From contig MAAN01000024.1 of assembly GCA_002163135.1 (NCBI GenBank), positions 1 through 64,000 on the forward strand: a DNA stretch of 64,000 nucleotides, in the 5' to 3' direction. The first letter of the stretch is position 1. Every line of letters begins with the position of its first letter. This document shows, piece after piece, positions 1 through 64,000 of the stretch. The DNA comes from Alphaproteobacteria bacterium 46_93_T64. Its GTDB lineage: Bacteria > Pseudomonadota > Alphaproteobacteria > Sneathiellales > Sneathiellaceae. The translations under genes and the position numbers were made by a program. Under the pieces are notes generated by a model. That model was given only the letters and a program-made list of their open reading frames with translations, was not told the origin of the DNA and did not search any database.

Positions 1-119
1 ATGTAACTGTGGATGTTGAGCTTATTGCTCCAATCGCCATGGATGAAGGTCTCCGTTTCGCGATCCGCGAAGGTGGCCGTACTGTTGGTGCCGGCGTCGT
101 CGTCACCATCACTGAGTAA
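1..119 (+). CDS. tuf: Elongation factor Tu, C-terminal end (partial)
   Basis: The window opens inside this gene; frame starts at base 3 and ends at TAA 117-119. The 38 visible residues ([20 protein letters not shown], then a GGRTVGAG segment and a VTITE end) are the invariant C-terminal beta-barrel of EF-Tu, the GTPase that delivers aminoacyl-tRNA to the ribosome. Its place just before rpsJ is the usual tuf-rpsJ arrangement at the head of the S10 operon. Confidence 0.97.
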
Positions 120-176
120 TAAACGTTTCAAGGCCGCCTCTTACTGAGGCGGCTGATATCTGGAGTGACCAGAGTA

Positions 177-491
177 ATGGAAAACCAAAATATCCGCATT
201 CGCCTCAAAGCGTATGACCACCGCGTGCTTGATAGCTCGACTGGTGAGATTGTAAACACTGCAAAGCGCACAGGCGCTTCTGTGCGTGGTCCAATCCCAC
301 TACCGACACATATCGACAAATATACAGTTCTTCGTGGACCGCATATTGATAAAAAATCACGCGAACAGTTCGAAATCAGAACACACAAACGTGTTCTGGA
401 TATCGTCGAGCCTACGCCACAAACAGTGGAAGCGCTGATGAAACTGGAACTCGCCGCTGGCGTCGAAGTATCCATTAAGTTGTTGGGGTAA
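177..491 (+). CDS. rpsJ: 30S ribosomal protein S10
   Basis: Small-subunit protein of the 30S head, also the NusE partner of NusB in antitermination. The protein (104 aa) starts [16 protein letters not shown] and keeps the RGPxPLPT and [17 protein letters not shown] segments of S10. A GTG at 165 is also open in frame, but ATG 177 gives the family length and has GGAG at 162-165 as ribosome binding site. First gene of the S10 cluster after tuf; six bases separate it from rplC. Confidence 0.96.
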
Positions 492-497
492 TCTGAA

Positions 498-1229
498 ATG
501 CGCTGTGGATTAATCGCAAAAAAACTGGGCATGTCTCGCGTTTTCGCTGAAGACGGACAACATGTTCCAGTAACAGTCCTGGAAGTGGATAACTGCCAGG
601 TTGTTGCTCACCGTAAATCTGAAACTCATGGTTATAATGCCATGCAAATCGGTGTCGGTGCTGCTAAAGTTAAAAACGTGTCAAAAGCTATGCGTGGCCA
701 TTATGCGAAAGCAAATGTTGCTCCGAAAATGAAGTTGGCTGAGTTTCGTATTGAGGAAGACGGTTTCGTTGACCTCGGTTCTGAACTGACGACAGATCAC
801 TTCGTACCAAACCAGAGTGTTGACGTTGCTGCTACAAGTATTGGTAAAGGTTTTGCCGGTGCCATGAAGCGTCATAATTTTGGCGGAATGCGCGCTACAC
901 ATGGTGTGTCAGTTTCTCATCGTGCGCACGGTTCCACGGGTCAGTGTCAAGATCCTGGTAAAGTGTTCAAGGGTAAGAAAATGGCCGGTCACATGGGTGC
1001 AACTCGTGTAACTACGCAGAACCTAACAATTGTATCTACTGATGTAGAGCGTGGACTTATCCTTGTAAAAGGTGCAGTACCGGGTTCCAAAGGTGCATGG
1101 GTTTATGTTTCTGACGCTGTTAAAATAGCACGCCCTGAAGAAGCTCCATATCCGGCTGCAGTCCGGTCAACGGTAGCTCCTGCGGCAATAGAAGAAGCGC
1201 CTGCTGCAGACGCTTCTGCTGAAGAATAA
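498..1229 (+). CDS. rplC: 50S ribosomal protein L3
   Basis: Large-subunit core protein that helps start 50S assembly near the peptidyl transferase centre. 243 aa, with the typical start [16 protein letters not shown], the [13 protein letters not shown] loop and the [14 protein letters not shown] segment. About 35 residues longer than the E. coli protein because of an Ala/Glu/Pro-rich C-terminal tail after the conserved core, as is common in alphaproteobacteria. Thirteen bases separate it from rplD. Confidence 0.97.
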
Positions 1230-1242
1230 AGGATCTGTTGGA

Positions 1243-1863
1243 ATGAAGGTTAATGTAATCAACCTCGAAAATAAAAAAGCGGGCGATATTGAGCTTGCTG
1301 ACGAGGTTTTTGGACTGGCTCCGCGCGCGGATCTGCTCCAACGGATGGTAAAGTATCAACTTGCTGCTCGCCGTTCAGGGACACATAAGACAAAAGGTGT
1401 CGCTGAAGTGTCCGGTACAGGTGCTAAGCCGTTTGCACAGAAGGGCACTGGTCGTGCTCGTCAAGGTCAGAAACGTGCTCCGCATCAACGTGGCGGTGGT
1501 GTAGCTCATGGTCCGGTCCTCCGGTCTCATGCGCATGATCTGCCAAAGAAAGTTCGTAAACTGGCGCTTAAGTCAGCGTTGTCTGCAAAAGCAGCTGAAG
1601 GCAAGTTGATCATTATCGATGAACTCAAAACAGCTGATGCCAAAACTAAGGTTATGGCAGTAAAATTTGCAGCACTTGGTTGGACTTCCGCTCTGATCAT
1701 CGATGCAGGCGAACCAGATACTAATTTCGCATTGTCTACTCGCAACTTACCACAAGTTGACGTTCTGCCTGAAAACGGCGCGAACGTTTACGACATTCTT
1801 CGTCGTGACACGCTTGTGCTGACAAAAAGCGCAGTAGAAAGCCTGGAGGCTCGATTGAAATGA
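1243..1863 (+). CDS. rplD: 50S ribosomal protein L4
   Basis: Large-subunit protein lining the exit tunnel. 206 aa; the [20 protein letters not shown] loop that reaches into the tunnel is clear at residues 65-90, followed by the [25 protein letters not shown] segment. In E. coli L4 represses its own operon; the promoter region that would carry such control lies outside this window. The last four bases overlap rplW (ATGA), implying translational coupling. Confidence 0.96.
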
Positions 1864-2153
1864 ACCAGGAACGTATTTACGACATCCTGTTGGGACCAGT
1901 AGTTACTGAAAAGTCCACAATGGGTTCAGAGGTTAATCAGGTTACATTCCGTGTAACTCTGGATGCGACTAAACCCGAAATCAAAGAAGCTGTGGAAACA
2001 CTCTTCAAGGTTAAGGTAGAGAACGTGAACACTAACCGTACAACCGGTAAAGTTAAGCGTTTCCGTGGTCGTCTCGGCAAGCGGTCTGATTACAAGAAAG
2101 CAATGGTTACTTTGGCCGAAGGTCAGACCATTGACGTGACGACGGGGATTTAA
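1860..2153 (+). CDS. rplW: 50S ribosomal protein L23
   Basis: Large-subunit protein at the tunnel exit, docking site for trigger factor and SRP. 97 aa with the [11 protein letters not shown] opening, [22 protein letters not shown] centre and [11 protein letters not shown] end of L23. Starts inside the stop of rplD and is followed two bases later by rplB. Confidence 0.96.
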
Positions 2154-2155
2154 AA

Positions 2156-2992
2156 ATGGCGCTTAAAAGTTATAAGCCAACAACACCTGCGCAGCGTGGT
2201 CTGATCCTTGTTGATCGTTCCGAGTTGCATAAAGGTAAGCCAGTCAAGACCCTTACTGAAGGTTTGACAGGTAGTGGCGGACGTAATAATAACGGTCGCA
2301 TCACGGCACGTCGTCGTGGTGGTGGGCATAAACGGTCTTACCGGATCATCGATTTCAAACGTCGCAAATTCGACGTTGCGGCGACAGTTGAACGCTTGGA
2401 ATATGATCCAAACCGGACCGCCTTTATCGCGTTGATCAAGTATGAAGACGGTGAACTGTCTTACATCCTTGCTCCGCAGCGTATTTCGGTTGGTGATACA
2501 GTGATTGCTGGTAATACAGCAGACATTAAGCCAGGCAATGCGATGCCGATGAAGAATATGCCAGTTGGAACCATCATCCACAATGTGGAGATGAAGCCAG
2601 GTAAGGGCGGTCAAATTGCACGCTCTGCTGGTACATATGTACAGTTGATCGGTAAAGACGCCGGTAATGCTCAGCTTCGTCTGGCATCTGGTGAACAACG
2701 TATTGTTCCTGCTGAATGTATGGCTACAGTTGGTGCGGTATCAAACCCGGATCAAAAGAACATTAAGCTTGCTAAAGCTGGTCGTTCTCGCTGGCTCGGA
2801 CGTCGTCCGTCAGTACGTGGCGTTGCCATGAACCCGATCGATCACCCGCATGGTGGTGGTGAAGGTAGAACTTCGGGTGGTCGTCATCCAGTGACTCCTT
2901 GGGGTAAACCAACCAAGGGCAAACGGACTCGGTCAAACAAGTCTACAGATAAATCGATTATGAAGCGCCGTCCGCAAAAACGGAAGAAATAG
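2156..2992 (+). CDS. rplB: 50S ribosomal protein L2
   Basis: Core large-subunit protein needed for subunit joining and peptidyl transfer. 278 aa; begins [15 protein letters not shown], has the [18 protein letters not shown] basic stretch, and ends with the [20 protein letters not shown] loop carrying the conserved histidine and the lysine/arginine-rich tail. Length equals the family norm. Confidence 0.97.
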
Positions 2993-3002
2993 GGAGCGTT
3001 AA

Positions 3003-3281
3003 ATGGCACGTTCAGTATGGAAAGGTCCGTTTGTTGACGGCTACATGCTTAAAAAGGCAGAAGCTGCCCGCGATAGCGGCAGGAAACAGATCATCAAGAC
3101 CTGGTCACGCCGGTCTACTATTGTACCTCAGTTTGTCGGTTTGACATTTGGCGTTTATAACGGCCAAAAGTTTGTACCGGTTCTTGTGGATGAAGATATG
3201 GTAGGTCATAAGTTTGGAGAGTTTTCTCCTACTCGTACATATTATGGCCACATGGCCGATAAGAAGGCCCGGAGGAAATAA
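3003..3281 (+). CDS. rpsS: 30S ribosomal protein S19
   Basis: Head protein of the 30S subunit that pairs with S13. 92 aa, [20 protein letters not shown] start, then [15 protein letters not shown] and [16 protein letters not shown], all diagnostic of S19. Shine-Dalgarno GGGAG at 2992-2996. Two bases separate it from rplV. Confidence 0.97.
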
Positions 3282-3283
3282 TC

Positions 3284-3664
3284 ATGGGTAAGCAGTCCGT
3301 CGAAAGGCAGCTAGACGATACAAGCGCGCTTGCTAAAGGCAACCGTCTTCGTGTTAGTCCACAAAAGCTGAACCTCGTGGCAGGGCTTATCCGCGGCAAA
3401 ACCGCGGAAGTAGCTCTTAAAGAACTCACTTTTTCAAAGCGCGCGATTTCACGCGATGTGAAAAAGGTTCTTCAGTCAGCAATTGCGAATGCAGAAAACA
3501 ATCATCAGCTTGATGTTGATCGGTTGTTTGTTGCAGAAGCGTATGTTGGCAAATCCCTCGTCATGAAGCGTATGCGTCCACGTGGTCGCGGTCGCTCAAG
3601 TGGTATCCTGAAACCTTTCAGTAACATCACGATCATTGTTCGTGAACGTGAGGAGCAAGCGTAA
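3284..3664 (+). CDS. rplV: 50S ribosomal protein L22
   Basis: Tunnel-wall protein that contacts all 23S domains. 126 aa; the [15 protein letters not shown] helix and the tunnel beta-hairpin [20 protein letters not shown] are evident. The stop and the rpsC start share one base (TAATG). Confidence 0.96.
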
Positions 3665-4374
3665 TGGGTCAAAAAGTTAATCCAATTGGCCTACGTGTTG
3701 GCATCAACCGTACATGGGATTCCCGTTGGTATGCAGAACGCGATTACGCGAAGCTTCTTCATGAAGATGTTCGTATTCGTAATTTTCTGGAAAAAGACCT
3801 TGTTCAAGCGGGCGTAAGTCGCGTTATCATTGAGCGTCCTGCTAAGAAATGTCGCGTGACAATTCATACAGCACGTCCAGGGGTGATCATTGGTAAAAAA
3901 GGCGCGGACATCGAAAAGCTCCGTTCCAAAATTGCCAAGATGACAGCTTCCGAAGTTCATCTGAACATCGTAGAAATCCGTAAGCCTGAAATTGATGCGA
4001 AACTTGTTGCCGAGAATATCGGACAGCAGTTGGCGCGTCGGGTAGCGTATCGTCGTGCGATGAAGCGTGCAGTTCAGTCAGCGATGCGTTTGGGTGCTGA
4101 AGGTATCCGAATCAACTGTGCTGGCCGTCTTGGTGGTGCAGAGATCGCCCGTACTGAATGGTACCGTGAAGGCCGTGTGCCGTTGCACACTCTACGTGCA
4201 AATATTGACTACGGGGTCGCTCGTTCCTTAACTACTTATGGTATCATTGGTATCAAAGTATGGATCTACAAAGGTGAGATCATGGAGCACGATCCAATGG
4301 GTCAAGAAAAAGCGCAGGAAAAACAACAGGCCACTGGCCGTCCCGCAGGTCGTCCCGGCGGTCGTCGCGGCTAA
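3664..4374 (+). CDS. rpsC: 30S ribosomal protein S3
   Basis: Head protein of the 30S subunit at the mRNA entry site. 236 aa with [20 protein letters not shown] start, a type II KH domain with the [14 protein letters not shown] loop near residues 75-90, and the S3 C-terminal domain ending in a Gly/Arg/Pro-rich tail. One-base overlap with rplV and 17 bases before rplP. Confidence 0.97.
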
Positions 4375-4391
4375 GGTAAAGAGGTGATATT

Positions 4392-4811
4392 ATGCTTCAA
4401 CCGAAGCGAACAAAATTTCGTAAAGCACACAAAGGACGCTTGAAAGGTGTCGCAACTTCAGGTACAAGCCTGAACTTCGGTGCTTTCGGTCTCAAAGCTC
4501 TTGAGCCCGGACGTATTACTGCACGGCAGATCGAAGCGACCCGTCGTGCAATAACTCGTCACATGAAGCGTGCTGGTCGTGTATGGATTCGAATCTTTCC
4601 GGATATTCCGGTATCCAAGAAACCTGCTGAAGTCCGTATGGGTAAAGGCAAGGGTTCTCCGGAGTTTTGGATGGTTCGTATCAAGCCTGGTAAAGTTATG
4701 TTCGAACTCGACGGTGTTCCTGCCGAGTTGGCCCGTGAGGCCTGCGAACGTGGTGCTGCCAAACTGCCGATCAAAGTTAAGTTTATTACCCGTCTCGGCG
4801 AAGGGGGTTGA
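4392..4811 (+). CDS. rplP: 50S ribosomal protein L16
   Basis: Large-subunit protein that shapes the A-site tRNA pocket. 139 aa; begins [16 protein letters not shown], contains [19 protein letters not shown] and the [11 protein letters not shown] segment. Its stop TGA at 4809-4811 lies just before rpmC. Confidence 0.97.
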
Positions 4812-4813
4812 TC

Positions 4814-5005
4814 ATGAAGGCACAGGAATTATTGGGCAAAAGCCCAGATGAATTGAAGGACGAACTGGTTTCTTTGAAAAAAGAACAGTTTAATCTTCGT
4901 TTCCAAAAGGCTAGTGGCCAATTGGAAAATACGGCTCGTGAACGTCAGGTTCGTCGTGATATTGCCCGGATTAAAACGGTCATGTCATCGAAACCTGCGT
5001 CATAG
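4814..5005 (+). CDS. rpmC: 50S ribosomal protein L29
   Basis: Small two-helix protein at the tunnel exit beside L23. 63 aa: [20 protein letters not shown], then [20 protein letters not shown] and the RRDIARIKT helix. A TTG at 4808 is open in frame but overlaps the rplP stop; ATG 4814 matches the family start. Confidence 0.95.
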
Positions 5006-5016
5006 GAGAAACAACT

Positions 5017-5253
5017 ATGCCGAAGCGTATCCTGCAAGGGACAGTAGTTAGCGACAAGAGCTCTCAAACAGTTGTTGTCAAAGTAGAGCGTCAGGTGATG
5101 CACCCGCTGTACAAAAAATACATTGGCCGGTCAAAAAAGTACCATGCCCATGACGAAAAAAGTCAGTTTAAAGCTGGTGACCTCGTTCGTATTCAAGAAT
5201 GTCGTCCCATTTCTAAATTGAAACGTTGGGAAGTTCTTTACGACAACGCCTAA
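5017..5253 (+). CDS. rpsQ: 30S ribosomal protein S17
   Basis: OB-fold primary binding protein of the 16S 5' domain. 78 aa with [39 protein letters not shown] and [13 protein letters not shown], the standard S17 blocks. Shine-Dalgarno AGGAGA at 5004-5009. Confidence 0.96.
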
Positions 5254-5289
5254 AGTTAAGCGTGTCAGAACCAAACAAAGGTAAAGACT

Positions 5290-5658
5290 ATGATTCAAAT
5301 GCAAACCAACCTGGATGTTGCCGACAATTCCGGCGCGAGACGGGTGCAGTGCATTAAAGTTTTGGGCGGATCCAAACGGAAAACCGCTTCAGTTGGTGAC
5401 ACTATAGTAGTGTCAGTAAAAGAAGCGATTCCACGTGGCCGCGTGAAAAAAGGTGACGTGCAACGCGCCGTCATCGTACGCACTAAGAAAGAGATCCGTC
5501 GTGCAGACGGAACAGCCATTCGCTTTGATAGCAACGCAGCAGTGTTGATCAATAAAGCGGGCGAGCCAATCGGTACTCGTATTTTTGGCCCAGTTACACG
5601 TGAGCTTCGTGCTAGAAACATGATGAAAATTGTGTCCTTGGCTCCGGAGGTGCTCTAA
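5290..5658 (+). CDS. rplN: 50S ribosomal protein L14
   Basis: Interface protein of the 50S subunit and binding site of the silencing factor RsfS. 122 aa starting [20 protein letters not shown] and ending [16 protein letters not shown] plus [10 protein letters not shown]. The 36-base gap after rpsQ shows no clear secondary structure. The final base is shared with the rplX start. Confidence 0.97.
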
Positions 5659-5981
5659 TGGCTGAAAAATTCACTGTGAAAAAAGGTGACAAGGTCATCG
5701 TCCTCACTGGTAAAGACAAAGGCAAAAGCGGCGAAGTTCTCAGCGTAATTCGCAGTGACCGTCGCGCAATTGTTTCCGGTGTAAACATGGTCAAACGCCA
5801 CACGAAACAGAGTCAAACAGATCAAGGCGGCATCGTTGAGAAAGAAGCCACCATTCATCTGTCTAACCTTGCGTTGCTGGATCCTAAGGATGGTAAAGCA
5901 ACTCGTGTTGGCTACAAAATACTTGAAGACGGTCGCAAAGTTCGTGTTGCCAAGCGCTCCGGCGAAGTTATTGACCTTTAA
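5658..5981 (+). CDS. rplX: 50S ribosomal protein L24
   Basis: Assembly-initiating large-subunit protein with a KOW motif. 107 aa; [20 protein letters not shown] (KOW, residues 8-28), then [11 protein letters not shown] and [14 protein letters not shown]. Overlaps rplN by one base. Confidence 0.96.
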
Positions 5982-5992
5982 AGGATAGTAAG

Positions 5993-6541
5993 ATGGCAGC
6001 GCCAAGACTTAAAAATCTTTATAACGACGAGCTTCGTAATAAGCTCAAAGAAAAATTTGGCTACAGCAATGAAATGATGATTCCAAAACTGGAAAAAATC
6101 GTTATAAACATTGGTTGTGGTGAAGCAGTAGCGGATTCAAAGAAAATCAAGTCAGTATTGGCTGAACTTTCTAAGATTTCTGGTCAGAAACCAGTTACCA
6201 CTGTTGCTAAGAAATCAATTGCGACTTTCAAATTGCGTGAAGGTATGCCAATTGGTGCAAAGGTTACACTGCGTCAGAATCAGATGTATGAATTTCTTGA
6301 CCGCCTGGTAAACATTGCTTTACCACGTGTTCGTGACTTTCGCGGAGTGTCACCGAAAAGCTTTGACGGTCGTGGCAACTACGCCATGGGCTTGAAAGAG
6401 CAACTCGTGTTCCCGGAAATCAGCTATGATGATGTGGCTGATGTACGGGGTATGGATATCGTAATCTGTACGTCTGCTGATACCGACGAAGAAGCTCGTG
6501 AGCTTCTTAGTGGTTTCAATATGCCGTTTAAGATTAATTGA
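5993..6541 (+). CDS. rplE: 50S ribosomal protein L5
   Basis: Central protuberance protein that binds 5S rRNA. 182 aa; [40 protein letters not shown] and the [20 protein letters not shown] loop identify L5. Shine-Dalgarno AAGGATA just before the start. Confidence 0.97.
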
Positions 6542-6559
6542 TCCAAGGAGAATTATAGA

Positions 6560-6865
6560 ATGGCTAAGAAAAGTGCCGTTGAAAGAAACCTTAAGCGTGT
6601 TCGCCTTGCTGAAAAATTTGCCGGCAAGCGTGCGGAACTTAAGGTTATTATCAACGACGAAAATATGCCTCAGGAAGACCGCTTCGCCGCGCGTCTGAAA
6701 TTGGCTGAGCTCCCTCGCAACTCTGCGCCGACTCGTATTCGCAATCGCTGCGAACTTACAGGTCGTCCACGCGGTGTTTATCGCAAACTAAAACTTTCCC
6801 GTATTGGCCTTCGCGACATGGCGTCCGCTGGTCAGATCCCGGGAATGGTTAAGTCAAGCTGGTAA
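6560..6865 (+). CDS. rpsN: 30S ribosomal protein S14 (zinc-free type)
   Basis: Head protein of the 30S subunit. 101 aa, the long form; only one cysteine is present in the C-terminal block ([20 protein letters not shown]), so this is the zinc-independent C-minus type. Shine-Dalgarno AAGGAGAA at 6545-6552. Confidence 0.96.
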
Positions 6866-6879
6866 GGGGAACATAGAAA

Positions 6880-7278
6880 ATGTCTTTTAGTGATCCTCTC
6901 GGCGATATGCTTACGCGTATCCGTAATGGTCAACACGCAAGCAAGAGTGCTGTTAGTTGTCCAGCTTCAAAATTGAGAATGAATGTTCTCGAGACATTGA
7001 AGCGTGAAGGTTACATCCGCGGCTATGAGGTTTCTGAACCAGAAGCTGGTAAGCGCGAATTGTCCATCGAATTGAAGTACTACCAAGGTAAAGGCGTTAT
7101 TGAACACGTAAGTCGTGTTTCTAAGCCTGGCCGTCGTGTGTATTCAGGTGTTAAAGGTCTGCCAACTGTTCAAAACGGTCTTGGTATTTCCATTCTGTCT
7201 ACACCACGTGGTGTTCTATCTGATAATGAAGCACGCGATGCCAATGTTGGTGGCGAAGTGCTTTGTAAAGTCTACTAG
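6880..7278 (+). CDS. rpsH: 30S ribosomal protein S8
   Basis: Binds helix 21 of 16S rRNA; in E. coli it also represses the spc operon. 132 aa: [18 protein letters not shown] start, [20 protein letters not shown] and the C-terminal [20 protein letters not shown] motif. A matching spc repressor site was not searched for rigorously. Confidence 0.96.
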
Positions 7279-7286
7279 GAGGAAAT

Positions 7287-7820
7287 ATGTCTCGAATTGG
7301 AAAGCATCCAGTGGCAGTCCCTTCAGGTGTAGATTTACAGCTGACAGGTAAGGACGTTACGGTAAAGGGTGCCAAAGGTGTTCTCAGCATGAAATTCGTC
7401 GATGACGTTTCTGTTGAGCGCGAAGGTGACTTGGTTTGGGTTAAGCCTGCAAATGACAGCATACGTGCTCGTCAAATGTGGGGCATGCAGCGTACGCTTC
7501 TGAGCAATCTTGTTGAAGGCGTGACTACTGGTTTCATTAAGAAACTGGAAATCGTCGGCGTTGGTTATCGTGCTGCTGTAAAGGGCAAGGTTCTGAACCT
7601 TGCTCTTGGCTACAGTCACGACATCAATTTCGATATTCCAGAGGGAATCGAAATCAAGTGTCCTACAGCAACGACCATCGAAGTTTCAGGTGCAAACAAA
7701 CAACGGGTTGGGCAGGTTGCTGCTGAAATCCGTTCATACCGGAAACCAGAGCCTTATAAAGGCAAGGGCGTTAAGTACGCGGATGAATTTATCTTCCGTA
7801 AAGAAGGTAAGAAAAAGTAG
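7287..7820 (+). CDS. rplF: 50S ribosomal protein L6
   Basis: Two-domain protein near the sarcin-ricin loop. 177 aa with [19 protein letters not shown] start, [20 protein letters not shown] and the C-terminal [20 protein letters not shown] signature. Shine-Dalgarno AGGAGG at 7277-7282. Confidence 0.97.
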
Positions 7821-7829
7821 GATAGGACC

Positions 7830-8192
7830 ATGGCAAACACAAATGTACTATCTGATCGCCGTAGCCGTAGAACTCGCGCGAATCTCAGAAAAGTCAGCGG
7901 TGAACGTCCTCGTTTATCCGTGCACCGTACTAACAAACAAATCTACGTTCAGGTTATTGATGATAAAGCAGGCGTAACACTTGCTGCCGCGTCAACTCTT
8001 GATAAAGACTTGCGTGAAGCATTGAAAAACGGTGGAAACAAGGATGCCGCTACTGCAGTTGGCAAACTGATCGCCGAACGCGCGAAAAAAGCTGGTGTAA
8101 CAACCGTCGCTTTTGACCGCGGTGCCTTTAAATATCACGGCCGGGTTAAAGCCCTCGCCGAGGCCGCCCGTGAAGGCGGGTTGTCCTTCTAG
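7830..8192 (+). CDS. rplR: 50S ribosomal protein L18
   Basis: 5S rRNA-binding protein. 120 aa; [18 protein letters not shown], the [20 protein letters not shown] segment and the [10 protein letters not shown] end are all typical. Nine bases after rplF. Confidence 0.97.
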
Positions 8193-8204
8193 GGGGTATA
8201 TGAA

Positions 8205-8753
8205 ATGAGACAAGATCAAAACGAAAAAGGCGATTCAGAATTCGTCGACAAGCTTGTTCACATCAATCGTGTGGCAAAAGTTGTTAAAGGTGGCCGTCGC
8301 TTCGGTTTTGCTGCTTTAGTAGTAGCTGGCGATCAAAACGGTCGTGTTGGCTACGGTCACGGTAAAGCCCGTGAAGTGCCGGAAGCCATTCGTAAGGCAA
8401 CTGAAGCTGCAAAGCGTAACATGGTCCGTGTACCGCTTCGTGAAGGCCGCACATTGCATCATGACGTGAACGGTCACTTCGGTGCCGGTCATGTGGTACT
8501 TCGTGCAGCGCCAGCTGGTACAGGTATCATCGCAGGTGGTCCAATGCGTGCAGTATTCGAAACACTCGGTGTTCAGGATGTTGTGACGAAATCTATCGGT
8601 ACTTCCAACCCGTACAACATGGTGAAAGCTACTTTCGAAGCGCTTAAAGCCATGAGTTCACCTCGGCAGGTTGCTGCTAAGCGTGGCAAAAAGGTATCGG
8701 AAATCGTTGGGCGTCGTTCAACTACAGCTGTGAAGGAGACTGCAGATGGCTAA
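8205..8753 (+). CDS. rpsE: 30S ribosomal protein S5
   Basis: Decoding-fidelity protein at the mRNA entrance. 182 aa; [18 protein letters not shown], the GVGVGKARE-like [12 protein letters not shown] loop and [15 protein letters not shown] are present. Its last eight bases overlap the rpmD start. Confidence 0.97.
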
Positions 8754-8940
8754 GGCTAAAGCTACTGTTACCGTGACACAGATCGGAAGTCCGATCGGAC
8801 GTCATAAATCTCAGCGGGCGACACTCATCGGCTTGGGTCTGAACAAAATGCATCGGACCGTTGAAGTTGAAGATACCCCATCCATTCGTGGGATGATTCG
8901 CAAGGTTCATCACCTCGTACAGGTCACGGAAGCCTCTTAA
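8746..8940 (+). CDS. rpmD: 50S ribosomal protein L30
   Basis: Small large-subunit protein. 64 aa with [20 protein letters not shown] and [20 protein letters not shown], characteristic of L30. Overlaps the end of rpsE by eight bases in another frame. Confidence 0.95.
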
Positions 8941-8969
8941 GGGCGGCCTGTAGGATAAGGAATACAGAA

Positions 8970-9449
8970 ATGTTATTGAATCAATTGTCTGATATTGCGG
9001 GCGCGACAAAGAACCGCAAACGCGTTGGCCGTGGTATCGGTTCCGGTAAAGGTAAAACTTCCGGTGCTGGTCAAAAAGGTCAAAAATCACGTTCTGGTGT
9101 TGCCATCAAAGGTTTTGAAGGCGGCCAAATGCCAATTCATCGTCGTTTGCCAAAGCGCGGTTTTACAAACATCTTCCGCAAGGAATTTGCTGTAGCAAAC
9201 CTCGGCCGAGTGCAAACTGCTATTGATGCAGGTAAACTTGACGCGAAAGAAACAATTACGATTGCCAAACTTCAGGAAGCTGGTGTTGTCGGTAAAGTGG
9301 TTGATGGTGTTCGTCTCCTTGCAAAAGGTGAGCTGAAGTCCAAAGTAACTTTTGAAGTTTCTGGTGCGTCTAAAGGCGCAGTTGAAGCTGTCGAAAAAGC
9401 TGGCGGTTCTGTCACATTGTTGACACCGGCAGTTACTAAAGGCGAATAA
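8970..9449 (+). CDS. rplO: 50S ribosomal protein L15
   Basis: Late-assembly large-subunit protein. 159 aa; the Gly/Lys-rich [20 protein letters not shown] block (residues 18-38), [18 protein letters not shown] and the C-terminal domain are standard. Followed by a terminator-like hairpin before secY. Confidence 0.97.
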
Positions 9450-9463
9450 GAAGAACGCGTATA

Positions 9464-9487
9464 GGGCAGCGAACAGCTGCCCTTTTT
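9464..9487 (+). terminator. Terminator-like hairpin between rplO and secY
   Basis: A perfect 7-bp stem GGGCAGC (9464-9470) / GCTGCCC (9476-9482) with loop GAACA is followed directly by five T. It has the full form of an intrinsic terminator yet lies inside the operon, so partial termination that lowers secY-adk expression relative to the ribosomal genes is likely (inference). Confidence 0.75.
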
Positions 9488-9505
9488 AACCTGGAGTACC
9501 CCTAA

Positions 9506-10852
9506 ATGGCGTCAGCAGCAGAACAAATGGCTTCATCCATGAACTTTGGAGCGTTTTCCAAGGCGACGGAACTTAAGAAGCGTTTGTGGTTCACGCTCTT
9601 TGCATTGATCGTTTACCGGCTCGGAACGTATATTCCGATCCCGGGTGTTGATCCAAATGTGTTGGCAGATGTTTTTGCCCAAAACTCCGGTGGCGTTCTA
9701 GGAATGTTCGACGTGTTTGCTGGTGGTGCGCTCGGGCGTATGACCATTTTCGCGTTGAACATTATGCCTTATATCTCTGCGTCTATCATTATGCAGTTGA
9801 TGACATCCATTTCTCCGCAAATGGGTCAGCTGAAAAAAGAAGGCGAGCAGGGACGTAAAAAAATCAATCAATACACCCGTTACGGCACGGTGCTCCTTGC
9901 GACGTTGCAGGGCTATGGTATCGCGGTCGGCCTTGAAGGTATGTCACTTTCTTCCGGTCAAGCGGCTGTAATCGATCCAGGGCTGTTCTTCCGAATTACC
10001 ACTGTTGTTACTTTGGTTGGCGGTACAGTTTTCTTGATGTGGCTCGGTGAACAGATCACAGCGCGCGGTGTTGGTAACGGAATTTCACTGATAATCTTCT
10101 CCGGTATTGTCGCAGCCTTGCCAAGCGCCCTCGTTGGAACGTTGGAACTTGGACGAACTGGCGCGATCTCTACTTTTGTTATCCTCTTCTTGCTCCTCAT
10201 GTCAGCCGCAGTTATTGGCTTTATCGTCTTCATGGAGCGGGCACAGCGCCGGATATTGGTTCAGTATCCGAAACGGCAACGGGGTAACAAAACTTATGGC
10301 GGACAGAATTCGCATTTACCTCTCAAGCTCAACACTGCTGGTGTTATTCCGCCAATCTTTGCATCCTCTTTACTATTGATGCCGGTTACGGTTGCTGGAT
10401 TCTCTGCAGGCAGTGGGCCAGAGTGGCTTACAACAGTTACGACCCTGATGGGACGTGGAACACCGCTTTACATGTTGTTTTATATAACGGGTATCGTGTT
10501 CTTCTGTTTCTTTTATACCGCTGTCGTCTTTAACCCTGATGATACAGCAGATAACTTGAAGAAGAACGGTGGCTTTGTCCCCGGTATCCGTCCCGGTAAA
10601 AGAACATCTGAGTATTTGGACTTTGTGTTGACGCGCCTCACCGTTTTGGGTGCAGCCTATCTGTCCTTGGTATGTATTTTGCCTGAGTTATTGATTTCGC
10701 AGTGGGCGGTTCCATTTTATTTTGGTGGTACTTCATTGCTGATCGTTGTATCCGTTACGATGGATACTGTGGCGCAAATTCAAAGTCATTTGCTCGCACA
10801 CCAATACGAAGGCTTGATTAAGAAATCGAATCTTGGGGGACGGCGTAGATGA
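9506..10852 (+). CDS. secY: Protein translocase subunit SecY
   Basis: Channel subunit of the SecYEG inner-membrane translocon. 448 aa with about ten hydrophobic segments, the first beginning near residue 22; the IYRLGTYIPIPGVDP block, the plug region GGVLGMFDVFAGGALGRMTI and the cytoplasmic loop KRQRGNKTYGGQNSHLPLKL are clear. Its end overlaps the adk start by four bases, so the two are co-translated. Confidence 0.97.
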   Translation: MASAAEQMASSMNFGAFSKATELKKRLWFTLFALIVYRLGTYIPIPGVDPNVLADVFAQNSGGVLGMFDVFAGGALGRMTIFALNIMPYISASIIMQLMTSISPQMGQLKKEGEQGRKKINQYTRYGTVLLATLQGYGIAVGLEGMSLSSGQAAVIDPGLFFRITTVVTLVGGTVFLMWLGEQITARGVGNGISLIIFSGIVAALPSALVGTLELGRTGAISTFVILFLLLMSAAVIGFIVFMERAQRRILVQYPKRQRGNKTYGGQNSHLPLKLNTAGVIPPIFASSLLLMPVTVAGFSAGSGPEWLTTVTTLMGRGTPLYMLFYITGIVFFCFFYTAVVFNPDDTADNLKKNGGFVPGIRPGKRTSEYLDFVLTRLTVLGAAYLSLVCILPELLISQWAVPFYFGGTSLLIVVSVTMDTVAQIQSHLLAHQYEGLIKKSNLGGRRR

Positions 10853-11499
10853 TACTCATCTTATTAGGAGCACCGGGAGCAGGCAAAGGGACGCAAGCTC
10901 AACGACTTCAGGATAAACACGGTTTAATACAACTCTCCACTGGAGATATGTTGAGATCCGCAGTTTCCGAGGGAACAGAAATCGGATTGAAAGCAAAAGC
11001 TGTGATGGAACGCGGTGATTTGGTTTCAGACGATATTATGACAGGGATTATCTCTGATCGGTTAGACCAACCTGATTGCACCAATGGTGTTATTTTGGAC
11101 GGCTTCCCAAGAACTGAAGCGCAAGCAGAAGCTCTTGATTCGATGCTGGCAGACAAAAAAATGTCATTAAATGCCGTTATTGAGATGAAAACTGATGATA
11201 CGGTACTTGTGGAACGGGTTACAGGCCGTTATACATGTGCCAACTGTGGTGCTGGTTATCACGATAAATTTTTGAAACCAGCCGAAGAGGGTGTGTGTGA
11301 TAAATGCGGTGGAAATGAATTTTCCCGCCGTAGTGACGACACTGCAGAGACGGTAACAACCAGATTGCAGTCATATCACAATCAGACCGCACCCTTGTTA
11401 CCCTATTACAAAGGGAAGGGTATCCTGAAACAAGTTGACGGGATGGCCGAAATAGAAGAAGTCACATTACAGATAGAAGCGTTGCTTAAAAATATCTAG
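10849..11499 (+). CDS. adk: Adenylate kinase with zinc-type lid
   Basis: Converts AMP and ATP to two ADP. 216 aa; P-loop GAPGAGKGTQA at residues 7-17, AMP site LSTGDMLR, GFPRT motif. The lid carries four cysteines (CANC ... CDKC, residues about 128-151), the zinc-binding form found in Gram-positives and a part of the alphaproteobacteria. Overlaps secY by four bases; no infA or rpmJ follows, as expected for the class. Confidence 0.97.
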   Translation: MILILLGAPGAGKGTQAQRLQDKHGLIQLSTGDMLRSAVSEGTEIGLKAKAVMERGDLVSDDIMTGIISDRLDQPDCTNGVILDGFPRTEAQAEALDSMLADKKMSLNAVIEMKTDDTVLVERVTGRYTCANCGAGYHDKFLKPAEEGVCDKCGGNEFSRRSDDTAETVTTRLQSYHNQTAPLLPYYKGKGILKQVDGMAEIEEVTLQIEALLKNI

Positions 11500-11502
11500 G
11501 TG

Positions 11503-11530
11503 TTGACTACTAACGACAAGTTTATATAAT
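11503..11530 (+). promoter_or_regulatory. Strong sigma-70 type promoter for rpsM-rpsK-rpoA-rplQ
   Basis: TTGACT at 11503-11508 and a perfect TATAAT at 11525-11530 are separated by 16 bases. It lies in the only 100-base gap of the late operon and would start transcripts near 11537, giving the alpha operon its own promoter in addition to read-through from secY-adk. Confidence 0.7.
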
Positions 11531-11533
11531 CGC

Positions 11534-11550
11534 GCGCTTCCCGGAAGCGC
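11534..11550 (+). promoter_or_regulatory. Hairpin at the 5' end of the alpha-operon leader
   Basis: GCGCTTC (11534-11540) pairs with GAAGCGC (11544-11550) over a CCG loop, right at the predicted transcript start. There is no T-run. It may protect the RNA end or form part of an autoregulatory leader; the E. coli alpha operon is controlled by S4, but rpsD is not in this cluster. Confidence 0.45.
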
Positions 11551-11602
11551 ATTGAGACAACGGGTCGATTTGACCTGATTTTGGTGATGAGGAGAAACTA
11601 GC

Positions 11603-11971
11603 GTGGCTCGTATTGCTGGTGTAAATATCCCGACGAACAAGCGGGTGCAGATTGCACTAACTTATATCCATGGCATTGGTACAACCAAGGCCAAACAGAT
11701 TTGTAAGACTGTCGGTCTTGCTGATCATATGCGTGTGAACGCACTGAGCGATTCTGAAGTCGTTCGTATTCGTGAAGTAATTGATGCTGATCATACTGTT
11801 GAAGGCGATCTTCGCCGTGAGACATCTATGAACATCAAACGCTTGATGGATCTGGGTTGCTACCGTGGCCTGCGCCACCGTCGTGGCCTGCCAGTGCGCG
11901 GACAACGTACACATACAAACGCACGTACCCGTAAGGGTCCGGCTAAGCCGATTGCTGGAAAGAAGAAGTAA
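11603..11971 (+). CDS. rpsM: 30S ribosomal protein S13
   Basis: Head protein bridging to the 50S subunit and P-site tRNA. 122 aa; [20 protein letters not shown] start, helix-two-turn-helix [11 protein letters not shown] and the basic end [22 protein letters not shown] start with Shine-Dalgarno GAGGAGAA at 11589-11596. One base separates its stop from rpsK. Confidence 0.96.
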
Positions 11972-11972
11972 C

Positions 11973-12362
11973 ATGGCTCGTGATAAGACTCGTATTAAGC
12001 GCCGTGCGCGTAAGAACATCATTTCAGGTGTTGCTCACGTAAGTGCTTCCTTTAATAACACTAAGATCATGATCACTGATGCACAGGGCAATGCTATTGC
12101 TTGGTCATCTGCGGGATCACAAGGTTTTAAAGGGTCACGGAAATCTACGCCATTTGCTGCTCAGATTGCTGCGGAAGATGCCGGCAAGAAAGCGCAAGAG
12201 CATGGAATGAAAACTCTTGAAGTAGAAGTAAAAGGTCCAGGTTCTGGACGTGAGTCAGCGCTGCGTGCGTTGCAATCAGTGGGCTTCACTATTACTTCAA
12301 TTCGTGATGTATCTCCGATCCCACATAACGGTTGCCGTCCACCAAAACGTCGCCGCGTATAA
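11973..12362 (+). CDS. rpsK: 30S ribosomal protein S11
   Basis: Platform protein near the E-site. 129 aa starting [15 protein letters not shown]; the [30 protein letters not shown] and [20 protein letters not shown] blocks are textbook S11. The frame is open further upstream, but that stretch overlaps rpsM and is not S11-like, so ATG 11973 is the start. Confidence 0.96.
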
Positions 12363-12373
12363 GGGAAAGTAGA

Positions 12374-12405
12374 CAGTGCGGGAGGTTCCTGCACTGACTG
12401 TTTTT
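12374..12405 (+). terminator. Hairpin with T-run between rpsK and rpoA
   Basis: A ten-pair stem (CAGTGCGGGA 12374-12383 with TCCTGCACTG 12387-12396, one G-T pair) closes a GGT loop and is followed four bases on by TTTTT (12401-12405). The offset T-run makes it a weaker terminator; it may trim transcription into rpoA or serve as an RNA-processing site. Confidence 0.55.
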
Positions 12406-12454
12406 GAGATTCTGCAGGCCCACAGAGGGTCTGCTCAGCTATGAGGTCAACGCC

Positions 12455-13465
12455 GTGATAGTTCAAAACTGGAAAGACCTAATCCAGGCAAATCTTTCGG
12501 TTGAACCGGGGGAGCATAGTGGTCGCGAGGCAACTATTGTCGTCGAACCCCTCGAAAGAGGCTTCGGTCTGACGCTTGGTAATGCATTGCGTCGCGTACT
12601 TTTGTCGAGCCTGCAAGGCGCGGCAATAACATCGATTCAAATCGATAGCGTATTGCATGAATTCTCGTCAATCGCCGGTGTGCGTGAAGATGTTACAGAT
12701 ATCGTATTGAACCTGAAGAAAATGGCTATCCGTAGTCATGTTGAAGGTCCAAAACGTGTGTACCTGAAAGCATCAGGCCCATGCGCTGTAACAGCTGGTA
12801 TGATTGATACTGGCGCAGACATTGAAATAATGGATCCTGAACAAGTGATCCTGCATTTGGATGATGGCGCTGACATCAATATGGAAATGACCGTAAATAC
12901 TGGTAAAGGCTATGTCGCAGGCGTTGCAAATCGTCCTGAAGATGCGCCAATCGGGCTTATCCCTATGGATAGCCTGTACAGCCCAGTACGTAAGGTTACG
13001 TATAAAGTGGATGCAGCACGTGAAGGTCAAGTACTTGACTATGACAAGCTGACCCTGAAGGTGTACACCAACGGTACAGTAACACCGGAAGATTCAGTTG
13101 CATTTGCTGCGCGTATTTTGCAGGAACAGTTCCAATTGTTCATCAATTTCGATGAGCCTGAGGAAGTTGTTGTAAAAGAAGATGATAAAGAACCAGATAT
13201 GAACCCGAACTTGCTTCGCAAGGTCGAGGAACTGGAACTTACTGTTCGTTCAACGAATTGCCTGAAAAACGATAATATCGTTTATATTGGTGATCTTATT
13301 CAGAAGACAGAGGCAGAAATGCTTCGTACACCGAACTTCGGTCGTAAATCTTTGAACGAGATTAAGGAAGTTTTGTCGGGCATGGGCTTGCATCTTGGAA
13401 TGGAAGTTCCAAACTGGCCACCTGAAAATATCGAAGAGATGGCTCGTAAGTTATCGGAAGATTAA
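12455..13465 (+). CDS. rpoA: DNA-directed RNA polymerase subunit alpha
   Basis: Scaffold subunit of RNA polymerase. 336 aa from GTG 12455 ([14 protein letters not shown]), which has GAGG at 12443-12446 eight bases upstream; an in-frame TTG at 12404 would add 17 residues without homology. The N-terminal dimerisation domain has [20 protein letters not shown] (residues 37-56); the C-terminal domain (about 250-325) has the DNA-binding [15 protein letters not shown] and [14 protein letters not shown] helices. Confidence 0.96.
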
Positions 13466-13481
13466 GACTAATCACGCAGAG

Positions 13482-13507
13482 GCAGGCTTTTAGCTACTGC
13501 CTGCTTT
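13482..13507 (+). terminator. Weak hairpin between rpoA and rplQ
   Basis: GCAGGC (13482-13487) pairs with GCCTGC (13499-13504) over an 11-base loop, followed by only three T. It ends a few bases before the rplQ ribosome binding site GGAG (13508-13511). Possibly an attenuator or just a processing hairpin. Confidence 0.35.
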
Positions 13508-13519
13508 GGAGTAAGAAAA

Positions 13520-13954
13520 ATGCGGCATCGTAAATCTGGACGCAAGTTCAGCAGAACATCCTCTCATCGCATGGCGATGTTTGCCAACATGGCAGCATCT
13601 TTGATCAAGCATGAGCAAATTAAAACAACATTGCCGAAGGCTAAAGATCTTCGTCCAATCGTTGAAAAACTAATCACTCTCGGCAAACGCGGTGATTTGC
13701 ATGCACGTCGTCAGTTGTTGGCTTCATTGTCTGAAAAGGCAACAGTTGATAAGTTGATTACAACACTTGCAGAGCGTTATTCTGACCGTGATGGTGGTTA
13801 TACTCGTGTGTTGAAGGCTGGTTTCCGTACAGGTGACGCGGCTCCAATGGGTGTAATCGAACTGATTGACCGCGATGTAGACGCTAAAGGTCAAGACAGC
13901 GGACCATCTCAGGATGTAGAAGAAGAGATTTTGGAAGCTGAAGCCGTAGCTTAA
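13520..13954 (+). CDS. rplQ: 50S ribosomal protein L17
   Basis: Large-subunit protein at the tunnel exit. 144 aa; [20 protein letters not shown] start, [19 protein letters not shown] and the [20 protein letters not shown] block. The C-terminal acidic tail ([12 protein letters not shown]) extends beyond the core, as in other alphaproteobacteria. Last gene of the cluster. Confidence 0.97.
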
Positions 13955-13977
13955 AGCCTTCAAATAAATAGATTAAA

Positions 13978-14006
13978 GGGCAGCTCTTGTAGCTGCCCTT
14001 TTTTTT
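13978..14006 (+). terminator. Intrinsic terminator ending the ribosomal operon
   Basis: GGGCAGCT (13978-13985) and AGCTGCCC (13991-13998) form a perfect 8-bp stem with a five-base loop and eight T follow. The stem repeats the sequence of the rplO/secY hairpin at 9464. Confidence 0.92.
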
Positions 14007-14325
14007 GCCTTGCGGCATCCGGTTAGGTGTCCAATATCAGTTCAGGATGGCACCTGATTATGAGGACCTGGTTTCCGGAACTTATGCGCTCAAGATCATC
14101 CAATGGCGAAGGTAGTTGCGAAGTTAAGTCGCGGGGTAGAGACTGTTTGGTAAGTCCAGCGAGAGGTATTTCATTTTATATTTGTTGTCTGGAACCGAGA
14201 GTTATTTATGTAAGGTAACCCGGTAATGGGTCAAGGTGAATGAAAACACCTAAATTTGGTAAAACCTATAGAATACAAATATGTATTTTGGTGAGTTGTT
14301 GATCGTAGCAAGGATTGTTGAGAAA
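14007..14325 (+). other. Intergenic region upstream of degP-like gene
   Basis: About 320 bases without a convincing gene. A GGAACTT at 14076-14082 resembles the -35 of envelope-stress sigma factors, but no fitting -10 lies at the right distance. TATAGAATAC near 14269-14278 could be part of a -10. I see no stable RNA here. Confidence 0.4.
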
Positions 14326-15756
14326 ATGTCTCGAAGCTTTATGACCACATTGCTCCTTTTGGGTGGAGTCTTATTTATATTCGGCTCTCCTGCGCGTGTT
14401 GTATTTGCAGAGGATGCGAAAAAGGTACCTGCAAGTGAAATGGAAATTAAGCTCTCCTTTGCACCATTGGTCAAAAAGGCAGCGCCTGCGGTCGTGAATA
14501 TATTCACCAAGAAGAAAGTACGTCAGGCACGTAGTTCATCACTATTTAATGATCCGTTTTTCGAACAATTTTTTGGTCCCGGCTTCGGGCAATCCAAGAA
14601 AAGGAAAAAAACGCAAAGTTCGCTTGGCTCCGGGGTAATTGTTAGTTCTACTGGAATGGTAATTACAAATTATCATGTAATTGCAGGTGCTGAAGAAATT
14701 ACTGTTGCCCTGAACGATAGACGCGAGTTTGAGGCAAAAGTGCTTTTGGAAGACGAGCAGACAGACCTTGCCGTGCTGAAAATAAACCCCAATGGGGAGA
14801 AACTACCTTTCTTGAAATTCCATGATTCAGATTCTCTGGAAGTTGGAGATCTAGTCATTGCCATTGGTAATCCGTTTGGTGTTGGACAAAGTGTTACGAG
14901 CGGTATCGTTTCGGCTCTTGGGCGGACGACTGGTCCAAGAACCGATATCAAATCCTTTATTCAGACTGACGCCGCTATTAACCCCGGGAATTCTGGTGGA
15001 GCGCTCTTGACAATGAACGGGACCCTTGCCGGGATCAATTCCGCGATTTTTAGTAAGGGAGGTGGTTCGCTGGGTATCGGCTTCGCTATTCCAGCCAACC
15101 TTGTGCAATCCGTTATGCATAATGGCCTTGCTAGCGGAAAAGTAATGCGCCCTTGGTTCGGTGCAGACGGGCAAAGTCTAAGTCCCGATATGGCGCAGAG
15201 CCTCGGCTTTAGCTATCCTAAGGGCGTTTTGATTAGCCAGATATTTGCAGGGAGTGCGGCCGACACTGCAGGTTTGAAACCGAATGATGTCGTGGTGTCG
15301 GTGGATGGACATGAAATTGCGGATGCTCAGGCACTTCTGTTTCGGATTTCAGTAGGCCACCTGGGGGATAAAGCACGTGTTGGTGTCATTCGGGAAAGCA
15401 ACGAAGTCTTTTTGGATGTCCCATTAATGGTAGCTCCAGAGACACCGGCTCGTAATATAGTAACGTTACAGGGTGAACAACCGATGTCAGGTGTAGTGGT
15501 TGGATCGCTTTCACCTGCTTACGCATTGGAGCTTGGAATTTCGCCGTTTCTGAAAGGAGTTGTAATTTCGGGGGTTCGGCGCGGTACCATTGGTGCACGT
15601 CACCAATTTAGAAAAGGTGATATCATCTTGAATGTTAATAAAGAAAAGGTGACAACTGGCAAGGGCTTACAAACCCTACTGATTAAGGCCGGAGACGTTT
15701 GGGACATCACGCTTCTTCGGAACGGCCGTAAAGCTACTCTGAGAGTAGGCCGTTGA
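14326..15756 (+). CDS. DegP/HtrA-type periplasmic serine protease
   Basis: Exported quality-control protease/chaperone. From ATG 14326 (AAGGA at 14310-14314) it is 476 aa; an in-frame ATG at 14281 would add 15 residues. A signal peptide (residues 1-27, hydrophobic TTLLLLGGVLFIF, cut likely after VFA) is followed by the trypsin-like domain with the triad His in TNYHVIAG, Asp in EQTDLAVLK and Ser in NPGNSGGAL. Two PDZ domains follow, the first near KGVLISQIFAGSAAD, the second at the end. The gene sits right after the ribosomal terminator and its stop overlaps the rarA start, so it heads a degP-rarA-crcB-rlu unit. Member of the Do family; whether it is the DegP, DegQ or MucD equivalent cannot be told. 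Confidence 0.93.
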   Translation: MSRSFMTTLLLLGGVLFIFGSPARVVFAEDAKKVPASEMEIKLSFAPLVKKAAPAVVNIFTKKKVRQARSSSLFNDPFFEQFFGPGFGQSKKRKKTQSSLGSGVIVSSTGMVITNYHVIAGAEEITVALNDRREFEAKVLLEDEQTDLAVLKINPNGEKLPFLKFHDSDSLEVGDLVIAIGNPFGVGQSVTSGIVSALGRTTGPRTDIKSFIQTDAAINPGNSGGALLTMNGTLAGINSAIFSKGGGSLGIGFAIPANLVQSVMHNGLASGKVMRPWFGADGQSLSPDMAQSLGFSYPKGVLISQIFAGSAADTAGLKPNDVVVSVDGHEIADAQALLFRISVGHLGDKARVGVIRESNEVFLDVPLMVAPETPARNIVTLQGEQPMSGVVVGSLSPAYALELGISPFLKGVVISGVRRGTIGARHQFRKGDIILNVNKEKVTTGKGLQTLLIKAGDVWDITLLRNGRKATLRVGR

Positions 15757-17069
15757 GCGACCTGTTCGCCAGTAATAGCGGAACGAGCTCAGGTGCGAGA
15801 CCTCTTGCTGATCGTTTGCGCCCCTCTTCATTATCCGAAGTTGTCGGGCAAGAGCACCTACTTAAGGAAGGTGGTCCACTCCAACGTATGCTGGAAGCCG
15901 GTTGGCTGGCTTCATTGATCCTTTGGGGGCCGCCGGGGACTGGAAAGACAACGATTGCGAGATTGTTAGCTCAAGAAGTCGATTTACACTTTGAGCAAAT
16001 ATCTGCAGTCTTTTCAGGGGTCGCAGATCTTCGTAAAATGTTCGAGGCTGCAAAAATTCGCCGTCAAAATGGCAAGGCAACTTTGTTATTTGTAGATGAA
16101 ATCCACCGTTTCAACCGATCCCAGCAAGATGGTTTTTTGCCGTTTGTAGAAGACGGTACTATTACATTGGTCGGTGCAACAACCGAAAATCCATCGTTCG
16201 AGCTTAACGGCGCGTTGCTCTCCCGTTGTCAGGTGTTAGTGCTAGAGAGGCACGAAGAGAATTCTTTAAAACAATTGCTTGAGCGATCCGAAGAGCTGGA
16301 AGGAAGATCTATTCCGCTGGATGATCACGCACGCGAGAAATTGTATGATCTTGCAGATGGGGATGGCCGTTTTTTCTTAAACATGGCCGAAACTATATTC
16401 AGGACAGGGGATGAGGTCTTAACAGCTAGTCAGCTCACCGAAGTAATATCAAAAAGGGCACCGGCTTACGATAAGGATCGAGATGGACACTACAATCTGA
16501 TCAGTGCGCTTCATAAATCTATACGAGGCTCTGATGTTAATGCCGCGCTCTACTGGTTCTCTCGAATGCTGGATGGGGGTGAAGACCCTTTGTATCTGGC
16601 TCGACGTCTTGTGAGGTTTGCAGTCGAAGACATAGGCATGGCAGATCCAAACGCACTTGTTCAGGCGAACGCAGCCAAAGACGCCTATCAATTTTTAGGT
16701 AGTCCCGAAGGGGATCTCGCGATCGCCCAGTCGGTCATTTATATGGCAACAGCACCTAAATCAAATGCAGCGTATGCCGCCTTTAAAGCCGCCGCGAAAT
16801 CCGCGCGTAAAAACGGCTCTTTCATGCCGCCAAAACACATTTTGAATGCGCCAACTGACCTTATGAAAAATTTGGGATATGGGAAGAACTATTCCTACGA
16901 TCATGATGCTGAAGATGGATTCTCAGGACAGAATTTCTTTCCTGACGACATGTCGCGGCAAGAATACTATAAACCCGTTGAAAGAGGTTTTGAGCGCGAT
17001 ATCGGTAAACGGCTTGACTATTGGGACCGGCTGAGAAAGAAACGGACCCAAGAAGGAGACGCTGAATGA
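15753..17069 (+). CDS. rarA: Replication-associated recombination AAA+ ATPase RarA (MgsA)
   Basis: Acts at stalled replication forks together with RecA and SSB. 438 aa; RPSSLSEVVGQEHLL start of the clamp-loader-like module, Walker A WGPPGTGKTTIARLLA at about residues 58-73, Walker B LLFVDEIHRFNRSQQD, sensor 1 GATTENPSFELN, and the tetramerisation C-terminus with YMATAPKSNAAYAAFKAA and PTDLMKNLGYGKNYSYDHD. It begins with a TTG that overlaps the protease stop and ends overlapping crcB by four bases; the MSDLF start fits the family. Confidence 0.95.
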   Translation: MSDLFASNSGTSSGARPLADRLRPSSLSEVVGQEHLLKEGGPLQRMLEAGWLASLILWGPPGTGKTTIARLLAQEVDLHFEQISAVFSGVADLRKMFEAAKIRRQNGKATLLFVDEIHRFNRSQQDGFLPFVEDGTITLVGATTENPSFELNGALLSRCQVLVLERHEENSLKQLLERSEELEGRSIPLDDHAREKLYDLADGDGRFFLNMAETIFRTGDEVLTASQLTEVISKRAPAYDKDRDGHYNLISALHKSIRGSDVNAALYWFSRMLDGGEDPLYLARRLVRFAVEDIGMADPNALVQANAAKDAYQFLGSPEGDLAIAQSVIYMATAPKSNAAYAAFKAAAKSARKNGSFMPPKHILNAPTDLMKNLGYGKNYSYDHDAEDGFSGQNFFPDDMSRQEYYKPVERGFERDIGKRLDYWDRLRKKRTQEGDAE

Positions 17070-17446
17070 ATATGTATCTATCGATTGCCCTTGGCGGTGC
17101 CATTGGTGCCTGCGCTAGATACGGGGTTGGTGTATTTGCTATACGTCTAATTGGACATGGTTATCCATATGGAACGCTTATTGTGAATATTCTAGGCTCT
17201 TTCCTAATGGGTGTTCTTATTGAGACCATGGCATTGCGGTGGTCTCCACCGCCAGAAGTTCGAAGCTTGCTTGTCACAGGATTTCTTGGAGCTTTCACAA
17301 CGTTTTCAACCTTTTCGCTGGACGTGGCCGTTCAGGTACAAAAAGGTGCTTTTTTAATTGCTGGCGGATACATCTTTCTTTCAGTTTTATTGTCTATTAT
17401 AGGCTTGTTTGCAGGTCTTTATATAATGCGGGTAGTTCTCTCATGA
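17066..17446 (+). CDS. crcB: Fluoride exporter CrcB/Fluc
   Basis: Dual-topology fluoride channel of the inner membrane. 126 aa with four hydrophobic helices; GGAIGACARYG (residues 9-19), the GTLxVNILGSFLMG segment with the conserved Asn, and GFLGAFTTFSTFSLD with the Phe box are clear. Start overlaps rarA and stop overlaps the pseudouridine synthase gene. No room for a fluoride riboswitch, so expression follows the operon. Confidence 0.95.
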   Translation: MNMYLSIALGGAIGACARYGVGVFAIRLIGHGYPYGTLIVNILGSFLMGVLIETMALRWSPPPEVRSLLVTGFLGAFTTFSTFSLDVAVQVQKGAFLIAGGYIFLSVLLSIIGLFAGLYIMRVVLS

Positions 17447-18438
17447 GCAGGGTACAGTTAATCGAAGTGTCTGACGGAGAAGATGATCTAAGGTTAGATC
17501 GTTGGTTTAAAAGTCATTTTCCGGGTATGTCTCACGGACAGCTTGAAAAATACTTACGTAAAGGCGAAGTCAGAGTAGACAAAAAACGCGCCAAAGCTAA
17601 GGATCGGCTGGAAGCGGGGCAGACTATTCGTGTGCCACCTATGCCAGATTATGCGTTTGATCCAAATGCTTCCAGATCGGCACCCAAGTACGAAAGCGGT
17701 TTGTCAGACCATGACGTAGCTGATATTCGCGGCATGGTCCTTCACATGGATGACGAGGTTATTGTTCTCAATAAGCCCGCAGGACTTCCTGTGCAGGGTG
17801 GTAGTAAACAGACCCGGCATATTGACGGTATGCTAGATGGGTTGCGTTATGACTATGAAGAACGTCCGCGGCTTATTCACAGGTTGGACAAAGATACTTC
17901 CGGTGTTCTGGTCATTGGCCGGACAAGGAAAGCTACGAAGCATTTAACAGAAGCCTTTAGAAACCGAACAACACGCAAGATCTATTGGGCTTTGGTTGCA
18001 GGTGTTCCGCGGCCGCATAACGCTACAATTTCGTATAATCTGCGAAAAATTGTAACTTCGGTAGGTGAAAAAGTTGTTGTGGACCGCGAAGGGCAGACAG
18101 CAATCAGTGATTATTCAGTGGTGTCAGTTGCTGGTACAACTGCGGCATGGTTGGCTCTTAAACCTCTAACCGGAAGAACTCACCAGTTGCGAGTTCATTG
18201 TCATGCGATTGAAACTCCGATTGTTGGCGACGGCAAATATGGTGGCCCGGAAGCGTTTCTTGAGGGCGCAATTTCCAGAAATATGCACCTGCATGCCCGT
18301 GAAATAACAATCTCTCATCCAAATGGTGGAGAAGTATCAGTCACGGCGCCATTATCCCAGCATATGGCTGCGACGTGGAAGCTACTCGGTTTCCATGAAA
18401 ACGATTATGAAGATCCTTTCGAAGAACAAGGAATCTAG
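17443..18438 (+). CDS. RluA-family 23S rRNA pseudouridine synthase (RluC-like)
   Basis: Isomerises uridine to pseudouridine in 23S rRNA. From ATG 17443, which overlaps the crcB stop, it is 331 aa. An S4 domain (residues about 15-65, LDRWFKSHFPGMSHGQLEKY) precedes the catalytic domain with the active-site Asp in RLIHRLDKDTSGVLVIGRT and the PLTGRTHQLRVHC motif. The order rarA-crcB-rluC matches many alphaproteobacteria, which supports the RluC (positions 955/2504/2580) assignment, but the exact target is inferred. Confidence 0.92.
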   Translation: MSRVQLIEVSDGEDDLRLDRWFKSHFPGMSHGQLEKYLRKGEVRVDKKRAKAKDRLEAGQTIRVPPMPDYAFDPNASRSAPKYESGLSDHDVADIRGMVLHMDDEVIVLNKPAGLPVQGGSKQTRHIDGMLDGLRYDYEERPRLIHRLDKDTSGVLVIGRTRKATKHLTEAFRNRTTRKIYWALVAGVPRPHNATISYNLRKIVTSVGEKVVVDREGQTAISDYSVVSVAGTTAAWLALKPLTGRTHQLRVHCHAIETPIVGDGKYGGPEAFLEGAISRNMHLHAREITISHPNGGEVSVTAPLSQHMAATWKLLGFHENDYEDPFEEQGI

Positions 18439-18498
18439 TAATGGATTGGGATAGATGGATATAAAAACGGTGAAAACACACTATTTTGAGCTTTTACC

Positions 18499-18524
18499 TT
18501 GACTATTTATCCCCATCCGATAAT
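18499..18524 (+). promoter_or_regulatory. Predicted promoter of the leuA leader
   Basis: TTGACT at 18499-18504 and GATAAT at 18519-18524 (14-base spacer; with TAATTT at 18521 the spacer is 16). Transcription would begin near 18531-18534, that is at or next to the ATG of the leader peptide, so the leader peptide mRNA would be nearly or fully leaderless. Confidence 0.5.
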
Positions 18525-18533
18525 TTTTCACCC

Positions 18534-18590
18534 ATGGAATATACCGATCGACTGACAGGACTGCTACGACTTACTTGCCCGGCGCTTTAA
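18534..18590 (+). CDS. Leucine-rich leader peptide of leuA (candidate leuL)
   Basis: An 18-codon frame ATG 18534 to TAA 18590 encodes MEYTDRLTGLLRLTCPAL, with five leucines (CTG, CTG, CTA, CTT, CTT) in the last twelve codons. Its end runs into a strong hairpin (18578-18601) and the biosynthetic gene leuA follows. This is the layout of a transcription-attenuation leader peptide responding to charged tRNA-Leu. No Shine-Dalgarno is visible; the predicted start of transcription lies at the ATG, as known for the leaderless trpL of Sinorhizobium. No T-run terminator was found downstream, so the exact mechanism is open. Confidence 0.55.
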   Translation: MEYTDRLTGLLRLTCPAL

Positions 18591-18601
18591 GAGGTGCCGG
18601 G
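18578..18601 (+). promoter_or_regulatory. Hairpin at the end of the leuA leader peptide
   Basis: CCCGGCGC (18578-18585) pairs with GTGCCGGG (18594-18601), eight pairs with one G-T, loop TTTAAGAG that holds the leader peptide stop codon. A ribosome stalled at the upstream Leu codons would leave this stem free to form, while one at the stop codon would block it. Confidence 0.55.
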
Positions 18602-18756
18602 GCGCGATGTCCTATTCCTAATAGTCAATCGAGAAAAAAAATGAGTAATTACAAGGCTGAATGGCCTGATCCTTCAAAAACATCAGATGCAATAAGTAGA
18701 TTGCAGAGCCAGAATGACATCAACTGTTCATTCGGGAGGCTCTCTCGACTTATTAG

Positions 18757-18788
18757 CGGTCGCTGGGGGAAGTAGCGCCGAGCGACCG
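18757..18788 (+). promoter_or_regulatory. Second stem in the leuA 5' region
   Basis: CGGTCGCT (18757-18764) and AGCGACCG (18781-18788) form a perfect 8-bp stem about 85 bases before leuA. It is not followed by a T-run. Between it and the first hairpin lies about 155 bases with a short open frame from ATG 18641 (44 codons) that I do not regard as a gene. Confidence 0.45.
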
Positions 18789-18873
18789 TAACATTGCTGC
18801 ATTTCATAAAAATAAGACAAACATATATTGTGCGCTGCCAAACGAAGCGCCGACGAAGATTGAGGATACAGAG

Positions 18874-20541
18874 ATGAGCTTTATTCCTGGTGATAAATAC
18901 AAAGCGTTCGAACCAATTGATATCGCTGACCGCCAATGGCCAACAAAAATCATCGATAAGGCACCAATTTGGTGTTCTGTCGATTTGCGAGATGGCAATC
19001 AAGCACTTGTTGAACCTATGGGGCATGAACGTAAATTACGCATGTTCCGTCATTTGGTTGGCTTGGGCTTTAAAGAAATTGAAGTTGGTTTTCCATCTGC
19101 CTCACAAACAGATTTTGATTTTGTCCGCTTCCTGATCGACAATAACGAAATTCCAGAGGGTGTTAAAATTCAGGTTTTGACGCAAGCCCGTGAAGAACTG
19201 ATCCGCCGGACGTTTGAATCCATTGAAGGCTGTAAAGAAGCGATCGTACATTTGTACAACTCAACATCCACGTTGCAGCGCCGCGTTGTCTTCGATCTGG
19301 ATAAAGAGGGTATCAAGCAAATCGCTATTAAAGGTGCCAAGCTCGTTCGTCAGTTAGCAGATGAAATGCCTGAAACCAAAGTGCAAATGGAATATTCTCC
19401 TGAAAGCTTCACACAAACCGAGCTGGATTACGCCTGTGAAGTTTGTACGGCCGTCATGGAGATCTGGAAGCCAACTGAAGATAATAAGATCATCTTTAAC
19501 CTGCCTGCGACAGTAGAAGTTGCGGGACCAAACGTTTATGCAGATCAAATTGAATGGATGCATCGCAATTTGCCAAACCGCGATAAAGTTATTCTGTCTT
19601 TACACCCTCATAACGACCGAGGAACAGGCGTTGCTGCGGCTGAGTTTGGTATCATGGCGGGTGCTGACCGTGTCGAAGGCACATTGTTTGGCAATGGTGA
19701 ACGTACAGGCAATGTGGACATTATTAATATTGCAATGAACATGTATACGCAGGGTGTGAACCCGGAACTTGATTTTAGCGATATCAACGAAGTCGTACGG
19801 ACTGTTGAATATTGTAATCAGTTACCTGTCCATCCACGTCATCCATATGGCGGTGAACTTGTGTTTACGGCTTTCTCTGGTTCACATCAGGATGCTATTA
19901 AGAAAGGTTTTTCTTCTCGAAAACAAGCTAATAGCGATCTTTGGGAAATTCCATATTTGCCGATTGATCCGGCAGACCTTGGCCGAAACTATGACGCGGT
20001 TATTCGTGTGAACAGCCAGTCCGGTAAAGGCGGCGTTGCGTATTTGCTGCAAGAAGATTATGGGATTGAACTTCCTCGCATGTTGCAGATTGAGTTCAGT
20101 AAAATCATTCAGGCGATTGGTGATGAAACCGGCAAAGAACTTACATCAGAATTTATCTACAGTACGTTCGTTGATCAGTACCTCGAAGCATCTGGCGTTG
20201 TTGATTTTGTAAATCACCAAACGACGGTTGAAGCCGGTGGATCAGATCGTCGCAAGCTGACGGCTACTATCAAGCAAGGCGGTACAGAGAAAACCATTGA
20301 AGGTACTGGAACTGGCCCTATCGACGCCTACATGAGTGCACTTAAAGACAATGTTGGCATTGAACTTACAGTGAATGATTATCGCGAACACACAACAGGC
20401 TTTGGTGCAGATGCTGTGGCTGTTGCTTACGTTGAAATGCGTGATGTCGATGGAAATCCGGTATTCGGTGTCGGCCGTCATGCAAATATTGTAACAGCGT
20501 CACTTAAAGCAATTACCAGTGCGGTAAACCGTGCAGGTTAG
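18874..20541 (+). CDS. leuA: 2-isopropylmalate synthase, long (LeuA2) type
   Basis: First committed step of leucine synthesis: acetyl-CoA plus 2-ketoisovalerate to 2-isopropylmalate. 555 aa; start MSFIPGDKYKAFEPIDIADR and SVDLRDGNQALVEPM are of the actinobacterial/fungal-like type 2 family. HMGL-like TIM barrel with catalytic VDLRDGNQ and metal-binding HPHNDRGTGVA, NGERTGNVD; the C-terminal regulatory domain (about 430-555) normally binds leucine for feedback inhibition. GAGGA at 18861-18865 is the ribosome binding site. A single gene with a leader upstream and a terminator downstream. Confidence 0.96.
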   Translation: MSFIPGDKYKAFEPIDIADRQWPTKIIDKAPIWCSVDLRDGNQALVEPMGHERKLRMFRHLVGLGFKEIEVGFPSASQTDFDFVRFLIDNNEIPEGVKIQVLTQAREELIRRTFESIEGCKEAIVHLYNSTSTLQRRVVFDLDKEGIKQIAIKGAKLVRQLADEMPETKVQMEYSPESFTQTELDYACEVCTAVMEIWKPTEDNKIIFNLPATVEVAGPNVYADQIEWMHRNLPNRDKVILSLHPHNDRGTGVAAAEFGIMAGADRVEGTLFGNGERTGNVDIINIAMNMYTQGVNPELDFSDINEVVRTVEYCNQLPVHPRHPYGGELVFTAFSGSHQDAIKKGFSSRKQANSDLWEIPYLPIDPADLGRNYDAVIRVNSQSGKGGVAYLLQEDYGIELPRMLQIEFSKIIQAIGDETGKELTSEFIYSTFVDQYLEASGVVDFVNHQTTVEAGGSDRRKLTATIKQGGTEKTIEGTGTGPIDAYMSALKDNVGIELTVNDYREHTTGFGADAVAVAYVEMRDVDGNPVFGVGRHANIVTASLKAITSAVNRAG

Positions 20542-20566
20542 TTTTTGATCTAATGTTTCAATAGAA

Positions 20567-20595
20567 AAAGCTCGGATTATTCCGGGCTTTTTTTT
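20567..20595 (+). terminator. Intrinsic terminator after leuA
   Basis: AAAGCTCGG (20567-20575) pairs with CCGGGCTTT (20582-20590) over a six-base loop and runs into eight T. It isolates leuA from the downstream ureohydrolase gene. Confidence 0.9.
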
Positions 20596-20636
20596 GCTAA
20601 GGCTCCGCATTGTCGGCCATGATAAGGAAGTTTTTA

Positions 20637-21563
20637 ATGCGTACTGAACGAGAAGGTATTTTTGTCCCGCCGCTGACTTTCGCGAGATTAGATTACAGTC
20701 AGGACTTTGAAAAAGCAGATGTCGCGATCTTAGGTATGCCTTTTGACTGCGGTAATCATCCTACCCGTCTGGGTGCGCGGCTTGGGCCCAATGCGATCCG
20801 TGAACAATCTATACTTACTCTGGAATTGATTGAAGATGCAGCCCCAGATCCTCTCGAACATCTGAAGGTGGTTGATGCGGGAGACGTGAATTTTGGGTCC
20901 GGCGGTCTTGCTCACATTCATACCTTTTACGATCGGGCGGAAAGGGCGATGAGGGAAATACTCAGCAAAAATTGTGTCCCTGTTACCTTGGGGGGAGATG
21001 GTGCTGTTGCATTGCCACAATTAAGAGCGGTCGCCCGAAAATATCCAGATCTTGCCGTCATTCATTTTGACGCGCATACGGATACCTATCCTCTTCGCGG
21101 TAATGACCATTATGATAACGCGACGCCCTTCACTCATGCTGCTAAGGAAGGCCTGATAGATTTGCCGGCATCCGTTCATGTCGGTGCGCGGGCGCCCGTA
21201 AATGCGAAAGCATCCATCGAATTTACCAGAGATCTTGGATATCGGGTGCTGCCTTGGTCCGAGATAGCAGAAATTCCCAGTGCAGACGCTGTCGCGAAAA
21301 TACGCGAAAATCTAGAAGGAAAACCTATCTACCTTTGTTTCGATATGGATTTCTTTGATCCATCCGTTGCACCGGGTGTCGCGACGCCTACGCCCGGTGG
21401 GCCAACGGCCTATCATGGGTTGGAGTTACTTCGAGGGTTAGCCGGATTGTCTATTGTTGCTTGTGATATCAACACCGTGAGCCCGCCCTATGATCAGTCT
21501 GGCATCACAGCCCAGTTGGCAGCGACAGTGGTGATGGAAGCAATCAATCTGATCCCGCGATAA
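20637..21563 (+). CDS. Ureohydrolase (agmatinase/arginase family), substrate unsure
   Basis: Family hydrolyses guanidino compounds to urea and an amine using two Mn ions. 308 aa from ATG 20637, chosen because AAGGAAG lies at 20624-20630; ATG 20619 and TTG 20610 are also in frame. Metal-site segments: VTLGGDGAV (about residues 116-124), HFDAHTDTYP and CFDMDFFDPSVAPG, and the agmatinase-like GMPFDCGNHPTRLGARLGP start. The first site reads GGDG where arginase/agmatinase normally have GGDH, so a metal ligand histidine is replaced by glycine. Could be agmatinase, guanidinobutyrase or another ureohydrolase. Own terminator follows. Confidence 0.8.
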   Translation: MRTEREGIFVPPLTFARLDYSQDFEKADVAILGMPFDCGNHPTRLGARLGPNAIREQSILTLELIEDAAPDPLEHLKVVDAGDVNFGSGGLAHIHTFYDRAERAMREILSKNCVPVTLGGDGAVALPQLRAVARKYPDLAVIHFDAHTDTYPLRGNDHYDNATPFTHAAKEGLIDLPASVHVGARAPVNAKASIEFTRDLGYRVLPWSEIAEIPSADAVAKIRENLEGKPIYLCFDMDFFDPSVAPGVATPTPGGPTAYHGLELLRGLAGLSIVACDINTVSPPYDQSGITAQLAATVVMEAINLIPR

Positions 21564-21585
21564 CGTTAGCATCGTTTCTAGAACT

Positions 21586-21613
21586 AAAGCCCGATTTATG
21601 CCGGGCTTTTTTT
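21586..21613 (+). terminator. Intrinsic terminator after the ureohydrolase gene
   Basis: AAAGCCCG (21586-21593) pairs with CGGGCTTT (21602-21609), then T to 21613. The stem includes the stop codon of the convergent EamA gene on the other strand and may serve both transcripts, although the T-run is on the + strand only. Confidence 0.85.
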
Positions 21614-22555
21614 ATGGAATATTTTCAAGATACGCCCATCAATAATCAGCAATCCAAAACCAATGCTAACCATCCCCAAGAGGATATTGCTTGTAAGTGT
21701 TTCCCCTAAGAATAGAACGCCAAGAATGATGGCACTAACCGGGACTAACAATGTGACGAGGGATGCGTTGGTTGCCCCTGCGTTTTTGATCAATTTAAAG
21801 TACAGAATATAAGCGTATGCCGTACATATCAAAGATAGCGATAACATGCTTATAACGGTGTTCAGGCTTAAAGATCCGAGATAGATCCATGGGGTATCAA
21901 TCACTAATACGAATGGGAGCAGGAGAAGGCTGCTACCACTGACCTGTCCCGCAGCTGTTGCAACTGGTGAAATGCCCATTTTTCCAAACCTTCTGCCGTA
22001 TACGACAGCAAGGCCGTAAGAGAGAGCAGCACCCAGCACGGCAATTTGTCCAAAGACTTCATTACCTGAAAACCCGACGTCACCGATTTTTGGGGCGAGT
22101 AGAATAGCAACTCCAGCGATCCCAAATAGAATACCCGCGATACGGCGTGGCCCTAACCTTTCAGCAGGGTCGTCTGTACTTATATGAGCAACGACGGCTG
22201 CAAATAATGGAGTGGTAGCGTTCAAAACGGCTGCGAGACCGCTGCCGATATAAACTTGTCCTCCAACGATGAGTGAAAAGGGAATAAAATTATTAACAAA
22301 TCCCATGATTAGAAACGCGCCAAGAAGGGATCTATCAAGTGGAATGGATATTCTTCTGATTTTCATGAAAAGCAACAAGAAAAGTGCCGCGAAGAACACC
22401 CGAAAGAAAACGATGCTAAGGACTGGGACTTCTTTAATAATAACGCCATTTAGAAAGAATGATCCTCCCCAAATCAGGGCGAGTAAAAGTAACAGGAACC
22501 AGTTGCCCGCGGACATGCTGGACTGACTTTGAATGTTCGGTGTAAATTGAGGCAC
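21596..22555 (-). CDS. EamA/DMT-family membrane transporter
   Basis: Inner-membrane permease of the drug/metabolite transporter superfamily, 319 aa with ten hydrophobic helices in two EamA halves (about residues 18-145 and 165-310). Key marks are the first helix FLLLLLALIWGGSFFLNGV and the tandem repeat pattern. Start is GTG 22555 with AGGAG (bases 22563-22567 on the complement) seven bases before it. Typical substrates of such proteins are amino acids or metabolites for export; the substrate here cannot be read. Confidence 0.9.
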   Translation of the reverse strand: MPQFTPNIQSQSSMSAGNWFLLLLLALIWGGSFFLNGVIIKEVPVLSIVFFRVFFAALFLLLFMKIRRISIPLDRSLLGAFLIMGFVNNFIPFSLIVGGQVYIGSGLAAVLNATTPLFAAVVAHISTDDPAERLGPRRIAGILFGIAGVAILLAPKIGDVGFSGNEVFGQIAVLGAALSYGLAVVYGRRFGKMGISPVATAAGQVSGSSLLLLPFVLVIDTPWIYLGSLSLNTVISMLSLSLICTAYAYILYFKLIKNAGATNASLVTLLVPVSAIILGVLFLGETLTSNILLGMVSIGFGLLIIDGRILKIFHKKSPA

Positions 22556-22630
22556 AGCATAACTCCTGAAAAAAATAGATTAGAAAGCGAAAATCGAAAA
22601 AAATCTTCCCGAAATCAGGGTTCCAATTTT

Positions 22631-23239
22631 TTATTTTTCATCCGTAATCAGAGTGTGTTTTGGTTGTGATTTTATACGTTGCAGCCAAGAAGAAACTGCA
22701 GGGTATTCTGAAAGATCAAAGCCACCTTCATGCGCAACATGCGTATAGGCGTAAAGCGCGATATCAGCGACTGTATAGGAGCTTCCAATAAGAAAATCAG
22801 TCTTCTGGAGCTGTTTTTCCATAACAGATAGGGCCGAGTACCCCGCAGCCAGCTTTGCATCCAGTTGTGCCTTCTGTGCGACAGTTGGACCGCCATGGGT
22901 CGTCCAGAAACGAACAACTGCAATATTTGGCTCATGACTATATTGCTCAAAGAAAAGCCATTGGAGAACACGTGCTTTTGTCAGTCGATCTTCTGGTAGG
23001 AAAGGCGTGTTTTCTGCCAGATACATTAGAATAGCATTGGATTCTGCAAGGCATTCTTCATTTTCAAGCTGTAGGAGGGGAATACGGCCATTGGCATTCA
23101 ATTTTAGAAATTCTTCAGTCTGGGTCTCGCCGTTCAGGATGTCTTTTTCGACATATCTGTAAGGAAGATCCAACTGGCTAAGAAGAAGTCTAATTTTATA
23201 GCCGTTGCCAGATGGCAAGAAATCATAAAGCGTATACAT
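22631..23239 (-). CDS. Glutathione S-transferase family protein
   Basis: Cytosolic GST fold, 202 aa: thioredoxin-like N-terminus (LYDFLPSGNGYKIRLLL, then NGRIPLLQLENEECLAESNA with the cis-Pro and the glutathione-binding ESNA) and an all-helical C-terminal domain (about 88-200). The active-site residue would be the Ser in the PSGNGYK loop (inferred). Same strand as the EamA gene, 75 bases apart, possibly one unit. Confidence 0.9.
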   Translation of the reverse strand: MYTLYDFLPSGNGYKIRLLLSQLDLPYRYVEKDILNGETQTEEFLKLNANGRIPLLQLENEECLAESNAILMYLAENTPFLPEDRLTKARVLQWLFFEQYSHEPNIAVVRFWTTHGGPTVAQKAQLDAKLAAGYSALSVMEKQLQKTDFLIGSSYTVADIALYAYTHVAHEGGFDLSEYPAVSSWLQRIKSQPKHTLITDEK

Positions 23240-23390
23240 ATGCGCAATTCTCTCTAGTCGTGATTTCCTGTCCGCGAAAAACTTAACCGAGAAACAATCT
23301 AGATAAAAGTCTGAAAATAATTTTTTTACATCGCCTTCTTTTGATACAAGAAGGGTAGTATTCGAAATATCAAAATGAATAGGAAATGTG

Positions 23391-24059
23391 ATGCAGGGTT
23401 CGCCATTAAAATTAGTGGTTTTTGACTGCGACGGTACGTTGGTCGACAGTCAATACAATATCATTCATTGCATGGAGCAGTCCTTCAAGGCTTGCGATTT
23501 GATCCCGCCGGAAGATCCTGCCGTTAGGTCGATTATTGGACTAAACCTGGACGAAGCAATTCACCATCTAATGACCGACAAAGAAGATGCCGATTTGCTC
23601 CACCGATTAGTAGAAGGATATAAAGCTGCTTTCAGGGAACACAGATTGAAACCAGATCACGAAGAGCCGCTTTTTAAAGGGACACTCGATACAATAAAAG
23701 CTCTAGATGCGGCGGGCACCTTAATGGCCGTCGCGACAGGGAAATCCATGCGGGGTCTTAAGGCTGTCGTTGAAATGCACGATTTGGGAAAATATTTTAT
23801 TTCACTGCAAACTCCTGACCATAATCCGGGTAAGCCGCACCCGCAGATGTTAGAGAAAGCGATGAAGGATGCTGGTACTCTGCCCGAAAACACCTACATG
23901 ATCGGCGACACGAGTTACGATATGATGCTTGGTAAAAACGCGAACTGCCATACTGTTGGCGTTAGCTGGGGATATCATGATGACGCAACATTGTTGGCTT
24001 CAGGTGCGGATTATTTGATCCATCGTTACGATGAACTATTTCCTATCGTACACCCTTGA
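23391..24059 (+). CDS. HAD-superfamily phosphatase (phosphoglycolate phosphatase-like)
   Basis: Haloacid dehalogenase fold with cap type C1, 222 aa. Motif I FDCDGTLVDS (nucleophile Asp), motif II ATGKS, motif III Lys in GKPHP and motif IV IGDTSYDMML are intact. Start ATG 23391 follows AGGA at 23381-23384; a GTG at 23388 is in frame. In alphaproteobacteria this HAD gene commonly lies between rluC and atp12; here it is next to atp12 but 5 kb from the rlu gene. Substrate unknown. Confidence 0.88.
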   Translation: MQGSPLKLVVFDCDGTLVDSQYNIIHCMEQSFKACDLIPPEDPAVRSIIGLNLDEAIHHLMTDKEDADLLHRLVEGYKAAFREHRLKPDHEEPLFKGTLDTIKALDAAGTLMAVATGKSMRGLKAVVEMHDLGKYFISLQTPDHNPGKPHPQMLEKAMKDAGTLPENTYMIGDTSYDMMLGKNANCHTVGVSWGYHDDATLLASGADYLIHRYDELFPIVHP

Positions 24060-24062
24060 AAA

Positions 24063-24086
24063 AGTAGACTTCTACTTGCTTTTTTA
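24063..24086 (+). terminator. Small terminator after the HAD gene
   Basis: AAGTAG (24063-24068) pairs with CTACTT (24073-24078) over an ACTT loop; GC and six T follow (24081-24086). The flanking A-run and T-run can extend the stem. Confidence 0.65.
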
Positions 24087-24158
24087 CAAATACACAGTAT
24101 AAACCAAACGACTGTTTGCTTAACTTAATTCACAATACCAAAAATTCGAAAAAATATT

Positions 24159-24854
24159 ATGAAGCGATTTTATAAAAAAGCAGAAGCTTGCGCAGTTGAT
24201 GGTGGTTTTTCCATCGTGCTTGATGGACGCTCAATCAAAACACCTGCAAAAGCTGCTTTTATCTTGCCATCGTTGGCGATTGCTGAAGAAGTTGCTTCTG
24301 AATGGGACGCCCAAAAAGATAAGGTTGACCCGTCAACCATGCCTACAATGAAATATGCTGCTACAGCCATCGACCGTGTTACCACTCAACGGGAGAAGGT
24401 GATTGACGAGATTGCAGGGTTTGGTGCGACCGATTTGGTTTGTTACCGTGCTTCTTATCCGGAATTTTTAAAAACAAAGCAAACAGACGCATGGGATCCT
24501 TTGCTGGTTTGGGTGAAGGATACCCACGGTGTAACTCTTAGAGTCACCACTGGCGTTGGCTATATTGCACAAGAGGATGAGGCGCTTGCAAAGCTAAGGG
24601 CTATCATTGACACGCAGAGTGATCTGCAACTTTCTGCCATTCATGACATCGTGAGCCTTTCAGGATCGCTGGTTGTGACACTGGCAGTTATGAGCGGAAT
24701 TTTGGATGCTCAACAGGCATTCGAGGTGAGTGAGTTGGACGAGACTCATATTATTGAAGAGTGGGGAGAAGACGCGGAATCAGCCAAGCGAAGAAAAAAT
24801 AATAAAGTCAGCTTGGAAGCCGCAATTAAATTTTTAAACCTTTGTGACCAGTGA
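24159..24854 (+). CDS. ATP12 family F1-ATPase assembly chaperone
   Basis: Homologue of mitochondrial Atp12, which holds the F1 alpha subunit during assembly; found in alphaproteobacteria and mitochondria. 231 aa: start [20 protein letters not shown] then [18 protein letters not shown] and the [19 protein letters not shown] block are signatures of the family, with YAATAIDRV and CYRA after. The 3' end is followed 42 bases later by pccB. Confidence 0.93.
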
Positions 24855-24895
24855 CAGGTGGCCGGCAAAGAGATCGGAAAAGTCAGGGAGTAGAG

Positions 24896-26428
24896 ATGCA
24901 AGATATTATACAACAGCTTGAAGAAAAACGCGCAAAGGCCCGTCTCGGAGGCGGCCAGCGACGTATTGATACACAACATTCAAAAGGGAAATTAACTGCG
25001 CGGGAACGCATAGAATTTCTTTTGGACGAGGGATCATTCGAAGAGTGGGACATGTTCGTTGAACATCGTTGTACCGAATTTGGTATGGAAAATAATGTTA
25101 TCACCGGTGAAGGTGTTATCACGGGACACGGCACTATTCACGGCAAACTGGTTTTTGTTTTCTCTCAGGACTTTACTGTCTTTGGCGGATCACTTTCAGA
25201 ATATCACGCGAAGAAAATTTGCAAGGTTATGGATAAAGCCATGCAGGTTGGTGCGCCGATCATTGGATTGAACGATTCAGGCGGAGCCCGCATTCAAGAA
25301 GGCATTGATAGTCTTGCAGGGTATGCCGATGTCTTCCAGCGGAATGTGATGGCATCTGGTGTTATTCCTCAAATCTCAGTGATTATGGGCCCATGTGCTG
25401 GCGGTGCAGTTTACTCGCCCGCGATGACTGATTTTATCTTTATGGTTCGCGACAGCTCCTACATGTTTGTAACGGGACCGGACGTTGTGAAGACAGTTAC
25501 GAACGAGACTGTCACAGCAGAAGAGCTTGGCGGCGCTGGAACACATACAAGTAAATCCTCTGTTGCAGATAATGCCTATGATAATGACGTTGAAGCGTTG
25601 AGTGAAGTTCGCCGTCTTGTTGATATGTTGCCAGCTTCAAACCGTGAAAAATCTCCGGTCCGGGAAAGCTATGACAATCCAGATCGTAAAGAAATGTCGC
25701 TCGATACATTGGTTCCAGCCAATGCGAATAAACCATATGACATGATGGAGCTGGTCAAGAAACTCTCAGACGAGGGTGATTTTTTCGAAATACAGCCAGA
25801 TTATGCGAAAAATATCATTACCGGCTTCGCACGTATCGACGGCCAAACAGTTGGTGTAGTTGCTAACCAGCCAATGGTACTCGCAGGGTGTCTTGATATT
25901 GACAGTTCCCGTAAAGCAGCTCGCTTTGTTCGTTTTTGTGACTGCTTTAACATTCCAATTGTAACCTTGGTTGACGTGCCGGGCTTCTTGCCAGGCACAG
26001 CTCAGGAATATGGCGGAATTATCAAGCATGGTGCGAAATTACTTTATGCATATGCAGAGGCAACCGTTCCAAAAGTCACTGTGATTACACGCAAAGCCTA
26101 TGGCGGTGCTTATGACGTGATGGCGTCCAAGCATTTGCGCGGCGATGTGAATTATGCATGGCCATCGGCGGAAATCGCTGTGATGGGTGCTAAAGGTGCT
26201 GTTGAGATCATTTTCCGCTCCGAAATTGGCGATGATGAGAAAATACAGGAACGTACCGACGAGTATCAACGCAGATTTGCCAATCCATTTATCGCAGGAC
26301 ATCGTGGATTTATTGATGATGTGATTATGCCAAATAACACGCGTCATCGTATTTCCAGTTCTTTGCGTATGTTGAAAAATAAACAACTTGAAAATCCGTG
26401 GAAAAAACACGGCAACATCCCGCTTTAA
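24896..26428 (+). CDS. pccB: Propionyl-CoA carboxylase beta (carboxyltransferase) subunit
   Basis: Transfers carboxyl from biotin to propionyl-CoA giving methylmalonyl-CoA. 510 aa from ATG 24896 with AGGGAG at 24885-24890; the frame is open from 24851 but that part overlaps atp12. [20 protein letters not shown], the CoA-binding loop [19 protein letters not shown] and the C-terminal [20 protein letters not shown] plus [11 protein letters not shown] are typical of the propionyl-CoA type with the carboxylated-biotin pocket. Operon with pccA and an acylphosphatase. Confidence 0.95.
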
Positions 26429-26454
26429 GGCGATAAAAGGAAAGGTATAAGAAT

Positions 26455-28431
26455 ATGTTTGAAAAAATCCTGATCGCCAACCGTGGTGAAATCGCTTGCC
26501 GTGTTATTCGTACTGCACGCGACATGGGTATCAAGACGGTTGCCGTTTATTCAGATGCTGACGATGGTGCTATGCACATGAAAATGGCGGATGAAGCCGT
26601 CCACATCGGGCCCTCTGCTGCGGCTGAAAGCTATCTGATTATAGAAAAAATCATCGATGCTTGTAAACAAACCGGCGCGCAAGCTGTGCATCCGGGATAT
26701 GGTTTCCTGTCAGAAAATCAAGCGTTTGCAGATGCGTTGGAGAAAGAAAATATCGCGTTTATCGGCCCCGGTAAAAAAGCGATTGCGTCTATGGGCGATA
26801 AAATAGCCTCCAAGAAACTGGCGCTTGGGGCTGGTGTTAATACTGTCCCGGGTCACTTGGGTCTTATCGAAAATGCAGAACATGCGGTAAAGATTTCTTC
26901 GGAAATTGGTTATCCAGTCATGATCAAAGCATCTGCTGGCGGCGGCGGCAAAGGTATGCGCGTTGCCAATAATGATGACGAAGCACGCGAGGGTTTCCAA
27001 TCGGCTAAAAACGAAGCAATTTCGAGCTTTGGCGATGACCGCATCTTCATTGAAAAATTTGTTGTGGACCCGCGCCATATTGAGATTCAAGTGTTGGCAG
27101 ATAAACACGGCAACTGCATTTATCTGGGAGAGCGTGAATGCTCTATTCAACGACGCCATCAGAAAGTTATCGAAGAGGCTCCAAGTCCCTTTTTGGATGA
27201 GACACTTCGAAAAGCAATGGGTGAGCAGGCTGTGGCTCTTGCCATGGAAGTCGACTACCATTCTGCCGGTACTGTAGAATTTATCGTTGGCGCAGATCGG
27301 AGCTTCTATTTTCTCGAAATGAATACGCGTCTGCAGGTGGAGCATCCGGTGACCGAGCTGATCACAGGGGTTGATCTGGTCGAACAAATGATCCGTGTTG
27401 CCAATGGTGAAGCATTGTCTATGACGCAGAACGATGTGAAGCTGACAGGGTGGGCGATAGAAAGCCGCTTGTACGCAGAAGATCCTTATCGTGGTTTCTT
27501 GCCATCCATCGGACGTTTGAGTAAATATAACCCCCCAGTGGGCGACAACATTCGGGTTGATACCGGCGTTACCGAAGGGTCAGAGATCACAATGTTCTAT
27601 GATCCGATGATTGCCAAGCTTTGCACCTACGGCCCAGATCGTGCGACGGCGATTTCTGAAATGAGTAAAGCGCTGGATGCCTATGATGTGCAGGGTATTG
27701 CTCATAACATCAATTTCCTGAATGCAGTTTGCAATCATCCTCGTTTTAAATCCGGAAACATAACAACTGGATTTATCGCAGAAGAATATCCGGAAGGGTT
27801 CTTTGGCGCCGATGTGGATGACGACAGCTATAGAGCAATGGTTGCGATCGCTGCGACAGTTCATCTTCGGAGTGAAACTCGGGCAACATCCGGCGTAGCT
27901 GCAACCGCAGGAAGTGAATGGGTAGTTAGTCAGGGACTTGATCGTCATACAGACATCAGCATTGAAGATGCCGAGCATGGCATGGACATTACGGTAGACG
28001 GTAAAACACTTGCTGTCCGAACTGACTGGGTTCCAGGTGTCCGTCGCTTTGAAGCAGACATCAACGGCCGTGCCGTTGTTGCGTTAGTGGAGAATGCGAG
28101 AGGGAGTGTTCAAGTAACCCACAGCGGTGCCATGATCTCTCTTTCTGTTCGCCGCCCTCGCTTGGCAGAGCTTGCCAAGTTGATGCCGGTGAAAGTCGCG
28201 CCAGACATGTCCAAGTATCTGTTATGCCCGATGCCGGGGATGATTGTTGCTGTCAATGTTGAAGCGGGCGACGAGGTGAAGGCCGGTCAACCACTTGCCG
28301 TTGTCGAAGCAATGAAAATGGAGAATATTCTTCGCGCTGAACAAGACGGTGTTGTCGCTGTTGTGAATGCAGCAGCAGGTGATACACTTGCCGTAGACGA
28401 AGTAATTCTTGAGTTCGTTCAGGACGACTAA
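26455..28431 (+). CDS. pccA: Propionyl-CoA carboxylase alpha (biotin) subunit
   Basis: ATP-dependent biotin carboxylase plus biotin carrier, 658 aa. The carboxylase domain (1-450) has MFEKILIANRGEIACRVIR, ATP loop KASAGGGGKGMR and EMNTRLQVEHPVTE; a BT linker follows; the carrier domain (about 585-658) holds the biotin lysine in VEAMKMEN. Propionate from odd-chain acids, Val, Ile and Met would enter the methylmalonyl-CoA route. The last base is shared with the acylphosphatase start. Confidence 0.95.
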   Translation: MFEKILIANRGEIACRVIRTARDMGIKTVAVYSDADDGAMHMKMADEAVHIGPSAAAESYLIIEKIIDACKQTGAQAVHPGYGFLSENQAFADALEKENIAFIGPGKKAIASMGDKIASKKLALGAGVNTVPGHLGLIENAEHAVKISSEIGYPVMIKASAGGGGKGMRVANNDDEAREGFQSAKNEAISSFGDDRIFIEKFVVDPRHIEIQVLADKHGNCIYLGERECSIQRRHQKVIEEAPSPFLDETLRKAMGEQAVALAMEVDYHSAGTVEFIVGADRSFYFLEMNTRLQVEHPVTELITGVDLVEQMIRVANGEALSMTQNDVKLTGWAIESRLYAEDPYRGFLPSIGRLSKYNPPVGDNIRVDTGVTEGSEITMFYDPMIAKLCTYGPDRATAISEMSKALDAYDVQGIAHNINFLNAVCNHPRFKSGNITTGFIAEEYPEGFFGADVDDDSYRAMVAIAATVHLRSETRATSGVAATAGSEWVVSQGLDRHTDISIEDAEHGMDITVDGKTLAVRTDWVPGVRRFEADINGRAVVALVENARGSVQVTHSGAMISLSVRRPRLAELAKLMPVKVAPDMSKYLLCPMPGMIVAVNVEAGDEVKAGQPLAVVEAMKMENILRAEQDGVVAVVNAAAGDTLAVDEVILEFVQDD

Positions 28432-28709
28432 TGAAAACAGTTCACGCAATGATAACTGGCCGCGTACAAGGGGTTGGTTATCGTGCGTGGACAATTGACG
28501 AAGCGCGCCGGCTTGGACTTAAAGGGTGGGTGCGCAATCGCCTTGATCGCTCCGTAGAGGCGATGTTCCAAGGGGATGAGGCCAATGTAGAGGCCATGTT
28601 CGAAAAATGCTGGCAGGGGCCATTAATGGCCCGAGTGGTTGATATTCGGAAAAGAGATAAGGCCGAGGGCGAGATTTTTGACAGCTTTACGTCAAAATCG
28701 ACCCTTTAG
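28431..28709 (+). CDS. acyP: Acylphosphatase
   Basis: Small alpha/beta enzyme cleaving carboxyl-phosphate bonds. 92 aa with the signature [14 protein letters not shown] (catalytic Arg) and [17 protein letters not shown] (catalytic Asn). One-base overlap with pccA suggests co-expression; its 3' end overlaps the convergent lipB by 23 bases. Confidence 0.92.
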
Positions 28710-29343
28710 CTCCTTCTTCTAAAAAAACCTTCTCAAAACTGCTGCGAAGCTCAATATCAAATTCATGCATGGCGACAGGCAGCCCCTGATCGACGAGGGA
28801 GGTTACGCCGTGTTCTGTAATACCGCAGGGAACAATCCCTGAATAGTGGCTTAGATCCGGTTCCACGTTGATGGAAATGCCATGAAAGCTCACCCATTTG
28901 CGAACACGTACACCGATGGCTGCGATTTTGTCTTCCTTTGTGCCGTTAGTAATCCACACGCCAACACGGCCTTCACGCTTTTCGCCTTTCAGGTGATATT
29001 GGGCGAGAACATCAATGACCCAGTTTTCCAAATCCTGAACAAACGCGCGGATGTCTGATCCACGATTTTTTAAATCCAGCATTACGTAAGCAATTCGCTG
29101 ACCAGGGCCGTGATATGTATATTGGCCGCCGCGACCTGCATTATAGACAGGAAAAGCGTCAGGGCTTACCAGATCTATGGGATCTGCGCTAGTACCAGCA
29201 GTATATAGGGGCGGGTGCTCCAATAGCCAAACAAGCTCCTTGGCGCTGCCGTCACGTATGGCTGCAACCCTTGCCTCCATGTCGGCAAGAGCATCATCAT
29301 ACGGGATCAGATCGTCAGAAATTTTCCATTCTATTTCATGCAT
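28687..29343 (-). CDS. lipB: Lipoyl(octanoyl) transferase LipB
   Basis: Moves octanoyl from ACP to lipoyl domains. 218 aa; [20 protein letters not shown] pocket, Lys in [14 protein letters not shown] and the catalytic Cys in [15 protein letters not shown]. Convergent with acyP, 23-base overlap at the 3' ends. Confidence 0.95.
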
Positions 29344-29462
29344 GGCGTCTATATAGCATCATAGGCAAAGTTCCATCAAACTGGATATTTTGCTTTTGGT
29401 TAATAAAAATGTAACCATGACTGACAGATACTCGATACAACTTCAGTTATTTAGGTGCCATT

Positions 29463-29714
29463 ATGGATGATGACAAGGCTATTAAGGGCGTAGACGTCGA
29501 AATCTCGGTTGTTCTGGGAAAAGCTGTCATGCCTATTCATCAACTTTTGAAAATGGGCCGTGGTGCCGTTATTGAACTGGACACCGGTGTTGATGACGAC
29601 GCAATTGTTTTGGCAAACAATAAACCAATCGCTTATGGTGAAATTATTGTAGTCGATGATAATATTGGTGTTTCAATTACTGACAGGATAAGCACCAATC
29701 AGCAGGATTTTTAA
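29463..29714 (+). CDS. FliN-like SpoA-domain protein (flagellar switch)
   Basis: A single SpoA (FliN/FliM C-terminal) domain of 83 aa. The pattern VEISVVLGKAVMPIHQLLKM, GAVIELDTGVDD, VLANNKPIAYGEIIVVDDNI and GVSITDR follows FliN closely. FliN is the C-ring component that binds export chaperones and CheY partners. No flagellar gene is nearby and the protein lacks the N-terminal FliN region, so it could be the genome's only FliN, a second copy, or a switch for another apparatus. Confidence 0.8.
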   Translation: MDDDKAIKGVDVEISVVLGKAVMPIHQLLKMGRGAVIELDTGVDDDAIVLANNKPIAYGEIIVVDDNIGVSITDRISTNQQDF

Positions 29715-29785
29715 TCCTCGTTTTTCTGATATTCAACGGAATTCAGATTATTTTCCAACTTTATATAAAATATTGAATTCTGCTC

Positions 29786-29814
29786 TTGCCAGAGCGCTCA
29801 GTATTTGATATTTC
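29786..29814 (+). promoter_or_regulatory. Candidate promoter of tRNA-Leu
   Basis: TTGCCA (29786-29791) and TATTTC (29809-29814) are 17 bases apart, placing the transcript start about seven bases before the tRNA. Match to consensus is modest. Confidence 0.35.
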
Positions 29815-29827
29815 CCCTCTACCTCAA

Positions 29828-29914
29828 GCGGCCGTGGCGGAATTGGTAGACGCGCAGCGTTGAGGTCGCTGTCCGGTAACACGGGTGGAAGTTCGAGTCT
29901 TCTCGGCCGCACCA
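29828..29914 (+). tRNA. tRNA-Leu(GAG)
   Basis: 87 nt including an encoded CCA. Acceptor GCGGCCG (29828-29834) pairs with CGGCCGC (29904-29910). Anticodon stem CAGCG/CGCTG with loop TTGAGGT gives anticodon GAG at 29862-29864. The long variable arm and GTTCGAGTC T-loop are those of a class II leucine tRNA. A small hairpin (29917-29935) follows. An integrase gene lies directly downstream, as at many tRNA integration sites. Confidence 0.96.
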
Positions 29915-29942
29915 ACTCTCTGGAACTCCCAGAGAACCTAGG

Positions 29943-29987
29943 TTTCCTAACTTGTTGCACACCGTTTGGTGTAACAGGTTAAGGAAG
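29943..29987. repeat. Imperfect inverted repeat upstream of the integrase
   Basis: TTTCCTAACTTGTTGCACACC (given as positions 29943-29963) is an imperfect mirror of 29968-29987 (GGTGTAACAGGTTAAGGAAG) around GTTT. It lies between the tRNA and the integrase start and may be an integrase or excisionase operator or part of an attachment region. Confidence 0.45.
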
Positions 29988-29994
29988 CAGGGTA

Positions 29995-31313
29995 ATGAAA
30001 CATCCCATGACACAGAATCTCTTAAAACGTGGCCACACTTGGTATGTACGCTATGTCATCCCACGTGCGTCTCGCTCCAAGCTGGGCAAAGAATCTATTT
30101 CCCGAAGTCTGAAAACTCGTGACCTTGATGAAGCAAGGAAACGTAGACCTGCAGCTTTGGCTGAGATCATTGCTGAAGTTGACCTTATTGTTGATGCTGA
30201 GAAGTATTCAAAAGTAGCCATGATTGAAGAGGCGGCTGCATTTGCTGAAGAGATCAGATCGGCTCCAACAGATGAAAAAGCGGATTTAGCTACTTATGTG
30301 GCTTCCGACTGGGCAATGTACTTCCACGAGAAGAAGGGGTACGAGGCAGGGCGGTGTATGCAGATATCGCCTTGCGTGGCTCCATGCCAGTATCCAGCGC
30401 TGGGAAGCAGCATCTAGAATCCATTGAAGGGAAAGTGTCTCAAGGGACGATAGATGGGCGTAAGCGTTCCATCAGTACCTTTATCGAGAACATGGGCGAT
30501 GTTCCAATCGCAAACGTGTCGCCTAGGATGACAGCCTCGTGGCTGACAAATCATCTTGAGCCATCGGGTAAAGCTCCCAAGACGCTTGCTAAGTACATCG
30601 ATAACCTGAACCTCCTGTGGAAGTGGAGCTTTAGGCGGGAATGGTGCTCTGGTACAAGCCCATTTATGGATTTGAAATCAGAAATCCCGAAGGCAGAGAA
30701 GCATAAGAGGGGCTTTAGCGATGAGGCCCTTAAAGGGTTTTTGGGATATCTTCGTGGATTGCCATCGGCGAAACGAGTTCAGTATGAGGTGGCTCTCTTG
30801 CTTGTATACAGTGGCGCTAGGCTCGGTGATATCTGTGAACTGAAAGTGAGAAGTATCAAGAGCGAAAATGGCGAAGTCCATATCTTCAAAGGCAAAAGCC
30901 AAGCGGCTGAGCGCGTGTTGTTCTTCCATAATCCTGAGTGCTTAGAAATACTGAACCAAAGATGTGAAGGGAAAGAGCCAAATGATCAGCTTTTCCATGA
31001 ACTGAAAAGGGGAGGCGAGGATAACCGGTTAAGCCACGGCCTCAGCAATCGTATGCGGTACAGCCTTGAGAAGTTCATGCCAGATGCAAAGGCACAGGGC
31101 GTTGATATACACAGTATTAGGCGCTGGGCAGGGACTGTCTTTGACAACACTCCTGAGATCCACTCAGAGTTGGCCGATCGAATGGTAGGGCATAAGGCAG
31201 GTCGTTTGCTCTCAGATGTCTATTCCGATGGCCCTGAAAATACTAGATTGTCTGAGGGGTTTCGCATGTTTAGCGGGGCTGTTGAACTGCGGCTTTGCAA
31301 AATCGGATTTTGA
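29995..31313 (+). pseudogene. Tyrosine recombinase/integrase, frameshifted
   Basis: Two overlapping frames together make one phage-type integrase of about 440 residues. The first (29995 to TAG near 30417) gives the N-terminal arm-binding part (LLKRGHTWYVRYVIP, DUF6538-like). From about 30345 the coding moves to another frame, which continues to 31313 with the core-binding domain and a full catalytic domain: Arg in YSGARLGDI, Lys in FKGKSQA, HSIRR, the His in VGHKAG and Tyr in SDVYSDG. The break lies in GGCAGGGCGGTG around 30345-30354. Either a real inactivating frameshift, a sequencing error, or, less likely, programmed shifting. Directly downstream of tRNA-Leu and reading away from it. Confidence 0.85.
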
Positions 31314-31418
31314 CTTGGCATCAGTGGGTTTGTGAAGGGATTTTATGAATTCATTGATCTGTAGTTGAAGAGATATCTACAAGTCACTCCAAACAGTGGC
31401 TAGGAAGGCTGAATGGGC

Positions 31419-31616
31419 CTACGCCAAAAACTTCCCAACTTCGAATGCGAATAATGCTACGCAGACGACGAGGACGTAATTGACGGTTTGGAGGATACGT
31501 TTACTGCAATCCACAATCACTCTCTTGGTTTGCGGCAATTCCTGCCATATTGGGTCGAGTTTCAATTTGGCATCTTCTTCATCTTCAATTGAGCCCAATT
31601 CAACGGTTAAGCGCAA
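31419..31616 (-). CDS. Small C-terminally anchored membrane protein or remnant
   Basis: 65 aa from TTG 31616; the protein-like frame actually stays open about 23 more codons upstream (to a stop near 31684) without any ATG, GTG or TTG. It is acidic and helical (LGSIEDEEDAKLKLD) with one C-terminal membrane helix (YVLVVCVALFAFEVGKFLA). AAAGGATGA precedes the TTG closely. I do not recognise the family. A gene that lost its first codons, or a functional TTG-started small protein; part of the integrase-linked stretch. Confidence 0.4.
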   Translation of the reverse strand: MRLTVELGSIEDEEDAKLKLDPIWQELPQTKRVIVDCSKRILQTVNYVLVVCVALFAFEVGKFLA

Positions 31617-31748
31617 ATCATCCTTTAGTTCTTCCTGTGTATATTGAGTTATACTATCTGAGGTGCCCCAAATTCCTTAGACATTTTGAAGCGCAATGGA
31701 TGTCTGTTAACGTGGTCAGAACGGACCTGTCACTGAAGCCGCCTTGCA

Positions 31749-31774
31749 GGTCTGAACATGACCCAAAGCAGACC
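31749..31774 (-). promoter_or_regulatory. Hairpin downstream of the SBP/MFS operon
   Basis: GGTCTG (31749-31754) pairs with CAGACC (31769-31774) over a 14-base loop that contains TGACCCAAAG. It lies 27 bases after the last stop of the - strand operon but lacks a T-run. A similar-sounding element with TCCGCTTTTGG lies upstream of the same operon at 35715. Confidence 0.35.
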
Positions 31775-31800
31775 CTAAACTCGAAATGCTGCCAGGAATA

Positions 31801-32799
31801 TTAATTCACGATTTCGGCAATTTGTAACAAACTTAGTGGAGGCAGCCTTTGCAATTTTTTTGCAACAGCAAGATTAATGACGATAGCAAAATTCGTCATT
31901 AGAGCAACTGGTAAATCACCAGGTTCGACACCTTCGACAAGTATTTTTTCAGCCTGTCGTCCTGCAAGTTGTCCGACATCGTGGTATCGCGCGGCAACAG
32001 AAATCAATGCGTCTGACGAACGGACGTTGTCTTCATACGGGCTGAGCACGGGTAATCCGTTTTGCATAGACGCCTTTGTTAGAATGCCGGCATGATCCCG
32101 TAAGAATGATGACGAACCGAGATAAATAAAATCCACACCTGCAGCTTTCAATTCCTCAACTGCGGGGCCGATTGATTGTATATCTGGCTCGCCGTCAGCA
32201 TCGAGCGGCAATTGCTTTGATACCAGTTCGAATTCCATGGAATGAGCTAGTTTATCAACTTCATTTCGCTTCAAAATCGAATTTTTCTCATTTACGTTAT
32301 AGATCATTCCAAGACGCTTGAATTCTGGCATATAGGTCAAGATCGTTTCAATATTTACCGCTTCCGGGACTCGATTATAAGTTCCTGTAACATTCGGGCG
32401 CCCTGTACTTTTCAAACTTTTTACAATACCAGTGCCGACAGGATCAGCTACGATGGTAAATACGGTGGGAATTGTGTTGTTATACGCTGGGTTGTCCCTA
32501 TCCCCAATCATGCCGAGGATCTTGCTCGTAACGCTCGTTCCCCACGTCAAGATCAAGTCTACTTTAAGTGCTCTTGCTTCACTCAAAAATCCATCAATAG
32601 AGTTTTTCCTTCTATTGGCATCACGCATGATGAATTCCACATCGACGCTTCGATTGATCAGATATTTTTGAAAACCGTGACATGCATCTTCACATCCACG
32701 CCACGTCACAATCATGACTTTGTATTGTGATGCCGCGACTCCATTGATCGTACAACAAGCAAAAATGAACGCATAGAGTAAGACTGCAATAGACTTCAC
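31801..32799 (-). CDS. ABC transporter substrate-binding protein (ABC_sub_bind type)
   Basis: Exported type I periplasmic binding fold, 332 aa. A signal peptide (about 1-23, AVLLYAFIFACC ... VAA) precedes YKVMIVTWRGCEDACHGFQK; PTVFTIVADPVGTGIVKSL, RPNVTGTYNRVP and RLGMIYNVNEKNS are hallmarks of the TrpX/ABC_sub_bind family, which often bind aromatic or other small ligands. No ABC permease or ATPase is beside it. The start overlaps the end of the sensor-MFS gene by four bases (last gene of a three-gene operon), suggesting that it presents its ligand to that protein or its sensor partner. Function otherwise unknown. Confidence 0.88.
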   Translation of the reverse strand: MKSIAVLLYAFIFACCTINGVAASQYKVMIVTWRGCEDACHGFQKYLINRSVDVEFIMRDANRRKNSIDGFLSEARALKVDLILTWGTSVTSKILGMIGDRDNPAYNNTIPTVFTIVADPVGTGIVKSLKSTGRPNVTGTYNRVPEAVNIETILTYMPEFKRLGMIYNVNEKNSILKRNEVDKLAHSMEFELVSKQLPLDADGEPDIQSIGPAVEELKAAGVDFIYLGSSSFLRDHAGILTKASMQNGLPVLSPYEDNVRSSDALISVAARYHDVGQLAGRQAEKILVEGVEPGDLPVALMTNFAIVINLAVAKKLQRLPPLSLLQIAEIVN

Positions 32800-34784
32800 G
32801 TCTCACCTCGTTTCACTTTTTCATATCCATTGCCAGCAATAAACAAGACAATCCCTACAAGTACGACGGCGGCAAGTGCCCGCACTATGAATTCCACGTC
32901 AAGATTGTTTAACAAAAGCGCGCTTATAGCAAGGCCAACGACGGCACCACACCGTTCCACTAACCGCATCGGAGTGAGACAAGAGGTTTGCCCTCCGCCT
33001 GCATCTAGAGCCAAAACGTACAAAGGAATTCGCATAACTGCATGGCCCAGTCCAAGAACGGTCACCGAAAAAACAATAGGCCAGACCCCTTGCCAAAAAT
33101 TCATAGAGTAAAGGCCGACAACACTAATGAGTGCACCACAAACAACAAGGATAACCATGTGTTTTGGGGTCTTGGCGAAATGCGAAAACAAGGGGCCAAG
33201 AACCACTGTGCATAGGTAATATAGCATTACCACTCGGGCGATATCCGCAGGCGACAAGCCTAATTCAGAAAGCATGAGCGGCGTCATATACCATATAAAT
33301 ATTGCCACTGTGGCGCTCATGGGGGCTGCAACACCAATAACAAGAGCCCAGTAGCTCAATCCATAAGAGGCTGTTGCTTGTATCCTGCTATCAGGCAGTG
33401 GCAAAGCTCGTTCAGGATCACCTGCGCGACCGCGCATCGCGAAAACGCTCGTGAGTCCTGCAACACTTGCAATAAATGCCCCTGAAAAAAAGGCGATTTC
33501 GAAGCCAAAACGTCCAGAAATCACACCTCCCATCGCAGAACCACAAAGCACGCCTGCAAATATTACGGTAATATATGCGCTTATCCCTGTGTTGTTGCCG
33601 TTGGTTCCAGAGGCGCGAACGGCAAATTCTTGGCAGGCAATGGTTGCAGTTGCGTAAAATAGCGCCATAACGCCACGCCAGAAGGTAATCTCAAGAACGC
33701 TGTCGCTCCATCCCATCATTATAAGTGCTAGGATGGTTGGCGGAACAGATGCAAAGAACAGGTTGCGCGCTCCAAATCGGCGCGACAATCGGCCTCCGAA
33801 CGGCGAAAGAGCTGCCAAAGCAATCAGATACATCAAGATCGGACCAGCCGCAGCAAATTCAGAGCTTAGCCATAAAGGGCGGGCAGCATCGCGCGCATAA
33901 ATTGGCAAAAATGACGTCGATATTTCAGTGGCCGCTGAAAAAAGAAACAACGTTAGCCGTATATCTGCGACATCAGATAGCCTAAGCTTGTGTGGTGCGT
34001 GATCAGCAATCATAGTCCCCAGCTTATCGCTCACAATCGACCGAGCATTTGCGGGCAATCCCCTCATGCGTGAAGCAAGGTCGAACGCCCGATCATTAAG
34101 ACGTTCAGCTAACCGCGAGAGTGTGCCTCCGCCACCATGATCAATGGTATGCAAAAAACGGTTGGAAACCTGTTCCTCCAGTAACGCGTATATGCGGGTC
34201 AAGGGCTTATCTACAGAAGCAATTGCGACGGCCAAGACCAATTCAAGGGCTATCAACATTGCAACCAAAGCAATGACTGTAACGTCCAAAAATACCGATC
34301 GGATTCGCGATTGAATAAATAGAGGGCTGATTTTGATCGTTATGTCGCCAACAGTTTTATTTCCATCCAAAATAGGCAACTTGAACAATGTCTCGGAGAA
34401 TGCAAATACTTCCCCAAGATATGATTTGTCTTCTGATGTAGAGGGAGATGATCCTACAACCATCGCCAATATTTCACCAGACACACTGGAAACAGCAATA
34501 TGTTCGACTTCATCAAATTTGTGGAGTACCTCTCCTAAATAACGCTCTAACCCGACGATCTCGTCCAACTTTATACCAATATCAAGAGCACGCTGAATGT
34601 CTTCTCGTGCTATCGAAGCAATAAGTCGTGTCCTTTTAGATAGTTCAGGTTCAACTGCACGATCAAAGGTAATAATTGTACCAGCCCCGACCATCAACAC
34701 GGAGACTGCTATAATCGCAAACAATATTGCTGACACACGAATTCGAAAGGATTCTCGATTGAAGTTGTTGCCATGCATCTTCAT
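32796..34784 (-). CDS. Sensor-MFS fusion protein
   Basis: 662 aa with an unusual architecture. Residues 17-40 are a membrane helix; 41-160 an extracytoplasmic sensor-like domain (IQRALDIGIKLDEIVGLERY, then IAVSSVSGEILAM), 163-190 a second helix, 190-270 a cytoplasmic HAMP-like linker (VDKPLTRIYALLEEQVSNRF). From about 275 to 655 is a major facilitator superfamily domain with roughly 12 helices, including the GGRLSRRFGARNLFF loop between helices 2 and 3. Such input modules normally drive kinases, cyclases or chemoreceptors; here the output would be a transporter. Four-base overlaps on both sides with its operon partners. Substrate and direction unknown. Confidence 0.85.
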   Translation of the reverse strand: MKMHGNNFNRESFRIRVSAILFAIIAVSVLMVGAGTIITFDRAVEPELSKRTRLIASIAREDIQRALDIGIKLDEIVGLERYLGEVLHKFDEVEHIAVSSVSGEILAMVVGSSPSTSEDKSYLGEVFAFSETLFKLPILDGNKTVGDITIKISPLFIQSRIRSVFLDVTVIALVAMLIALELVLAVAIASVDKPLTRIYALLEEQVSNRFLHTIDHGGGGTLSRLAERLNDRAFDLASRMRGLPANARSIVSDKLGTMIADHAPHKLRLSDVADIRLTLFLFSAATEISTSFLPIYARDAARPLWLSSEFAAAGPILMYLIALAALSPFGGRLSRRFGARNLFFASVPPTILALIMMGWSDSVLEITFWRGVMALFYATATIACQEFAVRASGTNGNNTGISAYITVIFAGVLCGSAMGGVISGRFGFEIAFFSGAFIASVAGLTSVFAMRGRAGDPERALPLPDSRIQATASYGLSYWALVIGVAAPMSATVAIFIWYMTPLMLSELGLSPADIARVVMLYYLCTVVLGPLFSHFAKTPKHMVILVVCGALISVVGLYSMNFWQGVWPIVFSVTVLGLGHAVMRIPLYVLALDAGGGQTSCLTPMRLVERCGAVVGLAISALLLNNLDVEFIVRALAAVVLVGIVLFIAGNGYEKVKRGET

Positions 34785-35566
34785 TTTTCAGAACCCCTTT
34801 CCGTCGCAAGCGATTTGCCGATAGTGTCGTAGTTGTCTTCTGTGTGCATTAGCAGTTCATAGAGTTCCATGTTTGCGTCATGCTTGCTATGCAATGAATT
34901 ATCCCAACCCTGTCCTGCGGCATGGCGCCAAGCGGCTTTTTCAAAATTTGTTATATTTTCCTCTATGCTTTCGAATTGTAAAAGTTGCGGACGCAGTGCA
35001 AAACGAAACAAAAAATATCCAGCAAGGGTTGATAACGCCAACGTCAAAATTGCCACGAAAGCCAGTTCAGCGGTCATTGCCAGAACTCGCGTAAAGCTAC
35101 CACCTCTTGGATAGACGATCATAATGCCACCAGCAGTCGCGCCTTTGGAGGAAACGATATCAATAGAACTTAGAAATCCTTCCTTGGTTTCTTTGTACCA
35201 AGGTTCACCTTGTGCGGCATTTCTTGTCACCATAGCCTCGGCCGATATTCGTGCCGGAGCCTCAACTGAGGTGCTGTGCACGACGGCACCAGAAGCATCG
35301 AACACAAGAATATTGATAATCTCTTCATCGAACTGGCGAGCGCGTTCAAGCAAAGCTTTTGCATTGCGCACGGTTGATAGGGGTAAACCGATTTTTGCAG
35401 CGGCTTCAAACGGTGCAGCTGTGCGCTCGGCCAACACGCCCAAACGATCGCCAACCAAACCGGAATTGATGTTTCCAAATTGAAGCGCGGAAAGTCCAAC
35501 AAAAATAATGAGGACCACCAAATTAACAAGTATTGTGGCAATCCATATACGCCTCAAGAGCGCCAT
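34781..35566 (-). CDS. Membrane sensor protein without output domain
   Basis: 261 aa: helix 8-30, extracytoplasmic domain about 31-160, helix 163-189, then a 70-residue cytoplasmic tail (SIEENITNFEK and an acidic helix-rich end). The domain has AAAKIGLPLSTVRNAKALLE followed by NILVFDASGAVVHS, the same plan as the sensor part of the adjacent MFS fusion (DIGIKLDEIVGLERYL, then IAVSSVSGEIL). No kinase, cyclase or MCP module follows. First gene of the operon; GGGGGGA precedes the ATG. Likely a partner of the fusion protein (inference). Confidence 0.75.
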   Translation of the reverse strand: MALLRRIWIATILVNLVVLIIFVGLSALQFGNINSGLVGDRLGVLAERTAAPFEAAAKIGLPLSTVRNAKALLERARQFDEEIINILVFDASGAVVHSTSVEAPARISAEAMVTRNAAQGEPWYKETKEGFLSSIDIVSSKGATAGGIMIVYPRGGSFTRVLAMTAELAFVAILTLALSTLAGYFLFRFALRPQLLQFESIEENITNFEKAAWRHAAGQGWDNSLHSKHDANMELYELLMHTEDNYDTIGKSLATERGSEK

Positions 35567-35714
35567 GCACCAATCCCCCCAGCATAGTCTCTCGAATAGC
35601 TTTCTTAGATTACATCATTAATTATGCCCGGAATCAATACATTGCCTGACACATACGCAGCAATGAGTGAAATTTACACAAGCTTTTGAAAGGAGATGCG
35701 TAAAAGGCTTTATG

Positions 35715-35736
35715 TCCGCTTTTGGCACAAAACGGA
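35715..35736. repeat. Imperfect hairpin element TCCGCTTTTG/CAAAACGGA
   Basis: TCCGCTTTTG (35715-35724) faces CAAAACGGA (35728-35736) over a GCA loop with one bulged C. It sits upstream of the - strand sensor operon; a related TGACCCAAAGCAGACC element lies just beyond the operon's 3' end. Short elements of this look recur near ABC_sub_bind genes in other alphaproteobacteria as far as I recall, which is unchecked. Confidence 0.35.
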
Positions 35737-35911
35737 ACAAAGAACAGCCTCGATTCAGGACACGGAAACGTCTGCTGTCGCAGGAAAAACAGACTGTATG
35801 ATCTGGTCATGTCTGGCTGGCCAAGCCTTCCATCCCAAGTTTTGGCATTTGCAAGTTAAAGCTTGAGACTGGAGCAATTGAAGGAACAGTCCTAACTATT
35901 TGGTTTTTATG

Positions 35912-36001
35912 GTAAATTTCTGAGCGGATATATATAAGTGCGACCTTGCAATCCGTCCCGCTAGACCCCCGTCCAAGTTCATTTTTGTCCCCCTGTATGG
36001 G
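35912..36001. repeat. Duplicated ~90-bp intergenic element, copy A
   Basis: Shares with copy B (37278-37366) the blocks AAATTTCTGAGC, TATATATA, CCCCCGTCCAAGT and CATTTTTGT in the same order and nearly the same spacing (one gap). It lies about 350 bases upstream of the sensor operon (- strand) and before no obvious + strand gene. Confidence 0.75.
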
Positions 36002-36105
36002 ACCGCATGATTGACCTGAGATCGACATAACTCTTTCTATGCGCCTGTTTGGTCATAATACTGGCAAGAAGCACACTGACGTCTATTTCAATGGACCAAA
36101 GAGAC

Positions 36106-36155
36106 ATCGCGTCCCAACAGCTTCAAATTGTACATTGAAGCTGTTGGGACGCGAT
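36106..36155. repeat. Perfect 21-bp inverted repeat with 8-base loop
   Basis: Positions 36106-36126 are the exact reverse complement of 36135-36155; the arms contain CCCAACAGCTTCAA and the loop is ATTGTACA. It lies 50 bases after the stop of the receiver gene on the - strand and has no T-run, so it is an unusual terminator, a protein-binding palindrome or a remnant of a mobile element. Confidence 0.85.
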
Positions 36156-36204
36156 TGGATGTTTCCTAAATCAGCGTTTTTCCTTCGTGCGCAGACTGGA
36201 AAAT

Positions 36205-37146
36205 CTACGACCCAGCGAACACCCGCTGTTTGATTAGCACGATGATTTCGGACGCGGCGGCGTTGGATTTACTACTGTTTTCAAAAGATAATTTCAAGGC
36301 TTGACCGACCAGCGACAAGATTTCGATATCTTGTGTAACTTTCGATCCCACGATAACCGATAAGATATCCATCAATATGTTACATAGCTCACTGATATGA
36401 TGATAATCTGTTTGCTCCAGTTTTTGTGCGAAAGACTGCACCAGTGGATTAAGCTGGCTTAAAGTCGGGCCAGCCTCTTCGGGATTGGCTACAACCTCAT
36501 TGATAAGGCTTTGAATAATCTCGCCGTCAAGGGTCGCGCTGCGGTTAGATATATCCCGGCTTGCTTCCTGTATCAGTTTAGTGATCCGTGTGTTGGATTC
36601 CAAAAAACCATCGGCTTTCATACGAAGAGCATTGGGAACGCTGATCAAACTGTCCCGAGCGGCATCTGTTCGTTCCGCGCTGTGACGATTGGGTCCTATA
36701 TAGTTTGCATTTACAACATATAAAAGGTCACGGTTGAGTAACGCAGTCATCCGTCTATTTATGTCGTTAACTGATAGAGGTTTTATCACTACGTCATCTG
36801 CACCGACGTTTATGGCGTTACGGGCGAGTTCCGAGCGGGCGTCAGAAATTAAAGTAATAATGGGTAGGAATATGTTTTTTCCATGCTTCCCTGATCGTAC
36901 CGCTTTGATGAAATCAACAGTGTCTTCATCTAAGAATATGTCATCGATGACGACAACATCACAATGGTCGACTGTTATTATTTTGAGAGCCTCATCAAAG
37001 TTTTGACGCACTGTTTTAATATGATTAAATCCGGCGTTTTCAAACAGATGACGAACAGTGTCATTTGGACTCAAAATCAAAATATTAACTGATGCCTTTG
37101 ACGCATTTAGGATTTTTGTGACCATTTTATTCACCGCCAAACACAT
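36205..37146 (-). CDS. Receiver-domain protein with unknown helical C-terminus
   Basis: 313 aa. Residues about 20-140 are a CheY-like fold: ILILSPNDTVRHLFENAGF, VVVIDDIFLDEDTVDFIKAV (acceptor Asp), IITLIS (switch Thr/Ser) and VIKPLS (Lys). The acidic pair normally found after the first strand is replaced by Ser-Pro, so Mg-dependent phosphorylation may be impaired. The last 120 residues are helical without a recognised DNA-binding or enzymatic domain. Start ATG 37146 is used; ATG 37125 is an alternative and neither has a strong ribosome binding site. No histidine kinase is adjacent. Divergent from the LuxR-type gene, sharing copy B upstream. Confidence 0.72.
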   Translation of the reverse strand: MCLAVNKMVTKILNASKASVNILILSPNDTVRHLFENAGFNHIKTVRQNFDEALKIITVDHCDVVVIDDIFLDEDTVDFIKAVRSGKHGKNIFLPIITLISDARSELARNAINVGADDVVIKPLSVNDINRRMTALLNRDLLYVVNANYIGPNRHSAERTDAARDSLISVPNALRMKADGFLESNTRITKLIQEASRDISNRSATLDGEIIQSLINEVVANPEEAGPTLSQLNPLVQSFAQKLEQTDYHHISELCNILMDILSVIVGSKVTQDIEILSLVGQALKLSFENSSKSNAAASEIIVLIKQRVFAGS

Positions 37147-37541
37147 CGATGAAGGAAGGGTAGAAGAATACTGTTAAAGTAATAATATGAATCCGAATTT
37201 CAAATTTTATCTGACTAAATGAATTAAGTCGTCGAACTAAATATCTTCAAAAATATTCACCATTGATATTTTCCACCGCAAATTTCTGAGCAGGTATATA
37301 TACGCATACCCTCGCGGTTTATCCCCCTTGCCCCCGTCCAAGTACATTTTTGTTTCCCCGTTCGGAATTTTTCGTAATTCATTCAATTATTTACTTATTG
37401 CAAATGAATTTATACATTAATAATGCTGCATATATAATCGTGGCACATCCCCCGATCGTGGAAGAAAAGCAATCTAAGGTGGTTCGTTCAGATTTGAGAC
37501 GGACAAGGGTTAGAGTTTCTTTGTACCTTGGGGGGGATAAA
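37147..37541. other. Divergent intergenic region before receiver and LuxR genes
   Basis: 395 bases containing repeat copy B at 37278-37366. The frame of the LuxR gene is open upstream to 37350, but that extension is not protein-like and runs through the repeat, so I treat it as leader. Confidence 0.5.
37278..37366. repeat. Duplicated ~90-bp intergenic element, copy B
   Basis: Second copy of the element at 35912. It lies 132-220 bases upstream of the receiver gene (- strand) and about 175-265 bases upstream of the LuxR-type gene (+ strand). Identical blocks of 12, 8, 13 and 9 bases make chance similarity unlikely. A shared promoter or operator is the simplest reading. Confidence 0.75.
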
Positions 37542-38687
37542 ATGAAAGAACAATTAGACGCTATTGCCTTGTCTTATGAGGCAGATCTGGAGCCTGGTAA
37601 ATGGCCCGAGGCTTTAGACGCGATCGCTATAATTGGTCAAGCTAAAGGGACTTTTTTTGGATTAAACGACACAAGTAATCATGCTTTGTATAACTTCGGT
37701 TTATTCAGTGGCAGTCTTCCAGAAAATAAAGTTCAAGAATATTTACAAACTCACATCGAGTTTGAATCCAAGATGTGGGCAGCCGCGGTCCAACATCTAA
37801 ATAAGGCGCTGGAATACACCGGTGTTTCAATGCAAACGCTTTTTGAAGAAGATGACAGTCGTTATGATGCGCAAGCGGAAAAAGATATTCTTGAAATATT
37901 AGGGGTCTCTCAAAGATTTGCGGTAATGCTCAATCACAATGCCCCTTGGAGCGATGGCATCGCCTTGCAACATGGTGATGAAAGTGCAGATATACCCGCG
38001 CATGCGTTTGCGAATATTTCTAAAATTGCCCCATATTTCACACGTATTGTATCTGTTGTTCGACCAGCCTATCTGTTGCAAGCTGAGCACGGCATGATGT
38101 TGGACGTTCTGGATAAATTGGCTATCGGTGTCGCTGTTGTTTCTGGTGATGGGACGTTGATTTTGAAGAATGTGAGCTTTGAGCGAATTCTTGATTTAGA
38201 TTCCCTCTATCTTGATCCATCAATGCGATTACGGGCTTATGAAAATAATTTGGACGACACATTAAGACGATCTATGAGCGGTACGTCCAAGATGAGCGTT
38301 GGTCTTGAATTTGATCGCGGGGAATATATCAGCGTTCCTGTGAAAGAGCGGCCTCATCCCGTTAGTTTGGAAGTGTCACCGCTCGGTCGGTCTGGGAAAG
38401 ATAGTCCACTAACCGGCTGGTCCATAATATTTGCAATTGATCCTCATTGGAGGTTAGTGACAGACACGGAAAATCTTGCGCAGTCTTATTCACTGACGAC
38501 AACTGAAAAAGAAGTCTGTTCGATGTTATTGAAGGGATTTTCTAATCGAGAAATTGGCGAAGTAAGATCCATTGGGATGGAGACGGTTAAAAGCCATGTC
38601 TCTAACTTGTTAGCCAAGACGTACACAAAAAATCGAACTGAATTGGCGCGTCTGGCAGCGATAGCCGAAATACCACTGCTGGACTAA
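37542..38687 (+). CDS. LuxR-family transcriptional regulator with PAS-like region
   Basis: 381 aa from ATG 37542, preceded by a G-run (37530-37536). Residues 1-180 are of unknown fold; 185-290 looks PAS-like (MLDVLDKLAIGVAVVSGDGT). The C-terminal GerE-type HTH (about 318-378) is clear: YSLTTTEKEVCSMLLKGFSN, then VKSHVSNLLAKTYTKNRTEL. It lacks a receiver and an acyl-homoserine lactone domain. Divergent from the degenerate receiver gene; both may act with the nearby sensor operon (inference). Confidence 0.82.
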   Translation: MKEQLDAIALSYEADLEPGKWPEALDAIAIIGQAKGTFFGLNDTSNHALYNFGLFSGSLPENKVQEYLQTHIEFESKMWAAAVQHLNKALEYTGVSMQTLFEEDDSRYDAQAEKDILEILGVSQRFAVMLNHNAPWSDGIALQHGDESADIPAHAFANISKIAPYFTRIVSVVRPAYLLQAEHGMMLDVLDKLAIGVAVVSGDGTLILKNVSFERILDLDSLYLDPSMRLRAYENNLDDTLRRSMSGTSKMSVGLEFDRGEYISVPVKERPHPVSLEVSPLGRSGKDSPLTGWSIIFAIDPHWRLVTDTENLAQSYSLTTTEKEVCSMLLKGFSNREIGEVRSIGMETVKSHVSNLLAKTYTKNRTELARLAAIAEIPLLD

Positions 38688-38754
38688 ATCTATCAATATG
38701 TTGAGGCGTATAAAATGAATTACGTCAAATAGTGAGCTTGTAAATATTTAATGT

Positions 38755-38791
38755 TCTCGTTATGTTCTCTTTTGTAAAAACCATTACGAGA
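38755..38791 (+). promoter_or_regulatory. Inverted repeat covering the GFA ribosome binding site
   Basis: TCTCGTTATG (38755-38764) faces CATTACGAGA (38782-38791) with one mismatch and a 17-base loop. The right arm runs into the Shine-Dalgarno GAGAGGA (38788-38794) of the next gene, so the structure could mask it. Might also be an operator. Confidence 0.4.
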
Positions 38792-38800
38792 GGATGTAGA

Positions 38801-39205
38801 ATGATCAAGGGAAGTTGTCTTTGCGGGAAAGTGAAGTTTCAAATCACGGGCGAGCCATTTTCATTAAGTTATTGCCATTGTTCGAGATGCCGAAAAGCCG
38901 CCGGCGTATTTTCTGCGGTCTTGATCGGGAAAGCTGATGACCTTTCGGTAACAGAGGGGCAAGAGGCAATAGCCAAGTTCATCCCTGAGGGAGAGTGGAA
39001 ACTTGAACGGTGTTTCTGTAAGGAATGCGGCACTTCTCTGGGAGATATGGCGACAGGTGATATTTATGTAGTTGCTGCCTCCGCCTTGGATGATGACCCA
39101 AAAATACGACCAACGGTTCATATCCACACAGCATCAAAGCCTGATTGGTATGAGATCGTCGATGATTTGAAGAAATTCGAAGGCGATTATCTTCCTGACA
39201 AATAG
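38801..39205 (+). CDS. GFA/CENP-V family zinc protein
   Basis: 134 aa from ATG 38801 (GAGAGGA six bases upstream); an in-frame ATG at 38762 adds 13 residues. Cysteine pattern GSCLCGKVKF, YCHCSRCRK and CFCKECGTSL marks the glutathione-dependent formaldehyde-activating fold that binds structural and catalytic zinc. Many members are not formaldehyde enzymes, so the substrate is unknown. Followed by a strong terminator. Confidence 0.88.
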   Translation: MIKGSCLCGKVKFQITGEPFSLSYCHCSRCRKAAGVFSAVLIGKADDLSVTEGQEAIAKFIPEGEWKLERCFCKECGTSLGDMATGDIYVVAASALDDDPKIRPTVHIHTASKPDWYEIVDDLKKFEGDYLPDK

Positions 39206-39222
39206 GACTGACTCGGTCGCAA

Positions 39223-39261
39223 AAAAACCTTTCTCGCGAAATTGAGAAAGGTTTTTATTTA
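39223..39261 (+). terminator. Intrinsic terminator after the GFA gene
   Basis: AAAAACCTTTCTC (39223-39235) pairs perfectly with GAGAAAGGTTTTT (39244-39256) over GCGAAATT, followed by ATTTATT. The A/T symmetry lets it act also for the - strand ParB-like gene that ends at 39320. Confidence 0.9.
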
Positions 39262-39319
39262 TTCCTCTACCTCAACATATCTGTGTGAGGTGTGATAGTT
39301 GTTGCGGGTATTCTGGAAA

Positions 39320-39583
39320 CTAGAATTTTTTTGCTTGAACAATATATGCTTCGATTATCTTCTCACCTAAGGACATGCATGCCTGTAATCGGTGATATCC
39401 TTCGATTAGAACGTACCGGTCTTTTCCCAAGCGTACCTGAATGGGGCGTAATTGACCGTTCTCAAGGATGTCTTCCGCCAGTTCTTCCACTTTAGCGTCT
39501 TTAAGCGTTTTGCGTCGTGGAGCTGGAACATAGATCTCATCAACTGAAATTTCATGTATCTGCACAGGTTCATTCCTTGCCAT
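39320..39583 (-). CDS. Stand-alone ParB N-terminal (ParB/Srx) domain protein
   Basis: 87 aa consisting only of the ParB/sulfiredoxin-type nucleotide-binding fold: ISVDEIYVPAPRRKTLKDAK, VEELAEDILENGQLRPIQV and the GYHRLQACMSLG box (normally GERRxRA in ParB). No HTH, no partner ParA. A CTPase/ATPase role or a kinase-like role as in other single-domain members is possible; function unknown. Confidence 0.78.
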   Translation of the reverse strand: MARNEPVQIHEISVDEIYVPAPRRKTLKDAKVEELAEDILENGQLRPIQVRLGKDRYVLIEGYHRLQACMSLGEKIIEAYIVQAKKF

Positions 39584-39698
39584 CTAAGGTAGTCGCAACA
39601 GTCATCCAAATATGATGTTTGTGATCTTGTCAGTGTCTTTCCTAAAAAGGAAGAGCCAAGTTGCATGAAGCATGCGTAGTTGGCGGATGACTGTGATT

Positions 39699-40892
39699 TT
39701 ATCCCGCCTTTCCATCAGATCTTGGGGACAGAAGGATCGGAGTGTAAATGATTAAGTACAATACCCAAGCCACTACCCAGCTGATCCCTGCAAGTGCGAG
39801 ACCTGCCTCATAAAAATCGGGCAAGAATAATGGGGTCAGAATTCTTGAGAGCAGGGACAGGATCATAGCCAAGTAAGCAACAGTAATCAGCGGATGAATG
39901 ATTAAGGGTCTGCCAGTATGACCAAGAGCAATACGGGACATCATTCCAAGGATCATAACGCCAAGACCACCGACTGTGAAGACATGTTGCGCCAGCACCT
40001 CGGGAAGTAAATCAGTGCCCAGAGAAAGAGCTTCTGCAAGAAATCCCAGACCCATAAAGGCGTAGCCAATATGTAAAATCCACATCATGGGATCTGAGGT
40101 TGTATGGTGCCCTTGCCAGTAGGACAATCGAATAAGGATCAACACACCTGTCAGAACATTTAGGGTGGTAAGAAGGAATTCATCCGTAGGGAAAGCACTT
40201 GCTACGACTGTAATTAGGCAGCTTATGATGGTTACGCGATCAATCCACTCTGGGGTTGCCGTCGTTACTTTTTTATCGCGACGATCGAGCCAGTTTTGTG
40301 TGAAAAATGGAATGACACGGCCGCCAATAACAACTGTCATCAATATGAGCAGGCCGATGGATAGGCGAATGCCGACACCTGCTGTATCTTCTCCCCATCC
40401 CAGTTCTTCTATGTGGATAAGTGTGTTTCCTATCATTATGAGAAGCAGCAAGGGTATAAAGCCGAGGTTACGCCAAAGTTTTTGAGTGATGATGGGCTTG
40501 GCAATAGTGAAAGCTAGGGCGGGAATCAAAAGAAGATCTATCAAAGCTACAATTTCTGCCGGAAATTTGGCAGAGAACACTATGGCAATGCGCCCAGCAA
40601 ACCATAGTAGAAACAAAAATATGAGCTGAGCCCCCCGAATACGAGGCGTTCCAGTCCAGACAGGAACTGCTGTTGTGAGGAATCCTGCAACGATGGCAAT
40701 AATCACACCGAAAATAAGTTCATGCGCATGCCAAATAGACAAAGGCATTGATACTATACGGTCTAGTATATCTGTCATTCCTGACATCTGCGCTGACCAT
40801 AAACTCATGGTACTCACAGCATAGAATGCTGCGGCAATAAAGAAGATGCGAAACCCGCTTTCGAAAAGAGGGTGCGTGATTTTGTCTTGCAT
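39699..40892 (-). CDS. nnrS: NnrS family membrane protein
   Basis: Heme- and copper-binding polytopic protein linked to nitric oxide stress and denitrification. 397 aa with about twelve membrane helices; start HPLFESGFRIFFIAAAFYAV, the IWHAHELIFGVI motif with conserved His residues, and MSRIALGHTGRPL near the C-terminus are diagnostic. No nor or nir genes are in the window. Confidence 0.92.
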   Translation of the reverse strand: MQDKITHPLFESGFRIFFIAAAFYAVSTMSLWSAQMSGMTDILDRIVSMPLSIWHAHELIFGVIIAIVAGFLTTAVPVWTGTPRIRGAQLIFLFLLWFAGRIAIVFSAKFPAEIVALIDLLLIPALAFTIAKPIITQKLWRNLGFIPLLLLIMIGNTLIHIEELGWGEDTAGVGIRLSIGLLILMTVVIGGRVIPFFTQNWLDRRDKKVTTATPEWIDRVTIISCLITVVASAFPTDEFLLTTLNVLTGVLILIRLSYWQGHHTTSDPMMWILHIGYAFMGLGFLAEALSLGTDLLPEVLAQHVFTVGGLGVMILGMMSRIALGHTGRPLIIHPLITVAYLAMILSLLSRILTPLFLPDFYEAGLALAGISWVVAWVLYLIIYTPILLSPRSDGKAG

Positions 40893-41043
40893 AATGAATG
40901 TATCACCGCAGTTATTAGCCTAATTCCTAATTCAGAAAATAAGGCGTTTGAGGCCATTGTTACAGGTAAATATGCGATGCGTGACAATGTGCCGCAAAAC
41001 ACAAAACTGGTTGCCAATATTGGAGCGATATCGAGCTGCGGAG

Positions 41044-41930
41044 CTATTCAGGGTGGTACCAAAAATCTTTACGATGAAATGGTGTTTCGTCAGATAAGTT
41101 CAGGTTAGGCAATTTAAAAATTATTCGGTCTTTAAGTCGAGCTTTTTGAATGACATCTGAATGATACTCTAAAAATATTTGGTCCATTGTTCCGTCTTCC
41201 AGAATGGAAAGGAGTCCCTGCTTTATACGAGTGGCTAAATCTGGACGCGTCGGAGTGACGAAAAAATAGGTGGGTAGCGGTAAGTAAAGCGCTAACGTTT
41301 CTTCAATTTTCATATTAGTGATTTCATCTTTTCTTGTTTCGAATTCACCAAATATCTCATTTATGCCACGAGGAAAATAATCGAAACGCTGTTCAGAAAG
41401 CATTTGGAAAAGCGGCTCGTATTTTGTACCGTCGTGGATCCTATATCCCAGACGTTTTAATGCCAAAGATATGCTCCACTGAGAGCCAGAACCTAAGCGT
41501 AATTTCTTCAGCTGATCAATATTCGTTATTTTTCTAAATTGAGTCTGAGTGTCGGATCTAATCAGAAAAAGTCTGTACCCAAGTATACCCATTTTTTTAA
41601 AGGAATTCGCATAGGTATGGCTGCTTCTTCCCATTCCCGGCGAGTAGCCGTTTCAAACACTGTAAGATTACCGGTGGCTAATTCCCGCAACGCCCGGTTC
41701 CTGGCCATACCAGTTGACGCGCGGCGGATTTCATAGTCGCCGTATTGTTTTTTTGTTCGTTCAAGCGCAAGAAACAACAATTTCATGGGGTAGTCAAAAC
41801 GGCTGTCATTATCCGATTTTTTTGCATTAACCGTGATAATGTCTGTGGCGACTGCACTGGCGGAAATTAAACATAAGCTGAGGACAAGAAACCCTGCAAC
41901 TGAAGACAAAATTATACGCACCATAATCAA
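41044..41930 (-). pseudogene. Periplasmic solute-binding protein, frameshifted at a poly-A run
   Basis: Two frames on the - strand join into one type 2 periplasmic binding protein of about 295 aa. The first (41930 to about 41598) has a signal peptide (VRIILSSVAGFLVLSLCLIS ... SAVA) and the lobe start; the second (to 41044) continues with GILGYRLFLIRSDT, LRLGSGSQWSISLALKRLGY, YFPRGINEIFG and LPTYFFVTPTRPDLATRIKQ. The break lies at seven A (complement of 41592-41598); one more A would restore the frame. Could be a pseudogene, a contingency tract or a sequencing error. SBP_bac_3-like; ligand unknown. Confidence 0.8.
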
Positions 41931-42019
41931 TCCTCGAAATGGAGGTTAGGTTTATGAGCTATATAGTGTAGGTAATCGCAAGAAATAGAGGTGCCAAATA
42001 TTACCTCATGATCTATGTA

Positions 42020-42625
42020 TCACGAGGTGTGATTAATACCCGCATGGGCTTGATCGCCCCATAAATCTTTTATACGAGCATCCCGACCACAATTGTATCG
42101 ATAGAACTTATACCGAAGTGGGTTTTTCTTGTAATAGTCCTGATGATATTCCTCGGCATTCGTCCATGGCCCTGCTTCTCTGACAGGGGTCGCTATTGGT
42201 TTACTGAGGGTATTGGACGTTTCAAGGGACTGTTTAGATTTCTCGGCCTGCATTTTTTGTTGATCGCTGTTGACAAAGATCGCTGTTTTATAGGAATTAC
42301 CCCGGTCGCAAAATTGTCCGTTAGCATCAGTCGGATCTACAGACCGCCAGAAAACATCAAGTAGCTGGTTGTAACTGACAATAGATGGATCATAAGTTAT
42401 TCGAACGGCCTCAATATGCTTGCCATGGTTTCGATAGGTTGGATTGGGGAGGATACCGCCGGTGTAGCCGGAAACGGCTTCAGTAACGCCTTTTACATGC
42501 TCAAAGTCTTTTTCCACGCACCAGAAGCAACCTCCGGCAAATGTTGCCGTTTGCAGCTCGCTGGCATTAGCTGTCATTGCTGTTGCAGTTAAGAGACTTG
42601 TGATTACCAATGCGCCCAGTTTCAT
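42020..42625 (-). CDS. msrA: Peptide methionine sulfoxide reductase MsrA, exported
   Basis: Reduces methionine-S-sulfoxide. 201 aa from ATG 42625 (AAGG upstream); ATG 42628 or 42652 are alternatives. A signal peptide (about 1-22, LVITSLLTATAMTANAS) suggests the periplasm, less common for MsrA. Catalytic GGCFWC motif, then VSGYTGG, the EYHQDYY block and a resolving Cys in FYRYNCGRD. Confidence 0.92.
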   Translation of the reverse strand: MKLGALVITSLLTATAMTANASELQTATFAGGCFWCVEKDFEHVKGVTEAVSGYTGGILPNPTYRNHGKHIEAVRITYDPSIVSYNQLLDVFWRSVDPTDANGQFCDRGNSYKTAIFVNSDQQKMQAEKSKQSLETSNTLSKPIATPVREAGPWTNAEEYHQDYYKKNPLRYKFYRYNCGRDARIKDLWGDQAHAGINHTS

Positions 42626-42691
42626 CATTCCACCTTCAGTAAAGTTATCCATAAAAGATAACGCCGTTTATTTTAGTCGCAATTCACATGC

Positions 42692-43618
42692 CTACACACT
42701 TTTGTGAGACAGTTTAGCCGCAGCACGAATGCTTTGAGACATGATCGATAGGGCCGTGTTTTCTTCATCATCGGCACGGGTGGTTAGGCCAACCGCTCCT
42801 CTTGTCTCAGAGGTGTCGATTGGAAGTATTTGCATTCGTTTATCTCGCAGATCAGTTGCTATTACGCCTTCTGAGATAATCCAGATGCCGTCGCTGGAAC
42901 GAATAAAGGCGCGTCCAAAACTGTCAGAAACCGTTTCTATTTGAACGGGAAGTTCAGGTATGCCGTTGGCCATCAGAAAACGTTCTACAAATGGTCTGAT
43001 AACGGATGCTTTCGTGGGCATGAGTATTGTGTAGTTGCGTAGATCATCAAGTCTGAAATTTGTGCTTTCCAGCATCGGGTGACCTGACCTCACAGCGAAG
43101 ACGACTTGTTCGCTATACAGATGTTCAAACGATAGCCCTGTCATTTTCTCAGGGGCGGCAAGTCGACCTACAACCAAATCCAGTTCAGCGCTGCGTAGTT
43201 GCTCCAAAAGAACAGAATTCTCGCCCGTTACGATCTTGATTTCGTTACCAACATTCTCTTTAAGATACAGTTTGATAGCAACGGGCATTACGCGAGCGGA
43301 CACAGTGGGAAGGGCGCCAATCCGAACTGGTGGTGCTGAGTGCAGCAGCGCTTGATTAACAGAGTCTACGCCTTGCAGGACAGAAGCTACACTGGCGCCG
43401 GCATGACGGAGGAATACTTCCCCGATCCGGCCAAGTTTTATCCCGCGTCCTTCTTTTTCAAATAATTTGACACCTAGAATTTCTTCAAGCTCGCGGATTG
43501 TTTTGGTTACTGCTGGCTGGCTGATGGCCAAAATGTCTGCGGTGCGGCCTACACTCTTTTGGCGGGCAACCTCTATAAAAATTTGTAAGTGCCGGAATTT
43601 AATGCCAGTTTTGTTCAT
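42692..43618 (-). CDS. pcaQ: LysR-family activator of the pca operon (PcaQ)
   Basis: 308 aa from ATG 43618 (MNKTGIKFRHLQIF); the open frame upstream to 43735 is unlike the family. LysR HTH (residues 5-65: FIEVARQKSVGRTADILAIS, then QPAVTKTIRELEEILG) and substrate-binding domain with LPTVSARVMPVAI. Placed divergently from pcaDCHGIJB, as PcaQ is in Sinorhizobium and Agrobacterium, where it responds to carboxymuconolactone/beta-carboxy-muconate. No Shine-Dalgarno is visible before the start, since the PcaQ box lies there. Confidence 0.9.
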   Translation of the reverse strand: MNKTGIKFRHLQIFIEVARQKSVGRTADILAISQPAVTKTIRELEEILGVKLFEKEGRGIKLGRIGEVFLRHAGASVASVLQGVDSVNQALLHSAPPVRIGALPTVSARVMPVAIKLYLKENVGNEIKIVTGENSVLLEQLRSAELDLVVGRLAAPEKMTGLSFEHLYSEQVVFAVRSGHPMLESTNFRLDDLRNYTILMPTKASVIRPFVERFLMANGIPELPVQIETVSDSFGRAFIRSSDGIWIISEGVIATDLRDKRMQILPIDTSETRGAVGLTTRADDEENTALSIMSQSIRAAAKLSHKSV

Positions 43619-43620
43619 TA

Positions 43621-43636
43621 ATAACCATTTGATTAT
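43621..43636. promoter_or_regulatory. PcaQ box between pcaQ and pcaD
   Basis: ATAACC-N4-GATTAT at 43621-43636 matches the known Sinorhizobium PcaQ site ATAACC-N4-GGTTAA with one to two differences. It is about 80 bases before the pcaD ATG, a fitting place for a LysR activator, and touches the pcaQ start, which would allow autorepression. Confidence 0.65.
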
Positions 43637-43707
43637 GATAAAAGCCAAAAATATCATTTTACCAAACAAAATCAATCTGTTTTGATGCAAAGTAACGGAG
43701 GGCTGAT

Positions 43708-44512
43708 ATGGATTTTGTTTCGGTAAATCAAACAATACTGCATTACAAACTTACCGGGCAGTCGCAAGACATGCCGGTTCTGGTGTTCTCTAATTCACTG
43801 GGGACTGACTTTCGTATATGGGATGCTGTTGTTTCTGCTCTCTCGGACCAGTTTACCATCCTATGCTATGACAAACGCGGTCATGGTCTATCTGATCTTG
43901 CAAACCCACCCTATCGTATGGCGGATCATGTAGGCGATTTGGTCGCGCTTTTGGATCACTTTGGTTTTTCTAAAGTTGTCTTATGCGGATTGTCCGTTGG
44001 AGGTATGATCGCCCAAGGGGTGACGATTTCACGACCTGATCTCGTTGGCGCCTTGGTTCTTTGTGATACGGGCCATAAAATTGGAACGGCCGAGATGTGG
44101 CAGGAACGCATTGACGCGCTGGAAGAAGACGGGCTTGTATCAATGGTGGACACCGTAATGGAGCGCTGGTTTACAGAACCTTTCCGCCAGCCGGACAATC
44201 CATTATTTAGTGGGTGTGTTGCTATGTTGGCTCGGCAAAATGAACAGGGATATATTGGCACTTGTGCTGCTATTCGTGACACTGACTGGACTAAAAAAGT
44301 TCAGAGTGTCGATGTGCCAACTCTCTGTGTTGTTGGGGCGCGGGATTTGGCGACGCCGCCTGAACTTGTAAAAGAGCTGTCGACGTTAATTCCAAATGCA
44401 GAATACCGGGAAATAGCAGGATCGGGGCATATCCCTTGTGTCGAACAGCCACAAATTTTGATTGCCGAATTGAAAGATTTCTTCGTGAAAAATAAGATAG
44501 GGCAGATCGCAA

Positions 44513-44520
<8 letters not shown>
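43708..44520 (+). CDS. pcaD: 3-oxoadipate enol-lactonase
   Basis: Alpha/beta hydrolase opening beta-ketoadipate enol-lactone. 270 aa; nucleophile Ser in CGLSVGGMIAQG, oxyanion loop FSNSLGTD, Asp in VVGARDLATPP and His in AGSGHIPCVEQP. Shine-Dalgarno GGAGGG ahead of ATG 43708. Eight-base overlap with pcaC. Confidence 0.94.
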
Positions 44521-45662
<1,142 letters not shown>

Positions 45663-45663
<1 letters not shown>

Positions 45664-46277
45664 TGACGCAATCACTTAACTATTTTAAGGAAACGCCGTC
45701 GCAAACTGCAGGGCCTTACGTTCATATCGGGTGTACGCCGAATTTTTCAGGCCTTAACGGTGTGTTTAGCGAAGATCTGGGCGTGAAAATTCTCAATGAT
45801 CAGGCTGAGGGCACGCGTATAACTGTTCGTGGTGTTGTCTATGATGGGAAAGGCGCACCGATTAAAGATGCGCTGGTAGAGATTTGGCAGGCAGACGCCA
45901 AAGGACTATTCAACAGCCCATCAGAAATCCGCGGAGCGGCAGATCCGAATTTTTCAGGATGGGGCCGGTGCCCAGGTGAAATGGAAAGCGGTGAGTTTGT
46001 TTTCGAAACAATTAAACCCGGCGTTGTCCCGTTCAAAGATGGTCGTCCGATGGCACCCCACATCACTTTCTGGATTGTTGCACGTGGCATTAATATCGGA
46101 CTGCACACTCGCATGTATTTTCCAGAAGAAATTGATGCAAATGCGGCGGACCCGATTTTAAGCCGAATTGATCATAAAAGCAGAGTTCCCACACTCATCG
46201 CTACGCAAAATGGGAGCGAATATCGGTTTGATATTCATCTGCAAGGTGACAATGAAACAGTCTTTTTCGATATCTAA
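45663..46277 (+). CDS. pcaG: Protocatechuate 3,4-dioxygenase alpha chain
   Basis: Non-iron subunit pairing with PcaH. 204 aa; TPSQTAGPYVHIGC start, VEIWQADAKGLFNSP and KPGVVPFKDGRPMAPHITFW, where the iron-binding residues of the beta chain are not all kept, as expected for alpha. Confidence 0.95.
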
Positions 46278-46291
46278 GAGCAAAAAATATT

Positions 46292-47149
46292 ATGGCTAAA
46301 TTTCAATCTTTAAAAGAGGCAGTATCAGATAACCTGAAAGATGGTGATACCGTTGCGTTTGAAGGATTTACACATCTTATTCCGCACGCTGCTGCGCATG
46401 AAGCCATTCGGCAAAATCGCAAAGGCCTGACGCTGGTTCGAATGACACCGGATGTTGTCTACGATCAGATGATCGGAATGGGAATGGTTGATAAAATCAT
46501 CTTTTCATATGCGGGAAATCCGGGTGTTGGACTTCTTCGCCGGATGCGGGATGCTGTTGAAAATAAATGGCCAAAAGCACTAGAAATCGAAGAGCATTCT
46601 CATGCTGCTATGGCCAATGCCTATGAGGCTGGTGCAGCAGGTTTGCCATGCGCTGTATTTCGCGGCTACAAGGGCGCGGGCCTTAAAGATGTGAATAATA
46701 ATATCCGGGAAGTGACATGCCCATTTACCGGTGAAAAGCTAGCGGCGGTTCCGTCTGTTCGTCCGGATGTGACTTTTATTCATGCGCAAAAAGCCAACAA
46801 ACGCGGTGATATTCTTATTGAAGGCATTATCGGCGTTCAAAAGGAAGCCGTTTTGGCCGCCAAGCGCGCCGTGGTTACTGTAGAAGAAGTTGTAGACGAC
46901 TTTGATGATGTGCATGTGAATGCCTGTATTCTGCCGCGTTGGGCCGTGACTTCTGTTTGTGTCGTTCCAGGCGGTGCACATCCGTCATATGCCCACGGTT
47001 ACTATACCCGTGATAATGCGGCTTATGTGGAGTGGGACAAAATAGCAAGTGATCGAGGCTTGTTCCAAGAGTGGATGCAAAAAAATGTGCTGACTGTTGA
47101 CGAGACCGTTTTCGAAAAACGTATTTCAGCATTGAAGGGAGCGGCATAA
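46292..47149 (+). CDS. pcaI: 3-oxoadipate CoA-transferase subunit A
   Basis: With PcaJ transfers CoA from succinyl-CoA to beta-ketoadipate. 285 aa, the longer glutaconate-CoA-transferase-like form: SDNLKDGDTVAFEGFTHLIP, AYEAGAAGLPCAVFRGYKGA and RPDVTFIHAQKANKRGD. One-base overlap with pcaJ. Confidence 0.9.
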   Translation: MAKFQSLKEAVSDNLKDGDTVAFEGFTHLIPHAAAHEAIRQNRKGLTLVRMTPDVVYDQMIGMGMVDKIIFSYAGNPGVGLLRRMRDAVENKWPKALEIEEHSHAAMANAYEAGAAGLPCAVFRGYKGAGLKDVNNNIREVTCPFTGEKLAAVPSVRPDVTFIHAQKANKRGDILIEGIIGVQKEAVLAAKRAVVTVEEVVDDFDDVHVNACILPRWAVTSVCVVPGGAHPSYAHGYYTRDNAAYVEWDKIASDRGLFQEWMQKNVLTVDETVFEKRISALKGAA

Positions 47150-47928
47150 TGGAAATTGATTTCACAACAGATGAAATGATGACAATTGCCGCTGCCCGCG
47201 CGCTCGGTAATGATGATATTTGCTTTGTGGGTATCGGTGCACCATCGGCTGCGTGTAATGTTGCACGCTTAACACATGCCCCAGACATCACCCTGATTTA
47301 TGAAAGTGGTACAATCGGTACGGCACCAGATATTTTACCGCTTTCTATCGGAGATGGGGAACTATGCGATACTGCGGTTACGACCGTGTCTGTGCCTGAA
47401 ATGTTCCGTTATTGGCTACAAGGAGGCCGCGTTACAGTTGGTTTCTTAGGCGCGGCACAACTGGACAGATTTGGCAATATTAATACAACTGTTATCGGCG
47501 ATTATAACGCTCCGTCTATTCGTCTGCCGGGCGGCGGCGGCGCACCTGAAATCGCTTCATCCTGCGGTGAAATCTTCATTACTATGAAGCAGACACTGCG
47601 CGGAATGGTGGAGGTAGTGGATTTCTTTACGTCTTTTGGCCACGGAAGCGGCGGCACTGACCGCGCTGATTTGGGAATAACCACGAAAGGTCCGACTTTG
47701 TTGATTACGGACCTAGCTGTTTGGAGACCTGATCCAAAGACGAAAGAGTTCATCGTTCGCTCGCTTCATCCAGGCGTTACAAGGGATCATGTGCAAGACA
47801 CTTGCGGGTGGCCGGTCAAATTTGCGGATGATCTGGGCGTAACCGATATTCCAACCGAATTAGAGCTTACGACACTGCGAGATTTAAAGGCACGCACGGA
47901 AGCTGCTCACGCAGTGGAGGTTGCTTGA
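47149..47928 (+). CDS. pcaJ: 3-oxoadipate CoA-transferase subunit B
   Basis: 259 aa partner of PcaI. VGIGAPSAACNVARLTHAP start, the catalytic Glu in LIYESGTIG and the GxGG loop LPGGGGAPEIASSC. The pair completes beta-ketoadipate activation; the final thiolase PcaF is not in the operon, though a thiolase lies at 58905. Confidence 0.9.
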   Translation: MEIDFTTDEMMTIAAARALGNDDICFVGIGAPSAACNVARLTHAPDITLIYESGTIGTAPDILPLSIGDGELCDTAVTTVSVPEMFRYWLQGGRVTVGFLGAAQLDRFGNINTTVIGDYNAPSIRLPGGGGAPEIASSCGEIFITMKQTLRGMVEVVDFFTSFGHGSGGTDRADLGITTKGPTLLITDLAVWRPDPKTKEFIVRSLHPGVTRDHVQDTCGWPVKFADDLGVTDIPTELELTTLRDLKARTEAAHAVEVA

Positions 47929-47950
47929 GAATGGCAGTTGAATTTATCAA

Positions 47951-49021
47951 ATGAGCGTTTCTGTGTTCAATCATCCATATCTTGCGGGCCTTCTTGGGAA
48001 CGATAGCGTTTCTCGATACTTTGACGCTGAAATGGACATTCAAGCCATGCTGTCTTTTGAGGCTGCACTGGCGGAAGCTCAAGGGGTTACAGGTGCTATT
48101 CCTATCGCTGCCGTTGCACCTATTAAAACAGCGTGCCTCGAACTCGTTCCGGATATGGATCGCTTGAAAAGCGGTACGGCTAATGATGGGGTGGTTGTTC
48201 CTGAACTGGTTCGGCAGTTGAAAATATCTGTTTCAGATGAACATAAGGCATACGTTCATTTTGGGGCGACAAGTCAGGATGTGATCGATACGTCGTTAAT
48301 GTTGCGTCTTAGAAGTTGTATCGAAATCATTGAGGAAACGCTTGAGCGGGTTGTCGTACAGATTGAGCAGTTAAATGAGAAATTTGGTGATCGCCAGTTG
48401 TTGGGGAGAACCCGTATGCAGCAGGCATTACCCATCACAGTCTCCCACCGGCTAGCAAATTGGCGCACACCGCTGACAAAGCAACTTGAGAAATTGAAGT
48501 CGGTAAAAGTGGCTCTACTGAATGTTCAGTTTGGCGGCCCAGTGGGAACACTGGATAATTTTCAAGAAGCGGGGCCAAAGATCCGCAGCAAGATGTCTGA
48601 ATTATTAGGGCTAGGAGATCCGGGAGGCTGTTGGCATACCGACCGGACTTCAATCGTAGATTTTGCAAACTGGTTGTCTGTTTTAACCGGTGTTCTTGGA
48701 AAAATTGGAAAAGACATAACTCTTATGTCAATAAACGAAGTGAAGGAAATCTCACTTCGCGGAGGCGGTGGATCTTCTGCCATGCCACATAAACAAAATC
48801 CGATCAAAGCGGAAATGCTGGTAACACTTGGACAATTCAATGCCATGAATATGTCCGGCATGCATCAGGTCCTAAGTCATGAAAATGAACGCTCAGGCCA
48901 AAGCTGGACATTGGAGTGGATGCTATTACCGCAAATGGTAATGACGACGTCTACTTCATTAAGGTTGGCAGAAGAGCTACTAATTAAAATCGAGCGCATT
49001 GGTGATGATAATTTAAATTAA
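47951..49021 (+). CDS. pcaB: 3-carboxy-cis,cis-muconate cycloisomerase
   Basis: Fumarase/aspartase superfamily enzyme forming gamma-carboxymuconolactone. 356 aa, the shorter alphaproteobacterial form lacking much of the C-terminal domain. AYVHFGATSQDVIDTSLMLR, GRTRMQQALPITV and the SSxMPHKxNP signature (GGGSSAMPHKQNPIKAE) are present. Last pca gene, 22 bases after pcaJ. Confidence 0.93.
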   Translation: MSVSVFNHPYLAGLLGNDSVSRYFDAEMDIQAMLSFEAALAEAQGVTGAIPIAAVAPIKTACLELVPDMDRLKSGTANDGVVVPELVRQLKISVSDEHKAYVHFGATSQDVIDTSLMLRLRSCIEIIEETLERVVVQIEQLNEKFGDRQLLGRTRMQQALPITVSHRLANWRTPLTKQLEKLKSVKVALLNVQFGGPVGTLDNFQEAGPKIRSKMSELLGLGDPGGCWHTDRTSIVDFANWLSVLTGVLGKIGKDITLMSINEVKEISLRGGGGSSAMPHKQNPIKAEMLVTLGQFNAMNMSGMHQVLSHENERSGQSWTLEWMLLPQMVMTTSTSLRLAEELLIKIERIGDDNLN

Positions 49022-49111
49022 ATAAAATATGTAACATATTAGTTTTGTTGTATTTTACCCTGTCATCTCTGATTTGGATTTTGGGATGAGTAAGGACGAT
49101 CTGAAACCTCT

Positions 49112-49216
49112 AAAGGGGTCGCTCCGTTCTTTACTGCAGAAATATTTCGTGTTGCCATCCTTATCGCGTTCCCGGCGATACTGCTCTGGTTACCCTCGGT
49201 ACTTAAAATTTATTGA
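49112..49216 (+). pseudogene. 3' remnant of a TRAP transporter large permease (dctM-like)
   Basis: Reading from 49112 to TGA 49214-49216 gives KGVAPFFTAEIFRVAILIAF followed by PAILLWLPSVLKIY, which is the end of DctM-type permeases (the GVxPFxxADIxRxxLLxAFPxxSLWLP pattern). A stop lies a few codons upstream, and no more of the gene is present. A deletion or rearrangement between pcaB and pobA has removed an aromatic-acid-type transporter (inference). Confidence 0.6.
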
Positions 49217-49275
49217 ATCCATTACCGTTTAGTTTGATGCTTTAAATAAATAACAAATTCTCAGTGGAGAATGTC

Positions 49276-50448
49276 ATGCGTACTCAAGTCGTTATTGTTG
49301 GTGGTGGCCCCTCTGGCCTTCTTCTCTCGCAAATTCTGAATTTGAGAGGAATTGAATCTGTTCTGTTGGAGCGTCAAAGCGAGGCCCACGTTCTTGGGCG
49401 AATTCGGGCCGGTGTGCTGGAGCAGGGTTTGGTTGATATGCTCCGTGCGGCTGACGTTGGGGAACGTATGGACAAAGAAGGGATCGTTCATCATGGTTTT
49501 GATATTTCGTGTAACGGAGAGCGGCACCACATCAATTTGTCTGAGTTGACTGACGGCAAATCCGTCATGATTTACGGTCAAACTGAAGTAACTCATGATT
49601 TGTATGACGCACGCTGCAAGATGAACGGCAATGTCATTAATGAAGCAAAAAATGTTGCCCTGTTTGATCTTGAAACAGATCACCCGTCTGTTATTTACGA
49701 AAAAGATGGAAAATCCCATAAGATCGAATGTGATTTTGTTGCAGGGTGCGATGGATTTCATGGTGTTAGTAGAGGTTCAATCCCAACCAACATCTTGAGA
49801 GAATATGAGAAAGTATACCCTTTTGGCTGGCTAGGGATTCTATCTGAGACACCGCCGGTGTCAGATGAACTCATTTACAATCAACATGATCACGGCTTTG
49901 CCCTTTGCTCTATGCGGAACGCGAATTTAAGCCGTTACTATATTCAATGTTCGTTAGAGGATAAAGTTGAAGATTGGTCGGATGAGCGTTTCTGGGAAGA
50001 GCTTAAAACTAGGCTCCCTGAAGACGCGGCCAAAAGTCTTGTAACTGGTCCGTCGATTGAGAAAAGTATAGCACCACTCCGCTCTTTCGTGTCGGAGCCT
50101 ATGAGTTATGGTCGATTGTTCCTTGCTGGGGACGCGGCTCATATCGTCCCGCCAACCGGCGCGAAAGGCCTCAACCTTGCGGCATCGGATATTCATTATT
50201 TGTCCAGTGCCCTAATTGAATTTTACAGCAATGGAAATGAACGATCACTGAAAATTTATTCTGAAACAGCGCTCAAACGCGTATGGAAAGCAATGCGTTT
50301 CTCTTGGTCAATGACGATGATGCTACACAAATTCCCAGAAAATGAAGGCTTCGGTGATCGTATGCAGAGAACCGAGCTTGAGTATCTGTTTTCATCAAAG
50401 GCAGCTCAAACATCCTTAGCGGAAAATTATGTAGGCTTGCCTTACTAA
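49276..50448 (+). CDS. pobA: 4-hydroxybenzoate 3-monooxygenase
   Basis: FAD-dependent hydroxylase turning 4-hydroxybenzoate into protocatechuate. 390 aa from ATG 49276 (GGAGA at 49266-49270); GTG 49264 is also in frame. FAD motif VIVGGGPSGLLLSQIL, RIRAGVLEQGLVDML, DG motif GCDGFHGVSR and GDAAHIVPPTGAKGLNLA. It feeds the pca operon; 254 bases from pcaB with the dctM remnant between. Confidence 0.95.
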   Translation: MRTQVVIVGGGPSGLLLSQILNLRGIESVLLERQSEAHVLGRIRAGVLEQGLVDMLRAADVGERMDKEGIVHHGFDISCNGERHHINLSELTDGKSVMIYGQTEVTHDLYDARCKMNGNVINEAKNVALFDLETDHPSVIYEKDGKSHKIECDFVAGCDGFHGVSRGSIPTNILREYEKVYPFGWLGILSETPPVSDELIYNQHDHGFALCSMRNANLSRYYIQCSLEDKVEDWSDERFWEELKTRLPEDAAKSLVTGPSIEKSIAPLRSFVSEPMSYGRLFLAGDAAHIVPPTGAKGLNLAASDIHYLSSALIEFYSNGNERSLKIYSETALKRVWKAMRFSWSMTMMLHKFPENEGFGDRMQRTELEYLFSSKAAQTSLAENYVGLPY

Positions 50449-50451
50449 TTT

Positions 50452-51021
50452 TTAGGAAATCGCTTTGTCGACCGGAACGCATCCAATCAAAATCCGATCG
50501 ATTTTACCTTTCTGGTTTTCCAATGGAAAGGCAAGCCGGCACCAAATTGTCTTGTTATAGTTGGAAGTGATCGTCGAGTGCTCTGAATAAAATGGAGTCT
50601 TTGTTTGAACTAAAGCTGGGTATTGGAGCATCGAGAGGTCTTTTGTTCCACTAACAAACTCGCTTAGCCATTTGCCGGTCATCTCGCGCCCATATCTTTG
50701 CGCAACAACTGACCCGTAAACCCGATACCTAAAATCTGTGCAGTCAGAGTTAGGTTCTAGCAATAAAACATACCCCATCGCTTTGTTAAAATGCATTGGA
50801 TCAATGAAATCGTAGCGTGCTACGTCTCTATCTCCCCGCAGTCGTTGCCAATAGTCCCAAAGGATCTGGTGCGGTTCCAATGAAAATGCGTTTCTCGAAA
50901 TCGTGCGTGGTTCTATGGTTGTGGCCACCAGCTCATTTATATCTGGCGCATCTATCTTTTTGGTTGCCTCAATCAGTGGATCAGAGGCACAAATTTTCCC
51001 GTTAAAAAATTGAAAAGGCAT
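50452..51021 (-). CDS. PAS_5-type (PF07310-like) protein of unknown role
   Basis: 189 aa, cytosolic. LWDYWQRLRGDRDVARYDFI and DPMHFNKAMGYVLLLE, then FRYRVYGSVVAQRYGREMTG are the pattern of the small alphaproteobacterial PAS_5 proteins. No output domain. Convergent with pobA (three bases apart). Such proteins are of unknown function. Confidence 0.75.
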   Translation of the reverse strand: MPFQFFNGKICASDPLIEATKKIDAPDINELVATTIEPRTISRNAFSLEPHQILWDYWQRLRGDRDVARYDFIDPMHFNKAMGYVLLLEPNSDCTDFRYRVYGSVVAQRYGREMTGKWLSEFVSGTKDLSMLQYPALVQTKTPFYSEHSTITSNYNKTIWCRLAFPLENQKGKIDRILIGCVPVDKAIS

Positions 51022-51228
51022 AAATTAAGAACTCTTCATGGATGGAGGCTTTTATGACCTCCTATTTTACAGAGTACAAAGTGAATTTATTACTAAATAA
51101 GTATTAAATGTTACTGTGATTTTCCCCAACGTTATTATGGCCTTGTAATGCTTGATTTTATCGGCATATTCTTGTGTTCATTTTCCATTTAGCTTCGTAG
51201 TGAGCCCGCCAATATTTAAGGATCCGGT

Positions 51229-53544
51229 ATGAAATCTGATTCGTCTCAGAAAGCACTCGATTATCACGAATTTCCAAAACCCGGAAAACTGACGATTACG
51301 CCAACAAAGCCGATGGAAACTCAGGCGGATTTGGCGCTTGCCTATTCCCCAGGTGTTGCACACCCATGCCTTGCTATTAGAGATGACCCTAATGAAGCTG
51401 CTAAATATACAGCGCGGGGGAACCTGGTAGGAGTCATCACAAACGGTACTGCGGTTTTGGGATTAGGGCCCATTGGCCCGCTAGCATCAAAACCAGTGAT
51501 GGAAGGTAAAGCAGTTCTTTTTAAAAAATTCGCGGGTGTGGATGTTTTTGATATTGAATTGGATGAAAGAGATCCAGAAAAACTGGTTGATATTATCGCG
51601 GCGATGGAGCCAACGTTTGGTGGTATAAATTTAGAAGATATTAAAGCACCTGAGTGCTTTATTGTCGAAAAGCTCTGCCGCGAACGTATGAATATACCTG
51701 TCTTTCACGATGATCAGCATGGGACTGCCATTTGTGTGGCTGCGGCTGTATACAATGCGTTGCGTGTTGTTGAAAAAGACATCAAGGATGTTCGCTTGGC
51801 GGCTTGCGGTGCAGGTGCTGCGGCCCTTGCATGTCTACGTCTTCTCGTGAGCCTTGGTCTTCCAAAAGAGAATATTATTGTGAGCGACATCCATGGTGTG
51901 GTCTATGAAGGCCGTGAAGTGGAAATGGATCCTTATAAATCTGATTTCGCAGTTAAAACGGACAAACGTGTCTTGGCCGAGGCTGTCGATGGGGCTGATA
52001 TATTCCTGGGTTGTTCTGGACCGGGGGCACTTACCAAGGAAATGGTTGTCACAATGGCTGACAAACCAATTATTATGGCACTTGCCAACCCAACACCTGA
52101 AATCTCACCTGAGGATGCTAGAAGTGTTCGCCCAGACGCTATCATCGCAACGGGGCGTTCAGATTATCCAAATCAGGTAAATAACGTTCTTTGTTTCCCA
52201 TACTTGTTCCGCGGTGCGCTGGATGTTGGTGCAACGGAAATTAACGAAGCAATGAAGATGGCTGCCGTTAAGGCTATTGCCGATCTTGCAATGGCGGAGC
52301 AGTCAGACATCGTTGCAAAGGCGTATGGGGGCGCACAACAAACCTTTGGCCCGGAATATCTAATCCCGACGCCTTTTGATCCGCGCTTGTATGTGGAGGT
52401 CTCGTATGCAGTTGCGAAAGCTGCGACAGAAAGTGGCGTTGCAAGCCGGCCAGTTCCAGATTTAGATGCCTATCACGAACAGCTCTCCAACTTCATATAT
52501 AGAACACGTTTTATCATGAAACCGCTGTTTGATAGTGCACGTGCTGAGAAAATGCGGGTTGCCTACGCAGAGGGCGAAGAGGAGCGCGTCCTCTCCGCAG
52601 TACAGATTGTCGTTGATGACGGACTTGCCGCACCGATTTTGGTTGGCCGCCGGAAAGTCATCGAATTCCGCATTGATAAGATGGGATTACGCCTTAAGGA
52701 AGGGCGTGATTATGAAATTGTCGATCCTGAAGATGATCCTCGATATCGGGAGTACTGGCAAACATATCATTCGATCCGCGAACGGGATGGTGTTGACCCG
52801 GAGACAGCCCGTGCGCATGTTCGCACGAGCACAACGGTTATCGCGGCTCTCATGGTCCATCTGGGGCACGCAGACGCACTTGTTTGCGGAACTTATGGAA
52901 AATATAGTAAGCATTTCCAACGTGTCTCTGGAATTATTTCGCTCCGCGAGGGGGTGCGATATGCCTCAGCCTTGCATCTGGTTATCTTACAAGGCCGCCC
53001 CTTGTTCTTCTCTGACACTCAGGTTCGCGAGCATCATAGCGCCGAAGAACTTGCAGAACTTACAATATTGGCAGCCGATGAAGTTCGCCGATTTGGTATC
53101 GAGCCAAAAGCTGCGCTAATTTCCCATTCAAATTTCGGGGCATCGGATATTCCATCGGCGAAACGCGCCAAAGAAGCGCTGGAAATCATTCGCGCGTTAG
53201 CACCGGAACTTGAAGTCGAAGGGGAGATGAAAGCTGATACAGCTTTGGTTCCGGAAATCAGGGAAGCACTATTTCCAAATTCCAAAATGAAGGGTTCAGC
53301 GAATTTGCTGATCATGCCTGACCTTGACTCAGCAAATATCGGTTACAATATTGCTAAAAGCCTTGGTAACGGTATCGCTGTCGGACCTATTCTCATCGGT
53401 ATGGAGAAATCTGTACATATTACAGTGCCCTCTGTTACAGTTCGAGGCCTCGTAAACATCACGGCGATTGCCGCAGTGGATGCACAATGCCATAAATCGG
53501 GTGTGATGATCCCAGGACCAGTGTCTCGAAAAAGAACCTATTAA
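51229..53544 (+). CDS. maeB: NADP-dependent malic enzyme with phosphotransacetylase-like domain
   Basis: Decarboxylates malate to pyruvate. 771 aa, the long form. Malic domain (about 1-165) with YSPGVAHPCLAI and KAPECFIVEKL, NAD(P) domain (165-430) with CGAGAAALACLRLL and SGPGALTKEMV, then a PTA-like domain (450-765, STTVIAALMVHLGHADALVCG) that is thought to be regulatory. Single gene, followed ten bases later by mgtE. Confidence 0.94.
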   Translation: MKSDSSQKALDYHEFPKPGKLTITPTKPMETQADLALAYSPGVAHPCLAIRDDPNEAAKYTARGNLVGVITNGTAVLGLGPIGPLASKPVMEGKAVLFKKFAGVDVFDIELDERDPEKLVDIIAAMEPTFGGINLEDIKAPECFIVEKLCRERMNIPVFHDDQHGTAICVAAAVYNALRVVEKDIKDVRLAACGAGAAALACLRLLVSLGLPKENIIVSDIHGVVYEGREVEMDPYKSDFAVKTDKRVLAEAVDGADIFLGCSGPGALTKEMVVTMADKPIIMALANPTPEISPEDARSVRPDAIIATGRSDYPNQVNNVLCFPYLFRGALDVGATEINEAMKMAAVKAIADLAMAEQSDIVAKAYGGAQQTFGPEYLIPTPFDPRLYVEVSYAVAKAATESGVASRPVPDLDAYHEQLSNFIYRTRFIMKPLFDSARAEKMRVAYAEGEEERVLSAVQIVVDDGLAAPILVGRRKVIEFRIDKMGLRLKEGRDYEIVDPEDDPRYREYWQTYHSIRERDGVDPETARAHVRTSTTVIAALMVHLGHADALVCGTYGKYSKHFQRVSGIISLREGVRYASALHLVILQGRPLFFSDTQVREHHSAEELAELTILAADEVRRFGIEPKAALISHSNFGASDIPSAKRAKEALEIIRALAPELEVEGEMKADTALVPEIREALFPNSKMKGSANLLIMPDLDSANIGYNIAKSLGNGIAVGPILIGMEKSVHITVPSVTVRGLVNITAIAAVDAQCHKSGVMIPGPVSRKRTY

Positions 53545-53554
53545 GGTGTGAGGT

Positions 53555-54964
53555 ATGTCTGAAGTGCCGGAGACAGAACCATTGGACAAGGCGCCACTTT
53601 CTATCCGGGAAGAGGAAGACGCTGTCTATGGGTTGAATGATGATACTGTTCAGCAAATTCGGGAATATTTGGACCAAAATAATGTCAATGAGATCCGCCA
53701 ACAAATAGCGGAATTACACTCCGCTGATATTGCGGATTTGATCGAACATCTGAGACCCAAGCATCGGTCAAAATTATTGCTGATCGCCGATGATTTGGTT
53801 GAGGCTGACGTTTATTCCGATCTTGATGATACGGTTCGAGAAGATCTTGTCGATGAGATGGAAACCGCAGAGATTGCGGAGCTTGTTAATGAGCTGGAAC
53901 TTGATGATGCCATCGATGTTCTAGATGATCTTGAAAAAGACGAACAGCAAGATGTTCTGAATGAATTACCCGCTGAAAATCGATTGGTTATTGAAGAAGG
54001 CCTGTCTTATCAAGAGGATACGGCTGGCCGTCTCATGCAGCGTGACTTGGTCGCTGTGCCCGAGTACTGGGATATTGGGCAGACCATCGACTATTTACGC
54101 GAAGCAGAGGGACTGCCCAAGGATTTCTATGAGATCTTTGTCGTCGATCCGCGGCATCACCCGATCGGTACATTGCCGCTTGATCATGCAATGTGCAGTC
54201 GCCCAAATGTCCCAGTAAGTGAAGTTATGCATAGAGAGCAGAAACTTATTCCTGTTGGCATGGATCAGGAAGAAGTTGCATATTTGTTCCAACAATATCG
54301 TTTGTCATCTGCAGCTGTCGTAAACGAAAGTGGCGCTTTAATTGGAATGATTACCGTTGATGATGTCGTTGACGTGATTAGCGAAGAGGCTGAAGAAGAT
54401 ATCCTGCGACTTGGCGGTGTGTCAGAAGACGACTTATTTGGCTCTATTCTGGAGACAGCACGCACGCGTTTTACCTGGCTGCTCGTGAATTTGTTTACGG
54501 CAATTCTCGCATCCGTTGCCATTAGCTTTTTTGACGCTGCGATGGAAAAAGTCATAGCACTTGCTGTTCTGATGCCAATTGTTGCAAGTATGGGCGGAAA
54601 TGCCGGAACACAAACGTTGACAGTTGCTGTACGGGCCATCGCGACCCGAGAGCTTACTGCCAGTAATATGACTGTGATATTGCGAAAAGAAGCATTAGTG
54701 GCATTCATAAACGGGTGCATTTTTGCAATACTTATTGGGCTCGTGTCTTGGGTTTGGTTTGGGGATGCCGATATTGGGTGGGTTATTGCCTTGGCCATGG
54801 TTGTAAATATGTTGGTCGCAGGTATCGCGGGCATGGTGATCCCCATCACCTTGGAGCGACATGATATAGATCCAGCAATTGCCTCTAGTGTTTTCGTGAC
54901 AACCATTACCGATATTATTGGATTTGTCGCTTTTCTCGGAATTGCATCAGCTGTCCTTCTCTAG
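53555..54964 (+). CDS. mgtE: Magnesium transporter MgtE
   Basis: Gated Mg channel. 469 aa: N-terminal acidic MgtE_N domain (about 30-150), CBS pair (about 155-275, MQRDLVAVPEYWDIGQTIDY and the second with VTVDDVVDVISEEAEEDILR), then five C-terminal helices with the pore motif MPIVASMGGNAGTQTLTV. The 3' end overlaps the convergent LysR gene by four bases. Confidence 0.94.
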   Translation: MSEVPETEPLDKAPLSIREEEDAVYGLNDDTVQQIREYLDQNNVNEIRQQIAELHSADIADLIEHLRPKHRSKLLLIADDLVEADVYSDLDDTVREDLVDEMETAEIAELVNELELDDAIDVLDDLEKDEQQDVLNELPAENRLVIEEGLSYQEDTAGRLMQRDLVAVPEYWDIGQTIDYLREAEGLPKDFYEIFVVDPRHHPIGTLPLDHAMCSRPNVPVSEVMHREQKLIPVGMDQEEVAYLFQQYRLSSAAVVNESGALIGMITVDDVVDVISEEAEEDILRLGGVSEDDLFGSILETARTRFTWLLVNLFTAILASVAISFFDAAMEKVIALAVLMPIVASMGGNAGTQTLTVAVRAIATRELTASNMTVILRKEALVAFINGCIFAILIGLVSWVWFGDADIGWVIALAMVVNMLVAGIAGMVIPITLERHDIDPAIASSVFVTTITDIIGFVAFLGIASAVLL

Positions 54965-55860
54965 TGAGCCCATTCTAGATTTTGAAGTTCAGATTTTAAC
55001 GGTTTCCATTTATGGCTACTTGCAAAAAGCCGGAAAGAACGGATTAATTCGTTGTCTGTGTCACCATGCCAACTAAGGCCAAAATTCCGGGATATATTCA
55101 CATTATCAACTGAAATCAGCTTAATTCCCGGAGATAAAAGAATATCGGGGATCATACAAAATCCCAGACCAGCTGCGACAAGTGCTTGAGCTTTGTGATC
55201 CTCATCTGTGCGGAATACGATGTGGGGGTTTACGCCTCCACGTGCAAAGGTCCTTGTTACTTCCGTTTCAGTAAGGCAATGGCTGCGGTGGATGAAATCC
55301 TGCCGTTCTAATTGCTGCATGGTCACGGACGATCTGCCTGCGAAGGGATGAGAAGCGGCCATTGCAAGTAGGCATTTTGTCGTGAAAAGGCGCTCATATT
55401 CTGATTTGCGAGGCATCGTCGGCGGTGTGGATATGGCCACATCGATGCGTTTATCGTCAAGCCAGCTTTCTAACTGTTCCGATGTCCCTTCTTTTAGCGC
55501 GATTTGTACTGCTGAATGACTTTTCCTGTAGTCCGCAAGGAGTGTGGTGATCTGCTCAATTGGTAGAATACGATGGAATCCTAGTTGCAACCTAAGGGCA
55601 GGCTTGTTGCCATGAGCCTCCTGTTTGGCGGCATTGCATTCATAAATAATTGTGCGGGCTCTTGGTAGAAATCGTAACCCGACTTCCGTCAGCGTGGTGT
55701 TTCTTTTACTTCGATTGAAAAGCTGGGCTCCAAGTTCGGTCTCAAGTTTTTTTATGCCAGCGGACAAAGTGGGTTGGCTGACGAAAACCCGTTCGGCAGC
55801 CCGGGAAAAATTTCGTGTTTCGGCGATGGCAAGAAAATAACGAAGTTGATAAATATCCAT
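54961..55860 (-). CDS. LysR-family transcriptional regulator
   Basis: 299 aa from ATG 55860 (MDIYQLRYFLAIAETRNFSR); TTG 55878 is an alternative. HTH with VFVSQPTLSAGIKKLETELG and a ligand domain. Divergent from the enoyl-CoA hydratase gene 95 bases away, so it likely controls the catabolic genes at 55955-61949 (inference). Ligand unknown. Confidence 0.9.
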   Translation of the reverse strand: MDIYQLRYFLAIAETRNFSRAAERVFVSQPTLSAGIKKLETELGAQLFNRSKRNTTLTEVGLRFLPRARTIIYECNAAKQEAHGNKPALRLQLGFHRILPIEQITTLLADYRKSHSAVQIALKEGTSEQLESWLDDKRIDVAISTPPTMPRKSEYERLFTTKCLLAMAASHPFAGRSSVTMQQLERQDFIHRSHCLTETEVTRTFARGGVNPHIVFRTDEDHKAQALVAAGLGFCMIPDILLSPGIKLISVDNVNISRNFGLSWHGDTDNELIRSFRLFASSHKWKPLKSELQNLEWAH

Positions 55861-55877
55861 AACGATAGACAGTATCA

Positions 55878-55888
55878 ATGATTATCAT
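55878..55888. promoter_or_regulatory. Palindrome ATGATTATCAT in the divergent LysR promoter
   Basis: ATGAT-T-ATCAT (55878-55888) lies between the LysR regulator and the enoyl-CoA hydratase gene. It may be half of a LysR-type operator. Short, so modest support. Confidence 0.35.
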
Positions 55889-55954
55889 CGAAATAAATGA
55901 TTTTATCTATAGGTCAGTATTTTGTAGTATCGGAAAAAATGATTGGAGAAGAAA

Positions 55955-56743
55955 ATGCCATACGAAACACTCGATTTTGACCTTCAAGGAAACGTTGCCA
56001 TAATTCGAATGAACCGTCCCGAAAGTGCTAATGCGCTTAACCGGAAGATGGGCATGGAATTGATGGAAGTTTCCATTGAGTGCGATGAAAATCCAGAAAT
56101 TCGAGCCGTAATTTTTACCGGCGCCGGTAGATTCTTTTCAGCTGGTGGTGATTTGGCCGCTTTTGCAGATGCAGGTGAGAGCATGTCAAAGCTTCTCAAA
56201 GAACTCACGATCTATTTGCACGCAGCTCTATCTCGCTTCGCAAGAATGGATGCGCCGTTGATTTTAGCGATCAATGGCGTCGCAGCAGGTGCTGGCTTCA
56301 GTATGGCGTGCTGTGGTGATCTTTCACTAGCATCTGCGGATGCTAAATTCACAATGGCCTATACGAAAGCAGCCTTGGTGCCTGATGGGAGTTCGACATA
56401 TTATGTCGCTCGTCATATTGGTCTTCGCAGAACACAGGAACTGATGCTTACCAATCGCGTTTTGACGGCGGATGAGGCATTAGACTGGGGACTTGTAAAT
56501 AGGGTAGTTCCTGCGGATAAATTGGTGGATGAGGCGATGGAGCTTGCGCAGCAACTTGCGGCAGGGCCTACTAAGACATATGGGATGGTGAAAGATCTTT
56601 TGCTGAATACGTTTAGTGATACGCTTGAAACTCAGATGGAATTGGAAGCGCGAGGTATTGCCTCTTCTGCGGTAACCGAGGATGGCCGTGAGGGTATTCA
56701 GGCGTTTTTGGAAAAACGGGCACCTTCCTTTAAGGGAAAATAA
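55955..56743 (+). CDS. Enoyl-CoA hydratase/isomerase family protein
   Basis: Crotonase-fold, 262 aa from ATG 55955 (GGAGAAG upstream). Oxyanion loops GAGRFFSAGGDLAAF (about 55-70) and INGVAAGAGFSMACCGDLSL (about 105-125). Asp/Ala in the second loop and the lack of one catalytic Glu make hydratase versus isomerase uncertain. Begins the catabolic group, three bases before the first thioesterase gene. Confidence 0.85.
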   Translation: MPYETLDFDLQGNVAIIRMNRPESANALNRKMGMELMEVSIECDENPEIRAVIFTGAGRFFSAGGDLAAFADAGESMSKLLKELTIYLHAALSRFARMDAPLILAINGVAAGAGFSMACCGDLSLASADAKFTMAYTKAALVPDGSSTYYVARHIGLRRTQELMLTNRVLTADEALDWGLVNRVVPADKLVDEAMELAQQLAAGPTKTYGMVKDLLLNTFSDTLETQMELEARGIASSAVTEDGREGIQAFLEKRAPSFKGK

Positions 56744-56746
56744 CTC

Positions 56747-57226
56747 ATGACGGATTTACAATCGAAAAATCCGGATTTTGATCGAGTTGTCAGAGATAGT
56801 TTCTCTCGGCAACCTTTTATGGCATTTGTTGGAGCTAAGATTGAAGATCTAAGCCCCGGAATTTGTACTCTGACAATGGCACGAAGAGAAGAATTAACGC
56901 AGCAGCATGGCTTTTTTCATGGGGGAATGGTTGGATCCTTGCTGGATTCTGCTGCTGGATATGCAGCGTTCTCACTCTATCCAGAAAACAGCACTGTTTT
57001 GACCGTAGACATGAAAGTGAATTTTCTGAATCCTGCAAATGGAACGTCACTGCGAGCGACAGCTTCTGTCATAAACGTGGGAGACAAGATATATCACCTT
57101 AAAGGGGACGTGTATTCTATCTCTGAAGGCGAGGAAACCCATTGTATGACAGGTGTCTTTACAATGATGTGTTTGCTTGGGATGTCTGATGCACCAAATT
57201 TGGGTCGGATAAAGGGAGCTGTGTAA
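56747..57226 (+). CDS. PaaI-type hotdog thioesterase
   Basis: 159 aa; QQHGFFHGGMVGSLLDSAAG (HGG motif, about 48-67) and the sheet VLTVDMKVNFLNPANGTSLR place it in the 4HBT/PaaI family, acting on acyl-CoA. One-base overlap with the next hotdog gene. Confidence 0.85.
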   Translation: MTDLQSKNPDFDRVVRDSFSRQPFMAFVGAKIEDLSPGICTLTMARREELTQQHGFFHGGMVGSLLDSAAGYAAFSLYPENSTVLTVDMKVNFLNPANGTSLRATASVINVGDKIYHLKGDVYSISEGEETHCMTGVFTMMCLLGMSDAPNLGRIKGAV

Positions 57227-57648
57227 TGCGAGAAGCAACTGAAGAAATTCTCGAAGAAATTACGCCAGAATTTGATGTTAAGAATTTCATGCACCATCTT
57301 GGTGTTGAACTGGTTTCAAACGATACCGGTGTCTGTGAAATGAGACTTCAATATCAGGACACTCTTTCTGTGGCTGAAGGGGTGTTTCATGTAGGTGTCA
57401 TTGGCGCCATAGGGGATATAGCTGTATCCGCTGCAGCAAAATCGGCAGCGCGGGGTGATGGCAAGCTAGAATTGGCTGAGAAAAAATTGAATATATTTGC
57501 GCCAGCTAAAGGCGATCACCTGATTGCGAAAGCAAAAGTAATTAAATCAGGAAGAACGCTGACGGTAGTTGAAGCAAATATTTACGTCTTGAATGGATCA
57601 ACATGTAGTCAATGTGCGATGGCATTGGTTACCTTGATCTCAGAATAA
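57226..57648 (+). CDS. Second hotdog-fold thioesterase-like protein
   Basis: 140 aa; hotdog pattern with EGVFHVGVIGAIGDIAVSAA in place of the HGG block and AEKKLNIFAPAKGDHLIAKA. The catalytic-loop sequence differs from the preceding gene, so the pair could form a heteromer (inference). Start ATG 57226 shares a base with the previous stop. Confidence 0.75.
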   Translation: MREATEEILEEITPEFDVKNFMHHLGVELVSNDTGVCEMRLQYQDTLSVAEGVFHVGVIGAIGDIAVSAAAKSAARGDGKLELAEKKLNIFAPAKGDHLIAKAKVIKSGRTLTVVEANIYVLNGSTCSQCAMALVTLISE

Positions 57649-57675
57649 TCACTTGGACGAAGAAAAGGATCTTCT

Positions 57676-58848
57676 ATGTCTACTATTCAATATCCCAGCC
57701 TGAATTTTGATTTGGGTGAAACTGCGGACATGCTTCGTGAAAGCGTCGCCAGTTTTGCCGCTGCTGAAATTGCACCGCGTGCCGCTGAAATAGATGCGAC
57801 CAATCTTTTCCCGGCAGATCTTTGGCAAAAAATGGGTGATCTTGGGTTGCTTGGAATGACCGTTGAAGAAGAATACGGTGGAACGGGCCTTGGTTACCTT
57901 GAGCACTGCATCGCTGTTGAGGAAATTAGTCGCGCTTCAGCTTCCGTTGGATTGTCATATGGCGCGCATTCAAATCTGTGCGTAAATCAGATCCGTCGTA
58001 ATGGTACAGAAGCACAAAAGCAAAAATATTTGGCGAAATTGATTTCTGGTGAACATGTAGGAGCGCTCGCCATGAGTGAGCCTGGAGCTGGTTCTGATGT
58101 GGTTTCCATGCGCCTGAAAGCGGAGAAAAAAGGCGATCGTTATGTTTTGAACGGGAACAAGTTCTGGATTACAAACGGTCCGGATGCAGATGTTCTTGTT
58201 GTTTATGCTAAAACGGATCCTGAAGCAGGCCCACGCGGCATTACTGCCTTCATAATAGAAAAAGATTTCAAAGGTTTCTCAACAGCACAAAAACTGGACA
58301 AGCTCGGTATGCGAGGATCAAACACTTGTGAGCTGGTGTTTGAAGATTGTGAAGTACCTGAAGAAAATATTCTGGGCCCACTTAACGGAGGCGTCCGTAT
58401 TTTGATGAGTGGTCTAGATTACGAGCGTGTTGTGCTTTCTGCTGGCCCTCTTGGCATTATGAATGCTTGCATGGATGTGGTTATCCCGTACATTCACGAG
58501 CGGGAACAGTTTGGTCAGGCCATCGGTACTTTCCAATTGATGCAGGGTAAAGTTGCCGACATGTATTCAACAATGAACGCGTGTAAAGCCTATGTTTATA
58601 CGGTTGCAAAAGCATGTGATCGGGGTGAGACCGCGCGTAAAGATGCAGCTGGTGTGATTTTGTATGCGGCTGAAAAAGCAACATGGATGGCACTGGAGGC
58701 TATTCAAGCGCTAGGCGGAAATGGTTATATAAACGAATTTCCTACAGGCCGCTTGCTGCGGGACGCAAAACTTTATGAAATCGGCGCTGGTACAAGCGAA
58801 ATCCGGCGGATGCTCATTGGCCGCGAACTGTTTAACGAAACAGCGTAA
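57676..58848 (+). CDS. ivd: Isovaleryl-CoA dehydrogenase
   Basis: FAD enzyme of leucine breakdown. 390 aa; [59 protein letters not shown], and the IVD-type catalytic Glu in [20 protein letters not shown] (not the MCAD position). Strongly similar to human IVD by pattern. Substrate matches the methylcrotonyl-CoA carboxylase gene downstream. Confidence 0.93.
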
Positions 58849-58904
58849 TTTTATGTGATGTAGTGACACTAACCACTGCTTTTTGAATAATGGAGAATAA
58901 GAAA

Positions 58905-60092
58905 ATGAGTGACGATCCTATTGTCATCGTAGGTATGGCTCGGACCCCAATGGGTGGTTTTCAGGGCGATTTGGCTGACGTAAAAGCGCCTGTCCTTGGC
59001 TCTATCGCGATAGAAGAGGCGATGAAACGCGCGGGCGTTGAAGGTTCTGATATTGATGAGGTTATCATGGGCTGCGTTTTGCCTGCGGGTCTTGGTCAGG
59101 CACCTGCTCGCCAAGCATCTTTCGGTGCGGGTATTCCGGACAGCGTTGGCTGTACAACAGTAAACAAAATGTGTGGTTCCGGCATGCGTGCGGCTATGTA
59201 TGCGCATGACGCCATTGTTGCGGGCAGTGCAGACATTATGGTTGCTGGTGGGTTTGAGAGCATGACCAATGCACCGTACGTTCTGCCAAAAGTGCGTGAA
59301 GGCTTACGCCTCGGTCACGCGCAGATGAAAGATCATATGTTCTTGGACGGACTGGAAGACGCTTACGAAGAAGGTCGTTTGATGGGCTCCTTTGCTGAAG
59401 AAACAGCGGGCCTTTATCAGTTTACACGTGAAGCTCAGGACGCATATGCGATCGAGTCTCTGGCACGTGCAAAAAGAGCGACTGAAGGCGGTAATTTTGC
59501 AGATGAAATTGCTCCGGTTACTATCAAAACTCGCAAAGGCGAGATTGTCATCGATAAGGACGAACAGCCACTTAAGGGCAATCCGGAAAAAATTCCGACA
59601 TTACGTCCTGCTTTTGCTAAAGACGGTACAGTTACGGCAGCAAACGCGTCTTCCATCTCTGATGGCGGTGCTGCTCTTATTTTGATGAAACAGTCTGAAG
59701 CTGAAAAACGTGGCCTTAAGCCTATCGCTAAATTCTTGGCGCATTCAACACATGCTCGTAAACCATCAGAATTTACTTTGGCGCCAATCGATGCAATCCG
59801 TAAAGTTATGGATAAAGTCGAGTGGACAAAAGACGATGTTGATCTGTTCGAAATCAATGAAGCATTCGCAGTTGTTGCCATGGCTGCGATGAAAGATCTC
59901 GGTCTAGATCACGACAAGGTAAACGTTCACGGAGGCGCTTGTGCTCTTGGTCATCCAGTGGGTGCATCTGGTGCGCGTATTGTTGTGACATTGCTTAATG
60001 CTTTGAGACAATACGGTAAAACACGCGGCGTTGCGGCGCTTTGTATTGGTGGCGGAGAAGCGACGGCTATGGCTGTTGAACTCGTCAACTAA
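58905..60092 (+). CDS. Acetyl-CoA acetyltransferase (thiolase)
   Basis: 395 aa from ATG 58905 (GGAG upstream). Catalytic Cys in VNKMCGSGMRAAM, His in GGACALGHPVGASGARI and second Cys in CIGGGEATAMAVE. Could be degradative or biosynthetic, and could also serve the final beta-ketoadipyl-CoA step; context favours the leucine/acyl-CoA role. Confidence 0.93.
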   Translation: MSDDPIVIVGMARTPMGGFQGDLADVKAPVLGSIAIEEAMKRAGVEGSDIDEVIMGCVLPAGLGQAPARQASFGAGIPDSVGCTTVNKMCGSGMRAAMYAHDAIVAGSADIMVAGGFESMTNAPYVLPKVREGLRLGHAQMKDHMFLDGLEDAYEEGRLMGSFAEETAGLYQFTREAQDAYAIESLARAKRATEGGNFADEIAPVTIKTRKGEIVIDKDEQPLKGNPEKIPTLRPAFAKDGTVTAANASSISDGGAALILMKQSEAEKRGLKPIAKFLAHSTHARKPSEFTLAPIDAIRKVMDKVEWTKDDVDLFEINEAFAVVAMAAMKDLGLDHDKVNVHGGACALGHPVGASGARIVVTLLNALRQYGKTRGVAALCIGGGEATAMAVELVN

Positions 60093-60128
60093 GACTAAAA
60101 TAGTGCCAGACGGTAAGGATATAAGAAG

Positions 60129-61262
60129 ATGATCTTGAACGAAGAACAGACCATGGTTCGCGATATGGCTCGCGAGTTTGCGGCCAATCGTCTGGCACCT
60201 AATAGCGTCCAATGGGAGAGCGATGCCGCTATTCCAAAAGACGTATTTGATGAAATGGGCGCGCTTGGCCTTATGGGCATGACTGTTCCAGAAAACTACG
60301 GCGGTGCTGAAACAGATTTTATCTCCTATGCGCTAGCCTTGATGGAAATCGCCGGTGGGGACGGGGCCGTCTCGACGGTGATGAGTGTAAATAACTCGCC
60401 CTGCTGTGCAGCCCTTCTTAAAGACGGTACAGAAGAGCAGAAACAGACGTATCTTGTTCCGCTTGCTAAAGGTGAAATGATAGGCGCTTTTTGCCTGACA
60501 GAACCGCAAGCTGGCTCAGATGCTTCTGCGCTTCGCACGAAAGCTGTGAAAGACGGGGATGAATATGTCATCAACGGGACAAAACAGTTTATTACATCCG
60601 GAAAAATTGGCGGCGTTGCTCTGGTATTTGCCGTAACCGATCCGGATGCTGGGAAAAGGGGTATTAGCTGTTTTATCGTGCCAACAGATGCCGAAGGTTA
60701 TCGGATTGCATCGACTGAAAACAAGTTAGGCCAAAAAGCATCGGACACTTGTCAGATCGTATTTGAAGATGTGAGAGTTCACGCTTCCTCTATGCTGGGC
60801 GCCGAAGGTGCTGGCTATCGTATTGCTCTCGCTAATTTGGAAACGGGACGTATCGGCATTGGGGCCCAAAGTGTTGGTATGGCCTATGCAGCGCTTAACC
60901 ATGCGATTGAATATGCGAAAGAGCGTCAGTCATTTGGACAAGCAATCATAGTTCATCAAGCAGTTGGATTTCGTTTGGCCGACATGGCGACGAAAGTCGA
61001 AGTCGCAAGACAAATGGTGCTGCACGCAGCCTCATTAAAAGACGCTGGTATACCGTGTCTGACCGAAGCAAGTATGGCTAAATTATTTGCCTCCGAAATG
61101 GCTGAAGAAGTCTGTTCTGGCGCTATTCAAACGCTCGGCGGAAACGGATTTATCGCTGACTATCCTGTTGAGAAAATTTACCGGGACGTTCGAGTTTGCC
61201 AGATTTACGAAGGTACATCCGATATTCAGAAAATGGTTATTGCTAGAAATCTGGCAGCTTAA
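60129..61262 (+). CDS. Acyl-CoA dehydrogenase (short/branched-chain type)
   Basis: 377 aa; AFCLTEPQAGSDASALRTKA, YVINGTKQFITSGKIGG, GRIGIGAQSVGMAYAAL and the catalytic Glu in QIYEGTSDIQKMVIARNL (MCAD position). Distinct from the isovaleryl enzyme two genes earlier. Substrate unknown; isobutyryl- or 2-methylbutyryl-CoA are likely candidates. Confidence 0.9.
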   Translation: MILNEEQTMVRDMAREFAANRLAPNSVQWESDAAIPKDVFDEMGALGLMGMTVPENYGGAETDFISYALALMEIAGGDGAVSTVMSVNNSPCCAALLKDGTEEQKQTYLVPLAKGEMIGAFCLTEPQAGSDASALRTKAVKDGDEYVINGTKQFITSGKIGGVALVFAVTDPDAGKRGISCFIVPTDAEGYRIASTENKLGQKASDTCQIVFEDVRVHASSMLGAEGAGYRIALANLETGRIGIGAQSVGMAYAALNHAIEYAKERQSFGQAIIVHQAVGFRLADMATKVEVARQMVLHAASLKDAGIPCLTEASMAKLFASEMAEEVCSGAIQTLGGNGFIADYPVEKIYRDVRVCQIYEGTSDIQKMVIARNLAA

Positions 61263-61340
61263 AATTGACGTTGGGTACAACGTGACGAACTGGATTAAAT
61301 AGGCGGCTGATAAGAACCGCAGAAAATTAAGGGAAACAGT

Positions 61341-61949
61341 ATGAGCGAACCTATTGAGTTCTTTTTTGAATATGTATCGCCGTTTGCGTATATCGCGGCT
61401 AAGCAAATTGAAGAGGTTGGAGCGAAGCACGGCCGTGAGGTCGTTTGGCGTCCTATCGGACTTGGTCATGTATGGAAAGCAATCGGTGCAAGTAATCCAA
61501 CATCGCTTCCTCAGAAATCCAATTATATTATGATGGATTCTACCCGTTCGGCAAGACTAGCCGGCATCCCCATTACGCAACCTGCAGTCTTTCCAGTAGA
61601 TGCAAAGCTGGCGCGTCTTGCTTTTTATAGTCTGGCGAAAACGGACACGGAACTTGCGAAGAAATTTGCTAATGGTGTCTTCGATATTTTCTGGGCAAAA
61701 GGCGAAGAAATTACAACACTTGAGCATTTGACTGATCTGGCAGCTGCATTAGGTCTGGATGCTGATGTGCTAACAGCTGCGTTGGAAGATCAGGATGCGA
61801 AAGCGGCAATGATTGAATCTACAAACGCAGCCGTTGAAAGCGGTGCGTTCGGTATGCCTTGGTTCAAGGTTGGAGAGCAAGTGTTTTGGGGCGCGGATCG
61901 CGTGTCCCATATTGATCAATATCTTGCAGATAAAGCCACTAAAGGCTGA
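61341..61949 (+). CDS. 2-hydroxychromene-2-carboxylate isomerase family (DsbA/kappa-GST fold)
   Basis: 202 aa; FFFEYVSPFAYIAAKQIEEV, VVWRPIGLGHVWKAIGA and the C-terminal SGAFGMPWFKVGEQVFWGAD are the HCCA isomerase pattern. The glutathione Ser is in the SPFAY segment. True substrate here is unknown; no naphthalene genes are near. Confidence 0.85.
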   Translation: MSEPIEFFFEYVSPFAYIAAKQIEEVGAKHGREVVWRPIGLGHVWKAIGASNPTSLPQKSNYIMMDSTRSARLAGIPITQPAVFPVDAKLARLAFYSLAKTDTELAKKFANGVFDIFWAKGEEITTLEHLTDLAAALGLDADVLTAALEDQDAKAAMIESTNAAVESGAFGMPWFKVGEQVFWGADRVSHIDQYLADKATKG

Positions 61950-61960
61950 TGGAATAATCT

Positions 61961-61983
61961 CCGGCCCTCATGATAAGGGCCGG
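61961..61983. terminator. Hairpin between the convergent isomerase and SDR genes
   Basis: CCGGCCCT (61961-61968) pairs perfectly with AGGGCCGG (61976-61983) over CATGATA. There is no long T-run on either strand, but its place between convergent genes suggests a shared terminator. Confidence 0.65.
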
Positions 61984-62000
61984 AAAACTTTGGCAGATTT

Positions 62001-62783
62001 CTAGAATAAGAAATATCCGCCATCAATAAGGAAAGTATCGCCCGTATGATACGAGCTGGCATTGGACATAATATAGACTGCGATACCACCGAAGTCGTCG
62101 GGATTGCCCCAGCGACCGGTGGGAATGCGTGGCTTCACATTGTCCGAAAACTTAGACCAGTTAAACATGGGCTCAGTCATGGCCGTTTCGATCCAGCCCG
62201 GAAGGATGGAGTTCGCTGTGATGCCTTTTCCAGCAAACTCAACAGCGATGGCGTTCATCATGGAGATCAGTCCGCCTTTGGTGGCCGCGTAATGCTCATT
62301 GCGCGCAGCACCGGAGATGGCAGCAAGACTGGCGGTACCAACGAGGCGCCCACCAGGGTCGCCCGCTTTGCCGCGTTCTGCCATGTGGCGAGCGGCTTCT
62401 TGAAGCGTGTAAAAAGCGCCGTCCATGTTAACGCCCATAACACGTTGCCATTCAGGATCGTCGATATCCAGGAAAGACCGCCCGTCAGAGGTTACGCCAG
62501 CATTGGCAAAACAGCCATCAACTCGACCGAAAGTAGACAGAGTTTCAGCGAAGCTGTCTTTGACTTCCTGTTGATCCCCAACATTACAAGTGAGCGCCGA
62601 AACTTTGGTGCCAAATGGCTTCAATTCTTCAAGGGCAGCAGCATTTTTTGCTTCATTCGTTCCCCAAATACATACATCACCACTAGCTTCGGCAATGGCC
62701 TTCGCCATACCAAGGCCAATTCCGCCGTTACCACCGGTGATGAGAGCGACCTTACCTGTGAGGTCAAACGCTTTATAGGCCAT
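62001..62783 (-). CDS. Short-chain dehydrogenase/reductase (SDR)
   Basis: Classical SDR, 260 aa: TGGNGGIGLGMAKAI cofactor loop (about 14-28), NAG motif FANAGVTSDG, Ser in TASLAAISGA and YAATKGG active site. NAD preference inferred from the loop. Convergent with the isomerase gene and divergent from the mcc gene. Confidence 0.9.
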   Translation of the reverse strand: MAYKAFDLTGKVALITGGNGGIGLGMAKAIAEASGDVCIWGTNEAKNAAALEELKPFGTKVSALTCNVGDQQEVKDSFAETLSTFGRVDGCFANAGVTSDGRSFLDIDDPEWQRVMGVNMDGAFYTLQEAARHMAERGKAGDPGGRLVGTASLAAISGAARNEHYAATKGGLISMMNAIAVEFAGKGITANSILPGWIETAMTEPMFNWSKFSDNVKPRIPTGRWGNPDDFGGIAVYIMSNASSYHTGDTFLIDGGYFLF

Positions 62784-62835
62784 TCGTGGCTCCTTTATTT
62801 TATTCTGCGTGTGCGTCGATGGGTATCACAAAGCC

Positions 62836-62852
62836 ATCCTTGCGCCAAGGAT
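62836..62852. promoter_or_regulatory. Palindrome ATCCTTG-CGC-CAAGGAT before the mcc gene
   Basis: Perfect 7-bp arms with a three-base centre lie in the 147-base region between the SDR and mcc genes. It is a fitting size for a TetR- or MerR-type operator, and no regulator gene is adjacent in the window. Confidence 0.45.
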
Positions 62853-62930
62853 TTGATCTCCGAATTTTACAATATGCCGATATTTCGGTGCACTACAATT
62901 TTCATTTCTGCAAAGAGGAAATTTGCGTAA

Positions 62931-64000
62931 ATGCCAGTTTTAAAAAGCAATCTGAATACTCGAAGCGACGAGTTTAAGGCCAATGCCGCTCATATGGAGG
63001 GGCTTGTGGCTGACTTGCGCGACAAAGTGTCAACGATCAAAAAAGGGGGCGGCGAGCGTGCCAGAGACAAACATCTGTCTCGCGGTAAACTGCTCCCTCG
63101 TGAACGCGTACGTAAATTATTGGATCCCGGATCACCCTTTCTGGAACTCAGTCAGATGGCTGCGTGGGAAATGTATACAGGTGATATTAATGCGGCGGGT
63201 ATCATTACCGGCATTGGTCGCGTTGCCGGCCGGGAATGTATGATTGTCTGCAATGATGCGACAGTTAAAGGGGGAACCTACTACCCCATGACTGTGAAGA
63301 AGCATCTTCGTGCGCAGGAAGTTGCAGAACAAAATAATCTACCCTGTATTTATCTGGTAGATTCCGGAGGGGCAAACCTTCCAAACCAGCAAGATGTATT
63401 TCCCGATCGTGAACATTTTGGCCGCATTTTCTACAATCAGGCCAACATGTCAGCCAAAGGCATTCCGCAAATTGCTGTCGTCATGGGATCTTGTACCGCA
63501 GGTGGTGCATATGTGCCGGCTATGTCCGACGAAAGCATCATTGTTCGTAATCAGGGCACCATCTTTCTTGCGGGTCCTCCTTTGGTGAAAGCTGCAACAG
63601 GTGAAGTAGTGTCAGCCGAAGACCTTGGCGGCGCGGATGTACATTCTAGAACTTCTGGAGTGACTGATCATTATGCTGAGAATGACCTTCATGCGCTGGA
63701 AATAGCGCGCAACATTGTTGCATCGCTAAATCGCCCAAAGCCGATGCCGTTAGACATTAGAACGCCGGTTGAACCCCTCTACGATCCTAAGGAAATTTAC
63801 GGGCTTATCCCGCAAGATACACGCCAGCCTTTTGATGTGCGTGAAGTGATTGCCCGCCTAGTCGATGGGTCAGAATTTGACGAGTTTAAGAAACTCTACG
63901 GAACGACTCTTGTAACTGGATTTGCACATATTTACGGCTATCCGGTCGGTATTATTGCGAATAACGGTATTCTTTTCTCTGAATCCGCACAAAAAGGAGC
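62931..64000 (+). CDS. Methylcrotonyl-CoA carboxylase beta subunit (partial, runs off the window)
   Basis: Carboxyltransferase of leucine degradation converting 3-methylcrotonyl-CoA to 3-methylglutaconyl-CoA. The frame is open from ATG 62931 (AGAGGA at 62914-62919) to the end, 356 codons. [59 protein letters not shown] and [20 protein letters not shown] distinguish it from pccB at 24896. Together with ivd it marks a leucine/isovalerate (liu-like) cluster that continues past the window. Confidence 0.92.

Follow-up and report, generated by a model that had tools for sequence, protein, structure and literature searches.

What is a binding protein doing in one operon with two membrane sensors and an MFS transporter? 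The question is raised by three open reading frames on the minus strand of the window, the whole 64,000-nucleotide stretch of DNA that we analyzed, which encode, from 5' to 3', a sensor (S1), a sensor fused to an MFS permease (S2-MFS) and the binding protein (SBP). The ORF listing bore out an earlier note on this DNA, in that the three frames lie at the claimed coordinates and both of their junctions are 4-base overlaps (34781-34784 between S1 and S2-MFS and 32796-32799 between S2-MFS and SBP). The same note had seen no kinase, cyclase or ABC ATPase nearby. Consistent with this, home-made profiles gave no GGDEF, EAL, HATPase or class III cyclase match between positions 24001 and 44000, and a regular-expression motif scan of the window stretch for ABC ATPases was negative. 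SpoIIE and T6SS parts likewise gave no profile match in 24001-44000. Upstream of the operon, positions 36205-37146 encode a receiver-domain protein and a LuxR-type gene ends at 38687; this copy of the module sits behind a tRNA-Leu and a frame-split integrase-like gene. GC content is 0.464 for the operon and 0.466 for the window, and composition thus shows no sign of recent transfer. Labels such as GNAT-like, TssK, ClpV, SctU and SctT were assigned by eye; a Pfam scan of the GNAT-like protein returned no match.

S1 (261 amino acids; 34781-35566, minus strand) is predicted to consist of a TM, a single periplasmic Cache domain, a second TM and cytoplasmic helices, without an output domain. The window's S1 alone reached no significant Pfam family (dCache_1 at 0.058), and at E 0.01 dCache_1 was reached by 5 of 56 S1 sequences (best 7.7e-05) and sCache_3_2 by one of the 56. 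An AF2 model built from 55 of 58 S1 sequences plus the window's own (pLDDT 93.5, pTM 0.73) resembled the sensor domains of WalK, KinD, CitA, DcuS and DctB in Foldseek and VIA comparisons (VIA Z 12-14). According to this model, S1 has a Cache sensor fold between two TMs. The fusion (662 amino acids; 32796-34784, minus strand) starts with S2, comprising an N-terminal TM, a Cache-like domain, a TM and a putative HAMP-like linker (residues 1-262; 33999-34784, minus strand; the boundary, taken from alignments and a homologue model, is approximate). The homologue is the natural fusion of Sneathiella sedimenti, modelled from 11 fused sequences, the window's and 26 of 63 split S2-MFS sequences (pTM 0.87), which revealed a second Cache-like unit and a full MFS. 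The modelled S2 is of mixed helix-strand make-up and Cache-like by its strand order, and its exit helix is followed by a helix pair ahead of the MFS. At E 0.01, Pfam recognized sCache_3_2 in 3, Cache_WalK in 1 and HAMP in 1 (2.7e-05) of 38 S2-MFS or fusion sequences. In the exit helix, D167 is found in every alignment row with a residue there and E181 in 87%. BLASTP detected no similarity between S1 and S2 of the window, while a profile of S2-MFS matched 6 of 8 separate S1 proteins (3e-5 to 2e-9); their relatedness is therefore visible only via family profiles. S1 and S2 are probably the two halves of one putative Cache heterodimer.

The remainder of the fusion is an MFS permease domain (residues 263-662; 32796-33998, minus strand). 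MFS_1, with no kinase domain beside it, was the only match of the window fusion in Pfam (5.9e-17, 62 bits, residues 278-595 only), and it was reached by all 38 S2-MFS or fusion sequences (E 0.01). R276, R370, R517, R607, E610 and R611 are conserved MFS residues in the alignment. TIGR00880 gave 2.7e-05 on the window fusion, under that family's cut-off. In the homologous fusion the modelled MFS fold was nearest to VMAT2 (VIA Z 41.5), followed by NorA (38.5) and SotB (36.5), and was also close to MdfA and to symporters and uniporters (DgoT, MCT, NupG, G6PT). By this predicted fold the domain belongs to the DHA1-like MFS. The nearest solved MFS proteins by sequence are mostly exporters; DHA1-type NorA, MdfA and SotB and the vesicular VMAT are among the nearest. 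Since the MFS is closest by sequence to drug:proton exporters, regulated export appears somewhat more likely than import. Some loci (L035, L085, L168) carry a second, diverged copy that no longer matches MFS_1.

We followed the module in other genomes using two sets of loci that overlap, for example in S. sedimenti, and whose counts are not additive. The named set holds the best 80 of 109 relatives, retrieved via SBP alone. The scan set holds 58 loci from MFS-led searches, five of them found in the initial searches of the family and of plasmids; L018, a relative that lacks the sensor and has no annotated SBP, was fetched and excluded from the 58. Because loci of the module family served to train the profiles for SBP and S1, these profiles classify rather than give independent proof. 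A first search of genome contigs with the fusion alone as query had found no match. The genes do occur together elsewhere: the MFS stands beside SBP in 79 of the best 80 of 109, a co-occurrence that marks S1, S2-MFS and SBP as a conserved unit, and both sensor domains are present in 74 of these 80, with five of the remaining six truncated at contig edges. The module is spread over Alpha- and Gammaproteobacteria and deltaproteobacterial MAGs. The exact order S1, S2-MFS, SBP was kept in 49 of the best 80, the 4-base overlap between S1 and S2-MFS in 30 and that between S2-MFS and SBP in 19 of these 49. S1, S2 and MFS form a single chain in 12 of the best 80 (11 by a stricter test), an arrangement found also in Nitratidesulfovibrio and exemplified again by S. 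sedimenti. For all three window proteins L124 was the best-matching locus, with L126 and L127 within the top four. Within the window's own family, a strong hit was obtained in only 2 of 24 other genomes, one being a fusion with a convergent SBP and the other truncated at a contig end. Broken MFS frames were seen in L131 and L154.

A profile of the MFS part only, run on 142 alphaproteobacterial genomes, gave 16 hits above 100 bits and the next at 65 bits. A sensor was present in all 16 (window included) and SBP within about 1.5 kb in 13; in L211 the contig breaks off, and in L214 and L217 (L103 and L110 of the scan set) SBP lies farther off. As a control, 14 generic MFS hits with loci returned were examined over about 1.5 kb, and none had a sensor or an SBP there. 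The sensor-bearing MFS proteins are thus a discrete family, set off from generic MFS by a score gap. This gap and the 14 generic loci led us to reject an ordinary MFS subfamily that merely has an extended N-terminus. Together with the S1 Cache model and the Cache-like S2, the sensor-less generic loci uphold the view that the first ~270 residues are no ordinary MFS part. Scan loci contained SBP in 53 of 58 cases, and in 50 of the 53 with a sensor-bearing member; the three sensor-bearing loci lacking it (L055, L099, L118) are cut by contig ends. SBPs were still near the sensor-less relatives L105 and L112; the link to SBP may therefore be independent of sensors. Neither sensor nor SBP was found in L122, L123 and, by annotation, L018.

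SBP itself (332 amino acids, GTG start; 31801-32799, minus strand) is an ABC_sub_bind protein with a signal-like N-terminus, as read by eye. It matched PF04392 at 4.3e-26 (92.3 bits against a cut-off of 25.9), and 9 of 10 further module SBPs exceeded the same cut-off, L041 falling under it. A WRGCExxC motif is present, both Cys occurring in 97% of 69 named homologues, which were retrieved partly by that motif; it is missing from many SBPs of the scan set. The solved sequences nearest to SBP are 3lkv, 6hni and 3lft, from which a transfer of ligand was rejected as too distant. PF04392 was found once in the whole genome, which confirmed the description of SBP as an orphan. By regular expression, an ABC-ATPase motif occurred in four of the best 80 of 109 loci (L140, L144, L173, L182) and in none of the 58 scan loci; L182 is the single one of these 80 without the MFS and has SBP alone. 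An overlooked ABC partner was rejected, since the motif scan gave no match in the window stretch or in 76 of the best 80. By this ATPase motif, no ABC partner is regularly associated with the module SBP.

Co-variation of the parts was analyzed in the 69 of the best 80 of 109 loci having all four domains. Pairwise distances correlated with r 0.93 for S1-S2, 0.88 for both S1-SBP and S2-SBP, and 0.77 for MFS-SBP. Given MFS, partial r remained 0.71 for SBP-S1 and 0.67 for SBP-S2; given S1 and S2, it was only 0.16 for SBP-MFS. The divergence of SBP follows the sensors more than the MFS, a co-variation that can likewise come from joint inheritance. Taken with the single-chain fusions, it makes a physical link between SBP and the sensors plausible. 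Mean distance was 0.63 for the MFS versus 0.74 and 0.73 for the sensors, and this lower divergence is what a working permease would show.

We favor a sensor-controlled MFS permease, in which SBP acts through the Cache pair to switch MFS transport, and give this reading slightly less than an even chance. The operon, its conservation, the fusions, the folds and the SBP-sensor co-variation come from computation; beyond these, we infer docking, gating, a ligand, transport and its direction. S1, S2-MFS and SBP would form one envelope complex, and a small molecule would be captured in the periplasm by SBP, which might then dock on the Cache heterodimer, to which S1 and the N-terminal part of the fusion would contribute one domain each. 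The resulting change would be relayed via the S2 exit helix (D167, E181) and the HAMP-like linker into the MFS and switch its transport. Alternatively, SBP could hand its ligand to the MFS with the Cache pair as docking platform only, an MFS counterpart of TRAP/TTT that we consider distinctly unlikely. The constant SBP-MFS neighbourhood, the SBPs near two sensor-less relatives, the lack of a regular ABC partner and the import symporters among the fold matches would fit such an importer, but SBP varies together with the sensors, controlling for them leaves little correlation with the MFS, and the nearest solved MFS sequences are mostly exporters. That the genes are mere neighbours or decayed island cargo without physical coupling seems highly improbable: the window copy does lie behind a tRNA-Leu and an integrase-like gene, few other genomes of its family have a strong hit (2 of 24), L182 has SBP alone and two loci have broken MFS frames, yet the 79 of 80 co-occurrence (best 80 of 109) over three groups of bacteria, the single-chain fusions and the co-variation argue against it.

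Since the module adjoins T6SS genes or signalling enzymes in part of the other genomes, the MFS part may itself signal. As raw profile counts, T6SS genes were nearby in 27 of the best 80 of 109 and 7 of 58 scan loci, and SpoIIE genes in 9 and 15, respectively; anti-sigma HATPase_c_2 was near 6 and STAS near 5 of the 58. SBP and the Cache pair could then be a receptor and the MFS a transducer or scaffold signalling to cytoplasmic partners (SpoIIE phosphatase, cyclase, diguanylate cyclase or secretion machinery), which we regard as unlikely. Besides these neighbours, the diverged MFS copies would agree with a receptor, as would L034, where the S2-MFS gene runs into the start of a SpoIIE gene, and L085, where a second S1/S2-MFS-like pair is followed a few bases on by a dCache-HAMP protein. 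Against it, no profiled signalling enzymes were found in 68 of the best 80 and 36 of the 58 scan loci, and the window's operon is without them; the genome itself lacks VipB of T6SS and has its sole SpoIIE on another contig, and the MFS is conserved more strongly than the sensors. A role as T6SS accessory only was rejected given the absent VipB and the 53 of the best 80 without profiled T6SS genes. Two papers on T6SS clusters of Vibrio proteolyticus mention neither MFS nor transporters. It appears doubtful that the sensor-controlled permease is an unnamed class of SBP-linked membrane system, in which a Cache heterodimer reads SBP and gates the MFS directly, as a mobile cassette plugged into T6SS clusters and SpoIIE partner-switching circuits as chemical trigger.

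Known systems share single traits with the module. NorA, MdfA, SotB and VMAT resemble it in MFS fold and nearest sequences; to our knowledge they have neither Cache sensors nor an SBP. TrpX-type ABC importers use the same SBP family, but the module is without a regular ABC partner, its SBP matches the TrpX family of NCBIfam, a tryptophan SBP, only weakly (93 bits, cut-off 390), and, by ATPase motif only, the window stretch and the 58 scan loci contained none. SBPs are reported to serve ABC, TRAP and TTT transporters or to stimulate receptors (PMC9602780). TRAP and TTT likewise pair an SBP with a secondary transporter, whereas the permease here is an MFS (MFS_1 in 38 of 38 sequences scanned) and two Cache sensors are added. 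GlnH-GlnX-PknG of Corynebacterium glutamicum is reported to combine an SBP with a membrane protein whose single chain carries two TM-sensor-TM units, paired in a model as an internal dimer (PMC9769921). GlnX, however, has four-helix-bundle sensors and kinase output, while the module has Cache domains and an MFS, S1 being of Cache and S2 of mixed helix-strand fold. Transporter domains are also reported to be joined to kinases in the SLC5-STAC histidine kinases CbrA, CrbS and RpuS (PMC13022988, PMC7096432, PMC5715377, PMC9100948) and in an Amt-kinase fusion (PMC5764959). These, too, are single proteins with both a transporter and a signalling part, but here the sensors precede the MFS, no kinase domain was found (the window fusion matches MFS_1 only) and SBP is part of the unit.

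Titles and opening abstracts of the open-licence PubMed Central literature gave no description of an SBP-Cache-MFS unit. Our analysis suggests a ligand-controlled transporter made of a capture protein, a sensor pair and an MFS, often kept together and sometimes fused. Such a conserved unit would add an MFS route to the users of SBPs, and sensor and transporter would swap their usual places, with the transporter as output. The T6SS neighbourhood in 27 of the best 80 of 109 loci points to a possible route for these clusters to read a chemical cue.

Three minus-strand ORFs make up the operon: the membrane sensor S1 (34781-35566), the fusion S2-MFS, in which a sensor (S2) precedes an MFS_1 transporter (32796-34784), and a PF04392 binding protein (SBP, 31801-32799) with a signal-like N-terminus. 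The order and the 4-base overlaps at both junctions, S1/S2-MFS and S2-MFS/SBP, are as the earlier note had described them, and its naming of SBP as an orphan is borne out by the whole genome, which holds this one PF04392 protein. The MFS_1 match begins only at residue 278 of the fusion, and S1 alone gave no significant family match in Pfam. The operon sits behind tRNA-Leu and a frame-split integrase-like gene. This setting resembles a genomic island, even though GC content stays level. At 29828-31313, tRNA-Leu(gag) is followed by the integrase-like gene in two overlapping frames (Phage_integrase 9.4e-06, under the cut-off), probably a tRNA island with a broken integrase. A long hairpin-like inverted repeat, seen by eye at about 36110-36165 directly 3' of a receiver-domain gene (36205-37146), is a possible terminator.

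Structure prediction recovered the sensor fold that had been proposed. In the S1 model, built from 56 sequences (pLDDT 93.5, pTM 0.73), helices and strands run in Cache order, and Foldseek and VIA group it with the extracytoplasmic sensor domains of WalK, KinD, CitA, DcuS and DctB; the alignments span 116 to 161 residues, with Z from 12 to 14 and rmsd from 2.3 to 5.1. The natural Sneathiella sedimenti fusion (957 residues modeled, 38 sequences; pLDDT 89.6, pTM 0.87) shows two Cache-like units, a linker and the MFS. This MFS part is nearest to VMAT2 (Z 41.5, rmsd 3.1, 380 residues), followed at Z 36 to 40 by NorA, SotB, MdfA and also G6PT, MCT and DgoT; by sequence, the nearest solved MFS proteins are NorA (2e-20), YajR (6e-18), VMAT and EmrB. 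In the 38-sequence alignment, D167 of the S2 exit helix is invariant wherever a row has a residue at that position, E181 is present in 87%, and R276, R370, R517, R607, E610 and R611 are conserved in the MFS.

Counting the window genome where it belongs, two phylum samples were positive in 12 of 398 genomes at E 1e-30 and in 9 of 299 at 1e-40; at 1e-40, 36 of 385 alphaproteobacterial genomes and 10 of 369 in the Vibrio class sample were positive. By tblastn, 22 plasmid records match the fusion, eight of them over at least 80% of its length. A profile built from nine SBPs retrieved 109 relatives, of which the best 80 (the named loci) come, judging by their titles, from Alphaproteobacteria, Gammaproteobacteria and a small number of deltaproteobacterial MAGs. 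The possibility that the three genes stand together only here does not survive this SBP-only retrieval: the MFS family adjoins SBP in 79 of these best 80, the exception being a solitary SBP without MFS in Marinomonas gallaica, and 49 have S1, S2-MFS and SBP on one strand in exactly this order, with the 4-base overlap at the first junction in 30 and at the second in 19. Both sensor domains occur in 74 of the 80, and a contig edge cuts five of the remaining six. Vibrio sp. THAF190c and Azospirillum brasilense keep the order and the S1/S2-MFS overlap of 4 bases, A. brasilense also that of S2-MFS/SBP. S1 and S2-MFS share a single frame in 12 of the best 80, with SBP convergent in two; S. sedimenti has such a 973-residue chain and a convergent SBP gene, and in Nitratidesulfovibrio vulgaris pDEVAL01 the gene after SBP encodes a chain of 1012 residues that contains two sensor regions. 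The MFS frames of loci L131 and L154 are broken.

The N-terminal region is not that of an ordinary MFS subfamily. An MFS-only profile run over 142 alphaproteobacterial genomes gave 16 matches above 100 bits (window counted), all in frames of at least 613 residues and separated by a clean gap from the remaining matches, at 65 bits and below. With S1 and SBP profiles trained on module loci, the S1-type sensor was found in 16/16 and SBP within about 1.5 kb in 13/16, versus 0/14 for either in generic MFS loci. A strict rule is opposed by the sensor-less scan-set relatives L105 and L112, which still have SBPs nearby; L122 and L123, likewise sensor-less, have none nearby.

Neighbors, with examples of the labels checked against Pfam, are given as raw counts. 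T6SS genes accompany 27 of the best 80 of 109 (VgrG 22, DUF6931 20, TssA 16, Hcp 15) and 7 of the 58 loci from genome scans, an overlapping set; SpoIIE accompanies 9 and 15, respectively, and HATPase_c_2 and STAS occur in 6 and 5 scan loci. In Epibacterium ulvae the trio is flanked by VgrG/DUF6931 and TssA/Hcp/TssB genes. A search of the window's own genome found no VipB, and its one SpoIIE lies on a different contig. Among the nearest relatives (L124, L126, L127, L128), the eight scanned neighbors include no common signaling partner; hemerythrin-domain proteins lie near the module in L124 (5177-5791) and L126 (1808-2917), the latter joined to GGDEF. As neighbors differ between loci, the trio looks like the unit and its company varies.

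Further genes were noted beside the module. Second S1- or S2-MFS-like copies occur at L035 7859-10664, L168 6942-9032, L085 1448-4095 and L196 6984-8918, the MFS_1 match being lost in the first three and strong in L196. A D-Ala-D-Ala-ligase-like gene (one example Pfam-checked) occurs in 11 of 58 scan loci (L040, L041, L042, L095, L098, L100-L102, L104, L106, L107), in 8 of the 11 on the same strand as the module and at most 40 bases upstream of it. GNAT-like genes were seen by eye in 9 of 58 scan loci and one of the best 80 of 109; at L017 9025-11060 one follows SBP, and in Azospirillum an ATP-grasp gene comes next, so that a small amide product might be made beside the module. Near the module, a type III secretion gene is annotated as CesT chaperone at L019 1963-2433 (Nitratidesulfovibrio), and SctU/SctT-like genes were seen by eye at L034 8350-10205.

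Pairwise distances over 69 loci correlate at 0.93 for S1 and S2 and at 0.88 for SBP with either sensor, compared with 0.83, 0.78 and 0.77 for the MFS part with S2, S1 and SBP; no permutation exceeded 0.161. With MFS accounted for, SBP keeps 0.71 with S1 and 0.67 with S2, and with both sensors accounted for, SBP-MFS is down to 0.16 (subsamples 0.05 to 0.27). This co-variation favors the sensors as the putative partner of SBP, because SBP tracks S1 and S2 beyond MFS, but MFS little beyond the sensors. The same correlations may reflect a shared history of the genes. In BLASTP with each of the three window proteins, L124 came top and L126 (a Geobacteraceae MAG) and L127 were within the top four every time, all outranking the congener S. 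sedimenti, a ranking that would be expected of a trio transferred whole.

In the open-licence literature covered, we found no account of a unit of SBP, Cache pair and MFS. Similar ways of working are known from GlnH-GlnX (PMC9769921) and from transporter-kinase fusions, CbrA among them; as far as the parts of these sources consulted go, they differ in make-up from the trio, and none of the compared systems shares the combination. One rival reading would make the trio a receptor in which the MFS serves as transducer, another an SBP-dependent importer. The most economical account is that a Cache heterodimer would read SBP and would thereby control the MFS.
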